Source of the DNA: Oleomonas cavernae
GTDB lineage: Bacteria; Pseudomonadota; Alphaproteobacteria; Zavarziniales; Zavarziniaceae
Length of the DNA stretch: 64,000 nucleotides
Reading direction: 5' to 3'
Assembly (NCBI RefSeq): GCF_003590945.1
Contig: NZ_QYUK01000011.1
Coordinates: 276,001 to 340,000, forward strand
The notes beneath the pieces are model-generated. The model worked only from the letters and a program-made list of their open reading frames with translations. It ran no database searches and was not told where the DNA came from. Positions 1 to 64,000 of the stretch are shown here, one piece after another. The stretch's first letter is position 1. Every line of letters begins with the position of its first letter. Position numbers and translations under genes: made by a program.

Positions 1-333
1 TGGTCGTTGGTGGAGGCGATGGCGGCTGGCTGTGCCATTGTCGGTTCCAACACCGCACCCGTAGCTGAAGTGATTACCGATGGCGAAAACGGTGTCCTTT
101 GCGATTTCTTCCACCGGGAGAGACTTGCGGAGATGGTCTCCACCCTCGTGGGCGATAGGGAACTCCGCCTGCAGCTGGGAGCACGCGCGAGACTGGACGC
201 CGTGGAGAAATTCGATTTCCGCCGCGTGGCGTTGCTAGGTTACGAGTCTCTTATTGAGCGCGCTCTTGGCGCGGCACCCGACACCGGCGCTAATCAGCCA
301 GCGGCTCGTGGTCGGAGGGCGGCCAATGGCTAG
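1..333 (+). CDS. Glycosyltransferase family 4, C-terminal fragment
   Basis: The gene enters from before the window, so only its last 110 codons are visible. The stretch from LVEAMAAGCAIVGSNTAPVAE to the acidic loop ITDGENGVLCDFF is the typical nucleotide-sugar-binding end of a GT-B fold GT4 glycosyltransferase, in which the Glu of the E-A-M-A-x-G motif contacts the donor. A helix-rich tail follows and the frame stops at TAG. It probably adds a sugar to a lipid-linked polysaccharide intermediate at the inner membrane. Its neighbours are other glycosyltransferases. Donor and acceptor cannot be read from this fragment. Confidence 0.85.
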   Translation, partial: WSLVEAMAAGCAIVGSNTAPVAEVITDGENGVLCDFFHRERLAEMVSTLVGDRELRLQLGARARLDAVEKFDFRRVALLGYESLIERALGAAPDTGANQPAARGRRAANG

Positions 334-616
334 AGGGGGATCAACACGAAGCCTATGTCGGCCGGACAATATCGCCCCCGGACGATATGCTGTTCTACAG
401 CGCCAAACCCATCGGCATTGGCCGTGTTTGGTCCGGCTCGAAGGACCGCTTCTTCGGTCACAGTGTCTTCCCGGATATGGTCGCCATCATCGACGCCCAG
501 CACGAGGTAGGGACAATTTCGTGGCCGATATTGGGCGTATCTGGTCCCGGGCCAGCGTATCTTGGATAAAACGGTTCAATACTTTGTTAGATTGTTACGA
601 ATGACGGGGAATTGCA
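334..616. other. Intergenic stretch with no convincing gene
   Basis: A 60-codon open frame at 387-569 (plus strand) and a 116-codon frame at 254-604 exist. Neither has a clear ribosome-binding site, and neither resembles a family I know. The 387 frame stays open upstream into the end of the glycosyltransferase, so it could be a decayed tail of another gene. The last bases before 617 hold GGGGA, the likely ribosome-binding site of the next gene. Confidence 0.5.
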
Positions 617-1909
617 GTGAAAAAAGCGTCCAACGTTGTTGTCAAGCCTCGCGATAAAAAGTATTTGCCGCGTCAAGTGGGTTTCTCGGACGGCATATTT
701 TATTTGCCGGCAGTGTGGTTTGATGGAATAGACCATAATAGTAGCCATACTATATCTGCATGTGTGCATGATTATATTGTTGGAATGGCTGAGGTGCATG
801 CGGCCCCAGAGGGGAAAGTTGCGGTTCCGGTCAAGGAGTTTCCCCTCGTGTCTTTCCCCTGCGAGGTACGATTCGCAACGAACGGCATAGCCGTCGGCGG
901 TGTCTTTCGCGTGCGCGACGCCGATACGCTCATAAGGAAATTGGGCGGTGTGGGAATGAACGCCGAATTGACTGGCTTCTTTGGTGACGCGGTGGAGTTC
1001 TCTCTCGTTGTTCCCCAGGCACCCGCTTATGCGAGGGATCTCGTACTGAAGATTGACAACGAGATCGTAGGGGAAGCCAAGTCCCAGCCCTCGGAGAAGA
1101 TCGGTGCGCCGTCCCAGCCTCAGAGGATTTGGATTGAACTGCCGACACAGCTTTACAATGGCGGTGTGCTGGCGCTCGAAGACCATGCCACCGGGCAAAT
1201 TGTGTTCGAGGAGCCTGTCGGGTCAGTCAAAATGGTCGGCGCTATCGCTCGGTCACAGCGCAATCTCCTCAATCGAATTGACGACCTCGAAAGGGAGCAA
1301 CGACGTCTTATCGAGCAGGCCAATGTGAATTCCATTCAGGCCCGTGAGCGTCTGCTCATGGAGCGAATAGATTTGTTTTATTCGCTGATTCAGGACCGTC
1401 TGAATCGAGAATTGTGTGCTGTCGTTGCTGATGTGGGCCATATCGATGCGAATCCCGATGGTGACGGAAATATCGCTGAGCACGATTCTGACGAAGAATG
1501 GCACAACGATTTGCACTTCACCGCAGAATCGATAGAGGGCATCGGATTTTATGATTTGGAAGGCGAAATAGACAGTTATTGGCGTTGGTTCGGTCCGCGT
1601 ACGACGCTTGTGCTTAGGGAGGTTCCTGTGGGGGCCCGTTCGGTAAGGCTAGCTTTTTCGAATCTTCCGAACGGCATTCAAGAAACTGGAGTGTCGGCGA
1701 CTGTCAACGCTAAGGAAGTCGACATTATATTAGAAAGGGAAGAGAAGGAGGGTAATATAATTGTGATTTTAGACCCGGAAAATCGCACAAAAATCGATAA
1801 GCGATCTACACTAATAGTGAACTTGAAATTTGAATACTCCTTCATGCAGTCGGATAACGACAGACGGGTCCTTTCCGCGGCATTTTCTGACGGCACCGTA
1901 TCGGTCTGA
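617..1909 (+). CDS. Protein of unknown function in polysaccharide cluster
   Basis: A 430-residue protein starting at GTG, with GGGGA about seven bases upstream. I do not recognise a family. The first ~190 residues look like beta-rich domains with alternating hydrophobic strands. Residues ~210-260 are a charged heptad-like stretch (NRIDDLEREQRRLIEQ) that should form a coiled coil. The last ~130 residues are again beta-rich (YWRWFGPRTTLVLREV). No signal peptide or membrane span is visible. It stops five bases before the next glycosyltransferase, so the two are probably co-transcribed. The base composition is AT-richer than the catabolic genes further right, which suggests transfer. A role in glycan recognition or in assembling the transferases is only inferred from position. 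Confidence 0.7.
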   Translation: MKKASNVVVKPRDKKYLPRQVGFSDGIFYLPAVWFDGIDHNSSHTISACVHDYIVGMAEVHAAPEGKVAVPVKEFPLVSFPCEVRFATNGIAVGGVFRVRDADTLIRKLGGVGMNAELTGFFGDAVEFSLVVPQAPAYARDLVLKIDNEIVGEAKSQPSEKIGAPSQPQRIWIELPTQLYNGGVLALEDHATGQIVFEEPVGSVKMVGAIARSQRNLLNRIDDLEREQRRLIEQANVNSIQARERLLMERIDLFYSLIQDRLNRELCAVVADVGHIDANPDGDGNIAEHDSDEEWHNDLHFTAESIEGIGFYDLEGEIDSYWRWFGPRTTLVLREVPVGARSVRLAFSNLPNGIQETGVSATVNAKEVDIILEREEKEGNIIVILDPENRTKIDKRSTLIVNLKFEYSFMQSDNDRRVLSAAFSDGTVSV

Positions 1910-1914
1910 ACTCG

Positions 1915-3069
1915 ATGTATACACTTCTCACGCCCTGGCCACCGCAGCGAAATGGGATAGCAGACTACGCGCGTGAACTCGTCGCAGAGGGAACGACTTC
2001 CGTTCGTCTCATCTCTGAAGCGATCCGACCCGCAAAGATTGCTGATCGGGTTGTCGCGATCGACGAACGGACGTTTCTCAACGATCCCGGTCGGCGCCGG
2101 TTATATCATTTCGGTAACAATTCAGATCATACCCATCTTGTGCCGCTGTTCTTGCGGCATCCGGGCCATGTTGTCCTGCATGATCCGTCGCTGCACTATC
2201 TGGCAGAATGTGTGGACCGGCAGATTCCCGGCTTTTTCGACGCTATGCTTACAGCCGATTCCTCCGTAGACATCGCGTCGCTTCGACGATGTTGGCGCGG
2301 CGGACTGAAGGCACCGATGGATTACAATGAACTGCGCTGTTTGGCTTGGCTTAAGAGTGCAACCAGTATCATCGTCCATTCTGAATTTGCACGGCGCTCC
2401 GTGACCCCGCTCTTACCTGGCGTCCCGGTCAATGTCGTGCCCCATTTTGCCTATTTGCGGCGAGGGATAGGGGACTGGCGCAGCCGGCGAACGGATGCGC
2501 GGACGCGCCTTGGTTATTCGTCCAACCAGTTTCTTATTGTCACCTTTGGTTTTGTGACCCGCAACAAGCAATACGACAGTATCGTGCGCGCCATTTCCCG
2601 CCTAGAAATCGGCAAGAGAAACAAGATCTCCTACGTCATTGCTGGGGAAATTAATACCGGCCAGTTCGATTTGATGTCTTCGCTGGGAGGGCTGGATACA
2701 AGCGTCGTCGAACTGAGAGGCTATGTACCGCTAAGCGTCGCAGATGACCTTATGGATGCAGCCGACTTGGTGATGAACCTTCGCTATCCGACCTATGGTG
2801 AAAGCTCTGGCGCTGTCGCACGTGCGCAGGGCGCGGGGGCCGCCATTGCTGTTTCTGATATCGGCGGCTTCAGCGAAATCCCGGCAGACACCTGCTTCCA
2901 CCTTCCCGCACGTCCAGATGTTTCGCACGCTGTTGCCGCCTTGATCGATCGTACCTTTGACGATCCCAACGTTGTAGCGCAGGTTCGCGACAGAGCCTGG
3001 GCTCATGCCAATGGTGTGCTTTCCCCGAAGCGATGCAGTGCGGCTTACGAGGAGATCATTTATGGCTAA
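1915..3069 (+). CDS. Glycosyltransferase family 4
   Basis: A 384-residue GT-B glycosyltransferase. The N-terminus (LLTPWPPQRNGIADYARELV) is the classic acceptor-side loop of GT4 enzymes. The second Rossmann domain opens near residue 210 (FGFVTRNKQYD, the variant of the usual F-G-x-x-x-x-x-K-x-x-D motif). The donor site near residue 295 has YGESSGAVARAQGAG, which keeps the E-x7-E-like region in modified form. A cytoplasmic enzyme that extends a lipid-linked glycan is expected. It starts five bases after the previous gene, and the next start codon lies inside its last codons, so translation is likely coupled. Sugar specificity is unknown. Confidence 0.9.
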   Translation: MYTLLTPWPPQRNGIADYARELVAEGTTSVRLISEAIRPAKIADRVVAIDERTFLNDPGRRRLYHFGNNSDHTHLVPLFLRHPGHVVLHDPSLHYLAECVDRQIPGFFDAMLTADSSVDIASLRRCWRGGLKAPMDYNELRCLAWLKSATSIIVHSEFARRSVTPLLPGVPVNVVPHFAYLRRGIGDWRSRRTDARTRLGYSSNQFLIVTFGFVTRNKQYDSIVRAISRLEIGKRNKISYVIAGEINTGQFDLMSSLGGLDTSVVELRGYVPLSVADDLMDAADLVMNLRYPTYGESSGAVARAQGAGAAIAVSDIGGFSEIPADTCFHLPARPDVSHAVAALIDRTFDDPNVVAQVRDRAWAHANGVLSPKRCSAAYEEIIYG

Positions 3070-3961
3070 GGCGAAATTTTCCCGAATTCAGCGATTCACT
3101 AACTTGGTCGAGATTGATCCTGAGCCATGTCCCGTAAGCTATTTTCTCCAATTTTCTACAGGCTCAGCAGCAAGATACAGGATTTTCCGTCTCGGGCGTT
3201 ACCAACGCATCGCATTCTCCCTGCCAAACGTTGGGGGAATCAGTTGGCCGACGAAGCGATTAGAGTTCACCGGCGATCTGGACGCCGCGAACGTAAAGGC
3301 GCTCTACAACAGAGAATTCATCGGGCTGAAATCGACGCGCGTTCTATCGGTGGCCGGTGTCCCCGCTGCAGGTGCCCTCCTGGAGGCCTTCAATCCAGAT
3401 ATCACCCTCTACGGGTGCGCACCGAATCTTGCGCCCGGAATAGTCACAAGAAATGTGCGATTGGGTGAGGCCGAGATTTGTGTGGTCTTCACATCCGAAC
3501 AGGCTGAAGACGCCTTCGACGAAGCGTTCGTGACTTTCTCTGCCGATTTGCAAAACTGGCGGGACTCGAGTTCGCGGTTACTTGAGGTGAGAGATCTAGT
3601 TGTCTTCGATGGATTTTATTCGATTGAAACTAATGGTCGATACGACTGGATCTGGACCGGTGCTGCGCGGCAGTCGCGTTTCTTCGTTCCGGCGATGCGT
3701 GGTGGTTCGGTGAGGATCACATTTTTTTTGTTCGGACATCAGATTCCGCTCGCAGAGGAAGCGATCTCGATCGAGATCGACGGTGAGTCCGCTAAATGCA
3801 GGTTTCTTCCCGAATATCAGAAATTGGAGGCAGAGTTTCAGCCAAAACGGGAAGCCATCGTCCACCTCGTTTCGATCAGGCACGCTCTACTAAGCTCGAC
3901 CTCTGATGGCTCTCGCGAGTTGGGTGTCGCGCTTCATCGGGTCCGAGTGGAGGCACTGTAA
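3062..3961 (+). CDS. Protein of unknown function, coupled to glycosyltransferases
   Basis: A 299-residue protein. I chose ATG 3062, which overlaps the end of the upstream glycosyltransferase by eight bases; a longer frame back to 3005 would lie wholly within that gene. The stop codon TAA overlaps the next ATG at 3961, so it sits in the middle of a translationally coupled block. No family is recognised. The sequence is mostly beta-strand-like with many aromatic residues (GRYDWIWTGAARQSRFFVP), somewhat like the end of the 617-1909 product (YWRWFGPRTTL). No signal peptide or membrane segment is visible. These two and the 5179 product may be related glycan-binding or scaffold proteins; this is inference. 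Confidence 0.75.
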   Translation: MAKAKFSRIQRFTNLVEIDPEPCPVSYFLQFSTGSAARYRIFRLGRYQRIAFSLPNVGGISWPTKRLEFTGDLDAANVKALYNREFIGLKSTRVLSVAGVPAAGALLEAFNPDITLYGCAPNLAPGIVTRNVRLGEAEICVVFTSEQAEDAFDEAFVTFSADLQNWRDSSSRLLEVRDLVVFDGFYSIETNGRYDWIWTGAARQSRFFVPAMRGGSVRITFFLFGHQIPLAEEAISIEIDGESAKCRFLPEYQKLEAEFQPKREAIVHLVSIRHALLSSTSDGSRELGVALHRVRVEAL

Positions 3962-5105
3962 TGCGTGCTCTCGTGATCACACCCACGCCCACACATCCCG
4001 TTAATCAAGGTAACAGGGCCAGAATAGTTCAAATGGCTGGTGCCTTGAAGAGCCGAGGCTTCGTAGTGGACCTGTTTTACTACGTGATGGATGGTGTTGA
4101 CGCCCTAAGCATCGAGGGGATGCGCGAAGAATGGGACTCTGTTCATGCCACCGGATTACAGGGATATGTGTTTCGACGTCGCTTTCCAGAATTCTGGGGC
4201 ATAGATGACTGGATTGCCCCGTCGGCGCTGACCCTGGCTCGGCGCCTTTCGGAAACACGCTCTTACGACCTCGTGTTGGTCAACTACGTATGGTGCTCGG
4301 GCCTGTTTGAGCCCTTCGTCGGGGGGCAGCAAAATTGGTCATCGATGCCCATGATGCTTTCGGGGATCGGCACCACTTAGCGCGTAGTGCTGGCCTCACA
4401 CCCCATTGGTTCTACACAAGCCGCGAAGAGGAGGGCCGAGGTTTCGACCGGGCGGATATGATTATTGCCATTCAAGACGCCGAAGGGCAGATGTTCCGCC
4501 AGCAGACATCCGCCGAGGTGGTTACGATAGAATACTCGACGCCACCCGCCCTGGTTTCGAAGGCTTTAAGCGGGCCCATCAAGGTCGGCTATCTAGGATC
4601 GCTGAATCCCTGGAACACTAAATCCTTGCAGATATTCGACAGTTTACTCGCATCGCATCCAAGGAAAGACGAACTATCGGCGCGCTTTAGTTTCCTAGTA
4701 TTCGGCGGGGTTTGCTTGGCCAATGACGAGTACAAAGTATTGCAGCGAATGGGCCCCGTCGACAAGGTTGAGCATTTCTATGAGGATGTGGATATCGTCG
4801 TGAACCCAATGGTAGGGGGTACGGGCTTGAAGATTAAGACCGTTGAAGCATTGGCATTCGGTCGCCTTGTATTGTCTACGGCCTCTGGAGGAACCGGTCT
4901 CGAAGACATCCACCCCGATATTTGTCTTGATGGGCTTGGGGCACTAATTTCGCGACTTGAGGCTGTAGCCTCCCGTGAGGCAGCGCTTGAGCAAGGCAGC
5001 GAGATGTTCCAACGCTACATGATATTTCATAATCGTACAGAACAAAGAATCGACACGATGCTTGATAAGCTCGGCTTTGGTATCGTAAAGAATCAAGTGG
5101 CATAG
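3961..5105 (+). pseudogene. GT4 glycosyltransferase with apparent frameshift
   Basis: Two overlapping frames make one glycosyltransferase. Codons from ATG 3961 give MRALVITPTPTHPVNQGNR, a GT4-like N-terminus, and run to LFEPFVGG. The product continues in another frame from about 4332 as KLVIDAHDAFGDRHH, then GYLGSLNPWNTKSL and VVNPMVGGTGLKIKTVEALA, the donor-binding end. The break falls at a run of six G (4321-4326). One more G gives VGGAAKLVIDAHDA and an uninterrupted 381-residue protein of normal length. The gene is therefore either freshly inactivated or, more likely, a homopolymer sequencing error. It starts on the stop codon of the previous gene. Confidence 0.85.
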
Positions 5106-5178
5106 TGAATAAAGATAGTGCTTTATGGCCGCAACTGGACCAATACAGCTAGAATGAAGATATCCTATTAGGATCGAG

Positions 5179-6636
5179 ATGCGCTTAGATAGCGGAGGAT
5201 GCCATGCGCTTCGGAATAGACAAAAAAACCGTAAATATTCCGTCGAATATGACGTCTCTCTCACCGGGGGGAATATAGTATTTAGGACACAAAACGATGA
5301 ATTTTATGAACTGGTAGATGGGATCTCAAATCCGTACTATGATCCAAATATAGGGCTTCTTAACTATCGCGGGCGGATGTATGTTCGAACTGATGCGACA
5401 TCATTTGTGCGTGACGGATCAGATTATTTTGTTTTTCTTCCTAGCGAGAATAAATTCGTGCAGCGTCCGGCCCTGAGTAGCGACGAGGAGCTCAAGGAAG
5501 TAAATTTTGCGGAGATAGGCATCTGGAAAGCTCAGCACAGCCGCTTGATGTCGCTATTTGGTGTGCCGGAGCGCGTCGCGGTGAGCCAGGCGTTAGACGG
5601 TGAAGAATTGATCACTCGTCAGAACGGCGATGTCATGGTGCAACGGAATGGTGCCGTCATCCCATATTTTGTCGCATCGGTTTCGTCGGGAGCCGCCTTC
5701 GTTCGCATCGACCTTGAAGTCCCGGTCGGCGAGGGGACGCAGGCGATCACGCTATTTTTCGAACCAAAGCCGACTAGTGGTGGTCGTCGTTGGCTTCGCC
5801 ACTTTATCGACACTCAGGCGGCGATGCGGATGATCGCACCGGAGGCGACCCCCTTTATCCGCAATTTCAATACGGTCTTTTATAACGGCATAGACGATCT
5901 TCTGACTTGTATCCAAGCGTTGGCGGAGACTGTCGGCAAGATAAATGAGATCTATACGAGCGATCTGCCTAGTTCCGATGATGGTAAGCTGAGGCGGCCG
6001 ACTATGGCGAACATTTCTTCCGCGCTGCTGAATCAACTCCATTTTGAATTCGAGAATTTTGGTGAACGCTTCAAGCACGGTGGTGCCGAATTGCAGAAAC
6101 GGGTCGCTGACGCCTACGGCCCCTTCTGTCTCCTCAACGATCAGATCCATGCAACCGAAGGTGCGCTAGCTAACAAGGACCGGGCGATCGCATCGGCTTG
6201 GTGGGCACTTCACTGTTCGTTTCTGCCGGATTTTTATAGGACATTAAGCAATGATATTTATTCAGAATTCACCCTAGATTGGGATTTTGGCACGATGTTC
6301 ATGGGTTATCATACTTTGGGGAAAGACATTTTGGCCGCATTTTGGAACAACGATATGGATCTTTTCCGTCGCGACGAGATCCGGCCGCAACGAATATCGT
6401 CGTCGGAAATTTTTCTCTTCCTTGGGCCTGATATTCGCGGCCAGATGAAAGATTTGGAGGCTTGGTGGAAACGTGAGGGAATTGACCAATTCGGCTTTCA
6501 GTTAGGTGATTCACGCAATGCCATCGGTTATATTCCGGTCGCTTCGCTAATACGCTACGGGCTCGACGAAGTTTCCATAAAGACCAGGATCAAAGGTTGT
6601 AAGACAATCCTTGGCGTTTCCCTGACTCAGGTCTGA
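5179..6636 (+). CDS. Protein of unknown function (possible N-terminal frameshift)
   Basis: A 485-residue open frame from ATG 5179 (AGGA five bases upstream). A better-placed start is ATG 5204, behind GGAGG, which reads MRFGIDKKTVNIPSN and stops at a run of six G (5266-5271). Adding one G joins it to this frame and gives a 477-residue protein, so the first ~30 residues of the frame from 5179 may be wrong. No family is recognised. The first half is beta-rich, and residues ~210-420 look helical with many aromatic residues (ASAWWALHCSFLPDFYRTL). The gene is AT-rich like the rest of the glycan cluster. It ends 46 bases from the convergent WcbI-like gene, with no obvious terminator between them. 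Confidence 0.75.
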   Translation: MRLDSGGCHALRNRQKNRKYSVEYDVSLTGGNIVFRTQNDEFYELVDGISNPYYDPNIGLLNYRGRMYVRTDATSFVRDGSDYFVFLPSENKFVQRPALSSDEELKEVNFAEIGIWKAQHSRLMSLFGVPERVAVSQALDGEELITRQNGDVMVQRNGAVIPYFVASVSSGAAFVRIDLEVPVGEGTQAITLFFEPKPTSGGRRWLRHFIDTQAAMRMIAPEATPFIRNFNTVFYNGIDDLLTCIQALAETVGKINEIYTSDLPSSDDGKLRRPTMANISSALLNQLHFEFENFGERFKHGGAELQKRVADAYGPFCLLNDQIHATEGALANKDRAIASAWWALHCSFLPDFYRTLSNDIYSEFTLDWDFGTMFMGYHTLGKDILAAFWNNDMDLFRRDEIRPQRISSSEIFLFLGPDIRGQMKDLEAWWKREGIDQFGFQLGDSRNAIGYIPVASLIRYGLDEVSIKTRIKGCKTILGVSLTQV

Positions 6637-6682
6637 CAAACTTGGTAGCCCGGCGCGCCTGCCTGTCGCACTCTATATCATT

Positions 6683-7552
6683 CTAGATGCTCGCTCCGTC
6701 TTCTTTAAAGACATGGTCGTAGAGGCGGAAATACGCCCCGACCAGCATCGACCAGTTGTAGACTAAGGGGATGCCATCGCTACCGCCAAAGTCGGAATCG
6801 ATGCGGATACCGGTGCCCCGAATATTGTTCTGTTCCGGGAATAGCAGGCGGTAGCGTTGGCGTACAAAGGTAAGTTCCGGGACGATAAGTGAATTCAATG
6901 TATATTTAAAGCCCCTGATCGATTCTGGGACGCCAGCATATATGCCAAATCGCCCCAGTAGCCGCCGCAGTATCTCAAAAATGACATGGTCGTCGGGATG
7001 GTTCATTGAATAGAAAATCTTCCGTACGCGAAAATATGTGCTAATGTAATCTGAGATCTTGATATCGGTTTCGGTTTCCCGAAGCCGAAGTTTTTGAAGA
7101 GATTTTTCCACAGGAAAATCGATGGAGGAATCCTCAAGGATTTTCCTCGCTGTGTCTTTGATCGAAAGCTTGCAGGTCCAAGCTTCGCGAATCTGTTCAA
7201 AGTGATAGTCGCCGACCGGCCCGGTCAATTTTCCAGCTTTTGTGTAGACGTAGCCTATACCAGGGAAATAGCCATCGAAATAGATATTTGGCCAAGAAGC
7301 CGAGCGACTGCCGAATTTAGCGCGGATCACCGAAGGCCGAACAAAACTAACCGCATAATCTTCCGATACCCGCTGATTGAAAATGATATCGGCGCCGTTG
7401 ATAAGTTTCTCGATGTCAAGTGTAGCAAACCGTTTAAGGTCGAAGACTGGCGGCAGGTAAATGATATCTACTGCTGCTCCCACATGGTCTGCCAACAGCG
7501 AAAGCGTCTGAGCTTGACAATTTCCAATAAAACAAATTTTAGGGCGCGCCAT
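6683..7552 (-). CDS. WcbI-like polysaccharide biosynthesis protein (putative acyltransferase)
   Basis: I chose ATG 7552 (289 residues) because GGGAG lies eight bases upstream and the family motif follows at once: PKICFIGNCQAQTL. The G-N-C-Q signature near the start and the later M-N-H-P (residues ~185-190) are hallmarks of the WcbI family of capsule biosynthesis proteins, thought to acylate capsular sugars using a CoA thioester. A cytoplasmic role in decorating the glycan is expected. It lies 30 bases downstream of a methyltransferase gene on the same strand, so the two form a small operon facing the glycosyltransferase block. Family assignment is fairly sure; the reaction is inferred from the family. 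Confidence 0.8.
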   Translation of the reverse strand: MARPKICFIGNCQAQTLSLLADHVGAAVDIIYLPPVFDLKRFATLDIEKLINGADIIFNQRVSEDYAVSFVRPSVIRAKFGSRSASWPNIYFDGYFPGIGYVYTKAGKLTGPVGDYHFEQIREAWTCKLSIKDTARKILEDSSIDFPVEKSLQKLRLRETETDIKISDYISTYFRVRKIFYSMNHPDDHVIFEILRRLLGRFGIYAGVPESIRGFKYTLNSLIVPELTFVRQRYRLLFPEQNNIRGTGIRIDSDFGGSDGIPLVYNWSMLVGAYFRLYDHVFKEDGASI

Positions 7553-7581
7553 CAAAGTATTCTCCCATGAGAAAGTGCAAA

Positions 7582-8190
7582 CTAGAGGGTTTTCAGCCCA
7601 AAGCAGCAAAGGCCTGAGTGAAATTGATTGGATTCGTAGATTTCTAGGTCAAAAAAACCTAGCTTGTTCATGAAGTTTTGATCGATGCGCTGGACATGGC
7701 CAAGTGACATGGGTTCTCGCTCCTCAAAAGGACAACCAATAACCACGTAACGTCGTGCCAGTTTCTCTAGTTGACCGACAAAATCGGGAACATCTTTGAG
7801 ATGTTCGATCGTATGACTGCAAGTGACAATATCGAATTTTTTTTCGGGGAGGCCAAAGATGTTGCCAGTTAAGGCTTGGATATCCTTGAACTCTTTATCT
7901 GCGATCAAATTGAAATTGGGATCTAGGTCGATGCCGGCGACCGGGTGTAGCTTCAGTCGCGTGAAGGCCCGGGGGTGGTGGAGGAGGCGAAGCAGGGCAA
8001 GTCCCGCGCCCGTGCGTGGACCGACGTCGAGTAAACTCAGCGTCTCGAAGCCGGCAATACGCTGCGATATAAACCGGGACATATCACCATAAAACGACAT
8101 GGATTGGCTGTCACAGCGCATTCGAAGAAGCAGCTCGGGAGGCGCATCCTCATTAACAATGCCAAAAACATTTTGGACAGAAGGCAGCAT
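7582..8190 (-). CDS. Class I SAM-dependent methyltransferase
   Basis: A 202-residue protein with the seven-strand methyltransferase pattern. Motif I is LLDVGPRTGAGLALL near residue 53, the acidic end of strand 2 is VAGIDLDPNFN, and motif IV is FDIVTCSHTIEHL near residue 118. The size is normal for a small-molecule or glycan methyltransferase. It probably methylates a sugar or a glycan end in the same pathway as the WcbI-like protein, which follows it on the same strand. The 214 bases upstream to the IS3 element show no other gene and presumably carry its promoter. The acceptor is unknown. Confidence 0.85.
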   Translation of the reverse strand: MLPSVQNVFGIVNEDAPPELLLRMRCDSQSMSFYGDMSRFISQRIAGFETLSLLDVGPRTGAGLALLRLLHHPRAFTRLKLHPVAGIDLDPNFNLIADKEFKDIQALTGNIFGLPEKKFDIVTCSHTIEHLKDVPDFVGQLEKLARRYVVIGCPFEEREPMSLGHVQRIDQNFMNKLGFFDLEIYESNQFHSGLCCFGLKTL

Positions 8191-8463
8191 TCTACGATCC
8201 TCTCTCGTTCGATGATTCTGCGTGATTCCGTCAGATTAAGGAATATATCGCAAACTTTAGGACTTAACAGGTTAAGATTCGTGACCCCCGCGTGCAGTAT
8301 ACCAAATCGCTTCAGGAAGGACTCCACAGAGTGGCGAGCGGCATCGAGCCTCTAAACATATGCATCGCCACACATGGCGGATAGTTTGACGCAGTCGGAA
8401 TAGTTGGAGTGACCCCCTTCATCGAGACACGAGAATAAGGGACAGTTCTCATCAGGAGAACAG

Positions 8464-8874
8464 ATGTCCAAGCAGGAACGACGAAAGTTCAGTCGCGAGT
8501 TCAAGCTCTCGGCGGTAAGCCGGCTGGAGGCGGGCGAGAGCAGTAGCGCGCTATCGCTGCAGCTTGGGGTCAAGCGGACGATCCTCTACCGGTGGCGTGA
8601 CGCTTGGCGGGCGGGAGGCGAGTTGGCCCTGCGTGCGGGGCAGGGCCGGCCCAACAAGGCCGATGCGCTGGCGATGGAGGCGGCGCGCGGTCCGCTGGCG
8701 AAGGCCAATGACTTGGCCGAGGCTCGCCGCCAGATCGCCGAGCTGGAACGCAAGGTGGGCCAGCAGCAGGTGCATCTGGATTTTTTCAAAGGCGCCTTGC
8801 GGCGTATCGAGACGTCGCGCCGGCCGGCTCCGGCTCCTGGCGCGCCAGTGTCTTCGCCGAGATCCAGGCGATGA
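8464..8874 (+). CDS. IS3-family transposase OrfA
   Basis: A 136-residue helix-turn-helix protein (RRKFSREFKLSAVSRLEAGE, then LGVKRTILYRWRDAWR), which binds the element's terminal repeats. A coiled-coil stretch (RRQIAELERKVGQQQVHLDFF) follows. Bases 8781-8787 read T TTT TTC in the zero frame, a canonical -1 slippery heptamer. The -1 frame stays open into orfB, so an OrfAB fusion could once have been made. The end overlaps the orfB start as ATGA. OrfA itself is undamaged although the element is dead. Confidence 0.88.
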   Translation: MSKQERRKFSREFKLSAVSRLEAGESSSALSLQLGVKRTILYRWRDAWRAGGELALRAGQGRPNKADALAMEAARGPLAKANDLAEARRQIAELERKVGQQQVHLDFFKGALRRIETSRRPAPAPGAPVSSPRSRR

Positions 8875-9125
8875 CACATCCGCAAGGTCCAGGATTACAA
8901 GGTCAAGGAACGGTCGCCGGCATCGAACAGCTGTGCGCCCTCGCTGGAGTCAGCCGGGCGGCTTACTACCGGCACTGGCAAGAGCACGCGCCGCTGGTGC
9001 AGGAGACGGTGCTGCGTGACGCCGTCCAGCGCCTGGCGATCACCCATCGCCACTATGGCTATCGGCGCATCACCGTCCTGCTGAAGCGGGATGGCTGGCA
9101 GGTCAACCGTAATCGGCCGATTTAG
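8871..9125 (+). pseudogene. IS3-family OrfB, N-terminal part cut by IS66
   Basis: This stretch encodes the start of the IS3 transposase: the region IEQLCALAGVSRAAYYRHW and the HTH-21 motif HRHYGYRRITVLL. After GWQVN the reading frame enters the IS66 left end at 9109 and stops within six codons. The 8-bp target duplication GGTCAACC (9101-9108 and 11912-11919) marks the exact cut. The missing catalytic part resumes at 11912. It is clearly nonfunctional. Confidence 0.88.
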
Positions 9126-9205
9126 GCCGCCTTCAGTGGCTGACTGTAGCGGTTTAGATTACGTCGTTAACGACGTCGTTAGTGACGTCGTCAGCGGGGT
9201 GAACG

Positions 9206-9583
9206 ATGCGGCAGGATATCCTGACCGGGCCAGAGCGGCGCCGGCGATGGGCGATCGCGGAGAAGCGGCGGATTGTCGACGAGGCAGGAGCCGAAGGAGT
9301 GTCCGTGGCGGAAGTGGCGCGTCGGCACGACCTCACCCGCCAGCACATCTATCAATGGCGAAGAGAGCTTCAGGCCAAGGGTGACCTGCCGACCGTGGCA
9401 ACGGTGTTTCTCCCGGTCGAGATATCCAGCGACGATGGTCGTACCGAGCGTGGCGGCGATGCCGACTTGGTGCATGGATACCAAGTCGAGATCGTGGTGC
9501 GGAATGGCCGCAGCGTGCGTGTCGCCTCTGACGTTCCAGATGTTATCGTACAGCGCATGATCCGCCTTGCCGAGGCGCCGTGA
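9206..9583 (+). CDS. tnpA: IS66 TnpA
   Basis: A 125-residue accessory protein of IS66 elements. An N-terminal helix-turn-helix (GPERRRRWAIAEKRRIVDEA, then VAEVARRHDLTRQHIYQWRR) should bind the ends of the element. The C-terminal half ends with the usual VASDVPDVIVQRMIRLAE region. It is the first gene of the element. Its stop overlaps the GTG start of tnpB as GTGA, which implies coupled translation. The same gene recurs at 30368. Confidence 0.92.
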   Translation: MRQDILTGPERRRRWAIAEKRRIVDEAGAEGVSVAEVARRHDLTRQHIYQWRRELQAKGDLPTVATVFLPVEISSDDGRTERGGDADLVHGYQVEIVVRNGRSVRVASDVPDVIVQRMIRLAEAP

Positions 9584-9927
9584 TCGGGCCGGGCACTGGC
9601 GTGCGGGTCTACCTGGCCTGCGGCGTGACCGACATGCGCAAAGGCATAGGCGGCTTGGTGGCCAAGGCGCAGGACGTGCTGAAGCAGGACACCCGATCGG
9701 GAGCGGTCTTCGCGTTCCGTGGCGGCAGGGGAGACCGGATCAAGCTTCTGCACTGGGATGGGCAAGGCTTCTGCCTCTACTACAAGATCCTGGAGAAGGG
9801 TCGCTTCCCCTGGCCGTCGCCGGCCGAAGGGGCGGCGAACCTGACTTCGGCGCAGTTGGCGATGTTGTGGGAAGGCATCGACTGGCGCCGTCCGACTTGG
9901 ACCTCGCCACCCGACAGGGTTGGTTGA
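9580..9927 (+). CDS. tnpB: IS66 TnpB
   Basis: A 115-residue protein of the IS66 Orf2 (TnpB) family. It has the diagnostic sequence GVTDMRKGIGGLVAKAQ, the block FRGGRGDRIKLLHWDGQGF and the end PSPAEGAANLTSAQLAMLWE followed by GIDWRRPTW. It is needed for IS66 transposition, but its biochemical role is unknown. It starts at GTG inside the tnpA stop and is followed by a ~60-base gap before tnpC. Confidence 0.93.
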   Translation: MIGPGTGVRVYLACGVTDMRKGIGGLVAKAQDVLKQDTRSGAVFAFRGGRGDRIKLLHWDGQGFCLYYKILEKGRFPWPSPAEGAANLTSAQLAMLWEGIDWRRPTWTSPPDRVG

Positions 9928-9989
9928 TTATTGATATGATTCAATGACATAAGGCTTTTGTGGGGCGCCACTTCGCGGTACCATCAGCC

Positions 9990-11648
9990 ATGTCGCTAGT
10001 CCCCGACATTCTCCCCGACGATCCCGCCGCGCTGAAGGCAATCATTGCCGCGCAGCGCGAAGAAGTGGCGCGGTTAACCGCCTCGGCGCGCGCCTACGAA
10101 GCCTTGGTGCAGGCACTCAAGATCCGCATTGCGCGGCTAAAACGACAGAAGTTCGGGGTCAGCTCGGAGAAGATCGAACGGGAGATCGAGCAACTCCAAC
10201 TCGCCCTTGAGGATCTCGAAGTTGCCATGGCCGCGGCCGGCACGCTTGCCATGCCCGATGACAATGCCCCAGATGACAGCGCGTTGGTGCCTGATGGTGA
10301 TCAGCTATCAGATGGCCGGCCTGCGCCACGCCGGCGCGGCAAGCCCCGGGTCGTCGCCGATACACCACGTGAGCGCATCGTGCTCGACCCCGGTGAACAC
10401 TGCCCCGATTGCGGCGGCGCCCTGCGCCTGGTCGGTGAGGATGTATCGGAGATCCTCGACTACATTGCCGCCAAGCTGAAGGTGGTCGAGACCGCCCGCC
10501 TCAAGAAGTCCTGCCGGTGCTGTGAGAAGATCGTTCAGCCGGCTGCCCCGACGCGGCCGCTCCGGCGTGGCATGATGGGGGCGAACCTTCTTGCTCATAT
10601 CATCGTCTCGAAGTTCGACGATCAGCTGCCGTTGTATCGGCAGGCTGAGATCTTTGCCCGCCTTGGGGCGGAGATTCCGCGATCGACCCTTATCGACGGC
10701 TGTGGTGCAGGGGTGGCGACACTCCGGCCAGTAATCAACCTGATCAAGACCGAGGTCCTGGGCGCCGATCGGCTGCACGTGGACGACACGCCGATCAAAG
10801 TGCTGGACCCGTCGCGTCGTACCGCCGATCCAATGGTTCGTGGTGTCAAGGAGGGCCGTATCTGGGTCTATGTGCGTGACGACCGGCCATGGGGCGGCGG
10901 GGATCCACCTGGTGCCGCCTACTTTTTCTCGCCCGACCGCAAGGGCGAACACCCCCAGCGCCACCTCGGCAGCTTCAATGGGATCCTGCAGGCCGACGCC
11001 TATGGCGGATTCAAGAAGCTCTACGCCCCTGGAGAAGACGGGGCATCGCGGATCCGGGAGGCCGCATGCTGGGCGCACTTACGCCGTGACTTCCATGACG
11101 TGTGGAAGATGACGGGCTCCTCGATTGCCAAGGAGGCGCTCGACCGTATCGGTGCCCTCTATGATATCGAACGTGACATTGCCGGTCGCGCCGCCGAGGT
11201 CCGTCATCAAGTTCGCCGGGACCACAGCCGGCCTCGGGCCGAGCACTTCCGGACATGGTGTGAAGCCCAGTTGGCGCAGATACCGGGCAAGGGCGGTTCG
11301 ATCAAGGGCGACCTGGCAATGGCCATGCGCTACGCCCTCAAGCGTTGGTCCGCCTTCACTCTCTTCCTGGAGGATGGCCGCGTCGCCATTGACAATAACG
11401 CCGCCGAACGGGCGATCAGGCCGATCGCAATCGGACGGAAGAATTTTTTGTTCGCCGGATCCGATGCCGGAGGAGAGACCATCGCCGACGCCATGACGAT
11501 CATCGAGACCGCCAAGCTCGCGGGGCTCAATCCCGAGGCCTATCTCGCCGATGTTCTGGCGCGCATCAACGACCACATCGTCACTCGCCTCTCCGAACTC
11601 CTGCCATGGAATTGGACGCCCTTGACCGCGCAGCGCCAGGCCGCCTGA
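9990..11648 (+). CDS. tnpC: IS66 TnpC transposase
   Basis: The catalytic DDE transposase of the element, 552 residues from ATG 9990; the frame is open to GTG 9960 and the start is not certain. An N-terminal coiled coil (AAQREEVARLTASARAYEAL) leads into the family's zinc-finger-like region with paired cysteines (HCPDCGGALRL, then SCRCCEKI). Acidic residues of the catalytic core are in RLHVDDTPIKVL and LQADAYGGFKKLY, with the Glu in NNAAERAIRP. The C-terminus ends with LLPWNW, common in the family. It appears full length. Confidence 0.93.
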   Translation: MSLVPDILPDDPAALKAIIAAQREEVARLTASARAYEALVQALKIRIARLKRQKFGVSSEKIEREIEQLQLALEDLEVAMAAAGTLAMPDDNAPDDSALVPDGDQLSDGRPAPRRRGKPRVVADTPRERIVLDPGEHCPDCGGALRLVGEDVSEILDYIAAKLKVVETARLKKSCRCCEKIVQPAAPTRPLRRGMMGANLLAHIIVSKFDDQLPLYRQAEIFARLGAEIPRSTLIDGCGAGVATLRPVINLIKTEVLGADRLHVDDTPIKVLDPSRRTADPMVRGVKEGRIWVYVRDDRPWGGGDPPGAAYFFSPDRKGEHPQRHLGSFNGILQADAYGGFKKLYAPGEDGASRIREAACWAHLRRDFHDVWKMTGSSIAKEALDRIGALYDIERDIAGRAAEVRHQVRRDHSRPRAEHFRTWCEAQLAQIPGKGGSIKGDLAMAMRYALKRWSAFTLFLEDGRVAIDNNAAERAIRPIAIGRKNFLFAGSDAGGETIADAMTIIETAKLAGLNPEAYLADVLARINDHIVTRLSELLPWNWTPLTAQRQAA

Positions 11649-11650
11649 CC

Positions 11651-11899
11651 ATGGCGGCGATCACCCATCTCCACACGCTTGCCCGGGTCGCTGAAATGCT
11701 GGGTGAGGACGAGGACTGGCTGCATGATATCTGCCTTGAGATGGAACCCGAGGACGGGATCATCTCCGTCTACGGCCTGGGCGACGACTGCACGCCAGCC
11801 TTCACCGATTTCGGCATCGAAAACCTCCGGCAAATCATAGAAATCCACCGGGAGAACGAACAAAGCGCTCGCTCAAACGAAACCCCTCAGGGGCCTTGA
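11651..11899 (+). CDS. IS66 passenger protein of unknown function
   Basis: An 82-residue acidic protein starting at ATG 11651, two bases after the tnpC stop, and ending just inside the right end of the element. It contains HLHTLARVAEMLGEDEDWLH followed by an EPEDGIISVYG stretch. Small genes at this position occur in other IS66 elements of proteobacteria. Since it sits between the ends and is repeated in copy B, it moves with the element. Function is unknown. A longer frame from 11606 would overlap tnpC and is less likely. Confidence 0.7.
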   Translation: MAAITHLHTLARVAEMLGEDEDWLHDICLEMEPEDGIISVYGLGDDCTPAFTDFGIENLRQIIEIHRENEQSARSNETPQGP

Positions 11900-11911
11900 G
11901 CGGCCGGTTAC

Positions 11912-12598
11912 GGTCAACCGCAAGCGGGTGGCCAGGATTCTGAAGGAAGACAACCTGCTCTGCCTGAGGAAGCCGCTGTTCAGTTCAGGCCGCCAACCAC
12001 CGACAGCCGCCATAGCTGGCGGGTCTGGCCCAACCTGGCGCGGCATATGAAGCCGCTGGCCATCGACCAGCTGTGGGTCGCCGACATCACCTATGTGCGG
12101 CTGGGCGAGGCCTTCGTCTACCTGGCAGTGGTGCTCGACGCCTTCAGCCGCAAGGTCGTGGGCTGGGCCATGGCCGGCCACCTGCGCGCCGAACTGGCCT
12201 TGGCGGCCCTGGAGATGGCGCTTGTCACGCGCAGGTCCGCGCCTGGTGGCCTGGTCCACCACTCCGACCGGGGCATCCAATATGCCTGCGGCGACTATAT
12301 CGAGCGCCTGCAAGTCCATGGCATCCAGCCCTCCATGAGCAGGCCCGGCTGCCCCTATGACAACGCCATGGCCGAAAGCTTCATGAAGGCCCTCAAGCAG
12401 GAGGAGGTCGACGCCGCCGCCTATCGCGACCTTGACCATGCCACGGCCGCCGTCGGAGATTTCATCGAGGCGGTCTATAACCTCGAGCGACTGCACTCAG
12501 CCCTCGACTACCTCTCGCCCGCGGAGTTCGAAGCCAAACCCAAATCATGGGCTGCTGCGCAGCAGCCCATGCAGCCAACCAATCAACACTGTCCCTAA
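11912..12598 (+). pseudogene. IS3-family OrfB, C-terminal part
   Basis: The reading frame resumes after the IS66 right end as VNRKRVARILKEDNLLCLRK, then loses frame near 11980. From about 11994 another frame gives TTDSRHSWRVWPNLARHMKP and the whole catalytic domain: Asp in WVADITYVRL, Asp in HHSDRGIQYA and Glu in AMAESFMKALKQEE. Comparison with the intact orfB at 13153 shows one base lost (or two gained) around 11980-11994. No homopolymer lies there, so this looks like true decay. Confidence 0.85.
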
Positions 12599-12745
12599 TA
12601 ACCGTGTCTCAGCGACGGGGGCACTTCAGAGTTCTGGCGAGATTTGACATGTTACCGTGTCCCCTAAATATGGACCGCCGTAGATTGGAGTGAACCCCTA
12701 GATTGAGTCAGTTAAATTGGGGACAGTTCTCGCTGAGGAGAACGC

Positions 12746-13156
12746 ATGACCCGAGAGACGAGGCGGCGGTTCAGCCGGGCCTTCAAGCTGGCGGTGGTTG
12801 AACGATTGGCGGCGGGCGAGAGCGGTTCGGCACTGGCCCGGGAGTTGTCGATCAAGCGAGGACTGCTGTACCGCTGGCGGGATCATTTCCGCGCGGGCGG
12901 TGAACTGGCGCTGCGCCCGGGACCGGGACGGCCGAAGCAGGCGGAGGCGCGGATCCTGGCGGCGGCGCGGGGGCCGGCGTCGAGCGCCAGCGACCTGGAG
13001 CAGGCGCGCCGGCAGATCGCCGCGCTCGAGCGCAAGGTCGGCCAGCAGCAGCTGGACCTGGATTTTTTCAAGCACGCCTTGCGGCATCTCGAGGCGTCAC
13101 GGCAGGCGAGCGACGCGCCTGGCGCGACGGCGTCTTCGCCTATATCCAAGCGATGA
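12746..13156 (+). CDS. IS3-family transposase OrfA
   Basis: A 136-residue helix-turn-helix protein (RRFSRAFKLAVVERLAAGES, then LSIKRGLLYRWRDHF) followed by the coiled coil RRQIAALERKVGQQQLDLDFF. It starts at ATG 12746 after GAGGAGAACGC. Bases 13063-13069 are the slippery heptamer T TTT TTC in frame, and the -1 frame stays open into orfB, the usual way IS3 elements make OrfAB. The end overlaps orfB by ATGA. The length equals that of the OrfA at 8464. Confidence 0.9.
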   Translation: MTRETRRRFSRAFKLAVVERLAAGESGSALARELSIKRGLLYRWRDHFRAGGELALRPGPGRPKQAEARILAAARGPASSASDLEQARRQIAALERKVGQQQLDLDFFKHALRHLEASRQASDAPGATASSPISKR

Positions 13157-14055
13157 CGCGCCGGCAAGGCGAGGGGCCGGGGCTGACGGCCACGGTCGAG
13201 CGGATGTGTGCCCTGGCCGATGTCAGCCGTGGCGCCTACTACCGGGGCTGGGCCGAGAACTGTCCCGGCCGTGAAGAAACGGCGCTGCGCGACGTGCTTC
13301 AGCACCTGGCGCTGACCCACCGTCACTACGGCTACCGGCGGCTCACGGCCCTGCTCCGACGTGAGGGCTGGGCGGTCAACCACAAGCGCGTGGTGCGCCT
13401 GATGCGCGAGGACAATCTGCTGTGCCTGCGCAAGGCAGCGTTCAAGCCGGCGACGACGGACTCCCGACACGACTGGCGGCTCTGGCCGAACCTGGCGCGC
13501 CGGCTGGTCCCGCTGGCGGTCAACCAGCTTTGGGTGGCCGACATCACCTATGTCCGGCTGGCCGAGGCCTTCGTCTACCTGGCGGTGGTGCTCGATGCCT
13601 TCAGCCGCAAGGTCGTGGGCTGGGCGATGGCCGACCACCTGCGGGCCGAACTGGCCCTGGCAGCCTTGCAGATGGCGCTCGACGGCCGAGAGGTGCTTCC
13701 CGGCGGGCTGGTGCACCATTCCGACCGGGGCGTCCAATATGCCTGCGGTGATTACATCGAGCGCCTGCAAGCCCACGGCATCCAGCCCAGCATGAGCCGG
13801 GCCGGCTGCCCTTACGACAATGCCATGGCCGAGAGTTTCATGAAGACGCTGAAGCAGGAAGAGGTCGACGGCGGCGACTACCGTGACCTCGGGCACGCCA
13901 CGGCCGCTATCGGCGAATTCATCGAAGCGGTCTACAATCGGCAACGGCTCCACTCGGCGCTGGCCTATACCTCGCCGGTGGAGTTCGAAACCCGGTCAAG
14001 CCCTCAGGCTGCTGCGCAGCAGCCTGAGGGCTTGGTCACAACCAACTGTCCCTGA
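13153..14055 (+). CDS. IS3-family transposase OrfB
   Basis: A 300-residue IS3 transposase with a complete integrase core. HTH-21 is HRHYGYRRLTALLRREG. The catalytic residues are Asp in WVADITYVRL, Asp in HHSDRGVQYA and Glu in AMAESFMKTLKQEE with the downstream Lys. It is the only intact transposase of this family in the window. Its ATG overlaps the orfA stop; the functional enzyme is probably the OrfAB frameshift product. Confidence 0.92.
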   Translation: MTRRQGEGPGLTATVERMCALADVSRGAYYRGWAENCPGREETALRDVLQHLALTHRHYGYRRLTALLRREGWAVNHKRVVRLMREDNLLCLRKAAFKPATTDSRHDWRLWPNLARRLVPLAVNQLWVADITYVRLAEAFVYLAVVLDAFSRKVVGWAMADHLRAELALAALQMALDGREVLPGGLVHHSDRGVQYACGDYIERLQAHGIQPSMSRAGCPYDNAMAESFMKTLKQEEVDGGDYRDLGHATAAIGEFIEAVYNRQRLHSALAYTSPVEFETRSSPQAAAQQPEGLVTTNCP

Positions 14056-14085
14056 TTTGACTGACTCACCGAGGGGTGCAGTCCA

Positions 14086-14913
14086 AGGGGGTGCAGTCCA
14101 CACACGATATCGACTTGGTATGCCGCAGCACCAAAAACTGCCCACGGAAACGGGAGGCTCGCTGAATGCTCGTTGTGTTGTCGGAGGGATTCCAAATCTT
14201 CTGGGCAGTGCTGGCCTAAAGCTCGCGGCCTATGGGCATGGCCAAAATAGCGAACGCTGGGCTATGATCCGGTCACGATGCTTAGTGTGTTGACTTGTGC
14301 GCGATTGAGCAGTTTGGGCGATGCCACGGCAGGATTGGTGAAAGATCCATTCATCAATGAGATGCCGGCCTTATGTCTGAAGGGTGGGGGGCGACGTGTA
14401 AGGCGTTGCACCGCGACATCTGCCTCAACGGTAGTATTGGGCGCGAGTTCTTACTAAGACTGTCCATAGTCGACCGTGTGATCCGGGCCGTGGGCGGCGA
14501 TCTTGGAGGTCAAATCCGCTGCCGTGCAGTGTCACATTGAAGCTCAATGCCGACGAAAGGCGCGGTGCCCCGGCGCGTTCGATGCTGCCGGGCCTGATCA
14601 TGGCTGGCACTCGGGTAGTGCTTCCAGTCGCGAGCACATCAGCAATGCCGGGACCGTGGTGTCGAGCCTCGATGGGGCCGACAATGCCTCGATGGCACCG
14701 GGTTTCCGCGCCGTCGCTGAATGGAACGAATTCCGTGCTCTCGACCTTGCCGGCGTAAGAGCGGCTCCGGCACGCTTGGTGGCGGGCGATCTGCGCAACT
14801 TCTAGAGCATCGACGGGCAAGACCGAGCAGGGCCTCGAGTGCCACCCCATCGATCACCCAGCCGTCGCTACCGCAAACTCCGCCTGATGAGCCTGGCGGA
14901 CGAAGGGATGAAC
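14086..14913. other. 828 bp without a supportable gene
   Basis: Between the IS3 right end and the next glycosyltransferase, several frames of 60-140 codons are open on both strands. The longest are 14425-14850 minus and 14503-14805 plus. None has a family signature or a good start. A second copy of the IS3 terminal 13-mer lies at 14088-14100. The stretch probably holds decayed sequence left by insertions. Confidence 0.5.
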
Positions 14914-16005
14914 ATGGTGTCGCCATTATCTATCGCATTTGTCGACGATAGCTGCCCAACACCGTCCGAAGATGCCGGATCAAGGGTTATTATCGAGCAT
15001 ATCGAAATGGCCAAGCGTGCCGGTTATAATCCTGTATTCTTTACCAGTTACAGCGTGCTTGGGCGACGCCAGTGTAAGTGGTTGTCAGCTTTGGGCATTC
15101 GTGTCGTGGGGAACGCGGGCCTCGAGGCGTTCTTTGGTTTTGTCCGATCGCCAGAATGCGCCGCCGTTTATGTGCACAAGTACCACAGTGCAATACATGT
15201 CGTGCATCGATTGCGAGAAATTCGCCACGTACCGATAATCTATAATGTCGCTGATTTGCACCATGTACGCCTGATGCGAAAAAACGTCCTTCAAGAAGGG
15301 GATTCTGCGCAAGCGCTGGAAATTATGAAACTAAAGGAGATTGCGGCGATTCTGGCCAGCGACGTAGTAATATCCCATAGCAGGGTCGAGGAGGATTGGC
15401 TCAAAAGGCTGGCAAGTCTCAATGGATATCCATTGGTGGAGCGGCTTCTTTGGCATGAGCCGCTACGGAAAGCCGCCGCAGCCGAAACGGCTGACAGCCT
15501 CCTGTTCGTTGGAGGGATGTCGCACGAGCCGAACGTAGATGCCGTTCGATGGTTCGCTCGGGAAATCTGGCCGAACATAAAGACTCGCTTTCCCCAATTT
15601 TCATTTTCCGTGGTCGGCAGCGGTTGGAATTCGAGCGAATTTTCCTCCGGCTCCGGCATTCGTGTCTTGGGTCATTTAAAGGACCTGTCACGCGTGATGG
15701 GTAGGGCGGTCGCGGCAGTTGCACCCTTGAGATTCGGCTCGGGGATTAAGGGCAAGGTAGTATCGGCGCTTGCCTATGGCTTGCCTTGCATCGGCAGCCC
15801 GATCGCTTTCGAGGGGTTCCCCGAACCAAAACCTCTATCGATGCTATCCGCTGTAACAGCAGAACAATATAACCACGCCTTGGCCGAGGTATTGCGGTTA
15901 AACCCGACTCATATTGCCGCCGACGCGCAAGGTTATGTTAAAAAATACTTTCACGGGAATGACGTATTAAATTTCTGGAAAAGCCTTAGCATTACTATAC
16001 CTTAA
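14914..16005 (+). CDS. Glycosyltransferase family 4
   Basis: A GT-B glycosyltransferase of 363 residues from ATG 14914, which has GAAGGG six bases upstream; the frame is open back to 14839, and ATG 14908 is also possible. The N-terminus (IAFVDDSCPTPSEDAGSR) matches the acceptor-domain start seen in many capsule and rhamnan transferases. The second domain has LLFVGGMSHEPNVDAVRWF and the donor site PLRFGSGIKGKVVSALAYGL, both typical of the Glyco_trans_1_4 subgroup. The stop overlaps the convergent phosphomannose isomerase gene by four bases. It was probably part of the same cluster as 1-8190 before the IS elements separated them. Confidence 0.88.
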   Translation: MVSPLSIAFVDDSCPTPSEDAGSRVIIEHIEMAKRAGYNPVFFTSYSVLGRRQCKWLSALGIRVVGNAGLEAFFGFVRSPECAAVYVHKYHSAIHVVHRLREIRHVPIIYNVADLHHVRLMRKNVLQEGDSAQALEIMKLKEIAAILASDVVISHSRVEEDWLKRLASLNGYPLVERLLWHEPLRKAAAAETADSLLFVGGMSHEPNVDAVRWFAREIWPNIKTRFPQFSFSVVGSGWNSSEFSSGSGIRVLGHLKDLSRVMGRAVAAVAPLRFGSGIKGKVVSALAYGLPCIGSPIAFEGFPEPKPLSMLSAVTAEQYNHALAEVLRLNPTHIAADAQGYVKKYFHGNDVLNFWKSLSITIP

Positions 16006-16415
16006 CGCCTGTCGCGATCATAATCGTCAGATAGGCGCACTATGTCCCTTTCTTCAAGTATTTTCCCGCGCTGAATTTCAATCAAGGTGAGGGTCTCGTG
16101 CCCATTGTTACATAGGCGATGGGGAGTAAATATTGGTATGTGAATTGATGATCCTGCGACGATTTCCAGAATATTGTCGCCTATTTGTGCTGTGCCTGTG
16201 CCGTGTGCCACGAGCCAATCTTCCGCACGATTGCGGTGGAGTTGAAGTGATAGACGGTGGCCGGTATTTACAGAAATTTTCTTTACAATATAGCCAGGGC
16301 CGGCATCAAGAACCACCCAGTTGCCCCATGGCCGATTTTCGCCGTCGCCGATCGAGTAGCTGCAATAATTCGGAGACATTTCCTCGCGCGAACCGAACTC
16401 TTCAAAATTTTTCAT
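16002..16415 (-). CDS. Mannose-6-phosphate isomerase, ManC-type cupin
   Basis: A 137-residue stand-alone cupin equal to the C-terminal isomerase domain of bifunctional ManC/AlgA proteins. The pattern is ENRPWGNWVVLDAGPGYIVK, then LSLQLHRNRAEDWLVAHGTG, HIPIFTPHRLCNNG and the end DIVRLSDDYDR. The histidines of LQLHRNRAEDW and FTPHRL form the metal site. It would interconvert fructose-6-phosphate and mannose-6-phosphate, feeding GDP-mannose for the polysaccharide. The guanylyltransferase domain is not fused and not in the window. Confidence 0.87.
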   Translation of the reverse strand: MKNFEEFGSREEMSPNYCSYSIGDGENRPWGNWVVLDAGPGYIVKKISVNTGHRLSLQLHRNRAEDWLVAHGTGTAQIGDNILEIVAGSSIHIPIFTPHRLCNNGHETLTLIEIQRGKILEERDIVRLSDDYDRDRR

Positions 16416-16451
16416 TTGTATATTCCTTAGAGTATCCCGAATTCAAAAAAC

Positions 16452-16688
16452 TCAAAGATCGTATATTGTCGATGCATATGAATATCCATTTCCTGGAATT
16501 ATCATATATTTGGCTGTTGACACCAGAAAAGTATGTGGATCGCCGTCAAAAATCTCGCACGGATGGTATTTTCCACAATGGGCATGATATGTATCTATCA
16601 GCCCACCATTAGTTCTATAAATATGGCGGCTTTCCGATGTATTTGACATGTAGCTGCCGATCCAATGTATGAAATTGAGCATTTTCAT
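16452..16688 (-). CDS. Small hypothetical protein, doubtful
   Basis: A 78-codon frame from ATG 16688 (open from GTG 16697), ending 36 bases upstream of the isomerase gene on the same strand. The product (MLNFIHWIGSYMSNTSESRH and onward) is rich in His and Tyr and matches no family I know. The DNA is AT-rich. It may be the remnant of a glycan gene or a chance frame. The rest of the 508-bp gap (16416-16923) shows no gene. Confidence 0.3.
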   Translation of the reverse strand: MKMLNFIHWIGSYMSNTSESRHIYRTNGGLIDTYHAHCGKYHPCEIFDGDPHTFLVSTAKYMIIPGNGYSYASTIYDL

Positions 16689-16923
16689 ATTATCCACTGA
16701 TGGTCAGCTGATGATCCAATTGTGAGAGGGGGGAGCAAGAGTTGCAATCACCCAAGTGGGTGAGCCTAGTCTTTTAAAGGGCCCAATATCGGCCGGAAAT
16801 GCACCCATGCCACGATTTTCACGTTAATTTTTCTTCCCTCAGAGATTATTTGGAAAATCGCTTCTGGTTGGTGGCGAGTTGCGATTCAGGCTCTGGATGT
16901 GGACGGAGCAGAGTTGAGGCCGG

Positions 16924-17139
16924 ATGGCCAAAATCGCCAAGAAGACCAAGCGCTACCCGTCTGATCTAGCGGACGATGAATGGGAGCAGATCGCACCGCT
17001 GATGCCCAAGCCTGGGCGCCGGGGGTGTCCGCGCGAAGTCGATTTCCGGGGGTGATCAACGCCGTGCGTTACCTGGTGTGCTCTGGTTGCGGCAGGCAGA
17101 TGCTGTCGATCCACATCGGACCCTGGCAGACGGTCTACC
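16924..17139 (+). pseudogene. IS5-family transposase, N-terminal remnant
   Basis: ATG 16924 begins MAKIAKKTKRYPSDLADDEW and EQIAPLMPKPGRRG, the start of an IS5-group (DUF4096) transposase. The frame breaks at a run of five G (17048-17052); one extra G restores GVINAVRYLVCSGC and then GPWQTVYR. The gene is cut at 17139 by the IS66-family element, and a few more codons (WFHELARRF) follow the other side at 20222-20250, where sequence of the rfbB gene begins. No catalytic part remains, so it is dead regardless of the frameshift. Confidence 0.85.
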
Positions 17140-17234
17140 GTATCCCTCCGGCGAGGGCCGCCTTGCTGAGCTGGAATCGAGCCTTGAAGCTGTGCGCTTA
17201 AGGACGTCCTTAAGAGCGCGCTTAGGTGCACAGC

Positions 17235-17585
17235 ATGAGCCAGATGACCGTGATGACGGGACCGGAGCGTCGGCGCCGGTGGAGCGTCGATGAACGGGAG
17301 CAGATCCTGGCGGCGGCGTTTGCGCCTGGTGCCGTGGTCTCGGCGGTGGCGCGGCGCTTCGAGATTTCGACCGGCCTGATCTACAAGTGGCGGCGTGAGA
17401 CGGCGGCTCCTGAGCCCGCGATCGGCTTTGTGCCGGCGGTGCTCATGCAGCCGGTTGCCGAAGCAGCGGTGGATCCGGCTCGCCCGGCGCCGGCGATCGT
17501 GGTCGAGATGGCGGGTATCTGCATCCGCATCGAGGCTTGCGCACCGGCCGAACTGGTGACGGCGACCCTTCGGGCGTTGCGATGA
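17235..17585 (+). CDS. tnpA: IS66-family TnpA
   Basis: A 116-residue protein from ATG 17235 (an in-frame ATG at 17226 is also possible). It has the helix-turn-helix TGPERRRRWSVDEREQILAA followed by VARRFEISTGLIYKWRRE, and the C-terminal block typical of IS66 TnpA (CAPAELVTATLRALR). Its stop overlaps the tnpB ATG as ATGA. It probably binds the element ends. Confidence 0.9.
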   Translation: MSQMTVMTGPERRRRWSVDEREQILAAAFAPGAVVSAVARRFEISTGLIYKWRRETAAPEPAIGFVPAVLMQPVAEAAVDPARPAPAIVVEMAGICIRIEACAPAELVTATLRALR

Positions 17586-17929
17586 TCCCGGTGCCATCGG
17601 GCGTGCGGGTCTGGCTGTCGGTCGGTCGGACTGACATGCGCCGGGGCATGAACGGCCTGGCGCTTCAGGTCCAGGAGGCGCTCGGGCGTGATCCTCATGC
17701 CGGCGATCTCTATGTCTTCCGGGGCGCCAGGGGCGACCTGGTAAAGGTCCTCTGGCATGACGGCCTGGGGCTGTCGCTTTACGCCAAGCGGCTCGAGAAG
17801 GGCCGGTTCATCTGGCCATCGCCGACCGGGGGCGTGGTCGCGATCACGCCGGCGCAGTTGGGCTACATGCTCGAAGGAATCGACTGGCGCAATCCCCAGC
17901 ACAGCTGGCGCCCGCAGAGCGCCGGTTGA
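17582..17929 (+). CDS. tnpB: IS66-family TnpB
   Basis: A 115-residue TnpB, started at ATG 17582 inside the tnpA stop rather than at the open frame's 17537. The family markers are SGVRVWLSVGRTDMRRGMNG, FRGARGDLVKVLWHDGLGL and the end AQLGYMLEGIDWRNP. It is the same length as the TnpB of the other IS66 type. The role in transposition is known genetically for the family; the activity is not. Confidence 0.92.
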   Translation: MIPVPSGVRVWLSVGRTDMRRGMNGLALQVQEALGRDPHAGDLYVFRGARGDLVKVLWHDGLGLSLYAKRLEKGRFIWPSPTGGVVAITPAQLGYMLEGIDWRNPQHSWRPQSAG

Positions 17930-17998
17930 CTGCGACGGGGTGACTCACGGGCGTGATCCGGGCTTGAAAGTGCCGGTCCATGTGATCTTATTGATCCC

Positions 17999-19675
17999 AT
18001 GGATGCCACGCAGAACGAGATCAAGGCCCTCCGGATCGCCCTGGCGGCGGCCGAGGCTCGGGCGTTGGCGGCCGAGGCAGTCGCGGCGGCAACCCAGGCC
18101 AAGGTCTCTGGCGACCAGGCCCTGATCACCCACCTGAAGCTCGAGATCGAGAAGCTGCGCCGGCAGATCTACGGCCAGCGTTCGGAACGCTCGGCGCGCC
18201 TGCTCGACCAGATGGAGTTGGTGCTCGAGGAACTGGAGGCTTCGGCCAGCGAAGACGACCTCGCGGCCGAGATGGCCGCCGCCAAGGCAAGCGTGGTTGC
18301 CGGCCATGTCCGCCAGCGCCCGTCGCGCCAGCCGTTCCCCGAACACCTGCCGCGCGAGCGGGTGGTCCTGCCGGCGCCGGCTTCATGCCCCTGCTGTGGC
18401 GGAACAAAGCTCTCCAAGCTCGGGGAAGATATCACCGAGACCCTGGAGGTCATCCCCCGGCAGTGGAAGGTGATCCAGACCGTGCGGGAGAAGGTCTCGT
18501 GCCGGGACTGCGAGGCCATCGCCCAAGCGCCGGCGCCGTTCCATCCAACACCCCGCGGCTGGGCCGGGCCCAATCTGCTGGCCGTTCGCCACGGGCCTCG
18601 AACCGATGGCGGCTCGTGGCTCACCCTGTTCGAGAAGTTCGGCCAGCACCAGCCGCTGAACCGCCAGGCCGAACGCTACGCCCGCGAAGGCGTGCCGCTC
18701 AGCCTCTCGACCCTGGCCGACCAGGTCGGTGCCTGCGCCATCGCCCTGGCACCGCTCTTTGCTCGTATCGAGGCCCACACCCTGGCCGCCGATCGGCTGC
18801 ATGGCGACGACACCACGGTGCCGGTGCTGGCCCGGGGCAAGACCGGCATCGGGCGGCTCTGGACCTATGTCCGCGATGACCGCCCCTTCGGCGGGCCGGC
18901 GCCGCCGGCCGCGGTGTTCTATTACTCGCGGGACCGTACCGGCAAGCATCCCCAGCGACATCTGTCGACCTATGCCGGCATTCTGCAGGCTGACGCCTAC
19001 GACGGCTATAACAAGCTCTATGAAGCGGATCGTCAGCCGGGGGCTGTCACCGAAGCGGCTTGCTGGGCCCATTCACGCAGAAAGTTCTTCGTCCTGGCCG
19101 ATATCGCCAACAGTGCCAGGAAACGGGCGCAAGGCAAGACCGCGGTGATCTCGCCGCTGGCATTGGAGGCCATCCGGCGCATGGACGCGGTGTTCGCGAT
19201 CGAGCGCGAGATCAACGGCCGCACCGCCGACGAGCGCAAGGTCGCCCGTCAGGACCTCAGCGTGTCGCTGCTCGCTGATCTTGAAGCTTGGATGCGAGAA
19301 GAGCGCGCGCGGCTGTCCGGCAGCAACGACGTCGCCAAGGCCATGGACTACATGCTCAAGCGCTGGGCCTCGTTCACCCGCTTCCTCGACGACGGCCGCG
19401 TCTGTCTCACGAACAATGCCGCCGAACGAGCCCTGCGCGGCATTGCCCTGGGCAGACGATCCTGGCTCTTCGCCGGATCCGATCGTGGCGGCGAGCGCGC
19501 CGCGGTCATGTACAGCCTGATCGTCACCGCCAAGATGAACGATATCGATCCGCAGGCCTGGCTGGCCGATGTCCTGGCCCGCATCGCCGGGCATCTCGCC
19601 CACAGGCTCGACGATCTCCTGCCCTGGAACTGGTGCGGCCCCGCCGCGCCGGCAAGGCACAGCTTTGCCGCCTGA
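17999..19675 (+). CDS. tnpC: IS66-family TnpC transposase
   Basis: A 558-residue DDE transposase. It has an N-terminal coiled coil (LKLEIEKLRRQIYGQRSERS), a cysteine cluster (ASCPCCGGTKL and VSCRDCEAI), Asp in RLHGDDTTVPVL and LQADAYDGYNKLY, and Glu in NNAAERALRG. After GPNLLA there is an extra stretch of about 14 residues (VRHGPRTDGGSW) before LFEKFGQHQPLNRQ. Most family members I recall run directly from GPNLLA into a LFEKF-like sequence, so this may be an insertion or a pair of compensating frameshifts. Otherwise it is full length. Confidence 0.9.
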   Translation: MDATQNEIKALRIALAAAEARALAAEAVAAATQAKVSGDQALITHLKLEIEKLRRQIYGQRSERSARLLDQMELVLEELEASASEDDLAAEMAAAKASVVAGHVRQRPSRQPFPEHLPRERVVLPAPASCPCCGGTKLSKLGEDITETLEVIPRQWKVIQTVREKVSCRDCEAIAQAPAPFHPTPRGWAGPNLLAVRHGPRTDGGSWLTLFEKFGQHQPLNRQAERYAREGVPLSLSTLADQVGACAIALAPLFARIEAHTLAADRLHGDDTTVPVLARGKTGIGRLWTYVRDDRPFGGPAPPAAVFYYSRDRTGKHPQRHLSTYAGILQADAYDGYNKLYEADRQPGAVTEAACWAHSRRKFFVLADIANSARKRAQGKTAVISPLALEAIRRMDAVFAIEREINGRTADERKVARQDLSVSLLADLEAWMREERARLSGSNDVAKAMDYMLKRWASFTRFLDDGRVCLTNNAAERALRGIALGRRSWLFAGSDRGGERAAVMYSLIVTAKMNDIDPQAWLADVLARIAGHLAHRLDDLLPWNWCGPAAPARHSFAA

Positions 19676-19738
19676 TCATTGACGCATCGGGCCGGCGATG
19701 CTGGTCTTGATTCGCGTAAGATGAGGGCGGGCGGGGTG

Positions 19739-20176
19739 ATGGCGGAAGAGGTGCAACTGCGCGACAAGCTGCGCAAGATCGAGGCGCTATTCGCCGGCGC
19801 GGGAACAGCCGGCGAGAAGATCGCGGCTGAAGCGGCGCTTCAACGCATCCAGGCGCGGCTGGCTGAACTTGAGCGCAGCGACGAACTCATCGAGATGCAA
19901 TTCTCCCTGCCCGACCAGTGGGCACGCCGCCTCTTCCTGGCGCTGTGCCGGCGCTATGGATTGAAACCGTATCGGCTCCGCAGGCAGCGTCTCACGACCG
20001 TCATGCTGCGCGTACCGAAACGCTTTCTGGACCAGGTCCTGTGGCCCGAGTTCCAGGAACTCAACGCCGCCCTCATGCAGTATCTCAACGATGTGACGAT
20101 CCGCGTTATTAAAGACAGCGTCCACCGCGATGTCAGCGAAGCAGCCGAAACCCCGCCCGCACTGCCGGCCCGATGA
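19739..20176 (+). CDS. IS66 passenger protein, DUF2786-like N-terminus
   Basis: A 145-residue protein from ATG 19739 (the frame is open to 19679). The first ~45 residues ([20 protein letters not shown]) resemble DUF2786, a short domain of unknown role. The rest ([20 protein letters not shown], then [20 protein letters not shown]) appears to be the conserved core of a protein carried by some IS66 elements. It lies between tnpC and the right end, so it travels with the element. No function is known to me. Confidence 0.72.
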
Positions 20177-20253
20177 CGCAAAAACTATACCGCGGTCCTC
20201 ACCGGATGCTTACGGTCTACCGCTGGTTCCACGAGTTGGCGCGGCGCTTTCTG

Positions 20254-21305
20254 ATCTTGGCAACAGGCGGCGCCGGCTTCATCGGCTCAGGCCTAGATGT
20301 CACATCATCGCCGAGCGCCCTCACGATCAGGTGCTGAACCTCGACAAGCTGACCTATGCCGGCACCTTGACCTCGCTGCACGGCGTCGAGGGCAATCCGC
20401 GCTATCGCTTCGTCCAGGGCGACATCGGCGACCGTGCGCTGCTCGCCGGCCTGCTGGCTGAGTATGCCCCCGACGTGGTCATCCACCTGGCGGCGGAAAG
20501 CCATGTCGACCGCTCGATCGAAGGCCCCGGCGCCTTCGTCGAGACCAATGTGGTCGGCACCTACAGCCTGCTCGAGGCGACCCTGGCCTATTGGCGGACG
20601 CTGGATGCCGAGCGCAAGGCCGCCTTCCGCTTCCACCACGTCTCGACCGACGAGGTCTTCGGCTCCCTGGGCGAGACCGGCTTCTTCACCGAGGAAACCC
20701 CCTATTCGCCGCGCTCGCCCTATTCGGCCTCCAAGGCGGCCTCGGACCATCTGGTGATGGCCTGGCACCACACCTACGGCCTGCCGGTGGTGCTCACCAA
20801 CTGCTCGAACAATTACGGCCCCCACCAATTCCCCGAAAAGCTGATCCCGCTGATGATCATCAAGGGCCTGGCGGGCGAGAAGCTGCCCGTTTACGGCAAG
20901 GGCGACAATGTCCGCGACTGGCTCTACGTCGATGACCATGTCCGCGCCCTATGCACCGTGTTCGACAAGGGCCGGGTGGGCGAGACCTACAATGTCGGCG
21001 GCAATGCCGAGCGCACCAACCTGACCGTGGTGGAGACGATCTGCGCCGCCCTGGACGGGCTGCGCCCGCGCGCCGACGGCAAGCCTCATGCCGCGCAGAT
21101 CGGCTTCGTCACCGACCGGCCGGGCCACGACCAGCGCTATGCCATCGACGCCGCCAAGATCCGCCGCGAACTGGGCTGGGAACCGCGCGAGAGCTTCGAG
21201 ACCGGCATGGCCGCGACCGTCGCCTGGTACCTGGAGAACGAACCCTGGTGGCGCGCCATCGAGGCCTCGCGCTATGGCGGCGAGCGCTTAGGGCTGGCGG
21301 GATAG
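20254..21305 (+). pseudogene. rfbB: dTDP-glucose 4,6-dehydratase, 5' end destroyed
   Basis: The coding sequence is unmistakable RfbB (RmlB): the NAD motif [36 protein letters not shown], the Y-x3-K active site in [12 protein letters not shown], and [15 protein letters not shown]. It would convert dTDP-glucose to the 4-keto-6-deoxy sugar for dTDP-rhamnose. The start codon is replaced by IS5-family remnant sequence at 20250, and one base is missing near 20296, between the NAD motif and [10 protein letters not shown]. No run of G lies there, so this looks like real damage. No rfbA, rfbC or rfbD is nearby. Confidence 0.85.
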
Positions 21306-21488
21306 GTCCTCAACCGGGCACCGCCGGGCACCGAGTTGTCTGCCTCAATCGCGCGGTGAATTGTCACCGGCACTTTATCCTAATAGTAGACCGGTTCCCG
21401 GTCGCGGGGTTATATCTGCACGCAGAGGCTGATTTACCGGATGGTATATTGGCGCACCGCTTACTGCGCACTTGGGGGATCGGGGCTC

Positions 21489-23531
21489 GTGAAAACAAGG
21501 ATCCTGGTGCTGGGCAGCGGCATGGCGGTTCTGTCGGCGCTGTTTGAGATAACTTCGCAGCCGGCTTGGCAGGACCGTTTCGAGATCACAGTTCTGCAGC
21601 AAGGTTGGCGCGCGGGTGGCAAGTGCGCCAGTAGCCGCGATCCTGAAAATAACTTTAGGAACTTTGAACACGGCCTGCATATCCTCGGCGGGTTTTATCA
21701 CAACACCTTTCGGATGCTGATCGCCTGCTACGAGGCATGGGGTGGAAGGCCACTCAGTCAGTCGGTTTTCTCGCATAACAAATTCTCCCTGATGCAGCGA
21801 ACCGGCGCAGACTGGAAAGAGAAGCCATTCAAGTTCCCCAAAAGGCGTGGCAAGCCCGGGGTGGATCCGACTGAAGCCACGCCGAAGGCCTTGCTCGAGG
21901 CCGCCCTCGACATGATCGTGGGCTTGTTGCAGGCGGCATACCCCAATGATGTCGTGGTTCCTCTCGCCGAAACGGCGGGGGATAGCGCGCCGGAAGAAGG
22001 CGTTTGGCTCCTCGTCACCTTGAGGCAAGTCCAACAGCAGTTGCGCGCCTACAAGTTAGGCCCCGCCGATACGGCAGACGATGCTACCTTGATCCAGAAC
22101 TTCAAGAAGCTCGCGGGATATGCACGGTTGCTGGCGGAAGAGCATCGGCCTTCAGGCACTAACCCAAGTGGCATTGCCGTCGGCGACCTGCTCATTCTTC
22201 TGGAATTGGTGGCTATCCTTGGTGCCGGGTTCATCGCCGACAAGGTGTTCCTACACGGCTTCGACCGGCTCGATGATCGTGATGCGCTCGAATGGCTCGA
22301 CGGACACGGCGCTTCGAAGGGCCTGCTGAAATCAACCTTTGTGAACTCGGGCTACGACTACGCCTTTGCCTATGAAGATGGACACGAGAACGGGAAAAAT
22401 TTCGCGGCAGGGGTTGCCATTCGCGGCATGTTGCGTCTCATTGTAACCTACCACGACGCGGTGTTCTTCCACATGAAAGGCGGGATGGGCGAGATTGTCA
22501 TCTTGCCATTGTTCGAGGTGCTGCGTCGACGTGGTGTTCGGTTCCACTTCTTCCACAAAGTAACCCGGATCGAGATGGACGGCGATAGACGTTCGATTGG
22601 TCTTGTCGCAGGTAAGGTTCAGGCGCCGCTGATGCAGGGTCTCGATGCCTATGATCCCATCGCCACCATGGCTTCCGATGGGCGGCGGTACTGGCCGTCG
22701 ACTCCGCGTTTCGAACAGCTTCAGGCCAAGCCGGACTGGCCAATGAATTCGCCCGATTTCGAATCCTGGTGGTACGAGGATAGGGAAATCGAAACTGATT
22801 TCGAGTATCGGGCGCACGAGCATTTTGACATTGTCCTTTCAGGCATCCCGATAGCTGCCCTTCAGCATCTTTGCCCGCAGTTCAGCGCCAATGTTCCTGG
22901 GTGGTCCGATTTCGTGGCGAAACAACGGACCTCACCGACTATTGCAATGCAATATTGGTTTCGCGAATCAACCTCGCATCTGGGCAACGAGACAGAATTG
23001 CCATTGATAACGGGCTATGTGCTGCCGGCGAGTACTTGGTGCGACATGAGCTTCCTCCTGCCGCAAGAATCGTATCAGCCCGGAAAAGAGGTCCATCACT
23101 TGAGCTATGCCTGCGGGCCCTTCCCGCGCAATCCGCACGAACCGGCGCGGCCAGACAGCAATTTTGACAAACTCGAAGCCGCGCGTGCTCGCGCGGCAGA
23201 GAAAATCTGGAATCGATACCTGCGGAACCGCCTGCTGCCCGACCTCCCGGACGATGGCAGCGGGGACTTCCAGGACGACTTGGGCGCCCATGTCCATGTT
23301 CGGGCAAACATAAGTCCTTCTGAGCGCTATGCATTGTCGACCAAGGGGAGCATTGCCTCACGCCCCAAGGTAGATGGCTTCGGCTTCGACAATTTCTTTG
23401 TCGTTGGCGACTGGACTCGTACCGGAACCAATGTCGGCGCCGTCGAATCTGCAGTCACATCCGGTCTGCAGGCTTGCCGAGCAATTTCAGGCCTGCCTCA
23501 ATATATTTATGGTGAGACGGACTTCCCCTGA
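21489..23531 (+). CDS. FAD/NAD(P)-binding oxidoreductase, amine-oxidase/desaturase type
   Basis: A 680-residue protein from GTG 21489, which follows GGGGATCGGGG; an upstream ATG at 21441 is also in frame. The dinucleotide-binding motif (ILVLGSGMAVLSALFE) is at the extreme N-terminus, followed by WRAGGKCASSR, the G-G-K/R loop of the phytoene-desaturase/monoamine-oxidase fold. The C-terminal FAD segment is NFFVVGDWTRTGTNVGAVES. The middle carries long insertions. The usual second Gly of G-x-G-x-x-G is Val here. It is the first gene of a three-gene run: 33 bases separate it from the cyclase-like gene. The substrate is unknown; such enzymes often oxidise polyprenoid or steroid-like compounds. Confidence 0.8.
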   Translation: MKTRILVLGSGMAVLSALFEITSQPAWQDRFEITVLQQGWRAGGKCASSRDPENNFRNFEHGLHILGGFYHNTFRMLIACYEAWGGRPLSQSVFSHNKFSLMQRTGADWKEKPFKFPKRRGKPGVDPTEATPKALLEAALDMIVGLLQAAYPNDVVVPLAETAGDSAPEEGVWLLVTLRQVQQQLRAYKLGPADTADDATLIQNFKKLAGYARLLAEEHRPSGTNPSGIAVGDLLILLELVAILGAGFIADKVFLHGFDRLDDRDALEWLDGHGASKGLLKSTFVNSGYDYAFAYEDGHENGKNFAAGVAIRGMLRLIVTYHDAVFFHMKGGMGEIVILPLFEVLRRRGVRFHFFHKVTRIEMDGDRRSIGLVAGKVQAPLMQGLDAYDPIATMASDGRRYWPSTPRFEQLQAKPDWPMNSPDFESWWYEDREIETDFEYRAHEHFDIVLSGIPIAALQHLCPQFSANVPGWSDFVAKQRTSPTIAMQYWFRESTSHLGNETELPLITGYVLPASTWCDMSFLLPQESYQPGKEVHHLSYACGPFPRNPHEPARPDSNFDKLEAARARAAEKIWNRYLRNRLLPDLPDDGSGDFQDDLGAHVHVRANISPSERYALSTKGSIASRPKVDGFGFDNFFVVGDWTRTGTNVGAVESAVTSGLQACRAISGLPQYIYGETDFP

Positions 23532-23564
23532 CTGCGGGCCGCCGCTTCCGGCGGGCTTGCATCG

Positions 23565-26500
23565 ATGATCGCCGGGGCGGGTGACCGGGGCACCCTGCTC
23601 GGGTTCGACGTGAGCGGCTTCACGCGCATTGTTGCGGATCTGTCGGCCGCTAAGGGCGTTCATGGCTTTGAGGAAGCAACCGACAGGCTTGGCAACGGGT
23701 TTCGCGCGGTTGTCCACGCCGGCAGGGCGCGCGGTTACGGCTTTGGCGACGTTCTGGGAGATTGCCTTCTTCTGACCAGGCGGGCCACCGAGACATCTGT
23801 TCCTGAAATCGACGACGCAGAGGCGACTGCGGCGAAGCTGGCCGCGTTGTTTACCAAAGAGTCGGGCGGCTTTCCGGTGCGCTCGGCAAGCTGCTCCGGG
23901 CTTTTCTGGAACGTGGAACTGCCGCTCCCCTTGCCAGGGGGGCAGAGCTTCCTGACAGGCCCAGCGGTTGCCGAACTTCACAGGCGGCTAGTCGCTGGGG
24001 CGGTTCCACGCAATGCAGTCAATGCAACACGATGGATTGGGTCGGACGAGGCAATCCTCGACCGCAAGCTCGGCGAAGCGTCGCTGGCGCGCTCGATAGT
24101 TGCCTTCTGTCGGATCGGCGGTGCCGAGGTCTTCTCGCAAGATGACCCAAGATTGATACAGGCGATCCTCCTGCTTGCCGACATTTGCAGCCGACACGGA
24201 GGAATCCTGTTCAAGGTAACGCAGGAAGCAAAGGGCATCATTGCTTGCATGACGTTTCCGCAGCGATTGGGGGTGGAGGCCAATCTGATACTTGCATTCA
24301 GGCCTGTAATCCCTCAGATGTCTGAAGTCGGCAGTAAATTGGTCGTCAGCATTTCTTCTGGTTCTGTCTATTCCGGCCCTATCGAGATTGATGGCGTGTC
24401 ACGCTTGACAGTGCATGGCATGGCCGTCAACCGGGCTGCCAAGCGGCTCGCCTATGCACCGTCTGGGATACGACTCGATCGTGAGACCGCGGCCCGGGCC
24501 CGCATGAGTGCGCGGCTTCCCGTCATACGTGAGACCCCTTTCGTTGGGCGGATGAAGGAGATCGAGACGATACGCCGAGCGGCTCATGAGGTGTCAAACG
24601 GTGCCTGCCGCTTGATCAGAGTCGAAGGGGTGGCGGGAGTTGGAAAATCGCGGCTTCTGGATGTTGCATGTGAAGGCTTTTCTGCAACATTCGCGTGCGC
24701 CTCGGTCCGATGCCTTGCTGAGGACGCGCACAGACCGTTCGAAGCGGCAGCGCGTCTTGTGGGCAGCCTCCTGTTCACGTTGTGGCAAGGAAGCAATCCA
24801 GTGGCAGCCTTCTTGGAGGCCTGCGCGGACGCTGGCCTCGCCAGGGTGCTCTGGCCTTTGGCCGCTCAATTGTTGGACATTGATGCCGGCCTCAATGAAC
24901 CGGTGGAGCCGGGACCTTGGCAGTCCAGTGCCAAGCGGCAGATTTTGGATTGCCTGCTCCTTGCGGCACTGCAACGGGGGCAGGTCGCCTTTGTGGTGGA
25001 TGACTACCAATGGTGTGACGACGAGACCGATGCGCTTCTGCGCAGGACACTACAAGCGGGCGACCGCCTTCTCGTACTGACAGCCGCGCGTCCGATCGAG
25101 CGGTCCTCGGTTGCCCACGAGGTGTTCCAGGACTACGCCACGATCAAACTAAAACCATTGTCAGAGTCGGAGGCTATGGTCCTCTATCGCGCATTTCTGC
25201 CTCCAGGCCACGGGACGATCGAGTCGGAATTGATCAGGTTGGGAAACGGCAACCCCCTATTCTTGATTCAGATGGCCAATTCGGCGACACGGCGCCGGCG
25301 GCGCATGAAGGCGAAGCGGCATGGTGTGCATAGGCGGCGGCCAGCCCTTACCAGTATTGTCGAGCAGCGCCTGTCGTGGCTGACAAGGCCAGCCCTTGTC
25401 GCTCTCAGGTTATTGTCGGCCGCCGGCATCGCTTTGCCAGCACAAGAGTTGGAAGGCCTAGCCTCAAGGTGGGCTGTCGGCAGTGACTTTCCTGCCGTGC
25501 TCGACTTGTTGATTACGGAAGGACTTGTCGTGCGGCTCGATGCGCATAGCATCCCAAGTTTTCAGGTGGCTCACCAATTAATCGCCTTAGCGGTGCTGAA
25601 AAGCATGCCGAAAGGTGCATTCAGGCGTATCAATGAGCATCTGGCTCGGTATGCCCAGCGAGGTTCCTTGCGGCGGCGGCTGCCACCGGCACTGCACGCT
25701 GCCTATTGGCGCCGATGCGAGTATCCGGCGCGTGCGGCAATCAAATTGGGCTCCGCGGCCAACGCGCTCCTCTCTGCCGGCAGTTATCGAGCATCGATTC
25801 ATCTTTTCGACCGGGCGGAAGCCAATCTTGCTGCGGCGACGGTGTCTGCACCTTGTCGAGTTCGCCGGCAAATCGAGTGGAAGGTAAAGAGAGCTCAGGC
25901 CTACTGGGGCCTTGGCGATCTGACGCTGGCCGGCAACCTAATAGACGAAGCATTGCATCTGTTTGGCCGCCACATCGCACTGCATAAAAAGAGAGCTTGG
26001 ATCAAAGCGTTAGGCAAACTGATGGGGGCTTCGTCATCACCGCTGGCCCATGCGGGGAATCGTGCCCGTAGTGCGTTCTTGCTTGCGCATTCTCTGCGAG
26101 CCGAACTCTCGCAGTTCAAGGGTGAGACGGGCCCGTTGATCTACTCGTCGCTGGTCTCCGTGATCTTGGCTCCCGGCAATACGAGTGGCTACCTGGCGGA
26201 AGCGAGAGCCTATGCAGTGTTTACTTATATCCTGGGACTCGCCCGCTTGGCCCCTTTGCGCAGGGCGCTGCTGGCCCATGCCAACCGACGCTTGGCGAAA
26301 AGCCCGAAATCCTCACCGGCCGGTTACGTCGCGGCTGCGACAGCCGTTCATGCCATGGCTTTCGGCAGGTGGCCCGAGGCCCGCGAGAGTTTGGCGCTTG
26401 CCACAGCGCTCAACCGCGGCCCAGAGGAGCCGCATTTGGGAGAGATGATCCTGACACTCGAAGCGCTGACCGACCATTACAACGGCATGCCTGAGGGTGG

Positions 26501-27131
26501 GGTGCAACGCTTCGGGCAACTCGGTCTCCGTGCGCGGGACCGAGGCAACGTCCTTCATACGGCCTGGGGAGACTATGGTCGCGCGCAGTCATTGATCGCT
26601 CTGGGGCGGCCTGAAGAGGCAGAAAGCCTCCTCACAAGCGCAAGTGCGCTCCTGGCTTCGTCGGGCGATGCTCAATCGCGTTTGATCGTAATCGGCCTGC
26701 GCGCCGCTGTTGCCGACCTGTTGGGGCGGAAGGTCGATGCCGTGAATCTGGCGTTGGAGGGCTATGCGCTGGCCCGTACGATACCGCCGACGAACCTCAG
26801 CTCGCTCGAAGGCTATGCTCGTCCGGCGGAGATCCTGTCGAAAGCATCGAATTCTTATGAGTTGCCCGACGATGTCGATGCACGCAGGCGGTCGGCCGCC
26901 GCACCGGCCGTCAAATTATTGGAGCGGTTTGGGGTGATCCTGCCGATGGGCAGACCGCGCGCCCATTTCGTCAGGGCGTTGTTCGAGAGAGCGAAGGGCA
27001 ACCAACGGCGCAGTTTGCGCTTCGCCCGCAAGGCAATCCTGCTCGCCGACACCTACGGCATGCCTCAGGAGAGGGCAATGGTGGAGCGCGATTTTCCTGA
27101 TCTTGCAAGATGGGAGGGGAAGGATGAGTAA
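23565..27131 (+). CDS. Tandem cyclase-like, P-loop ATPase protein with probable TPR region
   Basis: A 1188-residue protein. Residues ~10-75 match class III cyclase domain 1: the metal Asp in GFDVSGFT and the second Asp in VLGDCLLLT are both present. Residues ~175-300 look like a second cyclase domain, with Lys in ILFKVTQEAKG and the VNRAAKRL helix, where active enzymes have V-N-x-A-A-R; the Arg is Lys here. A P-loop ATPase follows: Walker A GVAGVGKSR near 354 and Walker B VAFVVDDYQW near 474. The last ~500 residues are alpha-helical repeats, probably TPR. This domain order is that of mammalian soluble adenylyl cyclase. The stop overlaps the next start by eight bases. Whether it makes cAMP is uncertain. 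Confidence 0.8.
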   Translation: MIAGAGDRGTLLGFDVSGFTRIVADLSAAKGVHGFEEATDRLGNGFRAVVHAGRARGYGFGDVLGDCLLLTRRATETSVPEIDDAEATAAKLAALFTKESGGFPVRSASCSGLFWNVELPLPLPGGQSFLTGPAVAELHRRLVAGAVPRNAVNATRWIGSDEAILDRKLGEASLARSIVAFCRIGGAEVFSQDDPRLIQAILLLADICSRHGGILFKVTQEAKGIIACMTFPQRLGVEANLILAFRPVIPQMSEVGSKLVVSISSGSVYSGPIEIDGVSRLTVHGMAVNRAAKRLAYAPSGIRLDRETAARARMSARLPVIRETPFVGRMKEIETIRRAAHEVSNGACRLIRVEGVAGVGKSRLLDVACEGFSATFACASVRCLAEDAHRPFEAAARLVGSLLFTLWQGSNPVAAFLEACADAGLARVLWPLAAQLLDIDAGLNEPVEPGPWQSSAKRQILDCLLLAALQRGQVAFVVDDYQWCDDETDALLRRTLQAGDRLLVLTAARPIERSSVAHEVFQDYATIKLKPLSESEAMVLYRAFLPPGHGTIESELIRLGNGNPLFLIQMANSATRRRRRMKAKRHGVHRRRPALTSIVEQRLSWLTRPALVALRLLSAAGIALPAQELEGLASRWAVGSDFPAVLDLLITEGLVVRLDAHSIPSFQVAHQLIALAVLKSMPKGAFRRINEHLARYAQRGSLRRRLPPALHAAYWRRCEYPARAAIKLGSAANALLSAGSYRASIHLFDRAEANLAAATVSAPCRVRRQIEWKVKRAQAYWGLGDLTLAGNLIDEALHLFGRHIALHKKRAWIKALGKLMGASSSPLAHAGNRARSAFLLAHSLRAELSQFKGETGPLIYSSLVSVILAPGNTSGYLAEARAYAVFTYILGLARLAPLRRALLAHANRRLAKSPKSSPAGYVAAATAVHAMAFGRWPEARESLALATALNRGPEEPHLGEMILTLEALTDHYNGMPEGGVQRFGQLGLRARDRGNVLHTAWGDYGRAQSLIALGRPEEAESLLTSASALLASSGDAQSRLIVIGLRAAVADLLGRKVDAVNLALEGYALARTIPPTNLSSLEGYARPAEILSKASNSYELPDDVDARRRSAAAPAVKLLERFGVILPMGRPRAHFVRALFERAKGNQRRSLRFARKAILLADTYGMPQERAMVERDFPDLARWEGKDE

Positions 27132-28104
27132 CAAAGAAGATCGCTTGCCGGCATTTGTGGAACTGCCCGGCAATTCCGTTGGCAGAATTCCCTACCGTGC
27201 CAGGGGTGCGCACATGAACGGCTTTTTGTTTGAAGCGGACAGGCGAGCTTTGCAGCGCACCTGCGACAGGTGCCTGAATGATCCCTCCACGGGTCGCCTG
27301 CGTTTCAGAGTGGTGGCGCCCTATGTGCTGCTTACCGCCCTCTATGTCGATCGGATGTCCTCTGCCGACCCGATAGACAAGAGCAAGGGGTTCGTGCGCG
27401 AAACGGATATCGGCTTTTGGATTCCGGTGGTCGGCGGATTGGCGGATGCGCCGGGCCGTTGGAAAGTCTACTGGCTCCCGACTTATATGTTCGTTGATTC
27501 AGGCTCTGCGCTGAGCGGTGGTCGCGAGGTCTTTGGCTATCCAAAGACGATGGGCGTGGTACATCGCGGCAGCGGCGGCCCGCAGCCAATGGATTTCACA
27601 GTCGACACGGAGCACTTCACGAAATTCGCCCCGGATGCGGAGGGGAGGGTGCAACGGCTCTTCGCAGTAAGTAGCAATCGTGCCACCTCAGAGGAGCCAG
27701 CGATCGAGACCACAACGACAGCTGAAGTTGCGGCCGCGATGTGGCAAATCTTTGATGCCTTCCTGCCCGACGATATTTTTGTTTTGCCGCTGTCGGGGGA
27801 CGCCTTTCTGCCCTACATCGGCATGCCCATGATCTTCCTCAAGCAGTTCCGCGATCACGAAAGCGCAAACCGTGCCTGCTATCAGGCGGTTACCGCGGTG
27901 ACGGTCAGTACGGATTCGGTCGGTTCGGTGAGACTTCCCCGAACCAAGACACGCCTCGTCGTCGCCGGATCGGCTAGCCACCCAATATCTGCGGATTTGG
28001 GTATCCCTGATGGCCGCGAGGCCACCTTGGCCATGCAGATGTCTTTGGATTTCACGGTTGGGTTCGGTTCGACACTTTGCCAGTTCACATCTGATGGCTG
28101 TTGA
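27124..28104 (+). CDS. Acetoacetate decarboxylase-like protein
   Basis: A 326-residue protein. I chose ATG 27124, which overlaps the upstream stop. It carries the acetoacetate decarboxylase family signature SGGREVFGYPKTMG, in which the Lys of the G-Y/F-P-K motif is the Schiff-base lysine in true decarboxylases. The family also holds non-decarboxylating aldolase- or dehydratase-like members, so the reaction is open. It is the last gene of the operon with the FAD enzyme and the cyclase-like protein. It ends eight bases from the convergent Crp/Fnr gene, and no terminator was seen between them. Confidence 0.8.
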   Translation: MSNKEDRLPAFVELPGNSVGRIPYRARGAHMNGFLFEADRRALQRTCDRCLNDPSTGRLRFRVVAPYVLLTALYVDRMSSADPIDKSKGFVRETDIGFWIPVVGGLADAPGRWKVYWLPTYMFVDSGSALSGGREVFGYPKTMGVVHRGSGGPQPMDFTVDTEHFTKFAPDAEGRVQRLFAVSSNRATSEEPAIETTTTAEVAAAMWQIFDAFLPDDIFVLPLSGDAFLPYIGMPMIFLKQFRDHESANRACYQAVTAVTVSTDSVGSVRLPRTKTRLVVAGSASHPISADLGIPDGREATLAMQMSLDFTVGFGSTLCQFTSDGC

Positions 28105-28112
28105 GGCAGCAC

Positions 28113-28865
28113 CTACTGCTGATCGCCGCCGCGGCCGGTGTCGAAATGCCGGGCAATTTGCTGAAGCCGCTCGATGTCTAGGATCTCGATTGCGCCACGT
28201 TTAATGACGATGATGTTGTCGGCTGCGAGGAGGCCAAGTTCCCTGGTGACGGCCTCCCGATGCGAACTAATTCGGTTGGCAAGTTCCTGGTGGGTAGGGA
28301 AATCGCTGATCACGATCCGTCCTGACTGGGGCTTGCCCTTTCCCGCCATCCTGATGATCTCATGCTGAAGCCGGTGGCGGGCAGCCAGGACGCTGAATTC
28401 CGCCACTCGTTCAGAGAGGGCTCGCGCCTTGGCCACGAGGAGTTCCATCAGTCTCCAGGCGATGCCCGGATGGTCCCGTATCAGCTTCTGAAAGTTGGCC
28501 GCATCCATTCGTCCAGCTTCAACGTGTGTTAAAGCGACAACATTGGAGGCGCGAGGCGCGTGGTCGATGGCAGCGAACTCCCCGATAATGTCGCCGGGGC
28601 CAAAGTCGGAGAAGCTGACCTCCTTGCCGTCGCTTGAGAGAAAATTAGCCCTGACGCGGCCTTCTGCGATGAAGTAGACGTGAGTCGATGAATCGCCCTG
28701 CATGACGATGTAATTGCCGGGGTCGTATTTGGTCCAGACGGTGGTGTTTCCAACAATGCGGTTCGCCTCGACGTCTATCGCGTCGAAGAGTTTTATCTTC
28801 ATTATTTTTTTGCTATCGCCATCTGAAAGATGCGTGGTCGTTTCCAGTACGCGACCGGCATGCAT
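28113..28865 (-). CDS. Crp/Fnr-family transcription regulator
   Basis: A 250-residue regulator. I kept ATG 28865 because GGGGAG stands six bases upstream; ATG 28802 lacks one. The cyclic-nucleotide-binding beta-roll is at residues ~30-140 (YDPGNYIVMQGDSSTHVYFI, then FGPGDIIGEFAAIDHAPRAS). The pocket residues G-E-F/L-A and R-A/S are present, as in cNMP-binding members. The dimer helix follows, then an HTH_Crp domain (THQELANRISSHREAVTREL). It has no Fnr-type cysteine cluster. Lying end to end with the cyclase-like operon, it could read a cyclic nucleotide made there; this is inference. Confidence 0.88.
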   Translation of the reverse strand: MHAGRVLETTTHLSDGDSKKIMKIKLFDAIDVEANRIVGNTTVWTKYDPGNYIVMQGDSSTHVYFIAEGRVRANFLSSDGKEVSFSDFGPGDIIGEFAAIDHAPRASNVVALTHVEAGRMDAANFQKLIRDHPGIAWRLMELLVAKARALSERVAEFSVLAARHRLQHEIIRMAGKGKPQSGRIVISDFPTHQELANRISSHREAVTRELGLLAADNIIVIKRGAIEILDIERLQQIARHFDTGRGGDQQ

Positions 28866-29037
28866 GACTCGCTCCCCTGCATCCGATGTTATCGATCATC
28901 CGCCGACAAATGGCTCTTTGTGGGTTTTACCACATTGTGTTCCGCGTAAGCAGACCATGTTCGTACCGACAATAACGCTGCTGCCCCCTCGACCAACTAT
29001 CTGAACGAGTTGGCAGCGTTTCTGATGGCGGTCCCCC

Positions 29038-30126
29038 ATGAGCGAGCGAGAGCGCTTGGCTGACGAAATTTACGCCGCAGCGTGGCTACCAAGCCTCTGG
29101 CCAGAGGCTTTGAAGGGGCTGGCACGGCTGTCTGGAAGCTTCGGTGCCGCCTTGGTTTCTCGCAAGAATTCGACGCGCTGGATCGGGACGCCGAGCGTCG
29201 AACCGGTGATAAAGGCGTATATGGATGGCGGTTGGTGGACCTGTGATACCAGGGCGGCACGCGCGGCGGCGCTGCTTTATCCTGGCTTTGTCGCCGACAA
29301 TGAGCTCTATAGTCCAGAAGAGCTTGAGCATGACACCTTTTACGTCGATTTTCTGCGTAAGTTCGGGCTGGGCTGGTCACTGGTTTCGGCCATCCCTTCA
29401 CGCGATCAGGGGGCGATGATCCTCAGCGTAGAGCGGCTACTTGAAGCGGGCCCTGTCGATCCATCACTGGTTAGGGTGCTGGATCCCTATCGGTTCCATT
29501 TTGCTCAGGCGGTACAGATTTCTGAGCGGCTCGGCACCGAGCAGGCACAAACAGCTTCGCGGATCCTCAAGGTGTTGGGCTTGCCAGCGGCAGTTATCGG
29601 GGATGACGGGCGTGTTATGGCGGTCAATTCCTTGTTCGAAGACCTGCGCGGCCGCCTTGTCGCACGCGCATTCGGTCGCGTTGGCGTATCATATCGCCCC
29701 GCGGCGAAGCTGCTGGACCAAGAGGTATCACGACTTGTGTCGACCGCGGTTGCCGTGCCGGTAGCCATTCCTGTGCCCGTGAGCGAGGAAGGCCCAGCTC
29801 TGGTTTTGAGACTCGTCCCGGTGAGGCGTGAAGCCGGCGATATTTTTGCTCGGGCCGTGGCTATCCTAGTGGTAACGCCACTCGAATGTGGTGCGCCGCC
29901 GCCCGCACCGATCCTCCAAGGACTGTTCGATCTCTCCCCGATGGAGGCAAAGGTTGCCGGAGGCATCGCCTCCGGCGGTACGATCGAGACCATCGCCAGG
30001 ACTCATGGGAAATCCCGGGAAACGATCCGATCGCAGTTACGTTCAATATTCTCGAAGACTGGAACAACAAGACAGGCCGAGCTTGTGGGGTTGCTCGCGC
30101 GTGCGCAAATAAATTTAACGGTGTAA
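29038..30126 (+). CDS. LuxR-type HTH regulator
   Basis: A 362-residue protein with a C-terminal LuxR/GerE helix-turn-helix (LSPMEAKVAGGIASGGTIET, then HGKSRETIRSQLRSIFSKTG). The ~250 residues in front form an unassigned sensor region, possibly PAS-like around VIGDDGRVMAVNSLFEDL. It is divergent from the Crp/Fnr gene, with 172 bases between them that should hold both promoters. It ends 144 bases before the second IS66 copy. It has no receiver domain and no autoinducer-binding signature, so it is an orphan regulator with unknown signal. Confidence 0.85.
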   Translation: MSERERLADEIYAAAWLPSLWPEALKGLARLSGSFGAALVSRKNSTRWIGTPSVEPVIKAYMDGGWWTCDTRAARAAALLYPGFVADNELYSPEELEHDTFYVDFLRKFGLGWSLVSAIPSRDQGAMILSVERLLEAGPVDPSLVRVLDPYRFHFAQAVQISERLGTEQAQTASRILKVLGLPAAVIGDDGRVMAVNSLFEDLRGRLVARAFGRVGVSYRPAAKLLDQEVSRLVSTAVAVPVAIPVPVSEEGPALVLRLVPVRREAGDIFARAVAILVVTPLECGAPPPAPILQGLFDLSPMEAKVAGGIASGGTIETIARTHGKSRETIRSQLRSIFSKTGTTRQAELVGLLARAQINLTV

Positions 30127-30367
30127 CCAAATATTTGAAATTTTTTCACGAATCATGGGTTGCTAATTAATCAGGGGCATGGTGCCGAAGTTTGTTACCG
30201 GTTCCCCGCCCTGTTCGCTCCAAGCCACGGCCTTGGCGCTCGGCGATAACGAAGAAGTCGCCGATGAACCGTAATCGGCCGATTTAGGCCGCCTTCAGTG
30301 GCTGACTGTAGCGGTTTAGATTACGTCGTTAACGACGTCGTTAGTGACGTCGTCAGCGGGGTGAACG

Positions 30368-30745
30368 ATGCGGCAGGATATCCTGACCGGGCCAGAGCGG
30401 CGCCGGCGATGGGCGATCGCGGAGAAGCGGCGGATTGTCGACGAGGCAGGAGCCGAAGGAGTGTCCGTGGCGGAAGTGGCGCGTCGGCACGACCTCACCC
30501 GCCAGCACATCTATCAATGGCGAAGAGAGCTTCAGGCCAAGGGTGACCTGCCGACCGTGGCAACGGTGTTTCTCCCGGTCGAGATATCCAGCGACGATGG
30601 TCGTACCGAGCGTGGCGGCGATGCCGACTTGGTGCATGGATACCAAGTCGAGATCGTGGTGCGGAATGGCCGCAGCGTGCGTGTCGCCTCTGACGTTCCA
30701 GATGTTATCGTACAGCGCATGATCCGCCTTGCCGAGGCGCCGTGA
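30368..30745 (+). CDS. tnpA: IS66 TnpA (copy B)
   Basis: The product is identical to the TnpA encoded at 9206-9583: 125 residues with the helix-turn-helix VAEVARRHDLTRQHIYQWRR. The stop overlaps the GTG of tnpB. It probably binds the element ends. Confidence 0.92.
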   Translation: MRQDILTGPERRRRWAIAEKRRIVDEAGAEGVSVAEVARRHDLTRQHIYQWRRELQAKGDLPTVATVFLPVEISSDDGRTERGGDADLVHGYQVEIVVRNGRSVRVASDVPDVIVQRMIRLAEAP

Positions 30746-31089
30746 TCGGGCCGGGCACTGGCGTGCGGGTCTACCTGGCCTGCGGCGTGACCGACATGCG
30801 CAAAGGCATAGGCGGCTTGGTGGCCAAGGCGCAGGACGTGCTGAAGCAGGACACCCGATCGGGAGCGGTCTTCGCGTTCCGTGGCGGCAGGGGAGACCGG
30901 ATCAAGCTTCTGCACTGGGATGGGCAAGGCTTCTGCCTCTACTACAAGATCCTGGAGAAGGGTCGCTTCCCCTGGCCGTCGCCGGCCGAAGGGGCGGCGA
31001 ACCTGACTTCGGCGCAGTTGGCGATGTTGTGGGAAGGCATCGACTGGCGCCGTCCGACTTGGACCTCGCCACCCGACAGGGTTGGTTGA
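30742..31089 (+). CDS. tnpB: IS66 TnpB (copy B)
   Basis: A 115-residue TnpB identical to that at 9580-9927, with GVTDMRKGIGGLVAKAQ and GIDWRRPTW. It is read from GTG inside the end of tnpA. It is an accessory protein of unknown activity. Confidence 0.93.
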   Translation: MIGPGTGVRVYLACGVTDMRKGIGGLVAKAQDVLKQDTRSGAVFAFRGGRGDRIKLLHWDGQGFCLYYKILEKGRFPWPSPAEGAANLTSAQLAMLWEGIDWRRPTWTSPPDRVG

Positions 31090-31151
31090 TTATTGATATG
31101 ATTCAATGACATAAGGCTTTTGTGGGGCGCCACTTCGCGGTACCATCAGCC

Positions 31152-32810
31152 ATGTCGCTAGTCCCCGACATTCTCCCCGACGATCCCGCCGCGCTGAAGG
31201 CAATCATTGCCGCGCAGCGCGAAGAAGTGGCGCGGTTAACCGCCTCGGCGCGCGCCTACGAAGCCTTGGTGCAGGCACTCAAGATCCGCATTGCGCGGCT
31301 AAAACGACAGAAGTTCGGGGTCAGCTCGGAGAAGATCGAACGGGAGATCGAGCAACTCCAACTCGCCCTTGAGGATCTCGAAGTTGCCATGGCCGCGGCC
31401 GGCACGCTTGCCATGCCCGATGACAATGCCCCAGATGACAGCGCGTTGGTGCCTGATGGTGATCAGCTATCAGATGGCCGGCCTGCGCCACGCCGGCGCG
31501 GCAAGCCCCGGGTCGTCGCCGATACACCACGTGAGCGCATCGTGCTCGACCCCGGTGAACACTGCCCCGATTGCGGCGGCGCCCTGCGCCTGGTCGGTGA
31601 GGATGTATCGGAGATCCTCGACTACATTGCCGCCAAGCTGAAGGTGGTCGAGACCGCCCGCCTCAAGAAGTCCTGCCGGTGCTGTGAGAAGATCGTTCAG
31701 CCGGCTGCCCCGACGCGGCCGCTCCGGCGTGGCATGATGGGGGCGAACCTTCTTGCTCATATCATCGTCTCGAAGTTCGACGATCAGCTGCCGTTGTATC
31801 GGCAGGCTGAGATCTTTGCCCGCCTTGGGGCGGAGATTCCGCGATCGACCCTTATCGACGGCTGTGGTGCAGGGGTGGCGACACTCCGGCCAGTAATCAA
31901 CCTGATCAAGACCGAGGTCCTGGGCGCCGATCGGCTGCACGTGGACGACACGCCGATCAAAGTGCTGGACCCGTCGCGTCGTACCGCCGATCCAATGGTT
32001 CGTGGTGTCAAGGAGGGCCGTATCTGGGTCTATGTGCGTGACGACCGGCCATGGGGCGGCGGGGATCCACCTGGTGCCGCCTACTTTTTCTCGCCCGACC
32101 GCAAGGGCGAACACCCCCAGCGCCACCTCGGCAGCTTCAATGGGATCCTGCAGGCCGACGCCTATGGCGGATTCAAGAAGCTCTACGCCCCTGGAGAAGA
32201 CGGGGCATCGCGGATCCGGGAGGCCGCATGCTGGGCGCACTTACGCCGTGACTTCCATGACGTGTGGAAGATGACGGGCTCCTCGATTGCCAAGGAGGCG
32301 CTCGACCGTATCGGTGCCCTCTATGATATCGAACGTGACATTGCCGGTCGCGCCGCCGAGGTCCGTCATCAAGTTCGCCGGGACCACAGCCGGCCTCGGG
32401 CCGAGCACTTCCGGACATGGTGTGAAGCCCAGTTGGCGCAGATACCGGGCAAGGGCGGTTCGATCAAGGGCGACCTGGCAATGGCCATGCGCTACGCCCT
32501 CAAGCGTTGGTCCGCCTTCACTCTCTTCCTGGAGGATGGCCGCGTCGCCATTGACAATAACGCCGCCGAACGGGCGATCAGGCCGATCGCAATCGGACGG
32601 AAGAATTTTTTGTTCGCCGGATCCGATGCCGGAGGAGAGACCATCGCCGACGCCATGACGATCATCGAGACCGCCAAGCTCGCGGGGCTCAATCCCGAGG
32701 CCTATCTCGCCGATGTTCTGGCGCGCATCAACGACCACATCGTCACTCGCCTCTCCGAACTCCTGCCATGGAATTGGACGCCCTTGACCGCGCAGCGCCA
32801 GGCCGCCTGA
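31152..32810 (+). CDS. tnpC: IS66 TnpC transposase (copy B)
   Basis: A 552-residue DDE transposase identical to that at 9990-11648, with the catalytic Asp regions RLHVDDTPIKVL and LQADAYGGFKKLY and Glu in NNAAERAIRP. The same start ambiguity applies (ATG 31152 or GTG 31122). It is presumably active, since two unaltered copies are present. Confidence 0.93.
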   Translation: MSLVPDILPDDPAALKAIIAAQREEVARLTASARAYEALVQALKIRIARLKRQKFGVSSEKIEREIEQLQLALEDLEVAMAAAGTLAMPDDNAPDDSALVPDGDQLSDGRPAPRRRGKPRVVADTPRERIVLDPGEHCPDCGGALRLVGEDVSEILDYIAAKLKVVETARLKKSCRCCEKIVQPAAPTRPLRRGMMGANLLAHIIVSKFDDQLPLYRQAEIFARLGAEIPRSTLIDGCGAGVATLRPVINLIKTEVLGADRLHVDDTPIKVLDPSRRTADPMVRGVKEGRIWVYVRDDRPWGGGDPPGAAYFFSPDRKGEHPQRHLGSFNGILQADAYGGFKKLYAPGEDGASRIREAACWAHLRRDFHDVWKMTGSSIAKEALDRIGALYDIERDIAGRAAEVRHQVRRDHSRPRAEHFRTWCEAQLAQIPGKGGSIKGDLAMAMRYALKRWSAFTLFLEDGRVAIDNNAAERAIRPIAIGRKNFLFAGSDAGGETIADAMTIIETAKLAGLNPEAYLADVLARINDHIVTRLSELLPWNWTPLTAQRQAA

Positions 32811-32812
32811 CC

Positions 32813-33061
32813 ATGGCGGCGATCACCCATCTCCACACGCTTGCCCGGGTCGCTGAAATGCTGGGTGAGGACGAGGACTGGCTGCATGATATCTGCCTTG
32901 AGATGGAACCCGAGGACGGGATCATCTCCGTCTACGGCCTGGGCGACGACTGCACGCCAGCCTTCACCGATTTCGGCATCGAAAACCTCCGGCAAATCAT
33001 AGAAATCCACCGGGAGAACGAACAAAGCGCTCGCTCAAACGAAACCCCTCAGGGGCCTTGA
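32813..33061 (+). CDS. IS66 passenger protein (copy B)
   Basis: An 82-residue acidic protein identical to that at 11651-11899, starting two bases after the tnpC stop and ending 12 bases before the right end of the element. Function is unknown. Confidence 0.7.
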   Translation: MAAITHLHTLARVAEMLGEDEDWLHDICLEMEPEDGIISVYGLGDDCTPAFTDFGIENLRQIIEIHRENEQSARSNETPQGP

Positions 33062-33305
33062 GCGGCCGGTTACGATGAACCTGAGCTTTAGCTATGCCCT
33101 GCGGCAGCCGGACAAGCTACTGCCAAAAATCGAGTAAAAGAATCCGGAGGAAATGGCGGAAACCTGCCCATCCACGGCTATTGCGTGGGCCGATTCCGCC
33201 CAACACGCTTTGCTGGCAGGCCCCAATAATCTTGATCCAATTGTTGACGTCGAGAACCTCCGACCCGGGCGACGGCATCGAACCGCCTTTGGGTCTGGCG
33301 ATGAG

Positions 33306-33335
33306 GGCATCTCCCCGCCGAAGCGGAGAGATGCC
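33306..33335 (-). terminator. Hairpin with UUCG loop after the small RTX gene
   Basis: The arms GGCATCTC and GAGATGCC enclose CCGC/GCGG with a TTCG loop when read on the minus strand; 12 of 13 pairs match. It lies eight bases beyond the RTX stop codon. No T-run follows, so it may stabilise the 3' end rather than terminate by itself. Confidence 0.6.
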
Positions 33336-33343
33336 TTGGCAGT

Positions 33344-34614
33344 TCAGACCAGCAAGACGTTGTCCGAGACGAAATCCGCGAACGCGCCGGCGTAGTTCTC
33401 GATCTTGGCCAACATCACGACACCGCCAGAATCGAAAGCGTCGGCATCGTAGTAGACTGTGATCGAGCTATCGGCGTTGAGCGTGGCAAGGAAGGCGCCT
33501 ACGCCCGATGCTTCATAGTAACGATCAAAGAAGTAGTCGTCGACCTGCGCCGAGGTGCGTAGGTAGTCGCCGGTGGCGGTCGCATCATAGAGAACGAAGT
33601 CGGCACCATCGATCGGCCCCCCGGCCCGATCGGCGAGGAGCCATCATCGGTTACGATTGTGTCCAAGGCGCCGTTCACAGAGAACTCGGTTTCGTTGAAG
33701 GCCAGGAAGAAGTCTGTCTCATCAAGGAGGCCCGTGGCCCCTCGGATCGTGTCGCCAGCGCGCGACCCGCTTTCGGACAGAAAGTTGTAGTGGATCGTGT
33801 CGACGCCGTCGGTAGAGAGGGTGATCGAGTCGGTGCCCGCGCCGCCAATGATCTCGTTGTCTCCCGTGCCCGCATCGATTACATCGTTGCCAGAACCACC
33901 GACGAAAGTATCGTCGCCGGCGCCGCCGTCGAAGGACACGCGCGAACCCGTAGCCGTCACGGCGGATGCGTCAACGGTATCGTTGCCCGTGCCGCCAATC
34001 ACGGTCAGGGAGCCAGTGGTGGTAGAGCCCACCATCGCCTGGCTAAGGGCAATTGAGTTGCTGCCGTCCGCAAGCTGGATGCGCTCGAAGCTAAAGACAT
34101 TCAACAGATCAGTCGCGTCCAGGATGCTGGCGCTCGACAGCTTCAGCGTATCGGTGCCGGCGCCGCCTGAGAAGATGTCGCGAGCATTGAGCTGATTGGC
34201 GGAGATGTTCACGACATCGCCGCCACTGCCTCCAACGAAGATGTCGTCGCCGGAGTTTGCGGTGAAGCTGAGGCGGTTGGATGGATCGGATATGTTGTAA
34301 CCATATACGGTGTCATCGCCGGAGCTTCCAGCGACGGTGATCGTGCCGGTGCGCGAGGTCGTCGCCATCAGGGCTGTCAAATCGATGGCGGCACCAGCGA
34401 ACATCCGCACTGTCTCAATCCCCGAGACATGGGCAAGATCTGCTGCTGAGACATCGCCGGCAGATGTTAGCTCCAAGATGTCGCTGACGGTGCCCAGCCC
34501 GCCGGTTACGGTGTCGGTATTGGTTAGAAAACTCGCCGCGAACCTGAAAGTATCCGCAGCGGTGTTGGTGCCGATGAAATTGTCGGCACCTGATGTTCCG
34601 GTGAAAGTCGCCAT
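33344..34614 (-). CDS. RTX-type calcium-binding secreted protein (apparent frameshift)
   Basis: About 423 residues from ATG 34614, which follows GGAGGGGG. It opens with TFTGTSGADNFIGTN and contains nonapeptide blocks such as GGSGGDVVNI, GGAGDDTFVGGSGNDVIDAG and GGAGTDSITL, which bind Ca2+ in a parallel beta-roll. The single frame reads to PIGPGG and then breaks at six C (33617-33622). One more base restores PIDGADFVLYDATATGDYL and a C-terminus ending FVSDNVLLV, a typical hydrophobic type I secretion tail. Without the correction the frame runs to 33499 with a nonsense end. It follows the giant RTX gene on the same strand, and no secretion genes are in view. Confidence 0.8.
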
Positions 34615-34676
34615 AGGATCCCCCTCCAAATAGCTGCCTGGCACGCCTTCGACGTAACTGTCAGCAGCGCAGCGAT

Positions 34677-34701
34677 GCCGCAAACCAATTTGGTATGCGG
34701 C
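34677..34701. promoter_or_regulatory. 25-bp dyad upstream of the small RTX gene
   Basis: The arms GCCGCAAACCAA and TTGGTATGCGGC are inverted repeats with one mismatch around a single T, 63 bases upstream of the ATG at 34614. The core CCAATTTGG reappears (as CCAAATTGG) about 110 bases upstream of the giant RTX gene, near 46517. It may be a regulator site, or the end hairpin of the upstream transcript. Confidence 0.4.
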
Positions 34702-34702
34702 A

Positions 34703-34978
34703 CTATTTTAGGGAGCCTTTCGAAGGTCGATCCTCATCCGATCGGGTGACCGGCCGGAGCTTTTTCTTCGGCTTGGGGTTGATCGTGCCCTGGGACGTGA
34801 GGCAGGTGATGGTGGTTTCCCGTTGATCTTCAACAGGATCAGCGTATGTCGGGTTATTATGAAAGGCCCAGTGAACAATGGGACCGTCACCGATGAACGC
34901 CGTGGTTGCCAAGGTCAAGTGCGGGCGCAATGAACGCACATCGAGTTGATCGCTCCAATTCTCATGACGCCAACCCAT
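34703..34978 (-). CDS. Small hypothetical protein between RTX genes, doubtful
   Basis: A 91-codon frame from ATG 34978, preceded by AAGGTGAG. The frame extends to ATG 35002, only 20 bases after the giant RTX stop. The product (MGWRHENWSDQLDVRSLRPH, ending in a Lys-rich tail) has no family I recognise and no RTX repeats. Spacing on the minus strand fits an operon position between the two RTX genes, but composition and lack of similarity make it uncertain. Confidence 0.35.
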   Translation of the reverse strand: MGWRHENWSDQLDVRSLRPHLTLATTAFIGDGPIVHWAFHNNPTYADPVEDQRETTITCLTSQGTINPKPKKKLRPVTRSDEDRPSKGSLK

Positions 34979-35022
34979 GCTCACCTTTTTTACGGTGAAC
35001 ATGGGTTGTGGCCCAAGAAAGG

Positions 35023-38000
35023 TTACACGAAGACATAGTCGGTTGAGTGGATGGCAGCTGCATTGGCGAAGGTAATTGTGTCGTGAACTAAGCCATCAGC
35101 TGAGTTCACCTGCCAGTGGCTGGCATCGACCTGTACGAAGGTTGCACCATCCGCTGCCGCGCCATACCCCGTAAAGCGAATGGTGTCACCCACCGAGGCC
35201 CCGTTGCCGAGGAAATCCAACACCATATCGCCATTGGCCTGAGAAGCGCTGAAGACAAACAGGTCGTTGCTCGTTCCGCCCGCAAGGATATCCGAGCCGA
35301 TACCGCCGTCGATCGTATCCGCGCCACCGCCACCACTGATCAGATCCGACCCACCCAGACCCAGCAGGACGTTGGCCCCGTTGCCGCCTGTCAGGCCGTT
35401 GTCCGCCGCATTACCCGTACCAGACACTGCCTGGCTTGTGGTAATCACAAGGTTCTCAAACCCATTGGCGAGGGTATAGGAAAAGGCAGTGCGCACCGTA
35501 TCAATGCCGCCGCCGCCGGCCTCGCTGACAGTGTCGAGCGTGCTGTCAAGGATGTAGACATCGTCGCCGCCGCCGCCACGCAGACTGTCGCTACCAGCGC
35601 CACCGTCGAGGATATCATTGCCCAACTCGCCCTGCAGTGTGTCGTCGCCCGCGCCACCCCGCAGATCGTCGTTGCCGTCGCCACCCTTCAACGTATCATT
35701 TCCATTTCCACCCGCGATCGTGTCGTCACCGCCCATCCCGTAAAGGCGATTGTCGGCATTGTTGCCGGTCATGGTGTTGGCCAGATCATTGCCGGTGCCG
35801 GTAGTCGTTGCACCGCCCAGCTGTACGAGATTCTCCACCCCGGCCGAGAGGGTGTGGGTCGCCGCAGTTTCGACCAAGTCGATACCGTCACCGCCTGTCT
35901 CGTCCACCGTGTCGCCAAGATTATCGATGACATATGTATCATTGCCTAAACCGCCAACCAGCGTGTCCGCTCCACGCCCGCCCGACAGCTGGTCGTTGCC
36001 GGCATCACCTCGAATAACATTCACCGCGCTGTTGCCGCTGCCGGTGAAATCTTCGATCCCGATATAGGTCAGATTCTCGAAGTTGTTGGCTAGGGTAAAT
36101 CTCGCCAACGCCGTCAGCACCGTGTCCGCACCCTCGCCCTTGCGCTCGACAAGCGTGTCAGTCCCGTCGGCGATATAGCTGTCGTCACCCAGGCCGCCCA
36201 CGAGGGTATCGGTACCGTCCCCACCTGCCAGCGTGTCATTCCCATCGCCACCATTCAGTACGTTGGCTGCGGCATTACCCGTGAGCTGGTTGTTCAATTC
36301 GTTGCCAGTCCCGTCGATGGCCTCCGTTCCGGTCAGGACCAAATCCTCAAAATTAGCGCCTAGGATGTGGCTGATGCCTGATTTTACCGTGTCAGTTCCG
36401 GCGTCCGCCGCCTCGACGATCGTATCGCTCGCATCGACGACATAGGTATCGTCGCCAAGGTCACCCGACAGCGTATCGGCTCCACCACCACCCGAGAGTA
36501 GATCGCCGCCACCGCCGCCATTCAGGATATTGGCAGCATCATTGCCCGTGATCGCGTTGGCGAGGTCGTTGCCCTGGCCGTTGATGGCCGCCGAACCTGC
36601 GAGTATCAGGTTCTCGAGATTGGCGCCCAGACTGTAGCTGAAGCCTGCCTGCACCGTGTCGATACCGGCCTCCGCCGCCTCGGCAACTGTATCGGTCGCA
36701 TCGACAACATAAGTATCGTCGCCAAGGCCACCCGATAGCGTGTCGGCCCCTCCGCCGCCGTCCAACCGATTCGCCGCAGCATTGCCTGAGATCGTATTCG
36801 CCAGTGCATTGCCCGTTCCGTCGATCGCGAGCACACCGGTCAAGGCCAGGGTCTCCACATTGTCGGCGAGCACATAGCTCACGCTGCTTTCAACCCTGTC
36901 ACGACCCTTGCCCACGGCTTCGACTACAGAGTCCCCGGCGTTGTCGACGACATAGGTGTCATTGCCTGCACCGCCCCGCAGCACGTCCTCACCAGCACCG
37001 CCATCCAGACGGTTCGCCGCGGCATTGCCGGTGAGGGTATTAGCAAGAGCATTGCCCGTGCCGCCAATCGCCGCTGACCCTGTCAAAGTCAGGTTTTCCA
37101 CATTGGCCGCCAACACATGAGTCACGCGGCTCTCGACCGTATCCGTCCCCTCACCAGCAGCCTCGACCACCACATCGAAGGCGCCGCCGACGATGTAATC
37201 ATCATCGCCCGTGCCACCGATCAATGTGTCGTTGCCCTCGCGGCCGTCGAGCACATCATCGCCGGCCAAACCTCGGATGGTGTCACCTTGCTCGGTACCG
37301 ATCAGAATGTCGTCACCATCCGTACCCACGATCTCGTCACCGAGATCCCCGACCTGGATGGTGAAGGTGGACTGTGTCTGCACGCCGTCGGGATCGACCG
37401 CGGCCACCGTCACCGACAGCGTCGGCGTCGCCTCGTAGTCGATCGCCCCGGCCACCACCAGGCTGTCGCCGTCGATCGCGAAGCGGCCGTCCGCATCGTC
37501 GAGCAGCACATAGGTCAGCGGGTCGTCGTCGGGATCGCTGGCATTCACCCAACCCACCACCGTGCCGGCGTCCGCATTCTCGTCGACCTGGTCGCCGAAC
37601 AGCACCGGCGCTTCCGGCGCCTCGTTGACGTCACCGACCTGGATAGTGAAGGTCGACTGCGTCTGCACGCCGTCGGGATCGACGGCGGCCACCGTCACCG
37701 ACAGGGCCGGCGTGGCCTCGTAGTCGATCGCCCCGGCCACCACCAGGCTGTCGCCGTCGATCGCGAAGCGGCCGTCCGCATCGTCGAGCAGCACATAGGT
37801 CAGCGGGTCGTCGTCGGGATCGCTGGCATTCACCCAACCCACCACCGTGCCGGCGTCCGCATTCTCGTCGACCTGGTCGCCGAACAGCACCGGCGCTTCC
37901 GGCGCCTCGTTGACGTCACCGACCTGGATAGTGAAGGTCGACTGCGTCTGCACGCCGTCGGGATCGACGGCGGCCACCGTCACCGACAGGGCCGGCGTGG

Positions 38001-41000
38001 CCTCGTAGTCGATCGCCCCGGCCACCACCAGGCTGTCGCCGTCGATCGCGAAGCGGCCGTCCGCATCGTCGAGCAGCACATAGGTCAGCGGGTCGTCGTC
38101 GGGGTCGCTGGCATTCAGCGAGCCGACAACAGCACCGACCTCTGCATTCTCGTCGACCTGGTCGCCGAACAGCACCGGCGCTTCCGGCGCCTCGTTGACG
38201 TCACCGACCTGGATGGTGAAGGTCGACTGTGTCTGCACGCCGTCGGGATCGACCGCGGCCACCGTCACCGACAGTGTCGGCGTCGCCTCGTAGTCGATCG
38301 CCCCGGCCACCACCAGGCTGTCGCCGTCGATCGCGAAGCGCCCGTCCGCATCGTCGAGCAGCACATAGGTCAACGGGTCGTCGTCGGGATCGCTGGCATT
38401 CACCCAGCCCACCACCGTGCCGGCGCCCGCATTCTCGTCGACCTGGTCGCCGAGCAGCACCGGCGCTTCCGGCGCCTCGTTGACGTCACCGACCTGGATA
38501 GTGAAGGTCGACTGCGTCTGCACGCCGTCGGGATCGACGGCGGCCACCGTCACCGACAGGGCCGGCGTGGCCTCGTAGTCGATCGCCCCGGCCACCACCA
38601 GGCTGTCGCCGTCGATCGCGAAGCGGCCGTCCGCATCGTCGAGCAGCACATAGGTCAGCGGGTCGTCGTCGGGGTCGCTGGCATTCAGCGAGCCGACAAC
38701 AGCACCGACCTCTGCATTCTCGTCGACCTGGTCGCCGAACAGCACCGGCGCTTCCGGCGCCTCGTTGACGTCACCGACCTGGATGGTGAAGGTGGACTGT
38801 GTCTGCACGCCGTCGGGATCGACCGCGGCCACCGTCACCGACAGTGTCGGCGTCGCCTCGTAGTCGATCGCCCCGGCCACCACCAGGCTGTCGCCGTCGA
38901 TCGCGAAGCGGCCGTCCGCATCGTCGAGCAGCACGTAGGTCAGCAGGTCGTCGTCGGGATCGCTGGCATTCACCCAGCCCACCACCGTGCCGGCGTCTGC
39001 ATTCTCGTCGACCTGGTCGCCGAACAGCACCGGCGCTTCCGGCGCCTCGTTGCCGTCCAGCACGCTGATCGTGAAGTCCTCGACCGTCTCCAGGCCCGCC
39101 GGGTCGACTGCCCGGATCGACACCGTGATCGCCGGCGTCGTCGCATGGTCCAGCGTCACGCCGTCCCGCAATAGTAGGCGGTCGCCGTTGATCCAGAACG
39201 CGTCCACGCTCGACGACACGATCTCGAAGGTCACTGCCTCGCCTTCTGGATCCTGCGCCGACAGCACACCGACCTCGGTCCAGCCTGCCGCATCGTCCAC
39301 GATCGTCGTGCCCGACAGCGCCAGATCCACCGGCGCCTCGTCAAGCTGGTACACTTGGTCAGCGAACTGCAAGCGCTCCACGCTCCCGAGCCAGTCACTG
39401 CCGTCTCCGCCCTGGCGCTGGTCCGTAATCGCGAAGCTGCCGTCGCCATTCGCCGTGATGGCGTAGTCGGCCAGGTTACCGGAGAACACCGCGACATCGA
39501 CACCGCTGCCGCCGTCGACCTCGTCGTCCCCCTTGCCACCCGTCAACGTGTCGTTGCCAGCCTCGCCATACAGGCGATCGCTGCCGAGACCGCCGACCAG
39601 GGTGTCGTCGCCCGCCGTCCCCACGAAGTCTTCCTGGACATCGCCGACCTGGATGGTGACGGTGGACTGTGTCTGCACGCCGTCGGGATCGACCGCCGCC
39701 ACCGTCACCGACAGGGTCGGCGTCGCCTCGTAGTCGATCGCCCCGGCCACCACCAGGCTGTCGCCGTCGATCGCGAAGCGCCCGTCCGCATCGTCCAGCA
39801 GCACATAGGTCAGCGGGTCATCATCCGGATCGCTGGCGTTCACCCAGCCCACCACCGTGCCGGTGTCCGCGTTCTCGTCGATCTGGTCGCCGAACAGCAC
39901 CGGCGCTTCCGGCGCCTCGTTGCCGTCCAGCACGCTGATCATGAAGTCCTCGACCGTCTCCAGGCCCGCCGGGTCAACCGCCCGGATCGACACCGTGATC
40001 GCCGGCGTCGTCGCATGGTCCAGTGTCACGCCGTCCTGCAATAGCAGCCGGTCGCCGTTGATCCAGAACGCGTCCACGCTCGCCGACACGATCTCGAAGG
40101 TCACTGCCTCGCCTTCGGGATCCTGCGCCGACAGCACGCCGACCTCGGTCCAGGCGTCCGCATCGTCCACGATTGTCGTGCCCGACAGCGCCAGATCCAC
40201 CGGAGCCTCGTCAAGCTGGTACACTTGGTCGGCGAACTGCAGGCGCTCCACGCTCAGCAGCCGATCGCTGCCGTCGCCGCCCGCGCGCTGGTCGGTTACC
40301 GTGAAGCTGCCGTCGCCATTCGCCGCGATGGCGTAGTCCCCCAGATCGCCTGAGAACACCGCGACGTCGACACCGCTGCCGCCGTCGATCCCGTCGTCAC
40401 CCTTGCCACCCATCAACGTGTCGTTGCCAGCCTCGCCGTAAAGCGTGTCGTTGCCGGACTCGCCCCGCAGCGTGTCGTCGTTGTCGCGGCCCGTGAGGTA
40501 GTCGTCATCCGCCCCGCCGTTCAGCGTGTCGCGGCCCTCGGCACCGACGAGCGTGTCATTCCCGGCGTCGCCGTTCAGCGTGTTCTGCGAACCAGCGTCG
40601 CCACCGCCCCAGTAGTCCGTGCCGGCGTAGAGCGCATCGCCGTCGTTCCCACCGCTCAGCGTGTCATCGCCAGAGCCGCCACGGAGCGTGTCCCCATCAG
40701 AACCACCGTTGAGCACATCATCGCCGCTCTCGCCATATAGCGAATCGTACCCATCACCGCCCAGCAGTTGATCATTGCCAATCCCGCCGAACTGTGTGTC
40801 GTTCCCGGCATGGCCGGCCAGGATGTCATTGCCGCCGACGCCATAAAGCAAATCGTCATAGGGGCTGCCCTCAAGAGAGTTCGCCCCCGCCACATCGACG
40901 ATCGCACGGAAGTTGCCATCGACGAAGTCGGTGAGCTCCAGTGACGGCAGGTCCGCGGGATCGGTCCGCAGCTCCAGCATGAAGTCGTCGCCCGACAGCA

Positions 41001-44000
41001 CGAAGTCGTCGTTGCGGTCGATCACCACCAGAATGCGGCCAGCCTCCGACGGGTCGCGCCACCACCAGACCTGCGAGAAGCCGGCACCAATATCTTCGCC
41101 CGGCAGCGCGTCGCCCAGCGCCAGCGACGAAACCCCTGTGATCTCGCCCCGGAACACCAGCGGCTTGTTGTCCAGGCGGCCGTCGGTATCGCTCCAATAA
41201 TAGTCGCCCCACAGGAAAAGCTTGTCGCCGTCACCCCGCCGGAAGTCCGTGATCACATCCGGCGCCGCCGCTACCGAGGCCGATCCCACGAACCGGAAGA
41301 CATCGCCGCCCGCCCCGCCGGTCAATTGATCCTGGCCACTACCGCCATACGAGATATCGCCGATGATGTAATCGTCACCATCACCGCCGGAGATCACGTC
41401 GTCGCCATCGTCACCCGTCAGCCCGTCATTGCCGCTGCCACCGACCAGGATGTCGTTCTGATCCCCGCCATCCAGGCCGTCGTCGCCCACGCCGCCGTCA
41501 AGCCGGTCTTCGCCATTGTCGCCGTAAAGCGTGTCATTGCCGGATTCGCCCCGCAGCGTGTCGTCGTTGTCGCGGCCCGTGAGGTAGTCGTCATCCGCTC
41601 CGCCGTTCAGCGTGTCCCGGCCCCCGCCACCATTGAGGCTGTCATTCCCCGCCTCGCCGTTCAGCGTGTTCTGCGAGCCAGCGTCGTCGCCGCCCCAGTA
41701 CTCCGCCGTGCCAGCATAGAGCGTGTCCCCATCGTTCCCGCCGCTCAGCGTGTCATCGCCAGAGCCGCCATAGAGCTGGTCCCCACCATCCCCGCCAGAC
41801 AGAACATCGTCACCAGAATCGCCGCGAGCCGTGTCGTTGCCTTCGCCGCCATCGAGATTGTCGTTGCCATCACCGCCGTGCAGCGTGTCGTCGCCGCCAA
41901 GGCCCGACAACACATCGTCACCACCGACACCATAGATCGTGTCGTTGTATTCCGTCGGCGGCAGGCCGATCACCGTATCCGCGCCAGGCGTCCCAAACAG
42001 CACACGGAAGTTGCCATCGACGAAGTCGGTGAGCTCCAGTGACGGCAGGTCCGCGGGATCGGTCCGCAGCTCCAGCATGAAGTCGTCGCCCGACAGCACG
42101 AAGTCGTCGTTGCGGTCGATCACCACCAGAATGCGGCCAGCCTCCGACGGGTCGCGCCACCACCAGACCTGCGAGAAGCCGGCACCAATATCTTCGCCCG
42201 GCAGCGCGTCGCCCAGCGCCAGCGACGAAACCCCTGTGATCTCGCCCCGGAACACCAGCGGCTTGTTGTCCAGGCGGCCGTCGGTATCGCTCCAATAATA
42301 GTCGCCCCACAGGAAAAGCTTGTCGCCGTCACCCCGCCGGAAGTCCGTGATCACATCCGGCGCCGCCGCTACCGAGGCCGATCCCACGAACCGGAAGACA
42401 TCGCCGCCCGCCCCGCCGGTCAATTGATCCTGGCCACTACCGCCATACGAGATATCGCCGATGATGTAATCGTCACCATCACCGCCGGAGATCACGTCGT
42501 CGCCATCGTCACCCGTCAGCCCGTCATTGCCGCTGCCACCGACCAGGATGTCGTTCTGATCCCCGCCATCCAGGCCGTCGTCGCCCACGCCGCCGTCAAG
42601 CCGGTCTTCGCCATTGTCGCCGTAAAGCGTGTCATTGCCGGATTCGCCCCGCAGCGTGTCGTCGTTGTCGCGGCCCGTGAGGTAGTCGTCATCCGCTCCG
42701 CCGTTCAGCGTGTCCCGGCCCCCGCCACCATTGAGGCTGTCATTCCCCGCCTCGCCGTTCAGCGTGTTCTGCGAGCCAGCGTCGTCGCCGCCCCAGTACT
42801 CCGCCGTGCCAGCATAGAGCGTGTCCCCATCGTTCCCGCCGCTCAGCGTGTCATCGCCAGAGCCGCCATAGAGCTGGTCCCCACCATCCCCGCCAGACAG
42901 AACATCGTCACCAGAATCGCCGCGAGCCGTGTCGTTGCCTTCGCCGCCATCGAGATTGTCGTTGCCATCACCGCCGTGCAGCGTGTCGTCGCCGCCAAGG
43001 CCCGACAACACATCGTCACCACCGACACCATAGATCGTGTCGTTGTATTCCGTCGGCGGCAGGCCGATCACCGTATCCGCGCCAGGCGTCCCAAACAGCA
43101 CACGGAAGTTGCCATCGACGAAGTCGGTGAGCTCCAGTGACGGCAGGTCCGCGGGATCGGTCCGCAGCTCCAGCATGAAGTCGTCGCCCGACAGCACGAA
43201 GTCGTCGTTGCGGTCGATCACCACCAGAATGCGGCCAGCCTCCGACGGGTCGCGCCACCACCAGACCTGCGAGAAGCCGGCACCAATATCTTCGCCCGGC
43301 AGCGCGTCGCCCAGCGCCAGCGACGAAACCCCTGTGATCTCGCCCCGGAACACCAGCGGCTTGTTGTCCAGGCGGCCGTCGGTATCGCTCCAATAATAGT
43401 CGCCCCACAGGAAAAGCTTGTCGCCGTCACCCCGCCGGAAGTCCGTGATCACATCCGGCGCCGCCGCTACCGAGGCCGATCCCACGAACCGGAAGACATC
43501 GCCGCCCGCCCCGCCGGTCAATTGATCCTGGCCACTACCGCCATACGAGATATCGCCGATGATGTAATCGTCACCATCACCGCCGGAGATCACGTCGTCG
43601 CCATCGTCACCCGTCAGCCCGTCATTGCCGCTGCCACCGACCAGGATGTCGTTCTGATCCCCGCCATCCAGGCCGTCGTCGCCCACGCCGCCGTCAAGCC
43701 GGTCTTCGCCATTGTCGCCGTAAAGCGTGTCATTGCCGGATTCGCCCCGCAGCGTGTCGTCGTTGTCGCGGCCCGTGAGGTAGTCGTCATCCGCTCCGCC
43801 GTTCAGCGTGTCCCGGCCCCCGCCACCATTGAGGCTGTCATTCCCCGCCTCGCCGTTCAGCGTGTTCTGCGAGCCAGCGTCGTCGCCGCCCCAGTACTCC
43901 GCCGTGCCAGCATAGAGCGTGTCCCCATCGTTCCCGCCGCTCAGCGTGTCATCGCCAGAGCCGCCATAGAGCTGGTCCCCACCATCCCCGCCAGACAGAA

Positions 44001-46403
44001 CATCGTCACCAGAATCGCCGCGAGCCGTGTCGTTGCCTTCGCCGCCATCGAGATTGTCGTTGCCATCACCGCCGTGCAGCGTGTCGTCGCCGCCAAGGCC
44101 CGACAACACATCGTCACCACCGACACCATAGATCGTGTCGTTGTATTCCGTCGGCGGCAGGCCGATCACCGTATCCGCGCCAGGCGTCCCAAACAGCACA
44201 CGGAAGTTGCCATCGACGAAGTCGGTGAGCTCCAGTGACGGCAGGTCCGCGGGATCGGTCCGCAGCTCCAGCATGAAGTCGTCGCCCGACAGCACGAAGT
44301 CGTCGTTGCGGTCGATCACCACCAGAATGCGGCCAGCCTCCGACGGGTCGCGCCACCACCAGACCTGCGAGAAGCCGGCACCAATATCTTCGCCCGGCAG
44401 CGCGTCGCCCAGCGCCAGCGACGAAACCCCTGTGATCTCGCCCCGGAACACCAGCGGCTTGTTGTCCAGGCGGCCGTCGGTATCGCTCCAATAATAGTCG
44501 CCCCACAGGAAAAGCTTGTCGCCGTCACCCCGCCGGAAGTCCGTGATCACATCCGGCGCCGCCGCTACCGAGGCCGATCCCACGAACCGGAAGACATCGC
44601 CGCCCGCCCCGCCGGTCAATTGATCCTGGCCACTACCGCCATACGAGATATCGCCGATGATGTAATCGTCACCATCACCGCCGGAGATCACGTCGTCGCC
44701 ATCGTCACCCGTCAGCCCGTCATTGCCGCTGCCACCGACCAGGATGTCGTTCTGATCCCCGCCATCCAGGCCGTCGTCGCCCACGCCGCCGTCAAGCCGG
44801 TCTTCGCCATTGTCGCCGTAAAGCGTGTCATTGCCGGATTCGCCCCGCAGCGTGTCGTCGTTGTCGCGGCCCGTGAGGTAGTCGTCATCCGCTCCGCCGT
44901 TCAGCGTGTCCCGGCCCCCGCCACCATTGAGGCTGTCATTCCCCGCCTCGCCGTTCAGCGTGTTCTGCGAGCCAGCGTCGTCGCCGCCCCAGTACTCCGC
45001 CGTGCCAGCATAGAGCGTGTCCCCATCGTTCCCGCCGCTCAGCGTGTCATCGCCAGAGCCGCCATAGAGCTGGTCCCCGCCATCCCCGCCAGACAGAACA
45101 TCGTCACCAGAATCGCCATATACAGTGTCGTCGCCACCCGCGGCATCGATGTCGTCATCACCGCCAAGCGCGTAGGCAAGATTGCTGAAATCATTGAGGG
45201 ATATGATGTCGGCTGCGTCTGTCCCGCGCCAAGCCGGGAAATTGTCAATGAAATCAGCCACCGAGAGGTTATCGATTGCTGCAATCCGGATAACGATATC
45301 TACTTCGCTGAGTTGACCATCGTCGTTGGCGTCGACCCAAACGAGCACATCGCTGCCGTCTTGTTTCCAGATCACATCGACGAGGCCGTCGCCCACCCAA
45401 AAGGTTTCAGGTACGACGCCATCATCTGGGGCCCCTTCAAACTTGAAGTCCCAATTGCCGCCAAAATAAAGCGGAAGGTTACCGGAAAACGACGGCAACT
45501 CGATACGGTCACCGCCTTCCACGCCGGCTCCGTCGAAGTTCAATATCGTATCGACGGTGGTCGGCGAGCTTTCGCTACGGGGAATGCCGAAGCCGAAGCG
45601 GAAGACGTCTTCTCCTGTCCCGCCATCCATTACATCGGCATCAAGACCACCTATCAGCGTATCGTCGCCGTCGCCGCCGAAGAGCGTATCTTCGCCATCA
45701 CCACCATCAAGATGGTCTCCCAGCTGGGTACCGACAAAGATGTCGGATCCAAGGCCCCCAAGGCAGTGATCCAGCCGCTCGATACGGCGCTGCCATCGAT
45801 CTGCAGACGGTCAGATTGCCCCAGAGCGCTACCATCCAGGAGCAGATGGCCCAGCCCCGTCGTGCCCACTGTCTCGTCGGCCAGGGCCAAATCGATAGAG
45901 GTTCCGCTCTCGAAGAAGAATTTCTCAACACCTGTGACTGTTGTTGCTGCAAGGGCGACGGGGCTATCGTAGGCGCCGCTGACAACGAGGACGTCTTCCT
46001 CATAGGACCATTCATAGCGGCTGGGGCCGCCCCGGATCTCGTCGTCGGCCGAAAGGGCTGCTCCGACAACAATTAGATCGGTGCCAAAGCCGGCATCGAC
46101 CTGATCGGCCCCGCCCCGGGATAGGTCGAGCCGGTCCGCCTCCTCGCTGCCAATGACCACATCGTCTGCTGCAGTACCAAAATCCGCGATCGAGCCGTTT
46201 TCGAAGCTGAATGAGGTTGCGCCGAGGGCGGCGAAATCAGTCGCCAATAGTGTCGCCCATTGGCCACCGAGATAGATCGTAAGATCTGCCCCATTGCTTG
46301 AGAAGGATAGGTGGGCTGCTGAAAAGCCATCGACATAGATCGTGTCATTAGCCGCGTCGAATGGGATCGTCTGGCCAGTGATATCTGCGAAATTGATATT
46401 CAT
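35023..46403 (-). CDS. Giant RTX repeat protein with cadherin-like repeats (apparent frameshift)
   Basis: About 3793 residues, probably a type-I-secreted, calcium-dependent adhesin or matrix protein. The N-terminus starts at ATG 46403 ([20 protein letters not shown]). One frame reads to WITALGALD, and the rest follows in another frame from ATG 45630; one extra base in five C (45755-45759) joins them as [17 protein letters not shown]. In order come RTX repeats, four near-identical ~366-residue modules (40909-45115) with [20 protein letters not shown], seven cadherin-like repeats ([18 protein letters not shown]), and about eight C-terminal RTX blocks of the type [17 protein letters not shown]. 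It ends DYVFV, a typical secretion tail. Type I transporter genes are not in the window. Confidence 0.88.
37340..39060 (-). repeat. Six tandem 285-bp cadherin-like repeats
   Basis: Six head-to-tail copies encode about 95 residues each, beginning [18 protein letters not shown] and including [21 protein letters not shown] seventh copy stands apart near 39640-39930, within a second kind of module that is itself duplicated ([16 protein letters not shown]). Copies alternate between a VVGWVNAS and a VVGSLNAS version. The edges are approximate. Such domains usually bind Ca2+ and act as stalks. Confidence 0.85.
40909..45115 (-). repeat. Tandem 1098-bp repeats inside the giant RTX gene
   Basis: About 3.8 units with a 1098-bp period. 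Four copies of the main part and three of the linker region ([20 protein letters not shown]) are present. The DNA copies are almost identical; one difference noticed is G for A at about position 45079 against the matching base of the other copies. Such identity points to recent amplification or gene conversion, and the copy number could differ between strains or be mis-assembled. Confidence 0.9.
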
Positions 46404-46581
46404 CGTCCCAAATCCCCCTCGCGGCGAGTGTGCGGTCGCCTCCCCGCGCAAATCCTCTGGGGAGATCGGTCCTCGCACGACCCCCGTTCGGGTGATCGCA
46501 ATTACTCTAATCGAACCAAATTGGGCGCATGAGGCAATCAACGGAAAGAGCGTGTCCACGGGATGGGATCGGATCTCAAGA

Positions 46582-46713
46582 CATTGATTTTATTAATACA
46601 TGTCGCCTTCATCTGCCGCCGTTTGGAGGCGGGGGCTTAAGTCAGGCGAACGACGGCCGGACACTCCCGCGTTGAGGAGCCGCCTCGTCGGATGCAGGCG
46701 CCCGCGATCAAGG
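46582..46713 (+). repeat. Direct repeat, copy A (diverged)
   Basis: About 130 bases share blocks, in order, with 47529-47658: CATTGATTT, TCGCCTTC, GGAG, GGCTTAA then TCA, GCCGGACAC, CGCG, TCGT then GG, and TGCAGGC followed by CCCGC. Copy A has no terminator behind it. The same strand and the same order argue for duplication of one functional or mobile sequence. Confidence 0.65.
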
Positions 46714-47004
46714 CAAAAATCCAAAATCACATTAGTATCAATAAAGTATTGGGGCATCTAATTCGCGCTCTTGCAGCAGCAATCGATAAAATAAATATGT
46801 CAATTCGGCAGTCCAAATCACTACGCAGCCAATATTTAAACGGATAGATGCTGAACCAAATGCGGCTTTCCTCCGGAGATCATCGCTAGGCTGCTGGCAT
46901 CGTTGACGAGGCGGTGCCCGTCAAGCACGGCGCGCACGCCTTTCGGCTGGCTTCAGTGGTCCTTAGTGATCTTGTCCCGCTGAATGGTGTAGGAGCTGAG
47001 GGTG

Positions 47005-47052
47005 AGTAGCCCGCCAGCGCGACTATCACGACCCTGGCGGCGGCGGGCTACT
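47005..47052. repeat. Inverted repeat / hairpin
   Basis: The arms AGTAGCCCGCC (47005-47015) and GGCGGGCTACT (47042-47052) match perfectly over 11 bases. Further pairing inside (GCCAG with CTGGC) is possible. No T-run follows. It lies just upstream of an IS256-family remnant and could be an end structure of a mobile element. Confidence 0.55.
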
Positions 47053-47126
47053 TATCCATAGCGGTGGTCACCGTGGCGGCTGTGGGTTGGGTTGCGAGAC
47101 GCAACACTGACCCGAGGACCACCACG

Positions 47127-47270
47127 ATGACCGACGACACCATCGCCCTTCGCACGCCTTTGGAGGGGGGCTCTGGTGTGAACTTCATGCGCGACATGAT
47201 CGGCTTCGCCGCCGAACGCCTGATTGTGAATTGGCGCCCTGGAATGACCCCTTATCGGTGGTGGTATTGA
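47127..47270 (+). pseudogene. IS256-family transposase, N-terminal remnant
   Basis: ATG 47127 reads MTDDTIALRTPLEGGSGVNF and MRDMIGFAAERLI, matching the start of mutator-type (IS256) transposases. It then diverges and stops after 47 codons. No catalytic part is found nearby. It is a relic of an old insertion. Confidence 0.65.
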
Positions 47271-47528
47271 CCGCAAGGCCTTTGTTTCGTTGACTTTTCT
47301 TCGTTGCCATGGGGGCAATCCGACGCCGATAGGGGAAAATGCCGACGCCGATTCACAGCACGTCGAAAGTCCTGCCGAGCACCTGCTTATTTTGCGGACT
47401 GGCGATCGGCAAGGCCGACCCCGTGGCGCCTGTCAATCAACTGAAATCCGAGCGGGCATCGACGCGGGAGTTTTTGGGCTGTGTCGGGAACCCGTGTGAC
47501 GAGTCCGTTGAGGGTGTGGCGGTCAACG

Positions 47529-47700
47529 CATTGATTTAAAAAGTATATATCGCCTTCGTGGCCCTCATTCGGAGCCAGAGGCTTAACTCATGTAAAAGAG
47601 AGCCGGACACCGCGCGATAAGTTGCAGTCTCGTTGGTTGCAGGCCCCCGCAACCAAACAAGCCGCAACATCAGGCGTAACGCCGGTGCTGCGGCTTTTTT
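47529..47700 (+). ncRNA. Candidate small RNA (direct repeat copy B plus terminator)
   Basis: Copy B of the direct repeat (47529-47658) runs straight into a strong terminator on the same strand (47659-47700). No open frame ends here, and the gene on the other side is on the minus strand, so the terminator must serve a plus-strand transcript. The conserved blocks and the terminator together suggest a ~150-base untranslated RNA. No known RNA family was recognised, and no clear promoter was seen beyond the AT-rich TATATAT near 47544. Confidence 0.4.
47659..47700 (+). terminator. Rho-independent terminator
   Basis: A stem AAGCCGCA / TGCGGCTT encloses a second stem GGCG-TAA-CGCC, with CATC/GGTG pairing between them, followed by six T. 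It is oriented for plus-strand transcripts. On the minus strand it lacks a T-run but could still help end the acyl-CoA dehydrogenase transcript, which stops at 47724. Confidence 0.85.
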
Positions 47701-47723
47701 GCGTCCGCACCACTACTCGGTGG

Positions 47724-49280
47724 TCAGCTTGGCAAAGCCCGTTCCAGTATCTCGCCGCAGGAAGCACCGCGCGGCAGGCCGCCATATGCCAGAGAGCGAT
47801 CGCCGAGCCGTGCGGCGCAAAAGGCGTCCGCGACGGTGTTGGGGCTGAACTTTACCATCAGGGCGCCTTCCAGCATCAGGGCCAGGCGTTCCACCATGAT
47901 GCGGGCGTCCCATTCGGGATCTTCGCTGGCGGTCCAGGCCGCGAGATGGGCCAGGGTAGTATCCATCCAGTGATCCAGGCGGCGGTTGCCGCCTTGGGCG
48001 GTACGGCATTCGCTGACAAGCTCGTCGAGCGCTTCGGGTTCCGTCCGTACCGCGCGCAGCACATCCAGCGCCGCCACGTTGCCGGAGCCCTCCCAGACCG
48101 AGCCGACGACCGAATCGCGCAGCAGCCTGGGCATGCCTGATGCCTCGACATAGCCATTGCCGCCCAGACATTCCAGCGCCTCGGCCGCATGCGGGGCGGC
48201 GCGCTTGGACAACCAGTATTTCATCAGGGTAAGCGCCACCCGCGCGAATTTCGAGCCGGGCTGGTCGTAACTGCGGGCGATGCGCATGGCCGCCATTGTC
48301 GCCGCCTCGGACTCGAGCGCGAGATCGGCCAGGACATTGCGCATCAGGGAATGATCGGTGAGCTTTTTTCCCAGCACCAGGCGCTGGCGGGCATGGTGCA
48401 CAGCCGTGACGACGCCGGCCCTGAGCACGGCGGCATTCTCCAGCATCACGTCGAGGCGCGTGAAGGAAATCATGCGCATGATGGTGCCCACGCCCCGGCC
48501 CTCGTCGCCGACGCGAACGGCGGGAAGGGCCTGAAGCTCCACTTCGCCCACGCCCAGGCCATGCCAGCCCAGCTTGTGCTTCAGCCGCTCGATCCTGTAG
48601 CCGGGGTGGCGGGACTCCGCGAGAAAGCAGGTAAGCCCTTCCGGTGCCCTGGCGAGAACCAGCAGGACATCCGCCCAGGGGCAGGTGACGAACCACTTGC
48701 GGCCGGTCAGCAGATAGGTGCCGTCCAACTGCCGCTCGGCCCGGGTTTCGGTGCCCCGGATATCCGAGCCGCCCTGGCGCTCCGTCATCGAGGCGGCGGC
48801 GAACCGGAGTTGGGGCGTAGTCGCGGTGAGCGGGCCGATCCAGGCCTGCTGCAGCGCCGGCGAAGGGGCAAGCGCCGGCACCATCGCGTAATTGGCGGAG
48901 ACGGGGCAGATCGTCGGCAGGCTGAGTTCGCCCCAGGCGAGGACCATGGCGGCGCGTGCGGCATGGGCGGGCGGCAGGCCGGGGCGGGTGGTGATCCCGT
49001 GAAGGTCGAAAGCCACGGTCTGGTCGACCAGCCAATGCCATGAGGGGTCCCGTTCGACGCGGTCGATGCGGTTTCCCTGGCCGTCGTAGCGATGCAGCAC
49101 CGGCGGGTGGCGGTCGCTGCGGGCGGCATGGTCGCGAGCCTCCCGGCCGCCGGCGACCGCACCGATCCCGGCAAGGCGATCGGCCGCCCAGGAGGCCCCT
49201 TCGCGCGCCACCGCCTCGCGCAGCGGCAGATTGATCTCGAAGACATTGTGATCAGGAAGAGGGGCAGGTTGATTGTGCAT
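47724..49280 (-). CDS. AidB-like acyl-CoA dehydrogenase
   Basis: I chose ATG 49280 (518 residues; AidB is about 540). The N-terminus (NVFEINLPLREAVAREGASW, then AADRLAGIGA) and the C-terminal WEGSGNVAALDVLRAV are AidB signatures. The FAD-binding region is PTICPVSANYAMVPAL to FAAASMTERQGGSDIRGTE. E. coli AidB is linked to alkylation damage but has weak isovaleryl-CoA dehydrogenase activity. In this setting, beside CoA catabolic genes, an acyl-CoA oxidation role is at least as likely. It lies 43 bases downstream of an FAD oxidoreductase gene on the same strand. Confidence 0.87.
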   Translation of the reverse strand: MHNQPAPLPDHNVFEINLPLREAVAREGASWAADRLAGIGAVAGGREARDHAARSDRHPPVLHRYDGQGNRIDRVERDPSWHWLVDQTVAFDLHGITTRPGLPPAHAARAAMVLAWGELSLPTICPVSANYAMVPALAPSPALQQAWIGPLTATTPQLRFAAASMTERQGGSDIRGTETRAERQLDGTYLLTGRKWFVTCPWADVLLVLARAPEGLTCFLAESRHPGYRIERLKHKLGWHGLGVGEVELQALPAVRVGDEGRGVGTIMRMISFTRLDVMLENAAVLRAGVVTAVHHARQRLVLGKKLTDHSLMRNVLADLALESEAATMAAMRIARSYDQPGSKFARVALTLMKYWLSKRAAPHAAEALECLGGNGYVEASGMPRLLRDSVVGSVWEGSGNVAALDVLRAVRTEPEALDELVSECRTAQGGNRRLDHWMDTTLAHLAAWTASEDPEWDARIMVERLALMLEGALMVKFSPNTVADAFCAARLGDRSLAYGGLPRGASCGEILERALPS

Positions 49281-49323
49281 GGCCTGGGCTTTCTTGGATA
49301 GCCGTCGGGTCCTGGCGACTGTG

Positions 49324-50655
49324 TTAGAGGGCGGCGCGCGACCGCACCGCGGCACCGTCGAGCCAGTGGCCGGCAAGGGCCGCAGCGATCTTGCCGGTTT
49401 CGGCGCAGGCCTGCGTGCCACCATCGCCATAGCTCTTCACCGCATCCCCGACGTGCCAGAAGTTGGGGATAGGGGTCTCCTGCGGCAGGTCGTAGCCGGC
49501 GCAGGAGCGCTGGGCCGGCCAGCCGTCGCGCATCACGCGGATGGAGAGCAGCCGGGCCTGGGCGAAGCCAGGGAACTGTTCGCACAGCTCCTGCAGCGAG
49601 GCCTCGATTTCGGCCTTCTCGTCGAAATCGCCGAGTGCTGGAATGGGCACGGCATAGGCGACATGGAGGTGCCAGCCGGGCGGTGCCATCTCGGGGCACA
49701 TGGCGGTCATCTCGGCGATGTTGCAGAGGCGGCGGGTGCTGCTGAACGTAACGAGGCCGGGAACATCGACGATAGGCTCGCGGGTAGCGAAATTGATGAC
49801 GATGTTGGCGGCCGGCCGGGGCAGATCGCGCGCCTGCCGGGCATAGGCCGGGCCGAAAGCCTCGATTCCGTCAAGCTCGAGCGAGGCGCGGGGCCCCATG
49901 TTGCAGATCACGCTGCGGGTCGGAACCACCAGGGTTTCGCCGCCGCGTTCGACCTCGACCGCGGTCACCTGGCCGCCTTCGATCCGCAGGCCCTTGGCCC
50001 GGGTTTCCAGCCAGATCTCGCCGCCATGGCGCCGGATGCCGTCGCCCAGGTCGTTCCAAAGGCCCATGGTGCCGCGCGGGCAGAAGCCGAAGCGCTTGAA
50101 GGCTCCTTTCTGGGCGAAATAGACGAGGAAGGCGCGGGCCGGCAGTTCGTCGGCGTTGGCCGCGAAAATCGCGGCACAAAGATTGCGGAACAGCCCGTGT
50201 ACCGTCGGATTCTTCGTGTACTTCGACAGCCATTCCTTGGTGCTGAGCTTGGCTTCCGGCAGGTCGCCCGCGCGGGCATCGGCGAATTTCGCGCCGATCT
50301 TCGCCGCCTGCCTGGTCAGGCCGCCCAGCAGCATGCCCCAGCCGCCCTTGGCGACGTTGACGATCTTGCCGTCGATGCTGAAGACGGTGGCGGGGCTGGG
50401 CTCGCGGATGTCGAGCGGGACACCCACGAGATTGAAGGTTTCCTCGAAGGTGCTGCCCTTCTCGATTGCGATTGCGCCGAGGTTGACGGTGAAGCCCTCG
50501 ATACTCTCGCTGGCCGCGCGGCCGCCCAGGCGGTTCAGGCCCTCGATCAGGAGTGTCCTGCGCCCGGCTGCGACCAGGCGGGCTGCCGCGCTCAGGCCCC
50601 CTGCGCCTGCGCCGATCACCATGGCATCGTAGGGAGGGCATTCAGGGTTGATCAT
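49324..50655 (-). CDS. FAD-dependent oxidoreductase, phytoene-desaturase-like
   Basis: A 443-residue flavoprotein. The N-terminal dinucleotide motif is AMVIGAGAGGLSAAARLVAA, followed by EGLNRLGGRAAS, the G-G-R loop of the amine-oxidase/desaturase fold. The C-terminal FAD contact is NFWHVGDAVKSYGDGGTQAC. It precedes the AidB-like gene in a two-gene minus-strand unit whose promoter region faces the crotonase operon, with TetR operator 1 between them. The substrate is unknown. It is not closely similar to the FAD enzyme at 21489 outside the cofactor motifs. Confidence 0.82.
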   Translation of the reverse strand: MINPECPPYDAMVIGAGAGGLSAAARLVAAGRRTLLIEGLNRLGGRAASESIEGFTVNLGAIAIEKGSTFEETFNLVGVPLDIREPSPATVFSIDGKIVNVAKGGWGMLLGGLTRQAAKIGAKFADARAGDLPEAKLSTKEWLSKYTKNPTVHGLFRNLCAAIFAANADELPARAFLVYFAQKGAFKRFGFCPRGTMGLWNDLGDGIRRHGGEIWLETRAKGLRIEGGQVTAVEVERGGETLVVPTRSVICNMGPRASLELDGIEAFGPAYARQARDLPRPAANIVINFATREPIVDVPGLVTFSSTRRLCNIAEMTAMCPEMAPPGWHLHVAYAVPIPALGDFDEKAEIEASLQELCEQFPGFAQARLLSIRVMRDGWPAQRSCAGYDLPQETPIPNFWHVGDAVKSYGDGGTQACAETGKIAAALAGHWLDGAAVRSRAAL

Positions 50656-50832
50656 GTCGTCCTCGCGCGGCTTAAGGATGGGAAAGCAGGGACGGCGCGG
50701 ATAAAGACCTTGCCGCCCATGCTTGTGTCTTCGCGTCTCTTCCTCGCAGTTCCCTGATCGCCCAGGCCGAACTTTGGTCGGGGGCTGCCCTGGGGCGCCT
50801 GGAGCCTCTAAGCAAGGTGAGCATGGTTTGAC

Positions 50833-50854
50833 ATAAACCGACGCGACGGTCTAT
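50833..50854. promoter_or_regulatory. TetR-type operator 1 and promoter
   Basis: A 22-bp dyad, ATAAACCGACGC then GACGGTCTAT on the other arm, pairs at 9 of 11 positions. It lies between TTGACA (50828-50833) and TATTAA (50852-50857), which form a promoter with 18-base spacing aimed at the crotonase operon. The same pattern recurs at 59201 and 60026. A bound repressor would block polymerase. Confidence 0.75.
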
Positions 50855-50894
50855 TAATATGTCGACCAGAGGAAATAGGCCAGGGAGAGGCGCC

Positions 50895-51725
50895 ATGGAC
50901 GGCAAGACCGACGCTCAATCTGTTTCGATCGTGGACCGTGGCCTGGTTCTGCTGCGCCTCGATGCCGATGGCGTCGCCCATATGACGCTGAACCGGCCCG
51001 ATGCCGCCAATGGCCTGAACATCGACATGCTGAGGGCGCTCGAAGCGGTCCTCCTGCAGGTCCACGGCGACAGCCGCATCCGAGCCCTGCTGGTGACGGG
51101 CGAGGGGCGGAATTTCTGTGCCGGCGGGGATGTTCACGTCTTCCTGGAACAGGGGGAGGGTTTGCCCGCCTTCATCCGGGTGGCGACCGCCCTGCTGCAG
51201 AGCGTGGCGGGCCTGCTGATCCACCTCGAGGTGCCGGTGGTTGCCGCGGTTCATGGCTATGCGGCGGGTGGCGGCGGCATGGGGCTTGTCTGTTCGGCCG
51301 ATCTCGTGGTGGCGGCGGAAAGCGCCAGGTTCATGGCGGGTGCCACCCGCGTCGCCATGGTGCCCGATGCCGGTGTCACCGCCAGCCTGAGCCAGATCGT
51401 CGGCTTTCGCCGGGCGATGGAAATCGTGCTGCTGAACGAGCCTTTGACCGCCGAAGAGGCCCGGCAGATGGGCCTGATCAACCGCGTGGTCGCCGATGAC
51501 CGGCTGCTTGACGAGGCGCTGGCGCTTGCCCGGCGCCTGGCCCGCGGCGCACCGGCGGCCCAGGCGGCGACGAAACGCCTGATGTGGAGCGGCATCGGCC
51601 AGGGGGTGGAGGCGGTGATGCCGATCGAAAATGCCACCCAGGCCTATCTGTCCGGCCTCGCGGACGCGCGCGAGGGCCTGCGCGCCGTCATCGAGAAGCG
51701 TGCGCCGCGCTTCCTGGGGCAGTGA
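50895..51725 (+). CDS. Enoyl-CoA hydratase/isomerase-family protein
   Basis: A 276-residue crotonase from ATG 50895, behind GGGAGAGGC; the frame is open to 50859. The oxyanion-hole segments are GEGRNFCAGGDVHVF and GYAAGGGGMGLVCSADLVVA. At the two positions where true hydratases carry catalytic Glu there are Gly (GGGMG) and a V-P-D segment (RVAMVPDAGVTASLSQ), so it is more likely an isomerase or another crotonase reaction than a simple hydratase. It is the first gene of a run of seven to 58391, directly behind operator 1. Confidence 0.87.
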   Translation: MDGKTDAQSVSIVDRGLVLLRLDADGVAHMTLNRPDAANGLNIDMLRALEAVLLQVHGDSRIRALLVTGEGRNFCAGGDVHVFLEQGEGLPAFIRVATALLQSVAGLLIHLEVPVVAAVHGYAAGGGGMGLVCSADLVVAAESARFMAGATRVAMVPDAGVTASLSQIVGFRRAMEIVLLNEPLTAEEARQMGLINRVVADDRLLDEALALARRLARGAPAAQAATKRLMWSGIGQGVEAVMPIENATQAYLSGLADAREGLRAVIEKRAPRFLGQ

Positions 51726-51726
51726 C

Positions 51727-52461
51727 ATGACGCGGTACGCCAAGGGGCGCCGGGCCTTCGTGACCGGCGGCGGCAAGGGGATCGGCGAGGCGATCTGCCA
51801 CCACCTCGCGGCCCTTGGCGTGGATGTGGTCGTCGCCGACATCGACGAGGCGGCGGCCCGCGCCGTTGCCGGGGCGATCGGCGGCCTCGCAGCGCCGCTT
51901 GACGTGACCGACATCGAACGGGTGGCTGCGGTCATCGCCGAAACCGGGCCCTTCGACATCCTGGTCAACAATGCGGGCAGGGACCAGCATGCCTTCTTCA
52001 CGAAGACGACGCCGGCCGAATGGCAGGCCCTGGTGGCGGTCAATCTGCTCTCGGTCTTCGCAACCACCCACGCAGCCCTGCCGGCCATGCAGGAGAGGGG
52101 CTTCGGCCGCATCGTCAACATCGCCTCGGAGGCCGGGCGCCTCGGCTCCAAGGGCGGCGCGGTCTATGCCGCCGCGAAGGGCGGCGTGATCGCCTTCACC
52201 CGTTCGATCGCGCGGGAAAATGGACCCAAGGGAATTACGGCGAATGTCGTGCTGCCCGGGCCGGTGGATACGCCCCTGCTGCGCGCGGCCGTTGCGGCGG
52301 GGGGCGAGAAACTGCTGGGGGCGATGACCGGGGCCACCCTGCTCGGCCGCCTGGGCACGCCGGCGGAGATCGCGGCGGCGGTCGGGTTCCTGGCGAGCGA
52401 GGAGGCGGGTTTCATTACCGGCGAGGCCATCGGCGTTTCCGGCGGCATGGGCTGCGGGTGA
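51727..52461 (+). CDS. Short-chain dehydrogenase/reductase
   Basis: A 244-residue classical SDR from ATG 51727, one base after the crotonase stop. The cofactor motif is TGGGKGIGEA, and the acidic DIDEA after strand 2 favours NAD(H). The structural motif is LVNNAGRDQ. The catalytic Ser is in NIASEAG, with Tyr and Lys in VYAAAKGG. The end GEAIGVSGGMG is usual. It probably oxidises a hydroxy intermediate (3-hydroxyacyl-CoA or alcohol) of the pathway. It is followed six bases later by an esterase gene. Confidence 0.9.
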   Translation: MTRYAKGRRAFVTGGGKGIGEAICHHLAALGVDVVVADIDEAAARAVAGAIGGLAAPLDVTDIERVAAVIAETGPFDILVNNAGRDQHAFFTKTTPAEWQALVAVNLLSVFATTHAALPAMQERGFGRIVNIASEAGRLGSKGGAVYAAAKGGVIAFTRSIARENGPKGITANVVLPGPVDTPLLRAAVAAGGEKLLGAMTGATLLGRLGTPAEIAAAVGFLASEEAGFITGEAIGVSGGMGCG

Positions 52462-52467
52462 GGCGGA

Positions 52468-53385
52468 ATGTCTGAACAGCGACCCATCGATGTGGTGACG
52501 GCGAGGGTGAAAGCCGTCTACAGCCGTTGGCGCCGGTCGACGCCCATTGCCCAGATGCGGGCGGACTGGGACGAATTGTTCGGCTACATGCCGGACGGCG
52601 TATCGGTCGAGCCGGTGCGGATCGGCACGCTGGAGGCAGCCTGGATCGGCGCCCCCGGCGCGCACGCCGACCGCGCCATTCTCTATTTCCATGGCGGGGG
52701 ATTTCAGGTCGGGTCAATCCGCTCGCACCTGGAATTGATGGCGTCTATTTCGGCGGCGGCTGGTTGCCGCGTGCTCGGCGTGAACTACCGCCTCGCCCCG
52801 GAGCACCGCTTTCCAGCACCGCTGCTCGACGCGGCGGCGGCTTACGACTGGCTGTTGGCGCAGGGCTTTTCACCGGCCCAGGTGGCGCTGGCGGGGGATT
52901 CCGCCGGGGGCGGTCTGGTGCTTTCAACGCTGCTGCGCCTGCGCGATGCCGGCCGCCCGCTGCCTGCGGCCGCGGCGGTGATGTCGGTCTGGACCGACCT
53001 GACCGCCGCCGGCGCCAGCTACGAGACCCGCCGCGAGGCGGATCCCATCCACCAGCAACCGATGATCCTGGCGATGGCGGCGAACTACCTGGGGACGGGG
53101 GGAGACCCGACGGATCCCCTGGCCTCGCCCCTGTTCGGCGATCTTCGCGGCCTGCCGCCCCTGCTGATCCAGGTCGGCGACCGGGAAACCGTGCTCAGCG
53201 ACTCGGAAGATTTCGCGGCCAGGGCACGCGATGCGGGCGTGGCGGTGGAACTCCAGGTCTATCCCGACATGATCCACGTCTTTCAGCAGTTTCCCCGCGA
53301 TCTTGCCCAGGCCCGCGCCGCCATCGCGGCGATCGGCGATTTCCTGGCGCCGCGTTTTGCCCGGCGTTCCCTTGATGAGGATTGA
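52468..53385 (+). CDS. Alpha/beta hydrolase, hormone-sensitive-lipase family
   Basis: A 305-residue esterase. It has the HSL-family oxyanion motif FHGGGFQVGS near residue 72, the nucleophile elbow GDSAGGGLVLS near residue 137, the acid in a DRE segment (VGDRETVLSDSEDF) and the final His in MIHVFQQF. No signal peptide is seen, so it is cytoplasmic. It may release an acid from an ester or lactone, or hydrolyse a thioester, in the degradation route. It is co-transcribed between the SDR and the HMG-CoA-synthase-like gene, which starts two bases after its stop. Confidence 0.9.
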   Translation: MSEQRPIDVVTARVKAVYSRWRRSTPIAQMRADWDELFGYMPDGVSVEPVRIGTLEAAWIGAPGAHADRAILYFHGGGFQVGSIRSHLELMASISAAAGCRVLGVNYRLAPEHRFPAPLLDAAAAYDWLLAQGFSPAQVALAGDSAGGGLVLSTLLRLRDAGRPLPAAAAVMSVWTDLTAAGASYETRREADPIHQQPMILAMAANYLGTGGDPTDPLASPLFGDLRGLPPLLIQVGDRETVLSDSEDFAARARDAGVAVELQVYPDMIHVFQQFPRDLAQARAAIAAIGDFLAPRFARRSLDED

Positions 53386-53387
53386 GC

Positions 53388-54875
53388 ATGGTTGGCATCG
53401 TTGAATACGGCGGTTACATCCCGCGCCTGAGGCTCGACCGCCGCGCGGTCGCGGAGGCGAATGCCTGGTATGCCCCCAATCTCTCGGGCAAGGCCAGGGG
53501 CAGCCGGGCCATGGCCAATTGGGATGAGGACAGTCTCACCATGGCCGTGGCGGCGGCGCGCGACTGCCTGGGCACGGCGGAGGATCGCGGCCATGTCGCG
53601 GCCGTGTTCCTGGCCTCCTGCACCCTGCCTTTCACCGAAAGATTGAATGCGGGCGTGCTCTGCGAGGCCCTGACCCTGGCCCCGGCAACCGATGCCCTCG
53701 AATTCGGCGGTTCGCAGCGGGCCGGCCTCTCCGCCCTCATCCAGGGCCTGGTGCGGGCCAGGGCGGATGGCGGCAAGGTCCTGGTCATCGGTGCCGACAA
53801 CCGCAAGGCCCAGGCCGCCAGCGGGCAGGAACTGGACTATGGCGATGGTGCCGGCGCCCTGCTGGTCGGCGGCGACAAGGTGCTGGCATCGTTCCTGGGC
53901 GCCGGCACGGTGACGGTCGATTTCGTCGATCATTTCCGCCAGGCCGGGCGGGAGACCGACTATGCCTGGGAGGAGCGCTGGATCCGCGACGAGGGCATCT
54001 CGAAGCTGGTGCCGCAGGCTGTCGCCGCGGCGCTGGCCCAGGCGGGCGTCGCCGCCGGCGATGTCGACCATTTCATCTTTCCCTCCAGCTTCAAGAAGAT
54101 GGACGAGCAGGTGGCGAACCGCTGCGGCATCCCGACCGAGGCGGTGGTGGATGCCCTGCTGGACCGGATCGGGGATACCGGAACCGGCCATGCCCTGCTG
54201 CTGCTGGCCCATGTCCTTGAAAGTGCGAAGCCGGGGCAGGTGATCGTCGCTGCGCAGTTCGGCAGCGGGGCCCAGGCCGTGGTGTTCCGCGTGACCGAAG
54301 AGATCGCGTCGTTCCGGCCGGCCAAGGGGGTTTCGGCCTGGCTGGCGCGCGGGGTGGCCGAGCGGAACTATACCAAGTTCCTGTCCTTCAAGGGGCAACT
54401 GGCGCTGGAACGCGGCATGCGCGGCGAACAGGACCGCAAGACCGCGCTGACCACGGCCTATCGCCACCGCGCGGCCATCCTGGGCCTGGTCGGCGGGCGC
54501 TGCCAGGAGACGGGGCGGGTTCACTTCCCGCCGTCCCGCTTCGCTCATGGCCAGGGCCAGGGCCAGCCCCTGCAGGACACCCAGGTGCCCTACAAGATGG
54601 CGGAACGCCAGGGCACGGTGCTGAGCTGGTCGGCGGAGTACCTCTCCTTCCACCGCGCCCCGCCGCACACCTATGGCCAGGTCGATTTCGACGGCGGCGG
54701 CCGCATCCTCATGGAATTCACCGATGTCGCCAAAGGCGATATCGAGGCGGGCACCAAGGTGGAGATGGTTTTCCGCATCAAGGACATCGACGATCTTCGG
54801 GGTTACACCCGGTATTTCTGGAAGGCGGTGCCGGTGCGCCCCGGCCAGGCCCTGGAACAGCAGGCGGCGGAGTGA
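53388..54875 (+). CDS. HMG-CoA synthase-like protein fused to DUF35 OB-fold
   Basis: A 495-residue protein from ATG 53388. Residues 1-~340 have the HMG-CoA-synthase/thiolase-like fold (GIVEYGGYIPRLRLDR, then the middle block EQVANRCGIPTEAVVDALLD, then GTGHALLLLAHVLE). Residues ~370-495 are a DUF35-type OB fold (QGTVLSWSAEYLSFHR, RGYTRYFWKAVPVRPG). At the site of the catalytic Cys (usually A-C-x-A-G) it has FGGSQRAG, so the nucleophile appears to be Ser or absent. The zinc cysteines of DUF35 are also mostly lost (one Cys, in GGRCQETG). It precedes the thiolase gene by three bases. It may act as a condensing, cleaving or scaffold partner; the chemistry is open. Confidence 0.85.
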   Translation: MVGIVEYGGYIPRLRLDRRAVAEANAWYAPNLSGKARGSRAMANWDEDSLTMAVAAARDCLGTAEDRGHVAAVFLASCTLPFTERLNAGVLCEALTLAPATDALEFGGSQRAGLSALIQGLVRARADGGKVLVIGADNRKAQAASGQELDYGDGAGALLVGGDKVLASFLGAGTVTVDFVDHFRQAGRETDYAWEERWIRDEGISKLVPQAVAAALAQAGVAAGDVDHFIFPSSFKKMDEQVANRCGIPTEAVVDALLDRIGDTGTGHALLLLAHVLESAKPGQVIVAAQFGSGAQAVVFRVTEEIASFRPAKGVSAWLARGVAERNYTKFLSFKGQLALERGMRGEQDRKTALTTAYRHRAAILGLVGGRCQETGRVHFPPSRFAHGQGQGQPLQDTQVPYKMAERQGTVLSWSAEYLSFHRAPPHTYGQVDFDGGGRILMEFTDVAKGDIEAGTKVEMVFRIKDIDDLRGYTRYFWKAVPVRPGQALEQQAAE

Positions 54876-54878
54876 ATC

Positions 54879-56081
54879 ATGGCTAAAGGCATCAAGGACC
54901 GTGTCGCCATCCTCGGCATGGGGTGCAGCAAGTTCGGCGAGCGCTGGGACGCGAGCCCCGAGGACCTGATGGTCGAGGCCTATGTCGAGGCCCTGGCCGA
55001 TGCCGGCATCGCTGCGGAACAGATCGACGCCGCCTGGTTCTCGACCCACATGGACGATGTGGGGACCGGGCGCGGCGGCACGCCGCTGTCGATCGCGCTG
55101 CGCCTGCCGGACATCGGCGTGACCCGGGTCGAGAATTTCTGCGCCGGCGGGTCCGAGGCGATCCGGGCCGCGGTCTATGCCGTCGCCGCCGGGGCCTGCG
55201 ACATCGCGCTGGCGGTCGGGGTCGAGAAGCTGAAGGACACGGGCTATGGCGGCCTGCCGGTGGCGACCGTGGGCACCTATATCCCGCAATGGTATCCCAA
55301 CGCGGTGGCGCCGGCGAATTTCGCGCAACTGGCCAGCGCCTATCGAACCAGGCACGGCGTCGACGCGGCGCTGCTGAAGCGTGCAATCGCCCATGTTTCG
55401 GTCAAGAGCCACGCCAACGGCGCCCGCAACCCCAAGGCCCATCTGCGCAACACGATCACCGAGGACCAGGTGCTGAAGGCGCCGATCGTCGCCGAACCGC
55501 TGGGCCTGTTCGATTGCTGCGGCGTCTCGGACGGGGCGGCGGCGGTGATCGTCACCCGGCCCGATCTGGCGCGGGCGCTCGGCAAGAGCGATCTCGTCAC
55601 CTTCAAGGCCTTGCAGGTCGTCGCCTCCAACGGCTGGGAGATGCAGGCCAACGAATGGGACGGCAGCTATGTCCACACGGCGCGCGTGGCGGCCCGCCGG
55701 GCCTATGCCGAGGCGGGGATCGCCAACCCGCGCAAGGACATCAGCATGACCGAGGTGCACGACTGCTTCTCGATCACCGAACTGGTAACCATGGAGGATC
55801 TCGGCCTGTCCGAGCCGGGTCAGGCGGTGCGCGACGTGCTGGACGGCGTGTTCGACGCCGATGGCGCGGTGCCCTGCCAGATCGACGGCGGTCTCAAGTG
55901 CTTCGGCCATCCGATCGGGGCCAGCGGCATCCGCATGCTCTATGAGATGTATCTCCAGCTTCTGGGCCGGGCAGGTACGCGGCAATTGGTCGATCCGCGC
56001 ATCGGGCTGACCCACAATCTGGGCGGCCAGCCGTCGCAGAACATCTGCTCGGTCTCGATCGTCGGGCTCGAGGGGGTCTGA
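54879..56081 (+). CDS. Thiolase-family acyltransferase (SCP2/lipid-transfer type)
   Basis: A 400-residue thiolase-fold enzyme of the SCP2-thiolase branch. The active-site Cys is in NFCAGGSEAIRAAV near residue 90. Other motifs are EVHDCFSITELVTME and the His of CFGHPIGASGIRM. The order, lengths and intact Cys suggest an active retro-Claisen or retro-aldol enzyme. In archaea, and in bacterial steroid side-chain degradation, similar enzymes pair with DUF35 proteins; here the DUF35 domain is fused to the neighbouring synthase-like protein. A three-base gap implies co-translation. Confidence 0.88.
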   Translation: MAKGIKDRVAILGMGCSKFGERWDASPEDLMVEAYVEALADAGIAAEQIDAAWFSTHMDDVGTGRGGTPLSIALRLPDIGVTRVENFCAGGSEAIRAAVYAVAAGACDIALAVGVEKLKDTGYGGLPVATVGTYIPQWYPNAVAPANFAQLASAYRTRHGVDAALLKRAIAHVSVKSHANGARNPKAHLRNTITEDQVLKAPIVAEPLGLFDCCGVSDGAAAVIVTRPDLARALGKSDLVTFKALQVVASNGWEMQANEWDGSYVHTARVAARRAYAEAGIANPRKDISMTEVHDCFSITELVTMEDLGLSEPGQAVRDVLDGVFDADGAVPCQIDGGLKCFGHPIGASGIRMLYEMYLQLLGRAGTRQLVDPRIGLTHNLGGQPSQNICSVSIVGLEGV

Positions 56082-56084
56082 GCC

Positions 56085-56864
56085 TTGGCTGACCCCGTCA
56101 TTCTGGTGGACCGGCCGGCGGCTCATGTCGCCCGGCTGCTGATCAACCGGCCGGACAAGAGGAACGCCATCGACCATGCCGTCCGCCAGCAGATGGCGGC
56201 CGCCCTTTCGGCCTTGGCCGGCGACCCGGACATCCGGGCGCTGGTGCTGGGCGGGGTCGCGGGGGTCTTTTCGGCGGGCGGCGACCTGCCCAGCATGAAG
56301 GGGCTGGACGAGGCCGGCGCGCGGGCGCGGATGGCGCATATTCATGGCCTGTGCCGGCAGATCGCCGAGGCATCGCTGGCGATCGTCAGCGCCGTCGAGG
56401 GGATTGGCGCCGGCGGCGCCATCGGCTTGGCGCTGCTAGGCGACGAGATCGTCGTGGGGGAGGGGACGCGCATTCTCTTCCCCTTCCTGCGGCTGGGCCT
56501 GACCCCGGACTGGGGCCAGCTTTTGACCCTGCCGCGGCGGGTGGGCCTGCCGGCCGCGCGGCGCCTGCTGATCGGGGGCGGGCCGGTTGATGGCGCCGAG
56601 GCCTTCCGCATCGGCCTGGCCGATGAAGTGACGGCGGACGGCCAAGTGATGACGCGGGCGATCGAGCGGGCCTCGGCCCTTGCCCAGTTGCCACGGGATG
56701 CCCTGCTGCGCATGAACCGGCGGCTGGAGATGCCGAGCGCCACCCTGTCCGACGAACTGGCGCGCGAGGCGGACGACCAGGCCCGCTGCTTGACCGGGGC
56801 CGAATTCAATGAAGGCTACGAGGCGTTCCTGGCCAGGCGAACGCCCGATTTTTCCCATCTGTGA
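56085..56864 (+). CDS. Enoyl-CoA hydratase/isomerase-family protein
   Basis: A 259-residue crotonase-fold protein starting at TTG 56085, after GAGGGGG. The fold motifs are RLLINRPDKRNAID, VFSAGGDLPSM and EGIGAGGAIGLALLGDEIVV. As in the crotonase at 50895, the first catalytic Glu is not present (GGAIG), and the second region is LGLTPDWGQLLTLP, so a hydratase reaction is doubtful. It may be an isomerase, a dienoyl-CoA isomerase or a ring-opening hydrolase. Ten bases separate it from the next gene. Confidence 0.85.
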   Translation: MADPVILVDRPAAHVARLLINRPDKRNAIDHAVRQQMAAALSALAGDPDIRALVLGGVAGVFSAGGDLPSMKGLDEAGARARMAHIHGLCRQIAEASLAIVSAVEGIGAGGAIGLALLGDEIVVGEGTRILFPFLRLGLTPDWGQLLTLPRRVGLPAARRLLIGGGPVDGAEAFRIGLADEVTADGQVMTRAIERASALAQLPRDALLRMNRRLEMPSATLSDELAREADDQARCLTGAEFNEGYEAFLARRTPDFSHL

Positions 56865-56874
56865 GTGAGAGATC

Positions 56875-58391
56875 ATGACCATTCCGTCTTCCCTGACCAT
56901 CGGTGTGGTCGGCGCCGGCACCATGGGGCGCGGCATCGTTCAGCTCTTCGCCCAGGCCGGCCATCGGGTGATCGCCGTCGATGCCGTCGCGGGTGCGGCC
57001 GAGGCGGCGGTGGCGGGTGTCGCCGATACGCTGGACCTTCTGGTGCGCAAGGGGCGGCTGAGCGAGGATGCCCGGCGCGACGCGGTCGCGCGCATGATGG
57101 CGGCGCCGGCGCTGGCGGCGCTTGGGGCCTGCGATGTCGTGATCGAGGCGATCGTCGAGGATCTGGGGGCCAAGCGCGCGCTGTTCCACGCGCTCGAGGC
57201 CGTGGTCTCGCCCGATGCCGTCCTGGCGAGCAACACATCGTCCCTGACCGTTTCGGAAATCGCCGCCGGCTGTGCCGTGCCGGCCCGCGTGGCCGGGCTG
57301 CATTTCTTCAATCCCGTGCCCCTGATGAAGGTGGTCGAGGTCATTGCCGCCGTGCGCACCGCGCCAGCGGTGGTGACGCGGCTTTGCGACCTGGTCGCCG
57401 GCACCGGCCACCGGGCAGTGGTGGCGGCCGACCAGCCGGGCTTCCTGGTCAATCATGCCGGGCGCGGCCTCTACACCGAGGGCTTGCGCATCGTCGAGGA
57501 GCAGGCGGCAAGCCCGGCAACGGTCGACCTGATCCTGCGGGAGGCGGCGGGCTTCCGCATGGGACCGTTCGAATTGATGGACCTGACCGGCCTCGATGTG
57601 TCGGGCAAGGTCATGGCCTCGATCTATGAACAATTCCAGCAGGAGCCGCGCTATCGCCCGTCCTCCCTGGTGCCGCCGCGCATCGCAGGCGGTCTCTACG
57701 GCCGCAAGACCGGCGAGGGCTGGTATCGCTACGAGGATGGCAAGCCGCTGCTACCATCCCGGCCGGTGGTACCGGTCGTGCCCACGGGGATCACTGTCTG
57801 GATCGACCCCGACGCCGATGACCGGGAAGCGTTGGCTACCCTGGTGGCCGGCGCTGGTTGCGAACTGGTGGCTAGGCCGCGGGATGCGGCGCTGCTACTG
57901 ATTCAGCCCTGGGGCCTGGATGCGACCGGCGCGGCGCTGGCCGGGGGCTGGATGCCGCCCGCTGTGTCGCGGTGGATCCGTTGCCGGGGCTCGACCGGCA
58001 CCGCACCCTCATGCTGACGGCGGTGACCGGCGCGCCGGCCCGCGATGCCGCCCATGCCCTGCTGGCCGCGGACGGCGCCGGCGTCAGCGTGATCGGCGAC
58101 AGCCCCGGCTTTGTCGTCCAGCGGGTGCTGGCGACGATCGTCAATATCGCCGCCGGCATCGCCCAGCGCGGCATCGCCTCGGTTCCCGATATCGAGGATG
58201 CGGTGAAGCTGGGGCTGGGCTATCCCCACGGCCCCCTGTCCTGGGGCGACAGGATCGGTGGCGCGCGGATCCTGGCCATCCTGCGGGCGATGCAGGCGGC
58301 AACGGGGGACCCGCGCTACCGCCCCAGCCCCTGGCTGGTCCGGCGGGCGGGCCTGGGCCTGTCCCTGCTGACGCCCGAGGCCGGGCGGTAA
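56875..58391 (+). pseudogene. 3-hydroxyacyl-CoA dehydrogenase with apparent frameshift
   Basis: The product is clear. The NAD domain is VVGAGTMGRGIVQLFAQAGH, then SNTSSLTVSEIAAGC and LHFFNPVPLMKVVEV, then the first C-terminal domain. The frame breaks after GLDATGAALAGG at a run of five G (57943-57947). One extra G gives GGLDAARCVAVDPLPGLDRH and continues in the second frame (57972-58391) with the second dehydrogenase domain (DSPGFVVQRVLATIVN, then GYPHGPLSWGDRIGG), for 505 residues in all. It oxidises L-3-hydroxyacyl-CoA with NAD+. It is the last gene of the plus-strand operon and very likely intact in the organism. Confidence 0.87.
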
Positions 58392-58398
58392 CGATTCC

Positions 58399-59199
58399 TC
58401 AGGCGGTCTCGCCGCCGTTGAAGCGGGGCCGCCGCTTCTCCAGGAAGGCGGTCATGCCTTCGCGCTGGTCGGGCGTGTCGAAGGTCAGCCAGAAACTCTT
58501 GCGCTCCAGGGCCAGGGCCGCCTCCATCGGCAGGTCCGCGGCGGTCTGGACCAGTTCCTTGACCAAGGCGCAGGCCGATGCCGGTAGGGCGGCGATGCGC
58601 CCGGCGATTTGCAGCGCCGTGGGCACCACGGCCTCGTCCTCGACCAGATCGCTGGCCAGGCCCCAGTCGAAGGCTTCCCGGCCCGAGATCATCTCGCCTG
58701 ACAGCAAAAGCCGCATCGCCTTGGTCCGGCCGATGAGGCGGACCAGGCGCTGGGTCCCGCCGGCGCCCGGAATGATGCCGACCTTCAATTCCGGCTGGCC
58801 GAATTTCGCCCCCTCGCCCGCCACGATCAGGTCGGCGTGCATGGCAAGTTCACAGCCTCCGCCCAGGGCGAAACCGTTGACGGCCGCGACGACCGGCTTG
58901 GGGAAATCGGCGATGCTGCGCCACAGGCGGTGCAGGCCCAATTGCTCGACACCGCGCGGGGAGAGGGATGCCAGCATGGCGATGTCCGCCCCGGCCGCGA
59001 AGGCTTCCGCATTGCCGGTGACCACCACCACGCGCACGGCGGGATCCTCGGCCAGGTCGTCGAAGGCGGCCGCCAGCGCCCGCCTCAGTTCCAGGTTCAG
59101 CGCGTTGCGCGCTTCCGGCCGGTTCAGACGCAGGAGGGCGACGCCTTCTTCCGGCGCGGTCTTGACGATAAGCATGATCGGGTCCATCGCTAGGGGCAT
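58399..59199 (-). CDS. Enoyl-CoA hydratase
   Basis: A 266-residue crotonase in which both catalytic Glu regions are present (GGGCELAMHADL and FGQPELKVGIIPGAGGTQRL), so it is a credible true enoyl-CoA hydratase, unlike the other two crotonases here. The start is ATG 59199 or ATG 59187; operator 2 begins two bases upstream of the first, which favours the second. It lies convergent to the dehydrogenase gene and downstream of the tetR gene on the same strand, with its own operator. Confidence 0.9.
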   Translation of the reverse strand: MPLAMDPIMLIVKTAPEEGVALLRLNRPEARNALNLELRRALAAAFDDLAEDPAVRVVVVTGNAEAFAAGADIAMLASLSPRGVEQLGLHRLWRSIADFPKPVVAAVNGFALGGGCELAMHADLIVAGEGAKFGQPELKVGIIPGAGGTQRLVRLIGRTKAMRLLLSGEMISGREAFDWGLASDLVEDEAVVPTALQIAGRIAALPASACALVKELVQTAADLPMEAALALERKSFWLTFDTPDQREGMTAFLEKRRPRFNGGETA

Positions 59200-59200
59200 T

Positions 59201-59226
59201 TAATAGACTGACGTGTCGGTCTATTA
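59201..59226. promoter_or_regulatory. TetR-type operator 2
   Basis: A 26-bp dyad with the arms TAATAGACTGAC and GTCGGTCTATTA; 11 of 13 positions pair. It sits immediately upstream of the enoyl-CoA hydratase start, where a bound repressor would block transcription of that minus-strand gene. It matches operators 1 and 3 in the half-site GACCGAC/GTCGGTC and spacing. Confidence 0.78.
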
Positions 59227-59264
59227 AATATGAATAGACCGCGTGCCCCAGGGGTGCAAGCCCG

Positions 59265-59858
59265 TCAGCCCGGCTGGGCCAGGAAACCGTCGAGGAACAG
59301 CCTGGCTATGCGGTCGCGCAGTTCCGCCGGCGGCATGTAACCGTTTGGATCATACCAGAGGTCGGTCCAGTTCAGCATGCCGAGCAGCAGCAGGGCATAG
59401 GGCTTGTAGAGATTGTCCGCGAGGCCCGGCTTCACGCCGCGCAGGATCGCGGCGACCAGGCCGACCGCCTGCGCCTCGAGGGCGCGGATCTGCTGCTGCA
59501 TTTCAGGCGGCAGGAACTTCACGTCGTTCATGGCGCTGACGTGGCGCTGGCGCGACTGTGCCGACTTCTGCACATAGAGTTCGACGAAGTGGGTGAAGCG
59601 GTCCCCGGCCGGTTCCGCCGCTTCCAGGGCGTTTTCGATGTCGGCGATCAGGCGTTCCAAGTGCTCGCTCAACAAGGCGAACAGCAGGTCGTCCTTGGTC
59701 GCGAAGTAATGGTAGAGCATCGATTTGGTCGCGCCGCAGACCCTGGCGATGTCGAGCATCTTGGCATTGGGATAGCCGACATCGGCAAACAGCGCGGCCG
59801 CGTTGTCGAGGATGGTCTTGTATTTGGCGTCGTAGTCGTCGGCTCGAATGCGCGGCAT
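59265..59858 (-). CDS. TetR-family transcription regulator
   Basis: A 197-residue regulator. The N-terminal TetR helix-turn-helix is at residues ~15-60 (ILDNAAALFADVGYPNAKML, then VCGATKSMLYHYFATKDDLL). The C-terminal ligand domain is ~130 residues. It is the only local regulator of the catabolic block and is flanked by operators 2 and 3, so it likely represses the enoyl-CoA hydratase, the dioxygenase transcript and the operon at 50895, and perhaps itself, until a CoA thioester or pathway acid binds. The ligand is inferred only from context. Confidence 0.9.
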   Translation of the reverse strand: MPRIRADDYDAKYKTILDNAAALFADVGYPNAKMLDIARVCGATKSMLYHYFATKDDLLFALLSEHLERLIADIENALEAAEPAGDRFTHFVELYVQKSAQSRQRHVSAMNDVKFLPPEMQQQIRALEAQAVGLVAAILRGVKPGLADNLYKPYALLLLGMLNWTDLWYDPNGYMPPAELRDRIARLFLDGFLAQPG

Positions 59859-60025
59859 GACTTACCTCGGGCGTCCTCCGCTGCGCGGGGCCGAAGCATC
59901 ATGGTCCGGCGTGGGTTTTGACCCTGTTCCCATAGCCAAGCCTCTCGCATGAACCGGGCCGATTTGTAAAGGCCTGCCAAGCCCTTGAGGGTGCAGGCGC
60001 GACCGTCTTGATTGACTCCATTGAC

Positions 60026-60047
60026 ATAGACCGACCCGTCGGTCTAT
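60026..60047. promoter_or_regulatory. TetR-type operator 3 and promoter
   Basis: A near-perfect dyad, ATAGACCGACC then CGTCGGTCTAT, pairs at 10 of 11 positions. It lies between TTGACA (60021-60026) and TATTAA (60045-60050) with 18-base spacing, the same layout as operator 1. It drives the dioxygenase genes at 60106 and stands between them and the divergent tetR gene. Confidence 0.82.
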
Positions 60048-60105
60048 TAAAAAATCCTCTTGCGAGAAGAACCGGTGCGCGCGTCGCATCCAACCGGAGG
60101 AGCAG

Positions 60106-61392
60106 ATGCAAAGCCACGTTTCAGCCCGTCGATCGGTGTCAGCGGACAAGGGCATCGACTGGGGCGACCTGATCCGCGAGGACCGGGTCCATGGCGCGCT
60201 CTATACCGATCCGGCGATCTTCGAGATCGAGCTGGAGCGGATCTGGCGCCGCACCTGGGTCTATGTCGGGCACGAGAGCGAGGTACCGAAGCCCTTCGAC
60301 TATGTGATGAAGTCGATCGGGCCAGAACCCGTGATCATGAGCCGGGGGCGGGATGGCGAAATCATCCTGCTGCACAACCGCTGCCCGCACCGGGGCAATC
60401 ACGTCTGCGTGTCCCAGAAGGGCACTGCGCGCAGCTTCACCTGCCCCTACCATGGCTGGACCTTCAACGCCGACGGCGGGATGCGCGGCATGCCTTTCCC
60501 GGCGGGCTACGACAAGGTCGACCGCTCGACCCTCGGCCTGGGCCGGGTGGCGCGCGTCGCCTCGTACAAGGGCTTCGTGTTCGCCTCGCTGGCGGCGGCG
60601 GGGCCGAGCCTTGACGAGCATCTGGGCGCCGCCAAGGACGCGCTCGACGCGGTCTGTGCCAATTCCCCCAGCGGGGAGGTGGAACTGACCTGCGGCTTCC
60701 TCAAGCACAAGGTGAAGGCCAACTGGAAATTCGTGGTCGAAAACGAAACCGACGGCTATCACCCCGGCTTCGTGCATTCCTCGATCTTCCAGGTCTCGGG
60801 CAGCCGCATCACCGAGCTTTACGGCGATGCTTCCCAATCGCTTGCCCGCTACCTCGGCAACGGCCACACCGAAATCGACCTGCGGCCCGAATTCCGCAAG
60901 CGCGGGGAGCCGCTGAGCTGGTTCGGCACCACGGCCGCACGCCTGCCCCAGTACGTGAGCCAGATGAACGAGGCTTACGGCGAGGAAAAGGCACGCGAAA
61001 TCATGATCGACGGCGTGCCGCACATCATGATCTACCCCAATCTTTTCATCGCGGAGATCCAGGTCTTCTCGATCCAGCCCCTGGCGGTGGACGAAACCGT
61101 GCAGCATGTGACCGCGCTGCAGTTCAAGGGCGCGCCCGAGATCAACCGCCGCCTGCGCCAGCAGACCATGGGCTCGGTCGGCCCGGCGGGCTTCCTCCTG
61201 GCCGATGATGCGGTCATGTACGAAGGCACGCAGATCGGCGTCGGCCTCTCCAACCCGGAATGGCTCTTCATCGGCCGCGGGCGCCACCGCGAGCGGCTGG
61301 ACGAGCAGGGCTTCCTGGTGGGCAATGCAACCGACGAGACGACGACGCGCGGCATCTGGCGCCACTATCGCTCCCTGGTGGAGGCGGCATGA
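60106..61392 (+). CDS. Rieske non-heme iron dioxygenase, alpha subunit
   Basis: A 428-residue ring-hydroxylating oxygenase large subunit. The Rieske [2Fe-2S] ligands are in CPHRGNHVC (near residue 92) and CPYHGW (near 112). The mononuclear iron site and the bridging Asp are in ENETDGYHPGFVH (near 208-220). It would insert both atoms of O2 into an aromatic or related substrate, forming a cis-diol, with the small subunit encoded next (overlap ATGA). It starts after GGAGGAGCAG. No reductase or ferredoxin gene is in the window, so electron transfer must come from elsewhere. The substrate is unknown; the nearest families act on aromatic acids. Confidence 0.92.
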   Translation: MQSHVSARRSVSADKGIDWGDLIREDRVHGALYTDPAIFEIELERIWRRTWVYVGHESEVPKPFDYVMKSIGPEPVIMSRGRDGEIILLHNRCPHRGNHVCVSQKGTARSFTCPYHGWTFNADGGMRGMPFPAGYDKVDRSTLGLGRVARVASYKGFVFASLAAAGPSLDEHLGAAKDALDAVCANSPSGEVELTCGFLKHKVKANWKFVVENETDGYHPGFVHSSIFQVSGSRITELYGDASQSLARYLGNGHTEIDLRPEFRKRGEPLSWFGTTAARLPQYVSQMNEAYGEEKAREIMIDGVPHIMIYPNLFIAEIQVFSIQPLAVDETVQHVTALQFKGAPEINRRLRQQTMGSVGPAGFLLADDAVMYEGTQIGVGLSNPEWLFIGRGRHRERLDEQGFLVGNATDETTTRGIWRHYRSLVEAA

Positions 61393-61883
61393 TGGCGACG
61401 GCCGCGACCGATGTCGCCCTGCTGCAGGACGTGACCCAGTTCATCTATCGCGAAGCCCGGTTGCAGGACGAGCATCGTTACGAAGACTGGGAGGCGCTGT
61501 GGGCGGACGACGGCGTCTATTGGGTGCCGGCCAATGGCGAGGGCACCGACCCGGATCTCGAGATGTCGATCCTCTACGACAATCGCTCCCGCATCGGCCT
61601 GCGCGTGCGCCAGCTCATGACCGGGCGGCGTTACAGCCAGATGCCGAAGTCGGAATTGCGGCGCCTGGTTTCCAACATCGAGATCCTGGAGACCGGCAGC
61701 GATAGCGTGACCGTGGGCTGCAACGCCCTGATCTATGAGTCGAACTACAAGGGCGAGACGCTGTGGGCGTCGCGAAACCAGTACGTGCTGCGCCGTGTCG
61801 CGGGAGATTTCAGGATGGCCTTGAAGAAGGTCGTCTTCGTGAATAACGCGACACCGCTCTACAACATGGCTTTCCTTGTCTGA
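61389..61883 (+). CDS. Rieske dioxygenase, beta subunit
   Basis: A 164-residue small subunit of the SnoaL/NTF2-like fold from ATG 61389, which overlaps the alpha stop. Family marks are FIYREARLQDEHRYEDWEAL, then DDGVYWVPANG, MSILYDNRSRIGLRVRQL and the end VFVNNATPLYNMAFLV. It has a structural role in the alpha3-beta3 oxygenase. A ~100-base gap with a strong GGGGGAGAGG ribosome-binding site leads to the acyl-CoA dehydrogenase. Confidence 0.92.
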   Translation: MMATAATDVALLQDVTQFIYREARLQDEHRYEDWEALWADDGVYWVPANGEGTDPDLEMSILYDNRSRIGLRVRQLMTGRRYSQMPKSELRRLVSNIEILETGSDSVTVGCNALIYESNYKGETLWASRNQYVLRRVAGDFRMALKKVVFVNNATPLYNMAFLV

Positions 61884-61986
61884 CGGTCTCGATCGAAGGG
61901 GCGAATGAGGTTGCGGCCCGGCCCCCGTCTTAGGTTTGGGGCGGCGCGGCGCCCTTGGTCTACGAGCAAGGGGGAGAGGGGCCGCG

Positions 61987-63158
61987 ATGCCCCGGAACCC
62001 GGAGACTTCGATGCCCTTTCCGCCCCGCCCCTGGATAAACGCCGAACTTGAGTCCCTCAGTGCGACGGTGGCGCGCTTCATCGCGGACGAGATCACGCCC
62101 AACATCAAATCCTGGTCCGCACAGGGATATATCGATCGCCGGCTGTGGCTGAAGGCTGGTGAACTGGGCCTTCTGTGCACCGATGTCTCGGCGGACGAGG
62201 GCGGCATCGGCGGCGACATCTCGCACGAGGCGGTCATTTCGATGGACCTGGTCCGCGGCGGCGGCAATTGCTTTCGCGCGTGCCGCTCGATCCACGTGAT
62301 TGCCGCCCATTATCTCGAAGCCTATGGCACGCCCGCGCAGAAAGCGCGCTGGCTGCCCGGGCTTTGCTCCGGCGAACTGGTCGCCGGCATGGCGATGACG
62401 GAACCGGGCGGCGGTTCCGACCTGCAGAATGCCCGCACCAAGGCGGTCCGCTGCCAGGGCGGCTATCTCATCAACGGTTCCAAGACCTTCATCACCAACG
62501 GCTCGACCGCCGATCTTCTCGTGGTCGCGCTGAAGACCGATCCCAAGGAAAAGGCCCGGGGATGTCGCTTTTCCTCTTCGACACCAAGACGCCGGGCTTT
62601 CGCGTGGGGCAGCGGCTGGACAAGGTGGGCCTGCACTATTCCGACACCTGCGAACTGTTCTTCGACGATTGCGAGGTGCCGGAGGAGGCTCTGCTCGGCG
62701 GGGTCGAGGGGCGAGGTTTCTATCAGATGATGGACCAGTTGCCCTACGAACGGGCCATGGTCGCCCTCGCCAGCGCCGCCAACATCGAATACGCCTACGA
62801 CCTGACGCTGGACTACACCAGGGAACGGGAAGCTTTCGGCAAGAAACTCGTCGAGTTCCAGAACACGCGCTTCGAGCTTGCCGAAATCAAGACGGATGCC
62901 CTGGTGAGCCGGCTTCTCGCCGACCATGTGCTCCAGCGCGCGCTGGCCGGCACGGCCGATACCGAACTGCTGTCGATGGCCAAGTACTGGCTGACCGACA
63001 AGCAGGGCGAAGTGGTGGACCGCTGCCTCCAGCTCTTCGGCGGCTATGGCTACATGATGGATTACCCCATCGGGCGCCTGTATGCCGACGGCCGCATCGA
63101 ACGCATCTACGGCGGCACCAACGAGATCATGAAGGAACTGATCAGCCGCTCGCTTTGA
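61987..63158 (+). pseudogene. Acyl-CoA dehydrogenase with apparent frameshift
   Basis: ATG 61987 follows GGGGGAGAGG; ATG 62011 is an alternative. One frame gives the N-terminal and middle domains (MAMTEPGGGSDLQNAR, INGSKTFITNGSTADLLVVA) up to KEKARG. The next frame continues MSLFLFDTKTPGFRVGQ, LPYERAMVALASAANIEYAY and the end YGGTNEIMKELISRSL. The break is at four G (62558-62561), and one more G restores 390 residues, a normal length. The Gly in YGGTNEI with Glu in LPYER is the long-chain/isovaleryl arrangement of the catalytic base. It dehydrogenates an acyl-CoA using FAD. Probably intact in the organism. Confidence 0.87.
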
Positions 63159-63249
63159 CCGGGCCGGCACCCGCAGGCCCGACCAAAGTCGGGGATGGCG
63201 TGCGCAAGGGCCGGCACAGTGCGGGTATGGATTGGCAAGGAACAGCGAC

Positions 63250-64000
63250 ATGGCATCGACAGCCTATATCTATGACGCGATACGAACGCCGCGCGGCAAG
63301 GGCAAGCAGGATGGCGGGCTGCATTCGGTGAAGCCTGTCCGCCTGCTGGCGGATCTCCTGAACGTGCTGCGCGAACGCCACGACCTGGACACCGCGCTGG
63401 TCGAGGATGTGGTGATGGGCTGTGCTTCGGCGACCGGTGAACAAGGCGCGGCCATCGGCAAGGCCGCGGCGCTGATGGCCGGCTGGAACGACAGCGTTCC
63501 CGGTTTCCAGCTCGACCGCTTCTGCGCCTCGGGCCTCGAGGCGGTGAATGTCGGCTTCGCCAAGGTGGCGAGCGGCATGGAGGATCTGGTGGTTGCGGGC
63601 GGTGTCGAATCCATGTCGCGCGTCCCCATGGGGGCCGCCGGCGGCGCCTATGCCCTGGACCCCGAACTGATGGGGGCGACCGGCTATGTCTCGCAAGGTG
63701 TCGCGGCGGACTTGATCGCCACCCTGGGCGGCTATGATCGCGAGGCGATCGATGCCTTTGCCCTGCGGTCCCAGCAGCGGGCGACGGCGGCGCAGCAGGC
63801 CGGCCGCTTCGACCGCAGCGTGGTCGCGGTGCGCGACCGCTTCGGCGACGCCATCCTGGCCCGCGATGAATTCATCAAGCCGAACACCACCATGGCAGGC
63901 TTGGCGGCGCTCAAGCCCTCGTTCGCGCGCATGGGCGAGATGGGCATGGATGCGGTCGCCATCGCCCGCTACCCCGAAATAGACCGGATCGACCATGTGC
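63250..64000 (+). CDS. Thiolase (acetyl-CoA acyltransferase), 5' part
   Basis: The gene starts at ATG 63250 and leaves the window, with 250 codons visible. The start ASTAYIYDAIRTPRGKGKQD and the active-site Cys in DRFCASGLEAVNVG near residue 90, followed by AGGVESMSRVPMG, are standard for degradative thiolases, which release acetyl-CoA from 3-oxoacyl-CoA. It follows the acyl-CoA dehydrogenase on the same strand after ~90 bases and probably belongs to the dioxygenase transcript. The His and second Cys of the active site lie beyond the window. Confidence 0.92.
   Translation, partial: MASTAYIYDAIRTPRGKGKQDGGLHSVKPVRLLADLLNVLRERHDLDTALVEDVVMGCASATGEQGAAIGKAAALMAGWNDSVPGFQLDRFCASGLEAVNVGFAKVASGMEDLVVAGGVESMSRVPMGAAGGAYALDPELMGATGYVSQGVAADLIATLGGYDREAIDAFALRSQQRATAAQQAGRFDRSVVAVRDRFGDAILARDEFIKPNTTMAGLAALKPSFARMGEMGMDAVAIARYPEIDRIDHV

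Follow-up and report, generated by a model that had tools for sequence, protein, structure and literature searches.

Exploring the window, i.e. the whole stretch of 64,000 nucleotides of Oleomonas cavernae DNA that was analyzed, we found an open reading frame on the plus strand running from ATG to TAA through 1188 codons, with no internal stops in its translation. It begins 33 bases downstream of a gene on the same strand (hereafter the FAD gene) that encodes an amine-oxidase-like oxidoreductase and weakly resembles the NCBIfam family HpnE. Its stop codon (27129-27131) is overlapped by the ATG (27124) of a gene for an acetoacetate-decarboxylase-like (ADC-like) protein, an overlap of 8 bases, and a good ribosome site, GGGAGGGG, lies just 5' of this ATG; the ADC-like match, at 26.5 bits, is below the Pfam cut-off of 29.8. 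The FAD, cyclase and ADC-like genes form an apparent operon. A Crp/Fnr regulator gene, convergent with the operon, is located 8 bases beyond the ADC-like gene; its product carries an intact cNMP phosphate-binding cassette, GEFAAIDHAPRAS, and should bind cyclic nucleotides. The features, with the evidence for each, are as follows.

9105-11919, plus strand: left copy of an IS66-family element (blastn), with the IS66 transposase open reading frame at 9960-11648
21441-23531, plus strand: FAD/NAD(P)-binding amine-oxidase-like oxidoreductase (Pfam Amino_oxidase, NAD_binding_8)
23565-27131, plus strand: STAND protein of the soluble adenylyl cyclase (sAC) family, 1188 amino acids (open reading frame, translation, profile, fold, Pfam)
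23589-23996, plus strand: cyclase domain 1, C1-type, residues 9-144 (C1 profile)
23607-23609 and 23760-23762, plus strand: metal Asp residues of domain 1, D15 and D66 (ADCY10 residue map)
24084-24509, plus strand: cyclase domain 2, C2-type, residues 174-315 (C2 profile)
24213-24215, 24408-24410, 24429-24431 and 24441-24443, plus strand: domain 2 residues K217, T282, N289 and K293
24537-25070, plus strand: STAND/AAA_16 P-loop ATPase, residues 325-502 (Pfam PF13191, E 4.1e-14; fold)
25668-27113, plus strand: helical/TPR superhelix, approximately residues 702-1183 (full-length model; weak TPR matches)
27124-28104, plus strand: ADC-like protein (ADC-like E 5.6e-6; homologues beside the FAD family)
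28113-28865, minus strand: Crp/Fnr regulator (cNMP_binding E 3e-22, HTH_Crp_2)
30267-33081, plus strand: right copy of the IS66-family element (blastn)

The two IS66 copies are 99.93% identical, have the same orientation and flank the operon segment; no near match of the element was found in plasmids. Third-position GC of the genes at 21441-30126 is 0.62-0.68 versus 0.84-0.87 for the genes at 20130-21305 and 60106-61392, a comparison confined to genes of the window, and codon-position GC is uniform along the whole cyclase open reading frame. The module looks horizontally acquired.

The initial annotation had proposed that the 1188 residues are arranged as two class III cyclase-like domains, a P-loop ATPase and helical repeats, and the profiles, the Pfam AAA_16 match and the structural models agree on this order. 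Pfam detected only AAA_16 (residues 325-502, E 4e-14) and, in the repeat region, weak TPR matches (TPR_2/TPR_12/TPR_MalT); Guanylate_cyc was absent from the matches, the cyclase pair was missed by the Pfam and NCBIfam scans, and a single-sequence phmmer search of the PDB gave no match. Since Pfam returned no cyclase match, we examined the cyclase claim by independent means. A profile built from nine bacterial tandem-cyclase proteins, from which the window protein was left out, scored 66 bits against residues 1-324 in two stretches (9-144 and 174-315), while the best of 2000 shuffled sequences reached 5.7 bits. A profile of C1 only gave 38.6 bits for domain 1 and 9.4 bits for domain 2, a profile of C2 only gave 37.8 bits for domain 2 and -1.3 bits for domain 1, and a generic single-cyclase profile gave 0.5 and 12.5 bits for domains 1 and 2, respectively; shuffles in this comparison scored at most 9.4 bits. 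Searched against the PDB, the nine-relative profile retrieved human ADCY10 structures over residues 39-470, covering both catalytic domains (E ~4e-69), whereas the next-best class III cyclase had an E-value of 4e-23. The AlphaFold2 model of residues 1-322 (pLDDT 80.4, pTM 0.80) showed a cyclase fold whose first 24 PDB matches were human sAC (best E 7e-17, TM 0.77 by query). Taken together, split profiles and fold search show that the two class III catalytic domains differ in kind, with C1 first and C2 second.

Behind the catalytic pair, Pfam, model and fold search revealed a P-loop STAND ATPase and a long helical region, as in the sAC family. The ATPase sequence carries Walker A (GVAGVGKS), Walker B (FVVDD) and GNP (GNPLF) motifs, and its fold is MalT/Apaf-1-like with a superhelical sensor (fold matches 6mfv, 8dgc, 3sfz and 8bob), features that are those of STAND ATPases. 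The full-length AlphaFold2 model (pLDDT 71, pTM 0.41) displays cyclase, cyclase, P-loop domain and helical superhelix in this order, with an all-helical repeat region, and matched a STAND-TPR protein, sAC, Avs3, Apaf-1, CED-4 and MalT; the relative positions of the domains in this model are unreliable owing to a superposition rmsd of ~9 Å and the low whole-protein pTM. The likeness to sAC is family homology that goes beyond a mere similarity of domain order, and the window protein belongs, as a very divergent bacterial representative, to the soluble adenylyl cyclase (ADCY10-like) family.

Residues were mapped from the ADCY10 letters in the alignment of the PDB profile search. In ADCY10 we take D47 and D99 to be the metal Asp residues, K334 and T405 the adenine-reading Lys and Thr, N412 the catalytic Asn, R416 the transition-state Arg, and K95 and R176 the bicarbonate site. 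Their counterparts in the window protein are D15 (D47), D66 (D99), K217 (K334), T282 (T405), N289 (N412) and K293 (R416), so that, as in mammalian sAC, the metal Asp residues come from C1 and Lys, Thr and Asn from C2. All motifs quoted previously were found, i.e. FDVSGFT (D15), LGDCLLL (D66), FKVTQEAKG (K217) and VNRAAKRL (N289, K293), and the ADCY10 alignment bears out the earlier remark that the metal Asp residues, the Lys region and the Asn are present and that Lys stands at the position of the transition-state Arg. The catalytic set is thus kept at five of the six positions checked and, with Lys for R416, falls short of the full set of an active adenylyl cyclase; for this reason we class the protein with the family on account of its descent and architecture, and not as a proven adenylyl cyclase. 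The bicarbonate site also differs from that of mammalian sAC, K95 being replaced by Asp (D62) and R176 by His (H139), which leaves bicarbonate dependence with little sequence basis. R176 is missing in every aligned bacterial member and K95 in all but one, and therefore the bicarbonate site is no defining feature of the bacterial proteins. In comparison with mammalian sAC, the two cyclase domains and the linker between them are shorter and the N-terminal extension is absent: C1 stops after the catalytic helix (helix 4), C2 stops after the next strand and a helix and lacks the last strands, and the short C1-C2 linker is disordered in the model. The whole protein has 1188 residues compared with about 1600 for the 187-kDa human sAC.

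A plasmid search and one scan of a genome collection with a three-member alignment yielded bacterial tandem relatives of 1250-1375 amino acids in which a pair of cyclase regions is combined with AAA_16 and helical repeats. Besides the window protein we found ten tandem members: Microvirga L013, Ensifer L005 and L025, Rhizobium L028, Methylobacteriaceae L020, Enterovirga L024, Ruegeria L021, Anaerolineales L022, Candidatus Sabulitectum L037 and L112, the last being a product of a class-wide search in which the best candidates of 289 genomes were scored. Of these, only two, the window and G252, had both cyclase halves. The tandem-cyclase STAND architecture is real but uncommon in bacteria; single-cyclase AAA-TPR proteins are common. 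A close orthologue was not found in the searched relatives' genomes, class genomes and plasmid records, nor was the protein found in the congeneric genomes searched, and the genome-collection scan gave distant tandem relatives only.

Both metal Asp residues are kept in all 11 bacterial members, the window protein included. At the positions of K334 and T405 there is variation: the Ensifer-Rhizobium-Ruegeria group has E/M and Methylobacteriaceae R/T. The window protein has retained both K and T, a combination missing from most relatives, which speaks against random decay. Among the aligned bacterial members N412 is lost in L112 only, indicating that erosion on the C2 side occurs in this family, and the change of R416 to Lys is seen in the window protein only. 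In a tree of the ATPase domain, a clade (99/97) unites nine bacterial tandem members, and the window protein and L037 are placed outside it on long branches; the AU test does not reject placing the window protein with the tandem members (p 0.42 without L037, 0.13 with L037). Dropping other long rows shifts its place in the tree, i.e. the placement is unstable since the long branch moves with the choice of taxa. Given that the tree sets the protein outside the clade and the AU test does not reject the alternative, membership rests on the cyclase domains and the overall order.

Compared with the bacterial sAC-type cyclases of Microvirga (L013), Ensifer (L005, L025), Rhizobium (L028), Ruegeria (L021) and Anaerolineales (L022), the window protein has an identical domain order and aligns over its whole length at 20-25% identity, whereas these proteins retain NxxxR (L112 being the exception among the relatives) and a full C2 terminus and have other neighbours (GMC-oxidoreductase fusion, amidohydrolase, amine oxidase). 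Several tandem relatives also have a flavin oxidase nearby: in the Ensifer, Rhizobium and Ruegeria loci the GMC-oxidoreductase fusion is divergent and includes a PhoD-like domain; an amine oxidase lies two genes away from L112 and ~4 kb away from L022. The single-cyclase Zn-ribbon-cyclase-AAA-TPR proteins L071 and L116 are likewise class III cyclase-STAND-TPR fusions located beside the FAD family and a Crp gene, but have a single cyclase domain, which presumably works as a homodimer, and an N-terminal Zn ribbon. The TOMM system kinase/cyclase fusion (TIGR03903) has a similar segment from the cyclase end to the STAND domain (window residues 299-704); we rejected this assignment, as the match of 71 bits compares with a curated cut-off of 705.75 and the window protein has no kinase domain. 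The 25th fold match of the residues 1-322 model was a P. aeruginosa 'class III adenylyl cyclase-like ATP-binding protein' (PDB 6yii), which shares the cyclase-like fold (409 aligned columns, TM 0.70) but is a separate, smaller protein of 514 amino acids deposited as a transcriptional regulator; a literature search found no paper on 6yii.

Cyclase-STAND and Crp genes are met again next to homologues of the FAD gene in other genomes. In Qingshengfaniella the FAD, cyclase-STAND and Crp genes all have the same direction, and in genome G505 the FAD gene is followed 10 bases on by a cyclase-STAND gene and a convergent Crp gene. The FAD-ADC pair is also present in Azospirillum, where it lies beside a divergent kinase-STAND-histidine kinase gene, and in Catenovulum. 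In Rufibacter (Bacteroidota) the FAD gene is accompanied by a divergent kinase-STAND-GAF-cyclase gene, and the 317-amino-acid gene after FAD has no detectable similarity to ADC-like proteins. In genome G203 a Crp-like open reading frame with cNMP binding is positioned just upstream of the FAD homologue. Counting the window, there are four loci in which the FAD or the cyclase gene has a Crp or Crp-like cNMP-binding gene as its neighbour, and the cassette G[E/D]...PR[A/S/T] is present in each. Since the loci of FAD homologues were not sampled at random, we claim no rate of recurrence.

As to function, we see roughly an even chance that the divergent ADCY10-like protein is a STAND switch that controls the surrounding genes through a cyclic nucleotide, a model in which we infer the signal, the catalysis, the Crp target and the enzyme substrate. 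What the analysis does show, and what the model builds on, is the homology to sAC, the domain order, the identity of the residues, the layout of the operon and the repeated presence of cyclase-STAND and Crp genes beside the FAD family. The TPR superhelix would sense a ligand or a partner protein, the signal probably being the substrate of the FAD/ADC pair; the P-loop module, by binding and hydrolysing ATP, would toggle the protein between off and on, and this switching would reshape the N-terminal C1:C2 cyclase pseudo-heterodimer, to which C1 would provide the two metal Asp residues and C2 the adenine-reading Lys and Thr and the catalytic Asn. Once switched on, the pair would make a cyclic nucleotide, with cAMP as the most likely product, but only slowly on account of the Lys at the place of the transition-state Arg. 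This nucleotide would be read by the Crp/Fnr protein, whose gene lies 8 bases past the operon end and which would accordingly tune how strongly the FAD oxidoreductase and ADC-like genes are expressed. Against this model we counted the Lys for Arg416, the short domains, the loss of Asn in L112 and the placement in the ATPase tree, as well as the position of the Crp gene on the opposite strand and the host genome's class III cyclase matches, which occur in at least seven places.

The main alternative is that the C1:C2 pair binds ATP and metal without cyclising and serves as a nucleotide-sensing or dimerisation module that gates the STAND ATPase, the output being a protein-protein contact. We regard this as a serious possibility, somewhat short of an even chance: the change of R416 to Lys, the shortened cyclase domains, the very long branch and a relative (L112) without the catalytic Asn that has still kept its metal Asp residues all agree with it, and 6yii is, by its title, a structural precedent. 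Yet none of D15, D66, K217, T282 and N289 has been lost here, even though the positions of K334 and T405 vary freely in relatives, which is unexpected under pure decay, and Crp genes recur beside this gene set. It is very unlikely, on the other hand, that the protein is a generic bacterial cyclase-ATPase-TPR protein whose cyclase was duplicated and which came to look like sAC by convergence from a separate origin. The long branch outside the tandem clade in the AAA-domain tree and the frequency of single-cyclase AAA-TPR proteins are consistent with such convergence, but each window domain matches its own half of sAC and not the generic cyclase profile, sAC accounts for the first 24 fold matches, and tandem-clade membership is not rejected by the AU test. 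Least probable, we believe, is that the gene is non-functional and decaying on a mobile segment, as might be suspected of a gene that lies between two near-identical IS66 copies, was not found in the congeneric genomes searched and differs from its relatives in length and in one catalytic residue; its 1188 open codons, intact Walker motifs, translational coupling to an intact gene and uniform codon-position GC speak against this.

The occurrence of the sAC domain order in bacteria is already known, as the papers citing Kobayashi, Buck and Levin (2004) indicate: PMC6660944 cites a bacterial sAC with a P-loop NTPase together with that study, whose title refers to a conserved domain structure of bicarbonate-regulated sAC in bacteria and eukaryotes and which is also cited in PMC3085406. 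What is new here is a set of residues that diverges, a core of reduced length and the linkage to FAD, ADC-like and Crp genes. We know of no earlier description of a cyclic-nucleotide-controlled metabolic module of FAD, ADC-like, cyclase-STAND and Crp genes. That the Lys-for-Arg variant of sAC works and that the recurring cassette of FAD oxidoreductase, ADC-like protein, class III cyclase-STAND protein and Crp, found in Alphaproteobacteria and partly in Bacteroidota, is such a self-contained module is a tentative proposal that we ourselves hold to be rather doubtful.

For the sAC family, the window protein adds a far outlier that reveals what is retained among the catalytic positions: no member seen has a substitution at the C1 metal Asp residues, whereas C2 varies (E/M for K/T in one group, Asn lost once, Arg changed to Lys in the window). 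With cyclase-STAND sensors and Crp regulators linked repeatedly to one FAD/ADC gene set, a local cAMP or cGMP circuit can be proposed that lends itself to testing. To our knowledge, the control of the sAC core by a STAND module is poorly understood in mammals, and the window protein offers a small bacterial model for it.

The operon carrying the soluble adenylyl cyclase (sAC)-family gene lies within 18 kb enclosed by two IS66-family copies, and the pair together with the enclosed DNA is composite-transposon-like. The following features of the window were recorded:

9105-11919 and 30267-33081, same orientation: the IS66-family pair, with 99.93% identity across 2815 bases
29038-30126, (+): PAS-fold regulator with a weakly seen LuxR-type HTH, sharing the low-GC segment of the operon
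35023-45630, (-): 3535-aa protein in which 38 stretches are of the RTX calcium-binding kind and seven are of the cadherin type

Within 17999-21305, a third IS66 transposase, different from the near-identical pair, is found directly upstream of a nucleotide-sugar dehydratase-like gene whose N-terminal Rossmann part looks to have been lost or frameshifted. Inside the RTX/cadherin gene coordinates, positions 37349-39057 hold a DNA array of six 285-base units, 94% alike.

Proteins noted beyond the window include:

L117:2485-7605, (-), Rufibacter tibetensis plasmid: 1706-aa fusion of Ser/Thr kinase, STAND ATPase, GAF and class III cyclase
L112:4532-8473, (-): tandem sAC-like protein, catalytic Asn changed to Ile, both metal Asp kept

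The Rufibacter fusion gene is divergent from a FAD gene belonging to the family of the window FAD gene. In Ensifer (L005, L025), Rhizobium (L028) and Ruegeria (L021), a minus-strand gene encoding a ~1900-aa fusion is divergent from the tandem sAC-like gene; domain analysis of the L021 and L028 fusions revealed GMC oxidoreductase and PhoD-like phosphatase domains, with an additional alpha/beta-hydrolase domain in L021.

In the second cyclase domain (C2) of the tandem proteins of these four loci, the adenine-reading Lys is changed to Glu and Thr to Met. Given that Glu is the guanylyl-cyclase-type residue at the Lys position, these proteins may produce cGMP. The L112 protein, judged by its Ile in place of the catalytic Asn with both metal Asp retained, is likely a pseudo-cyclase.
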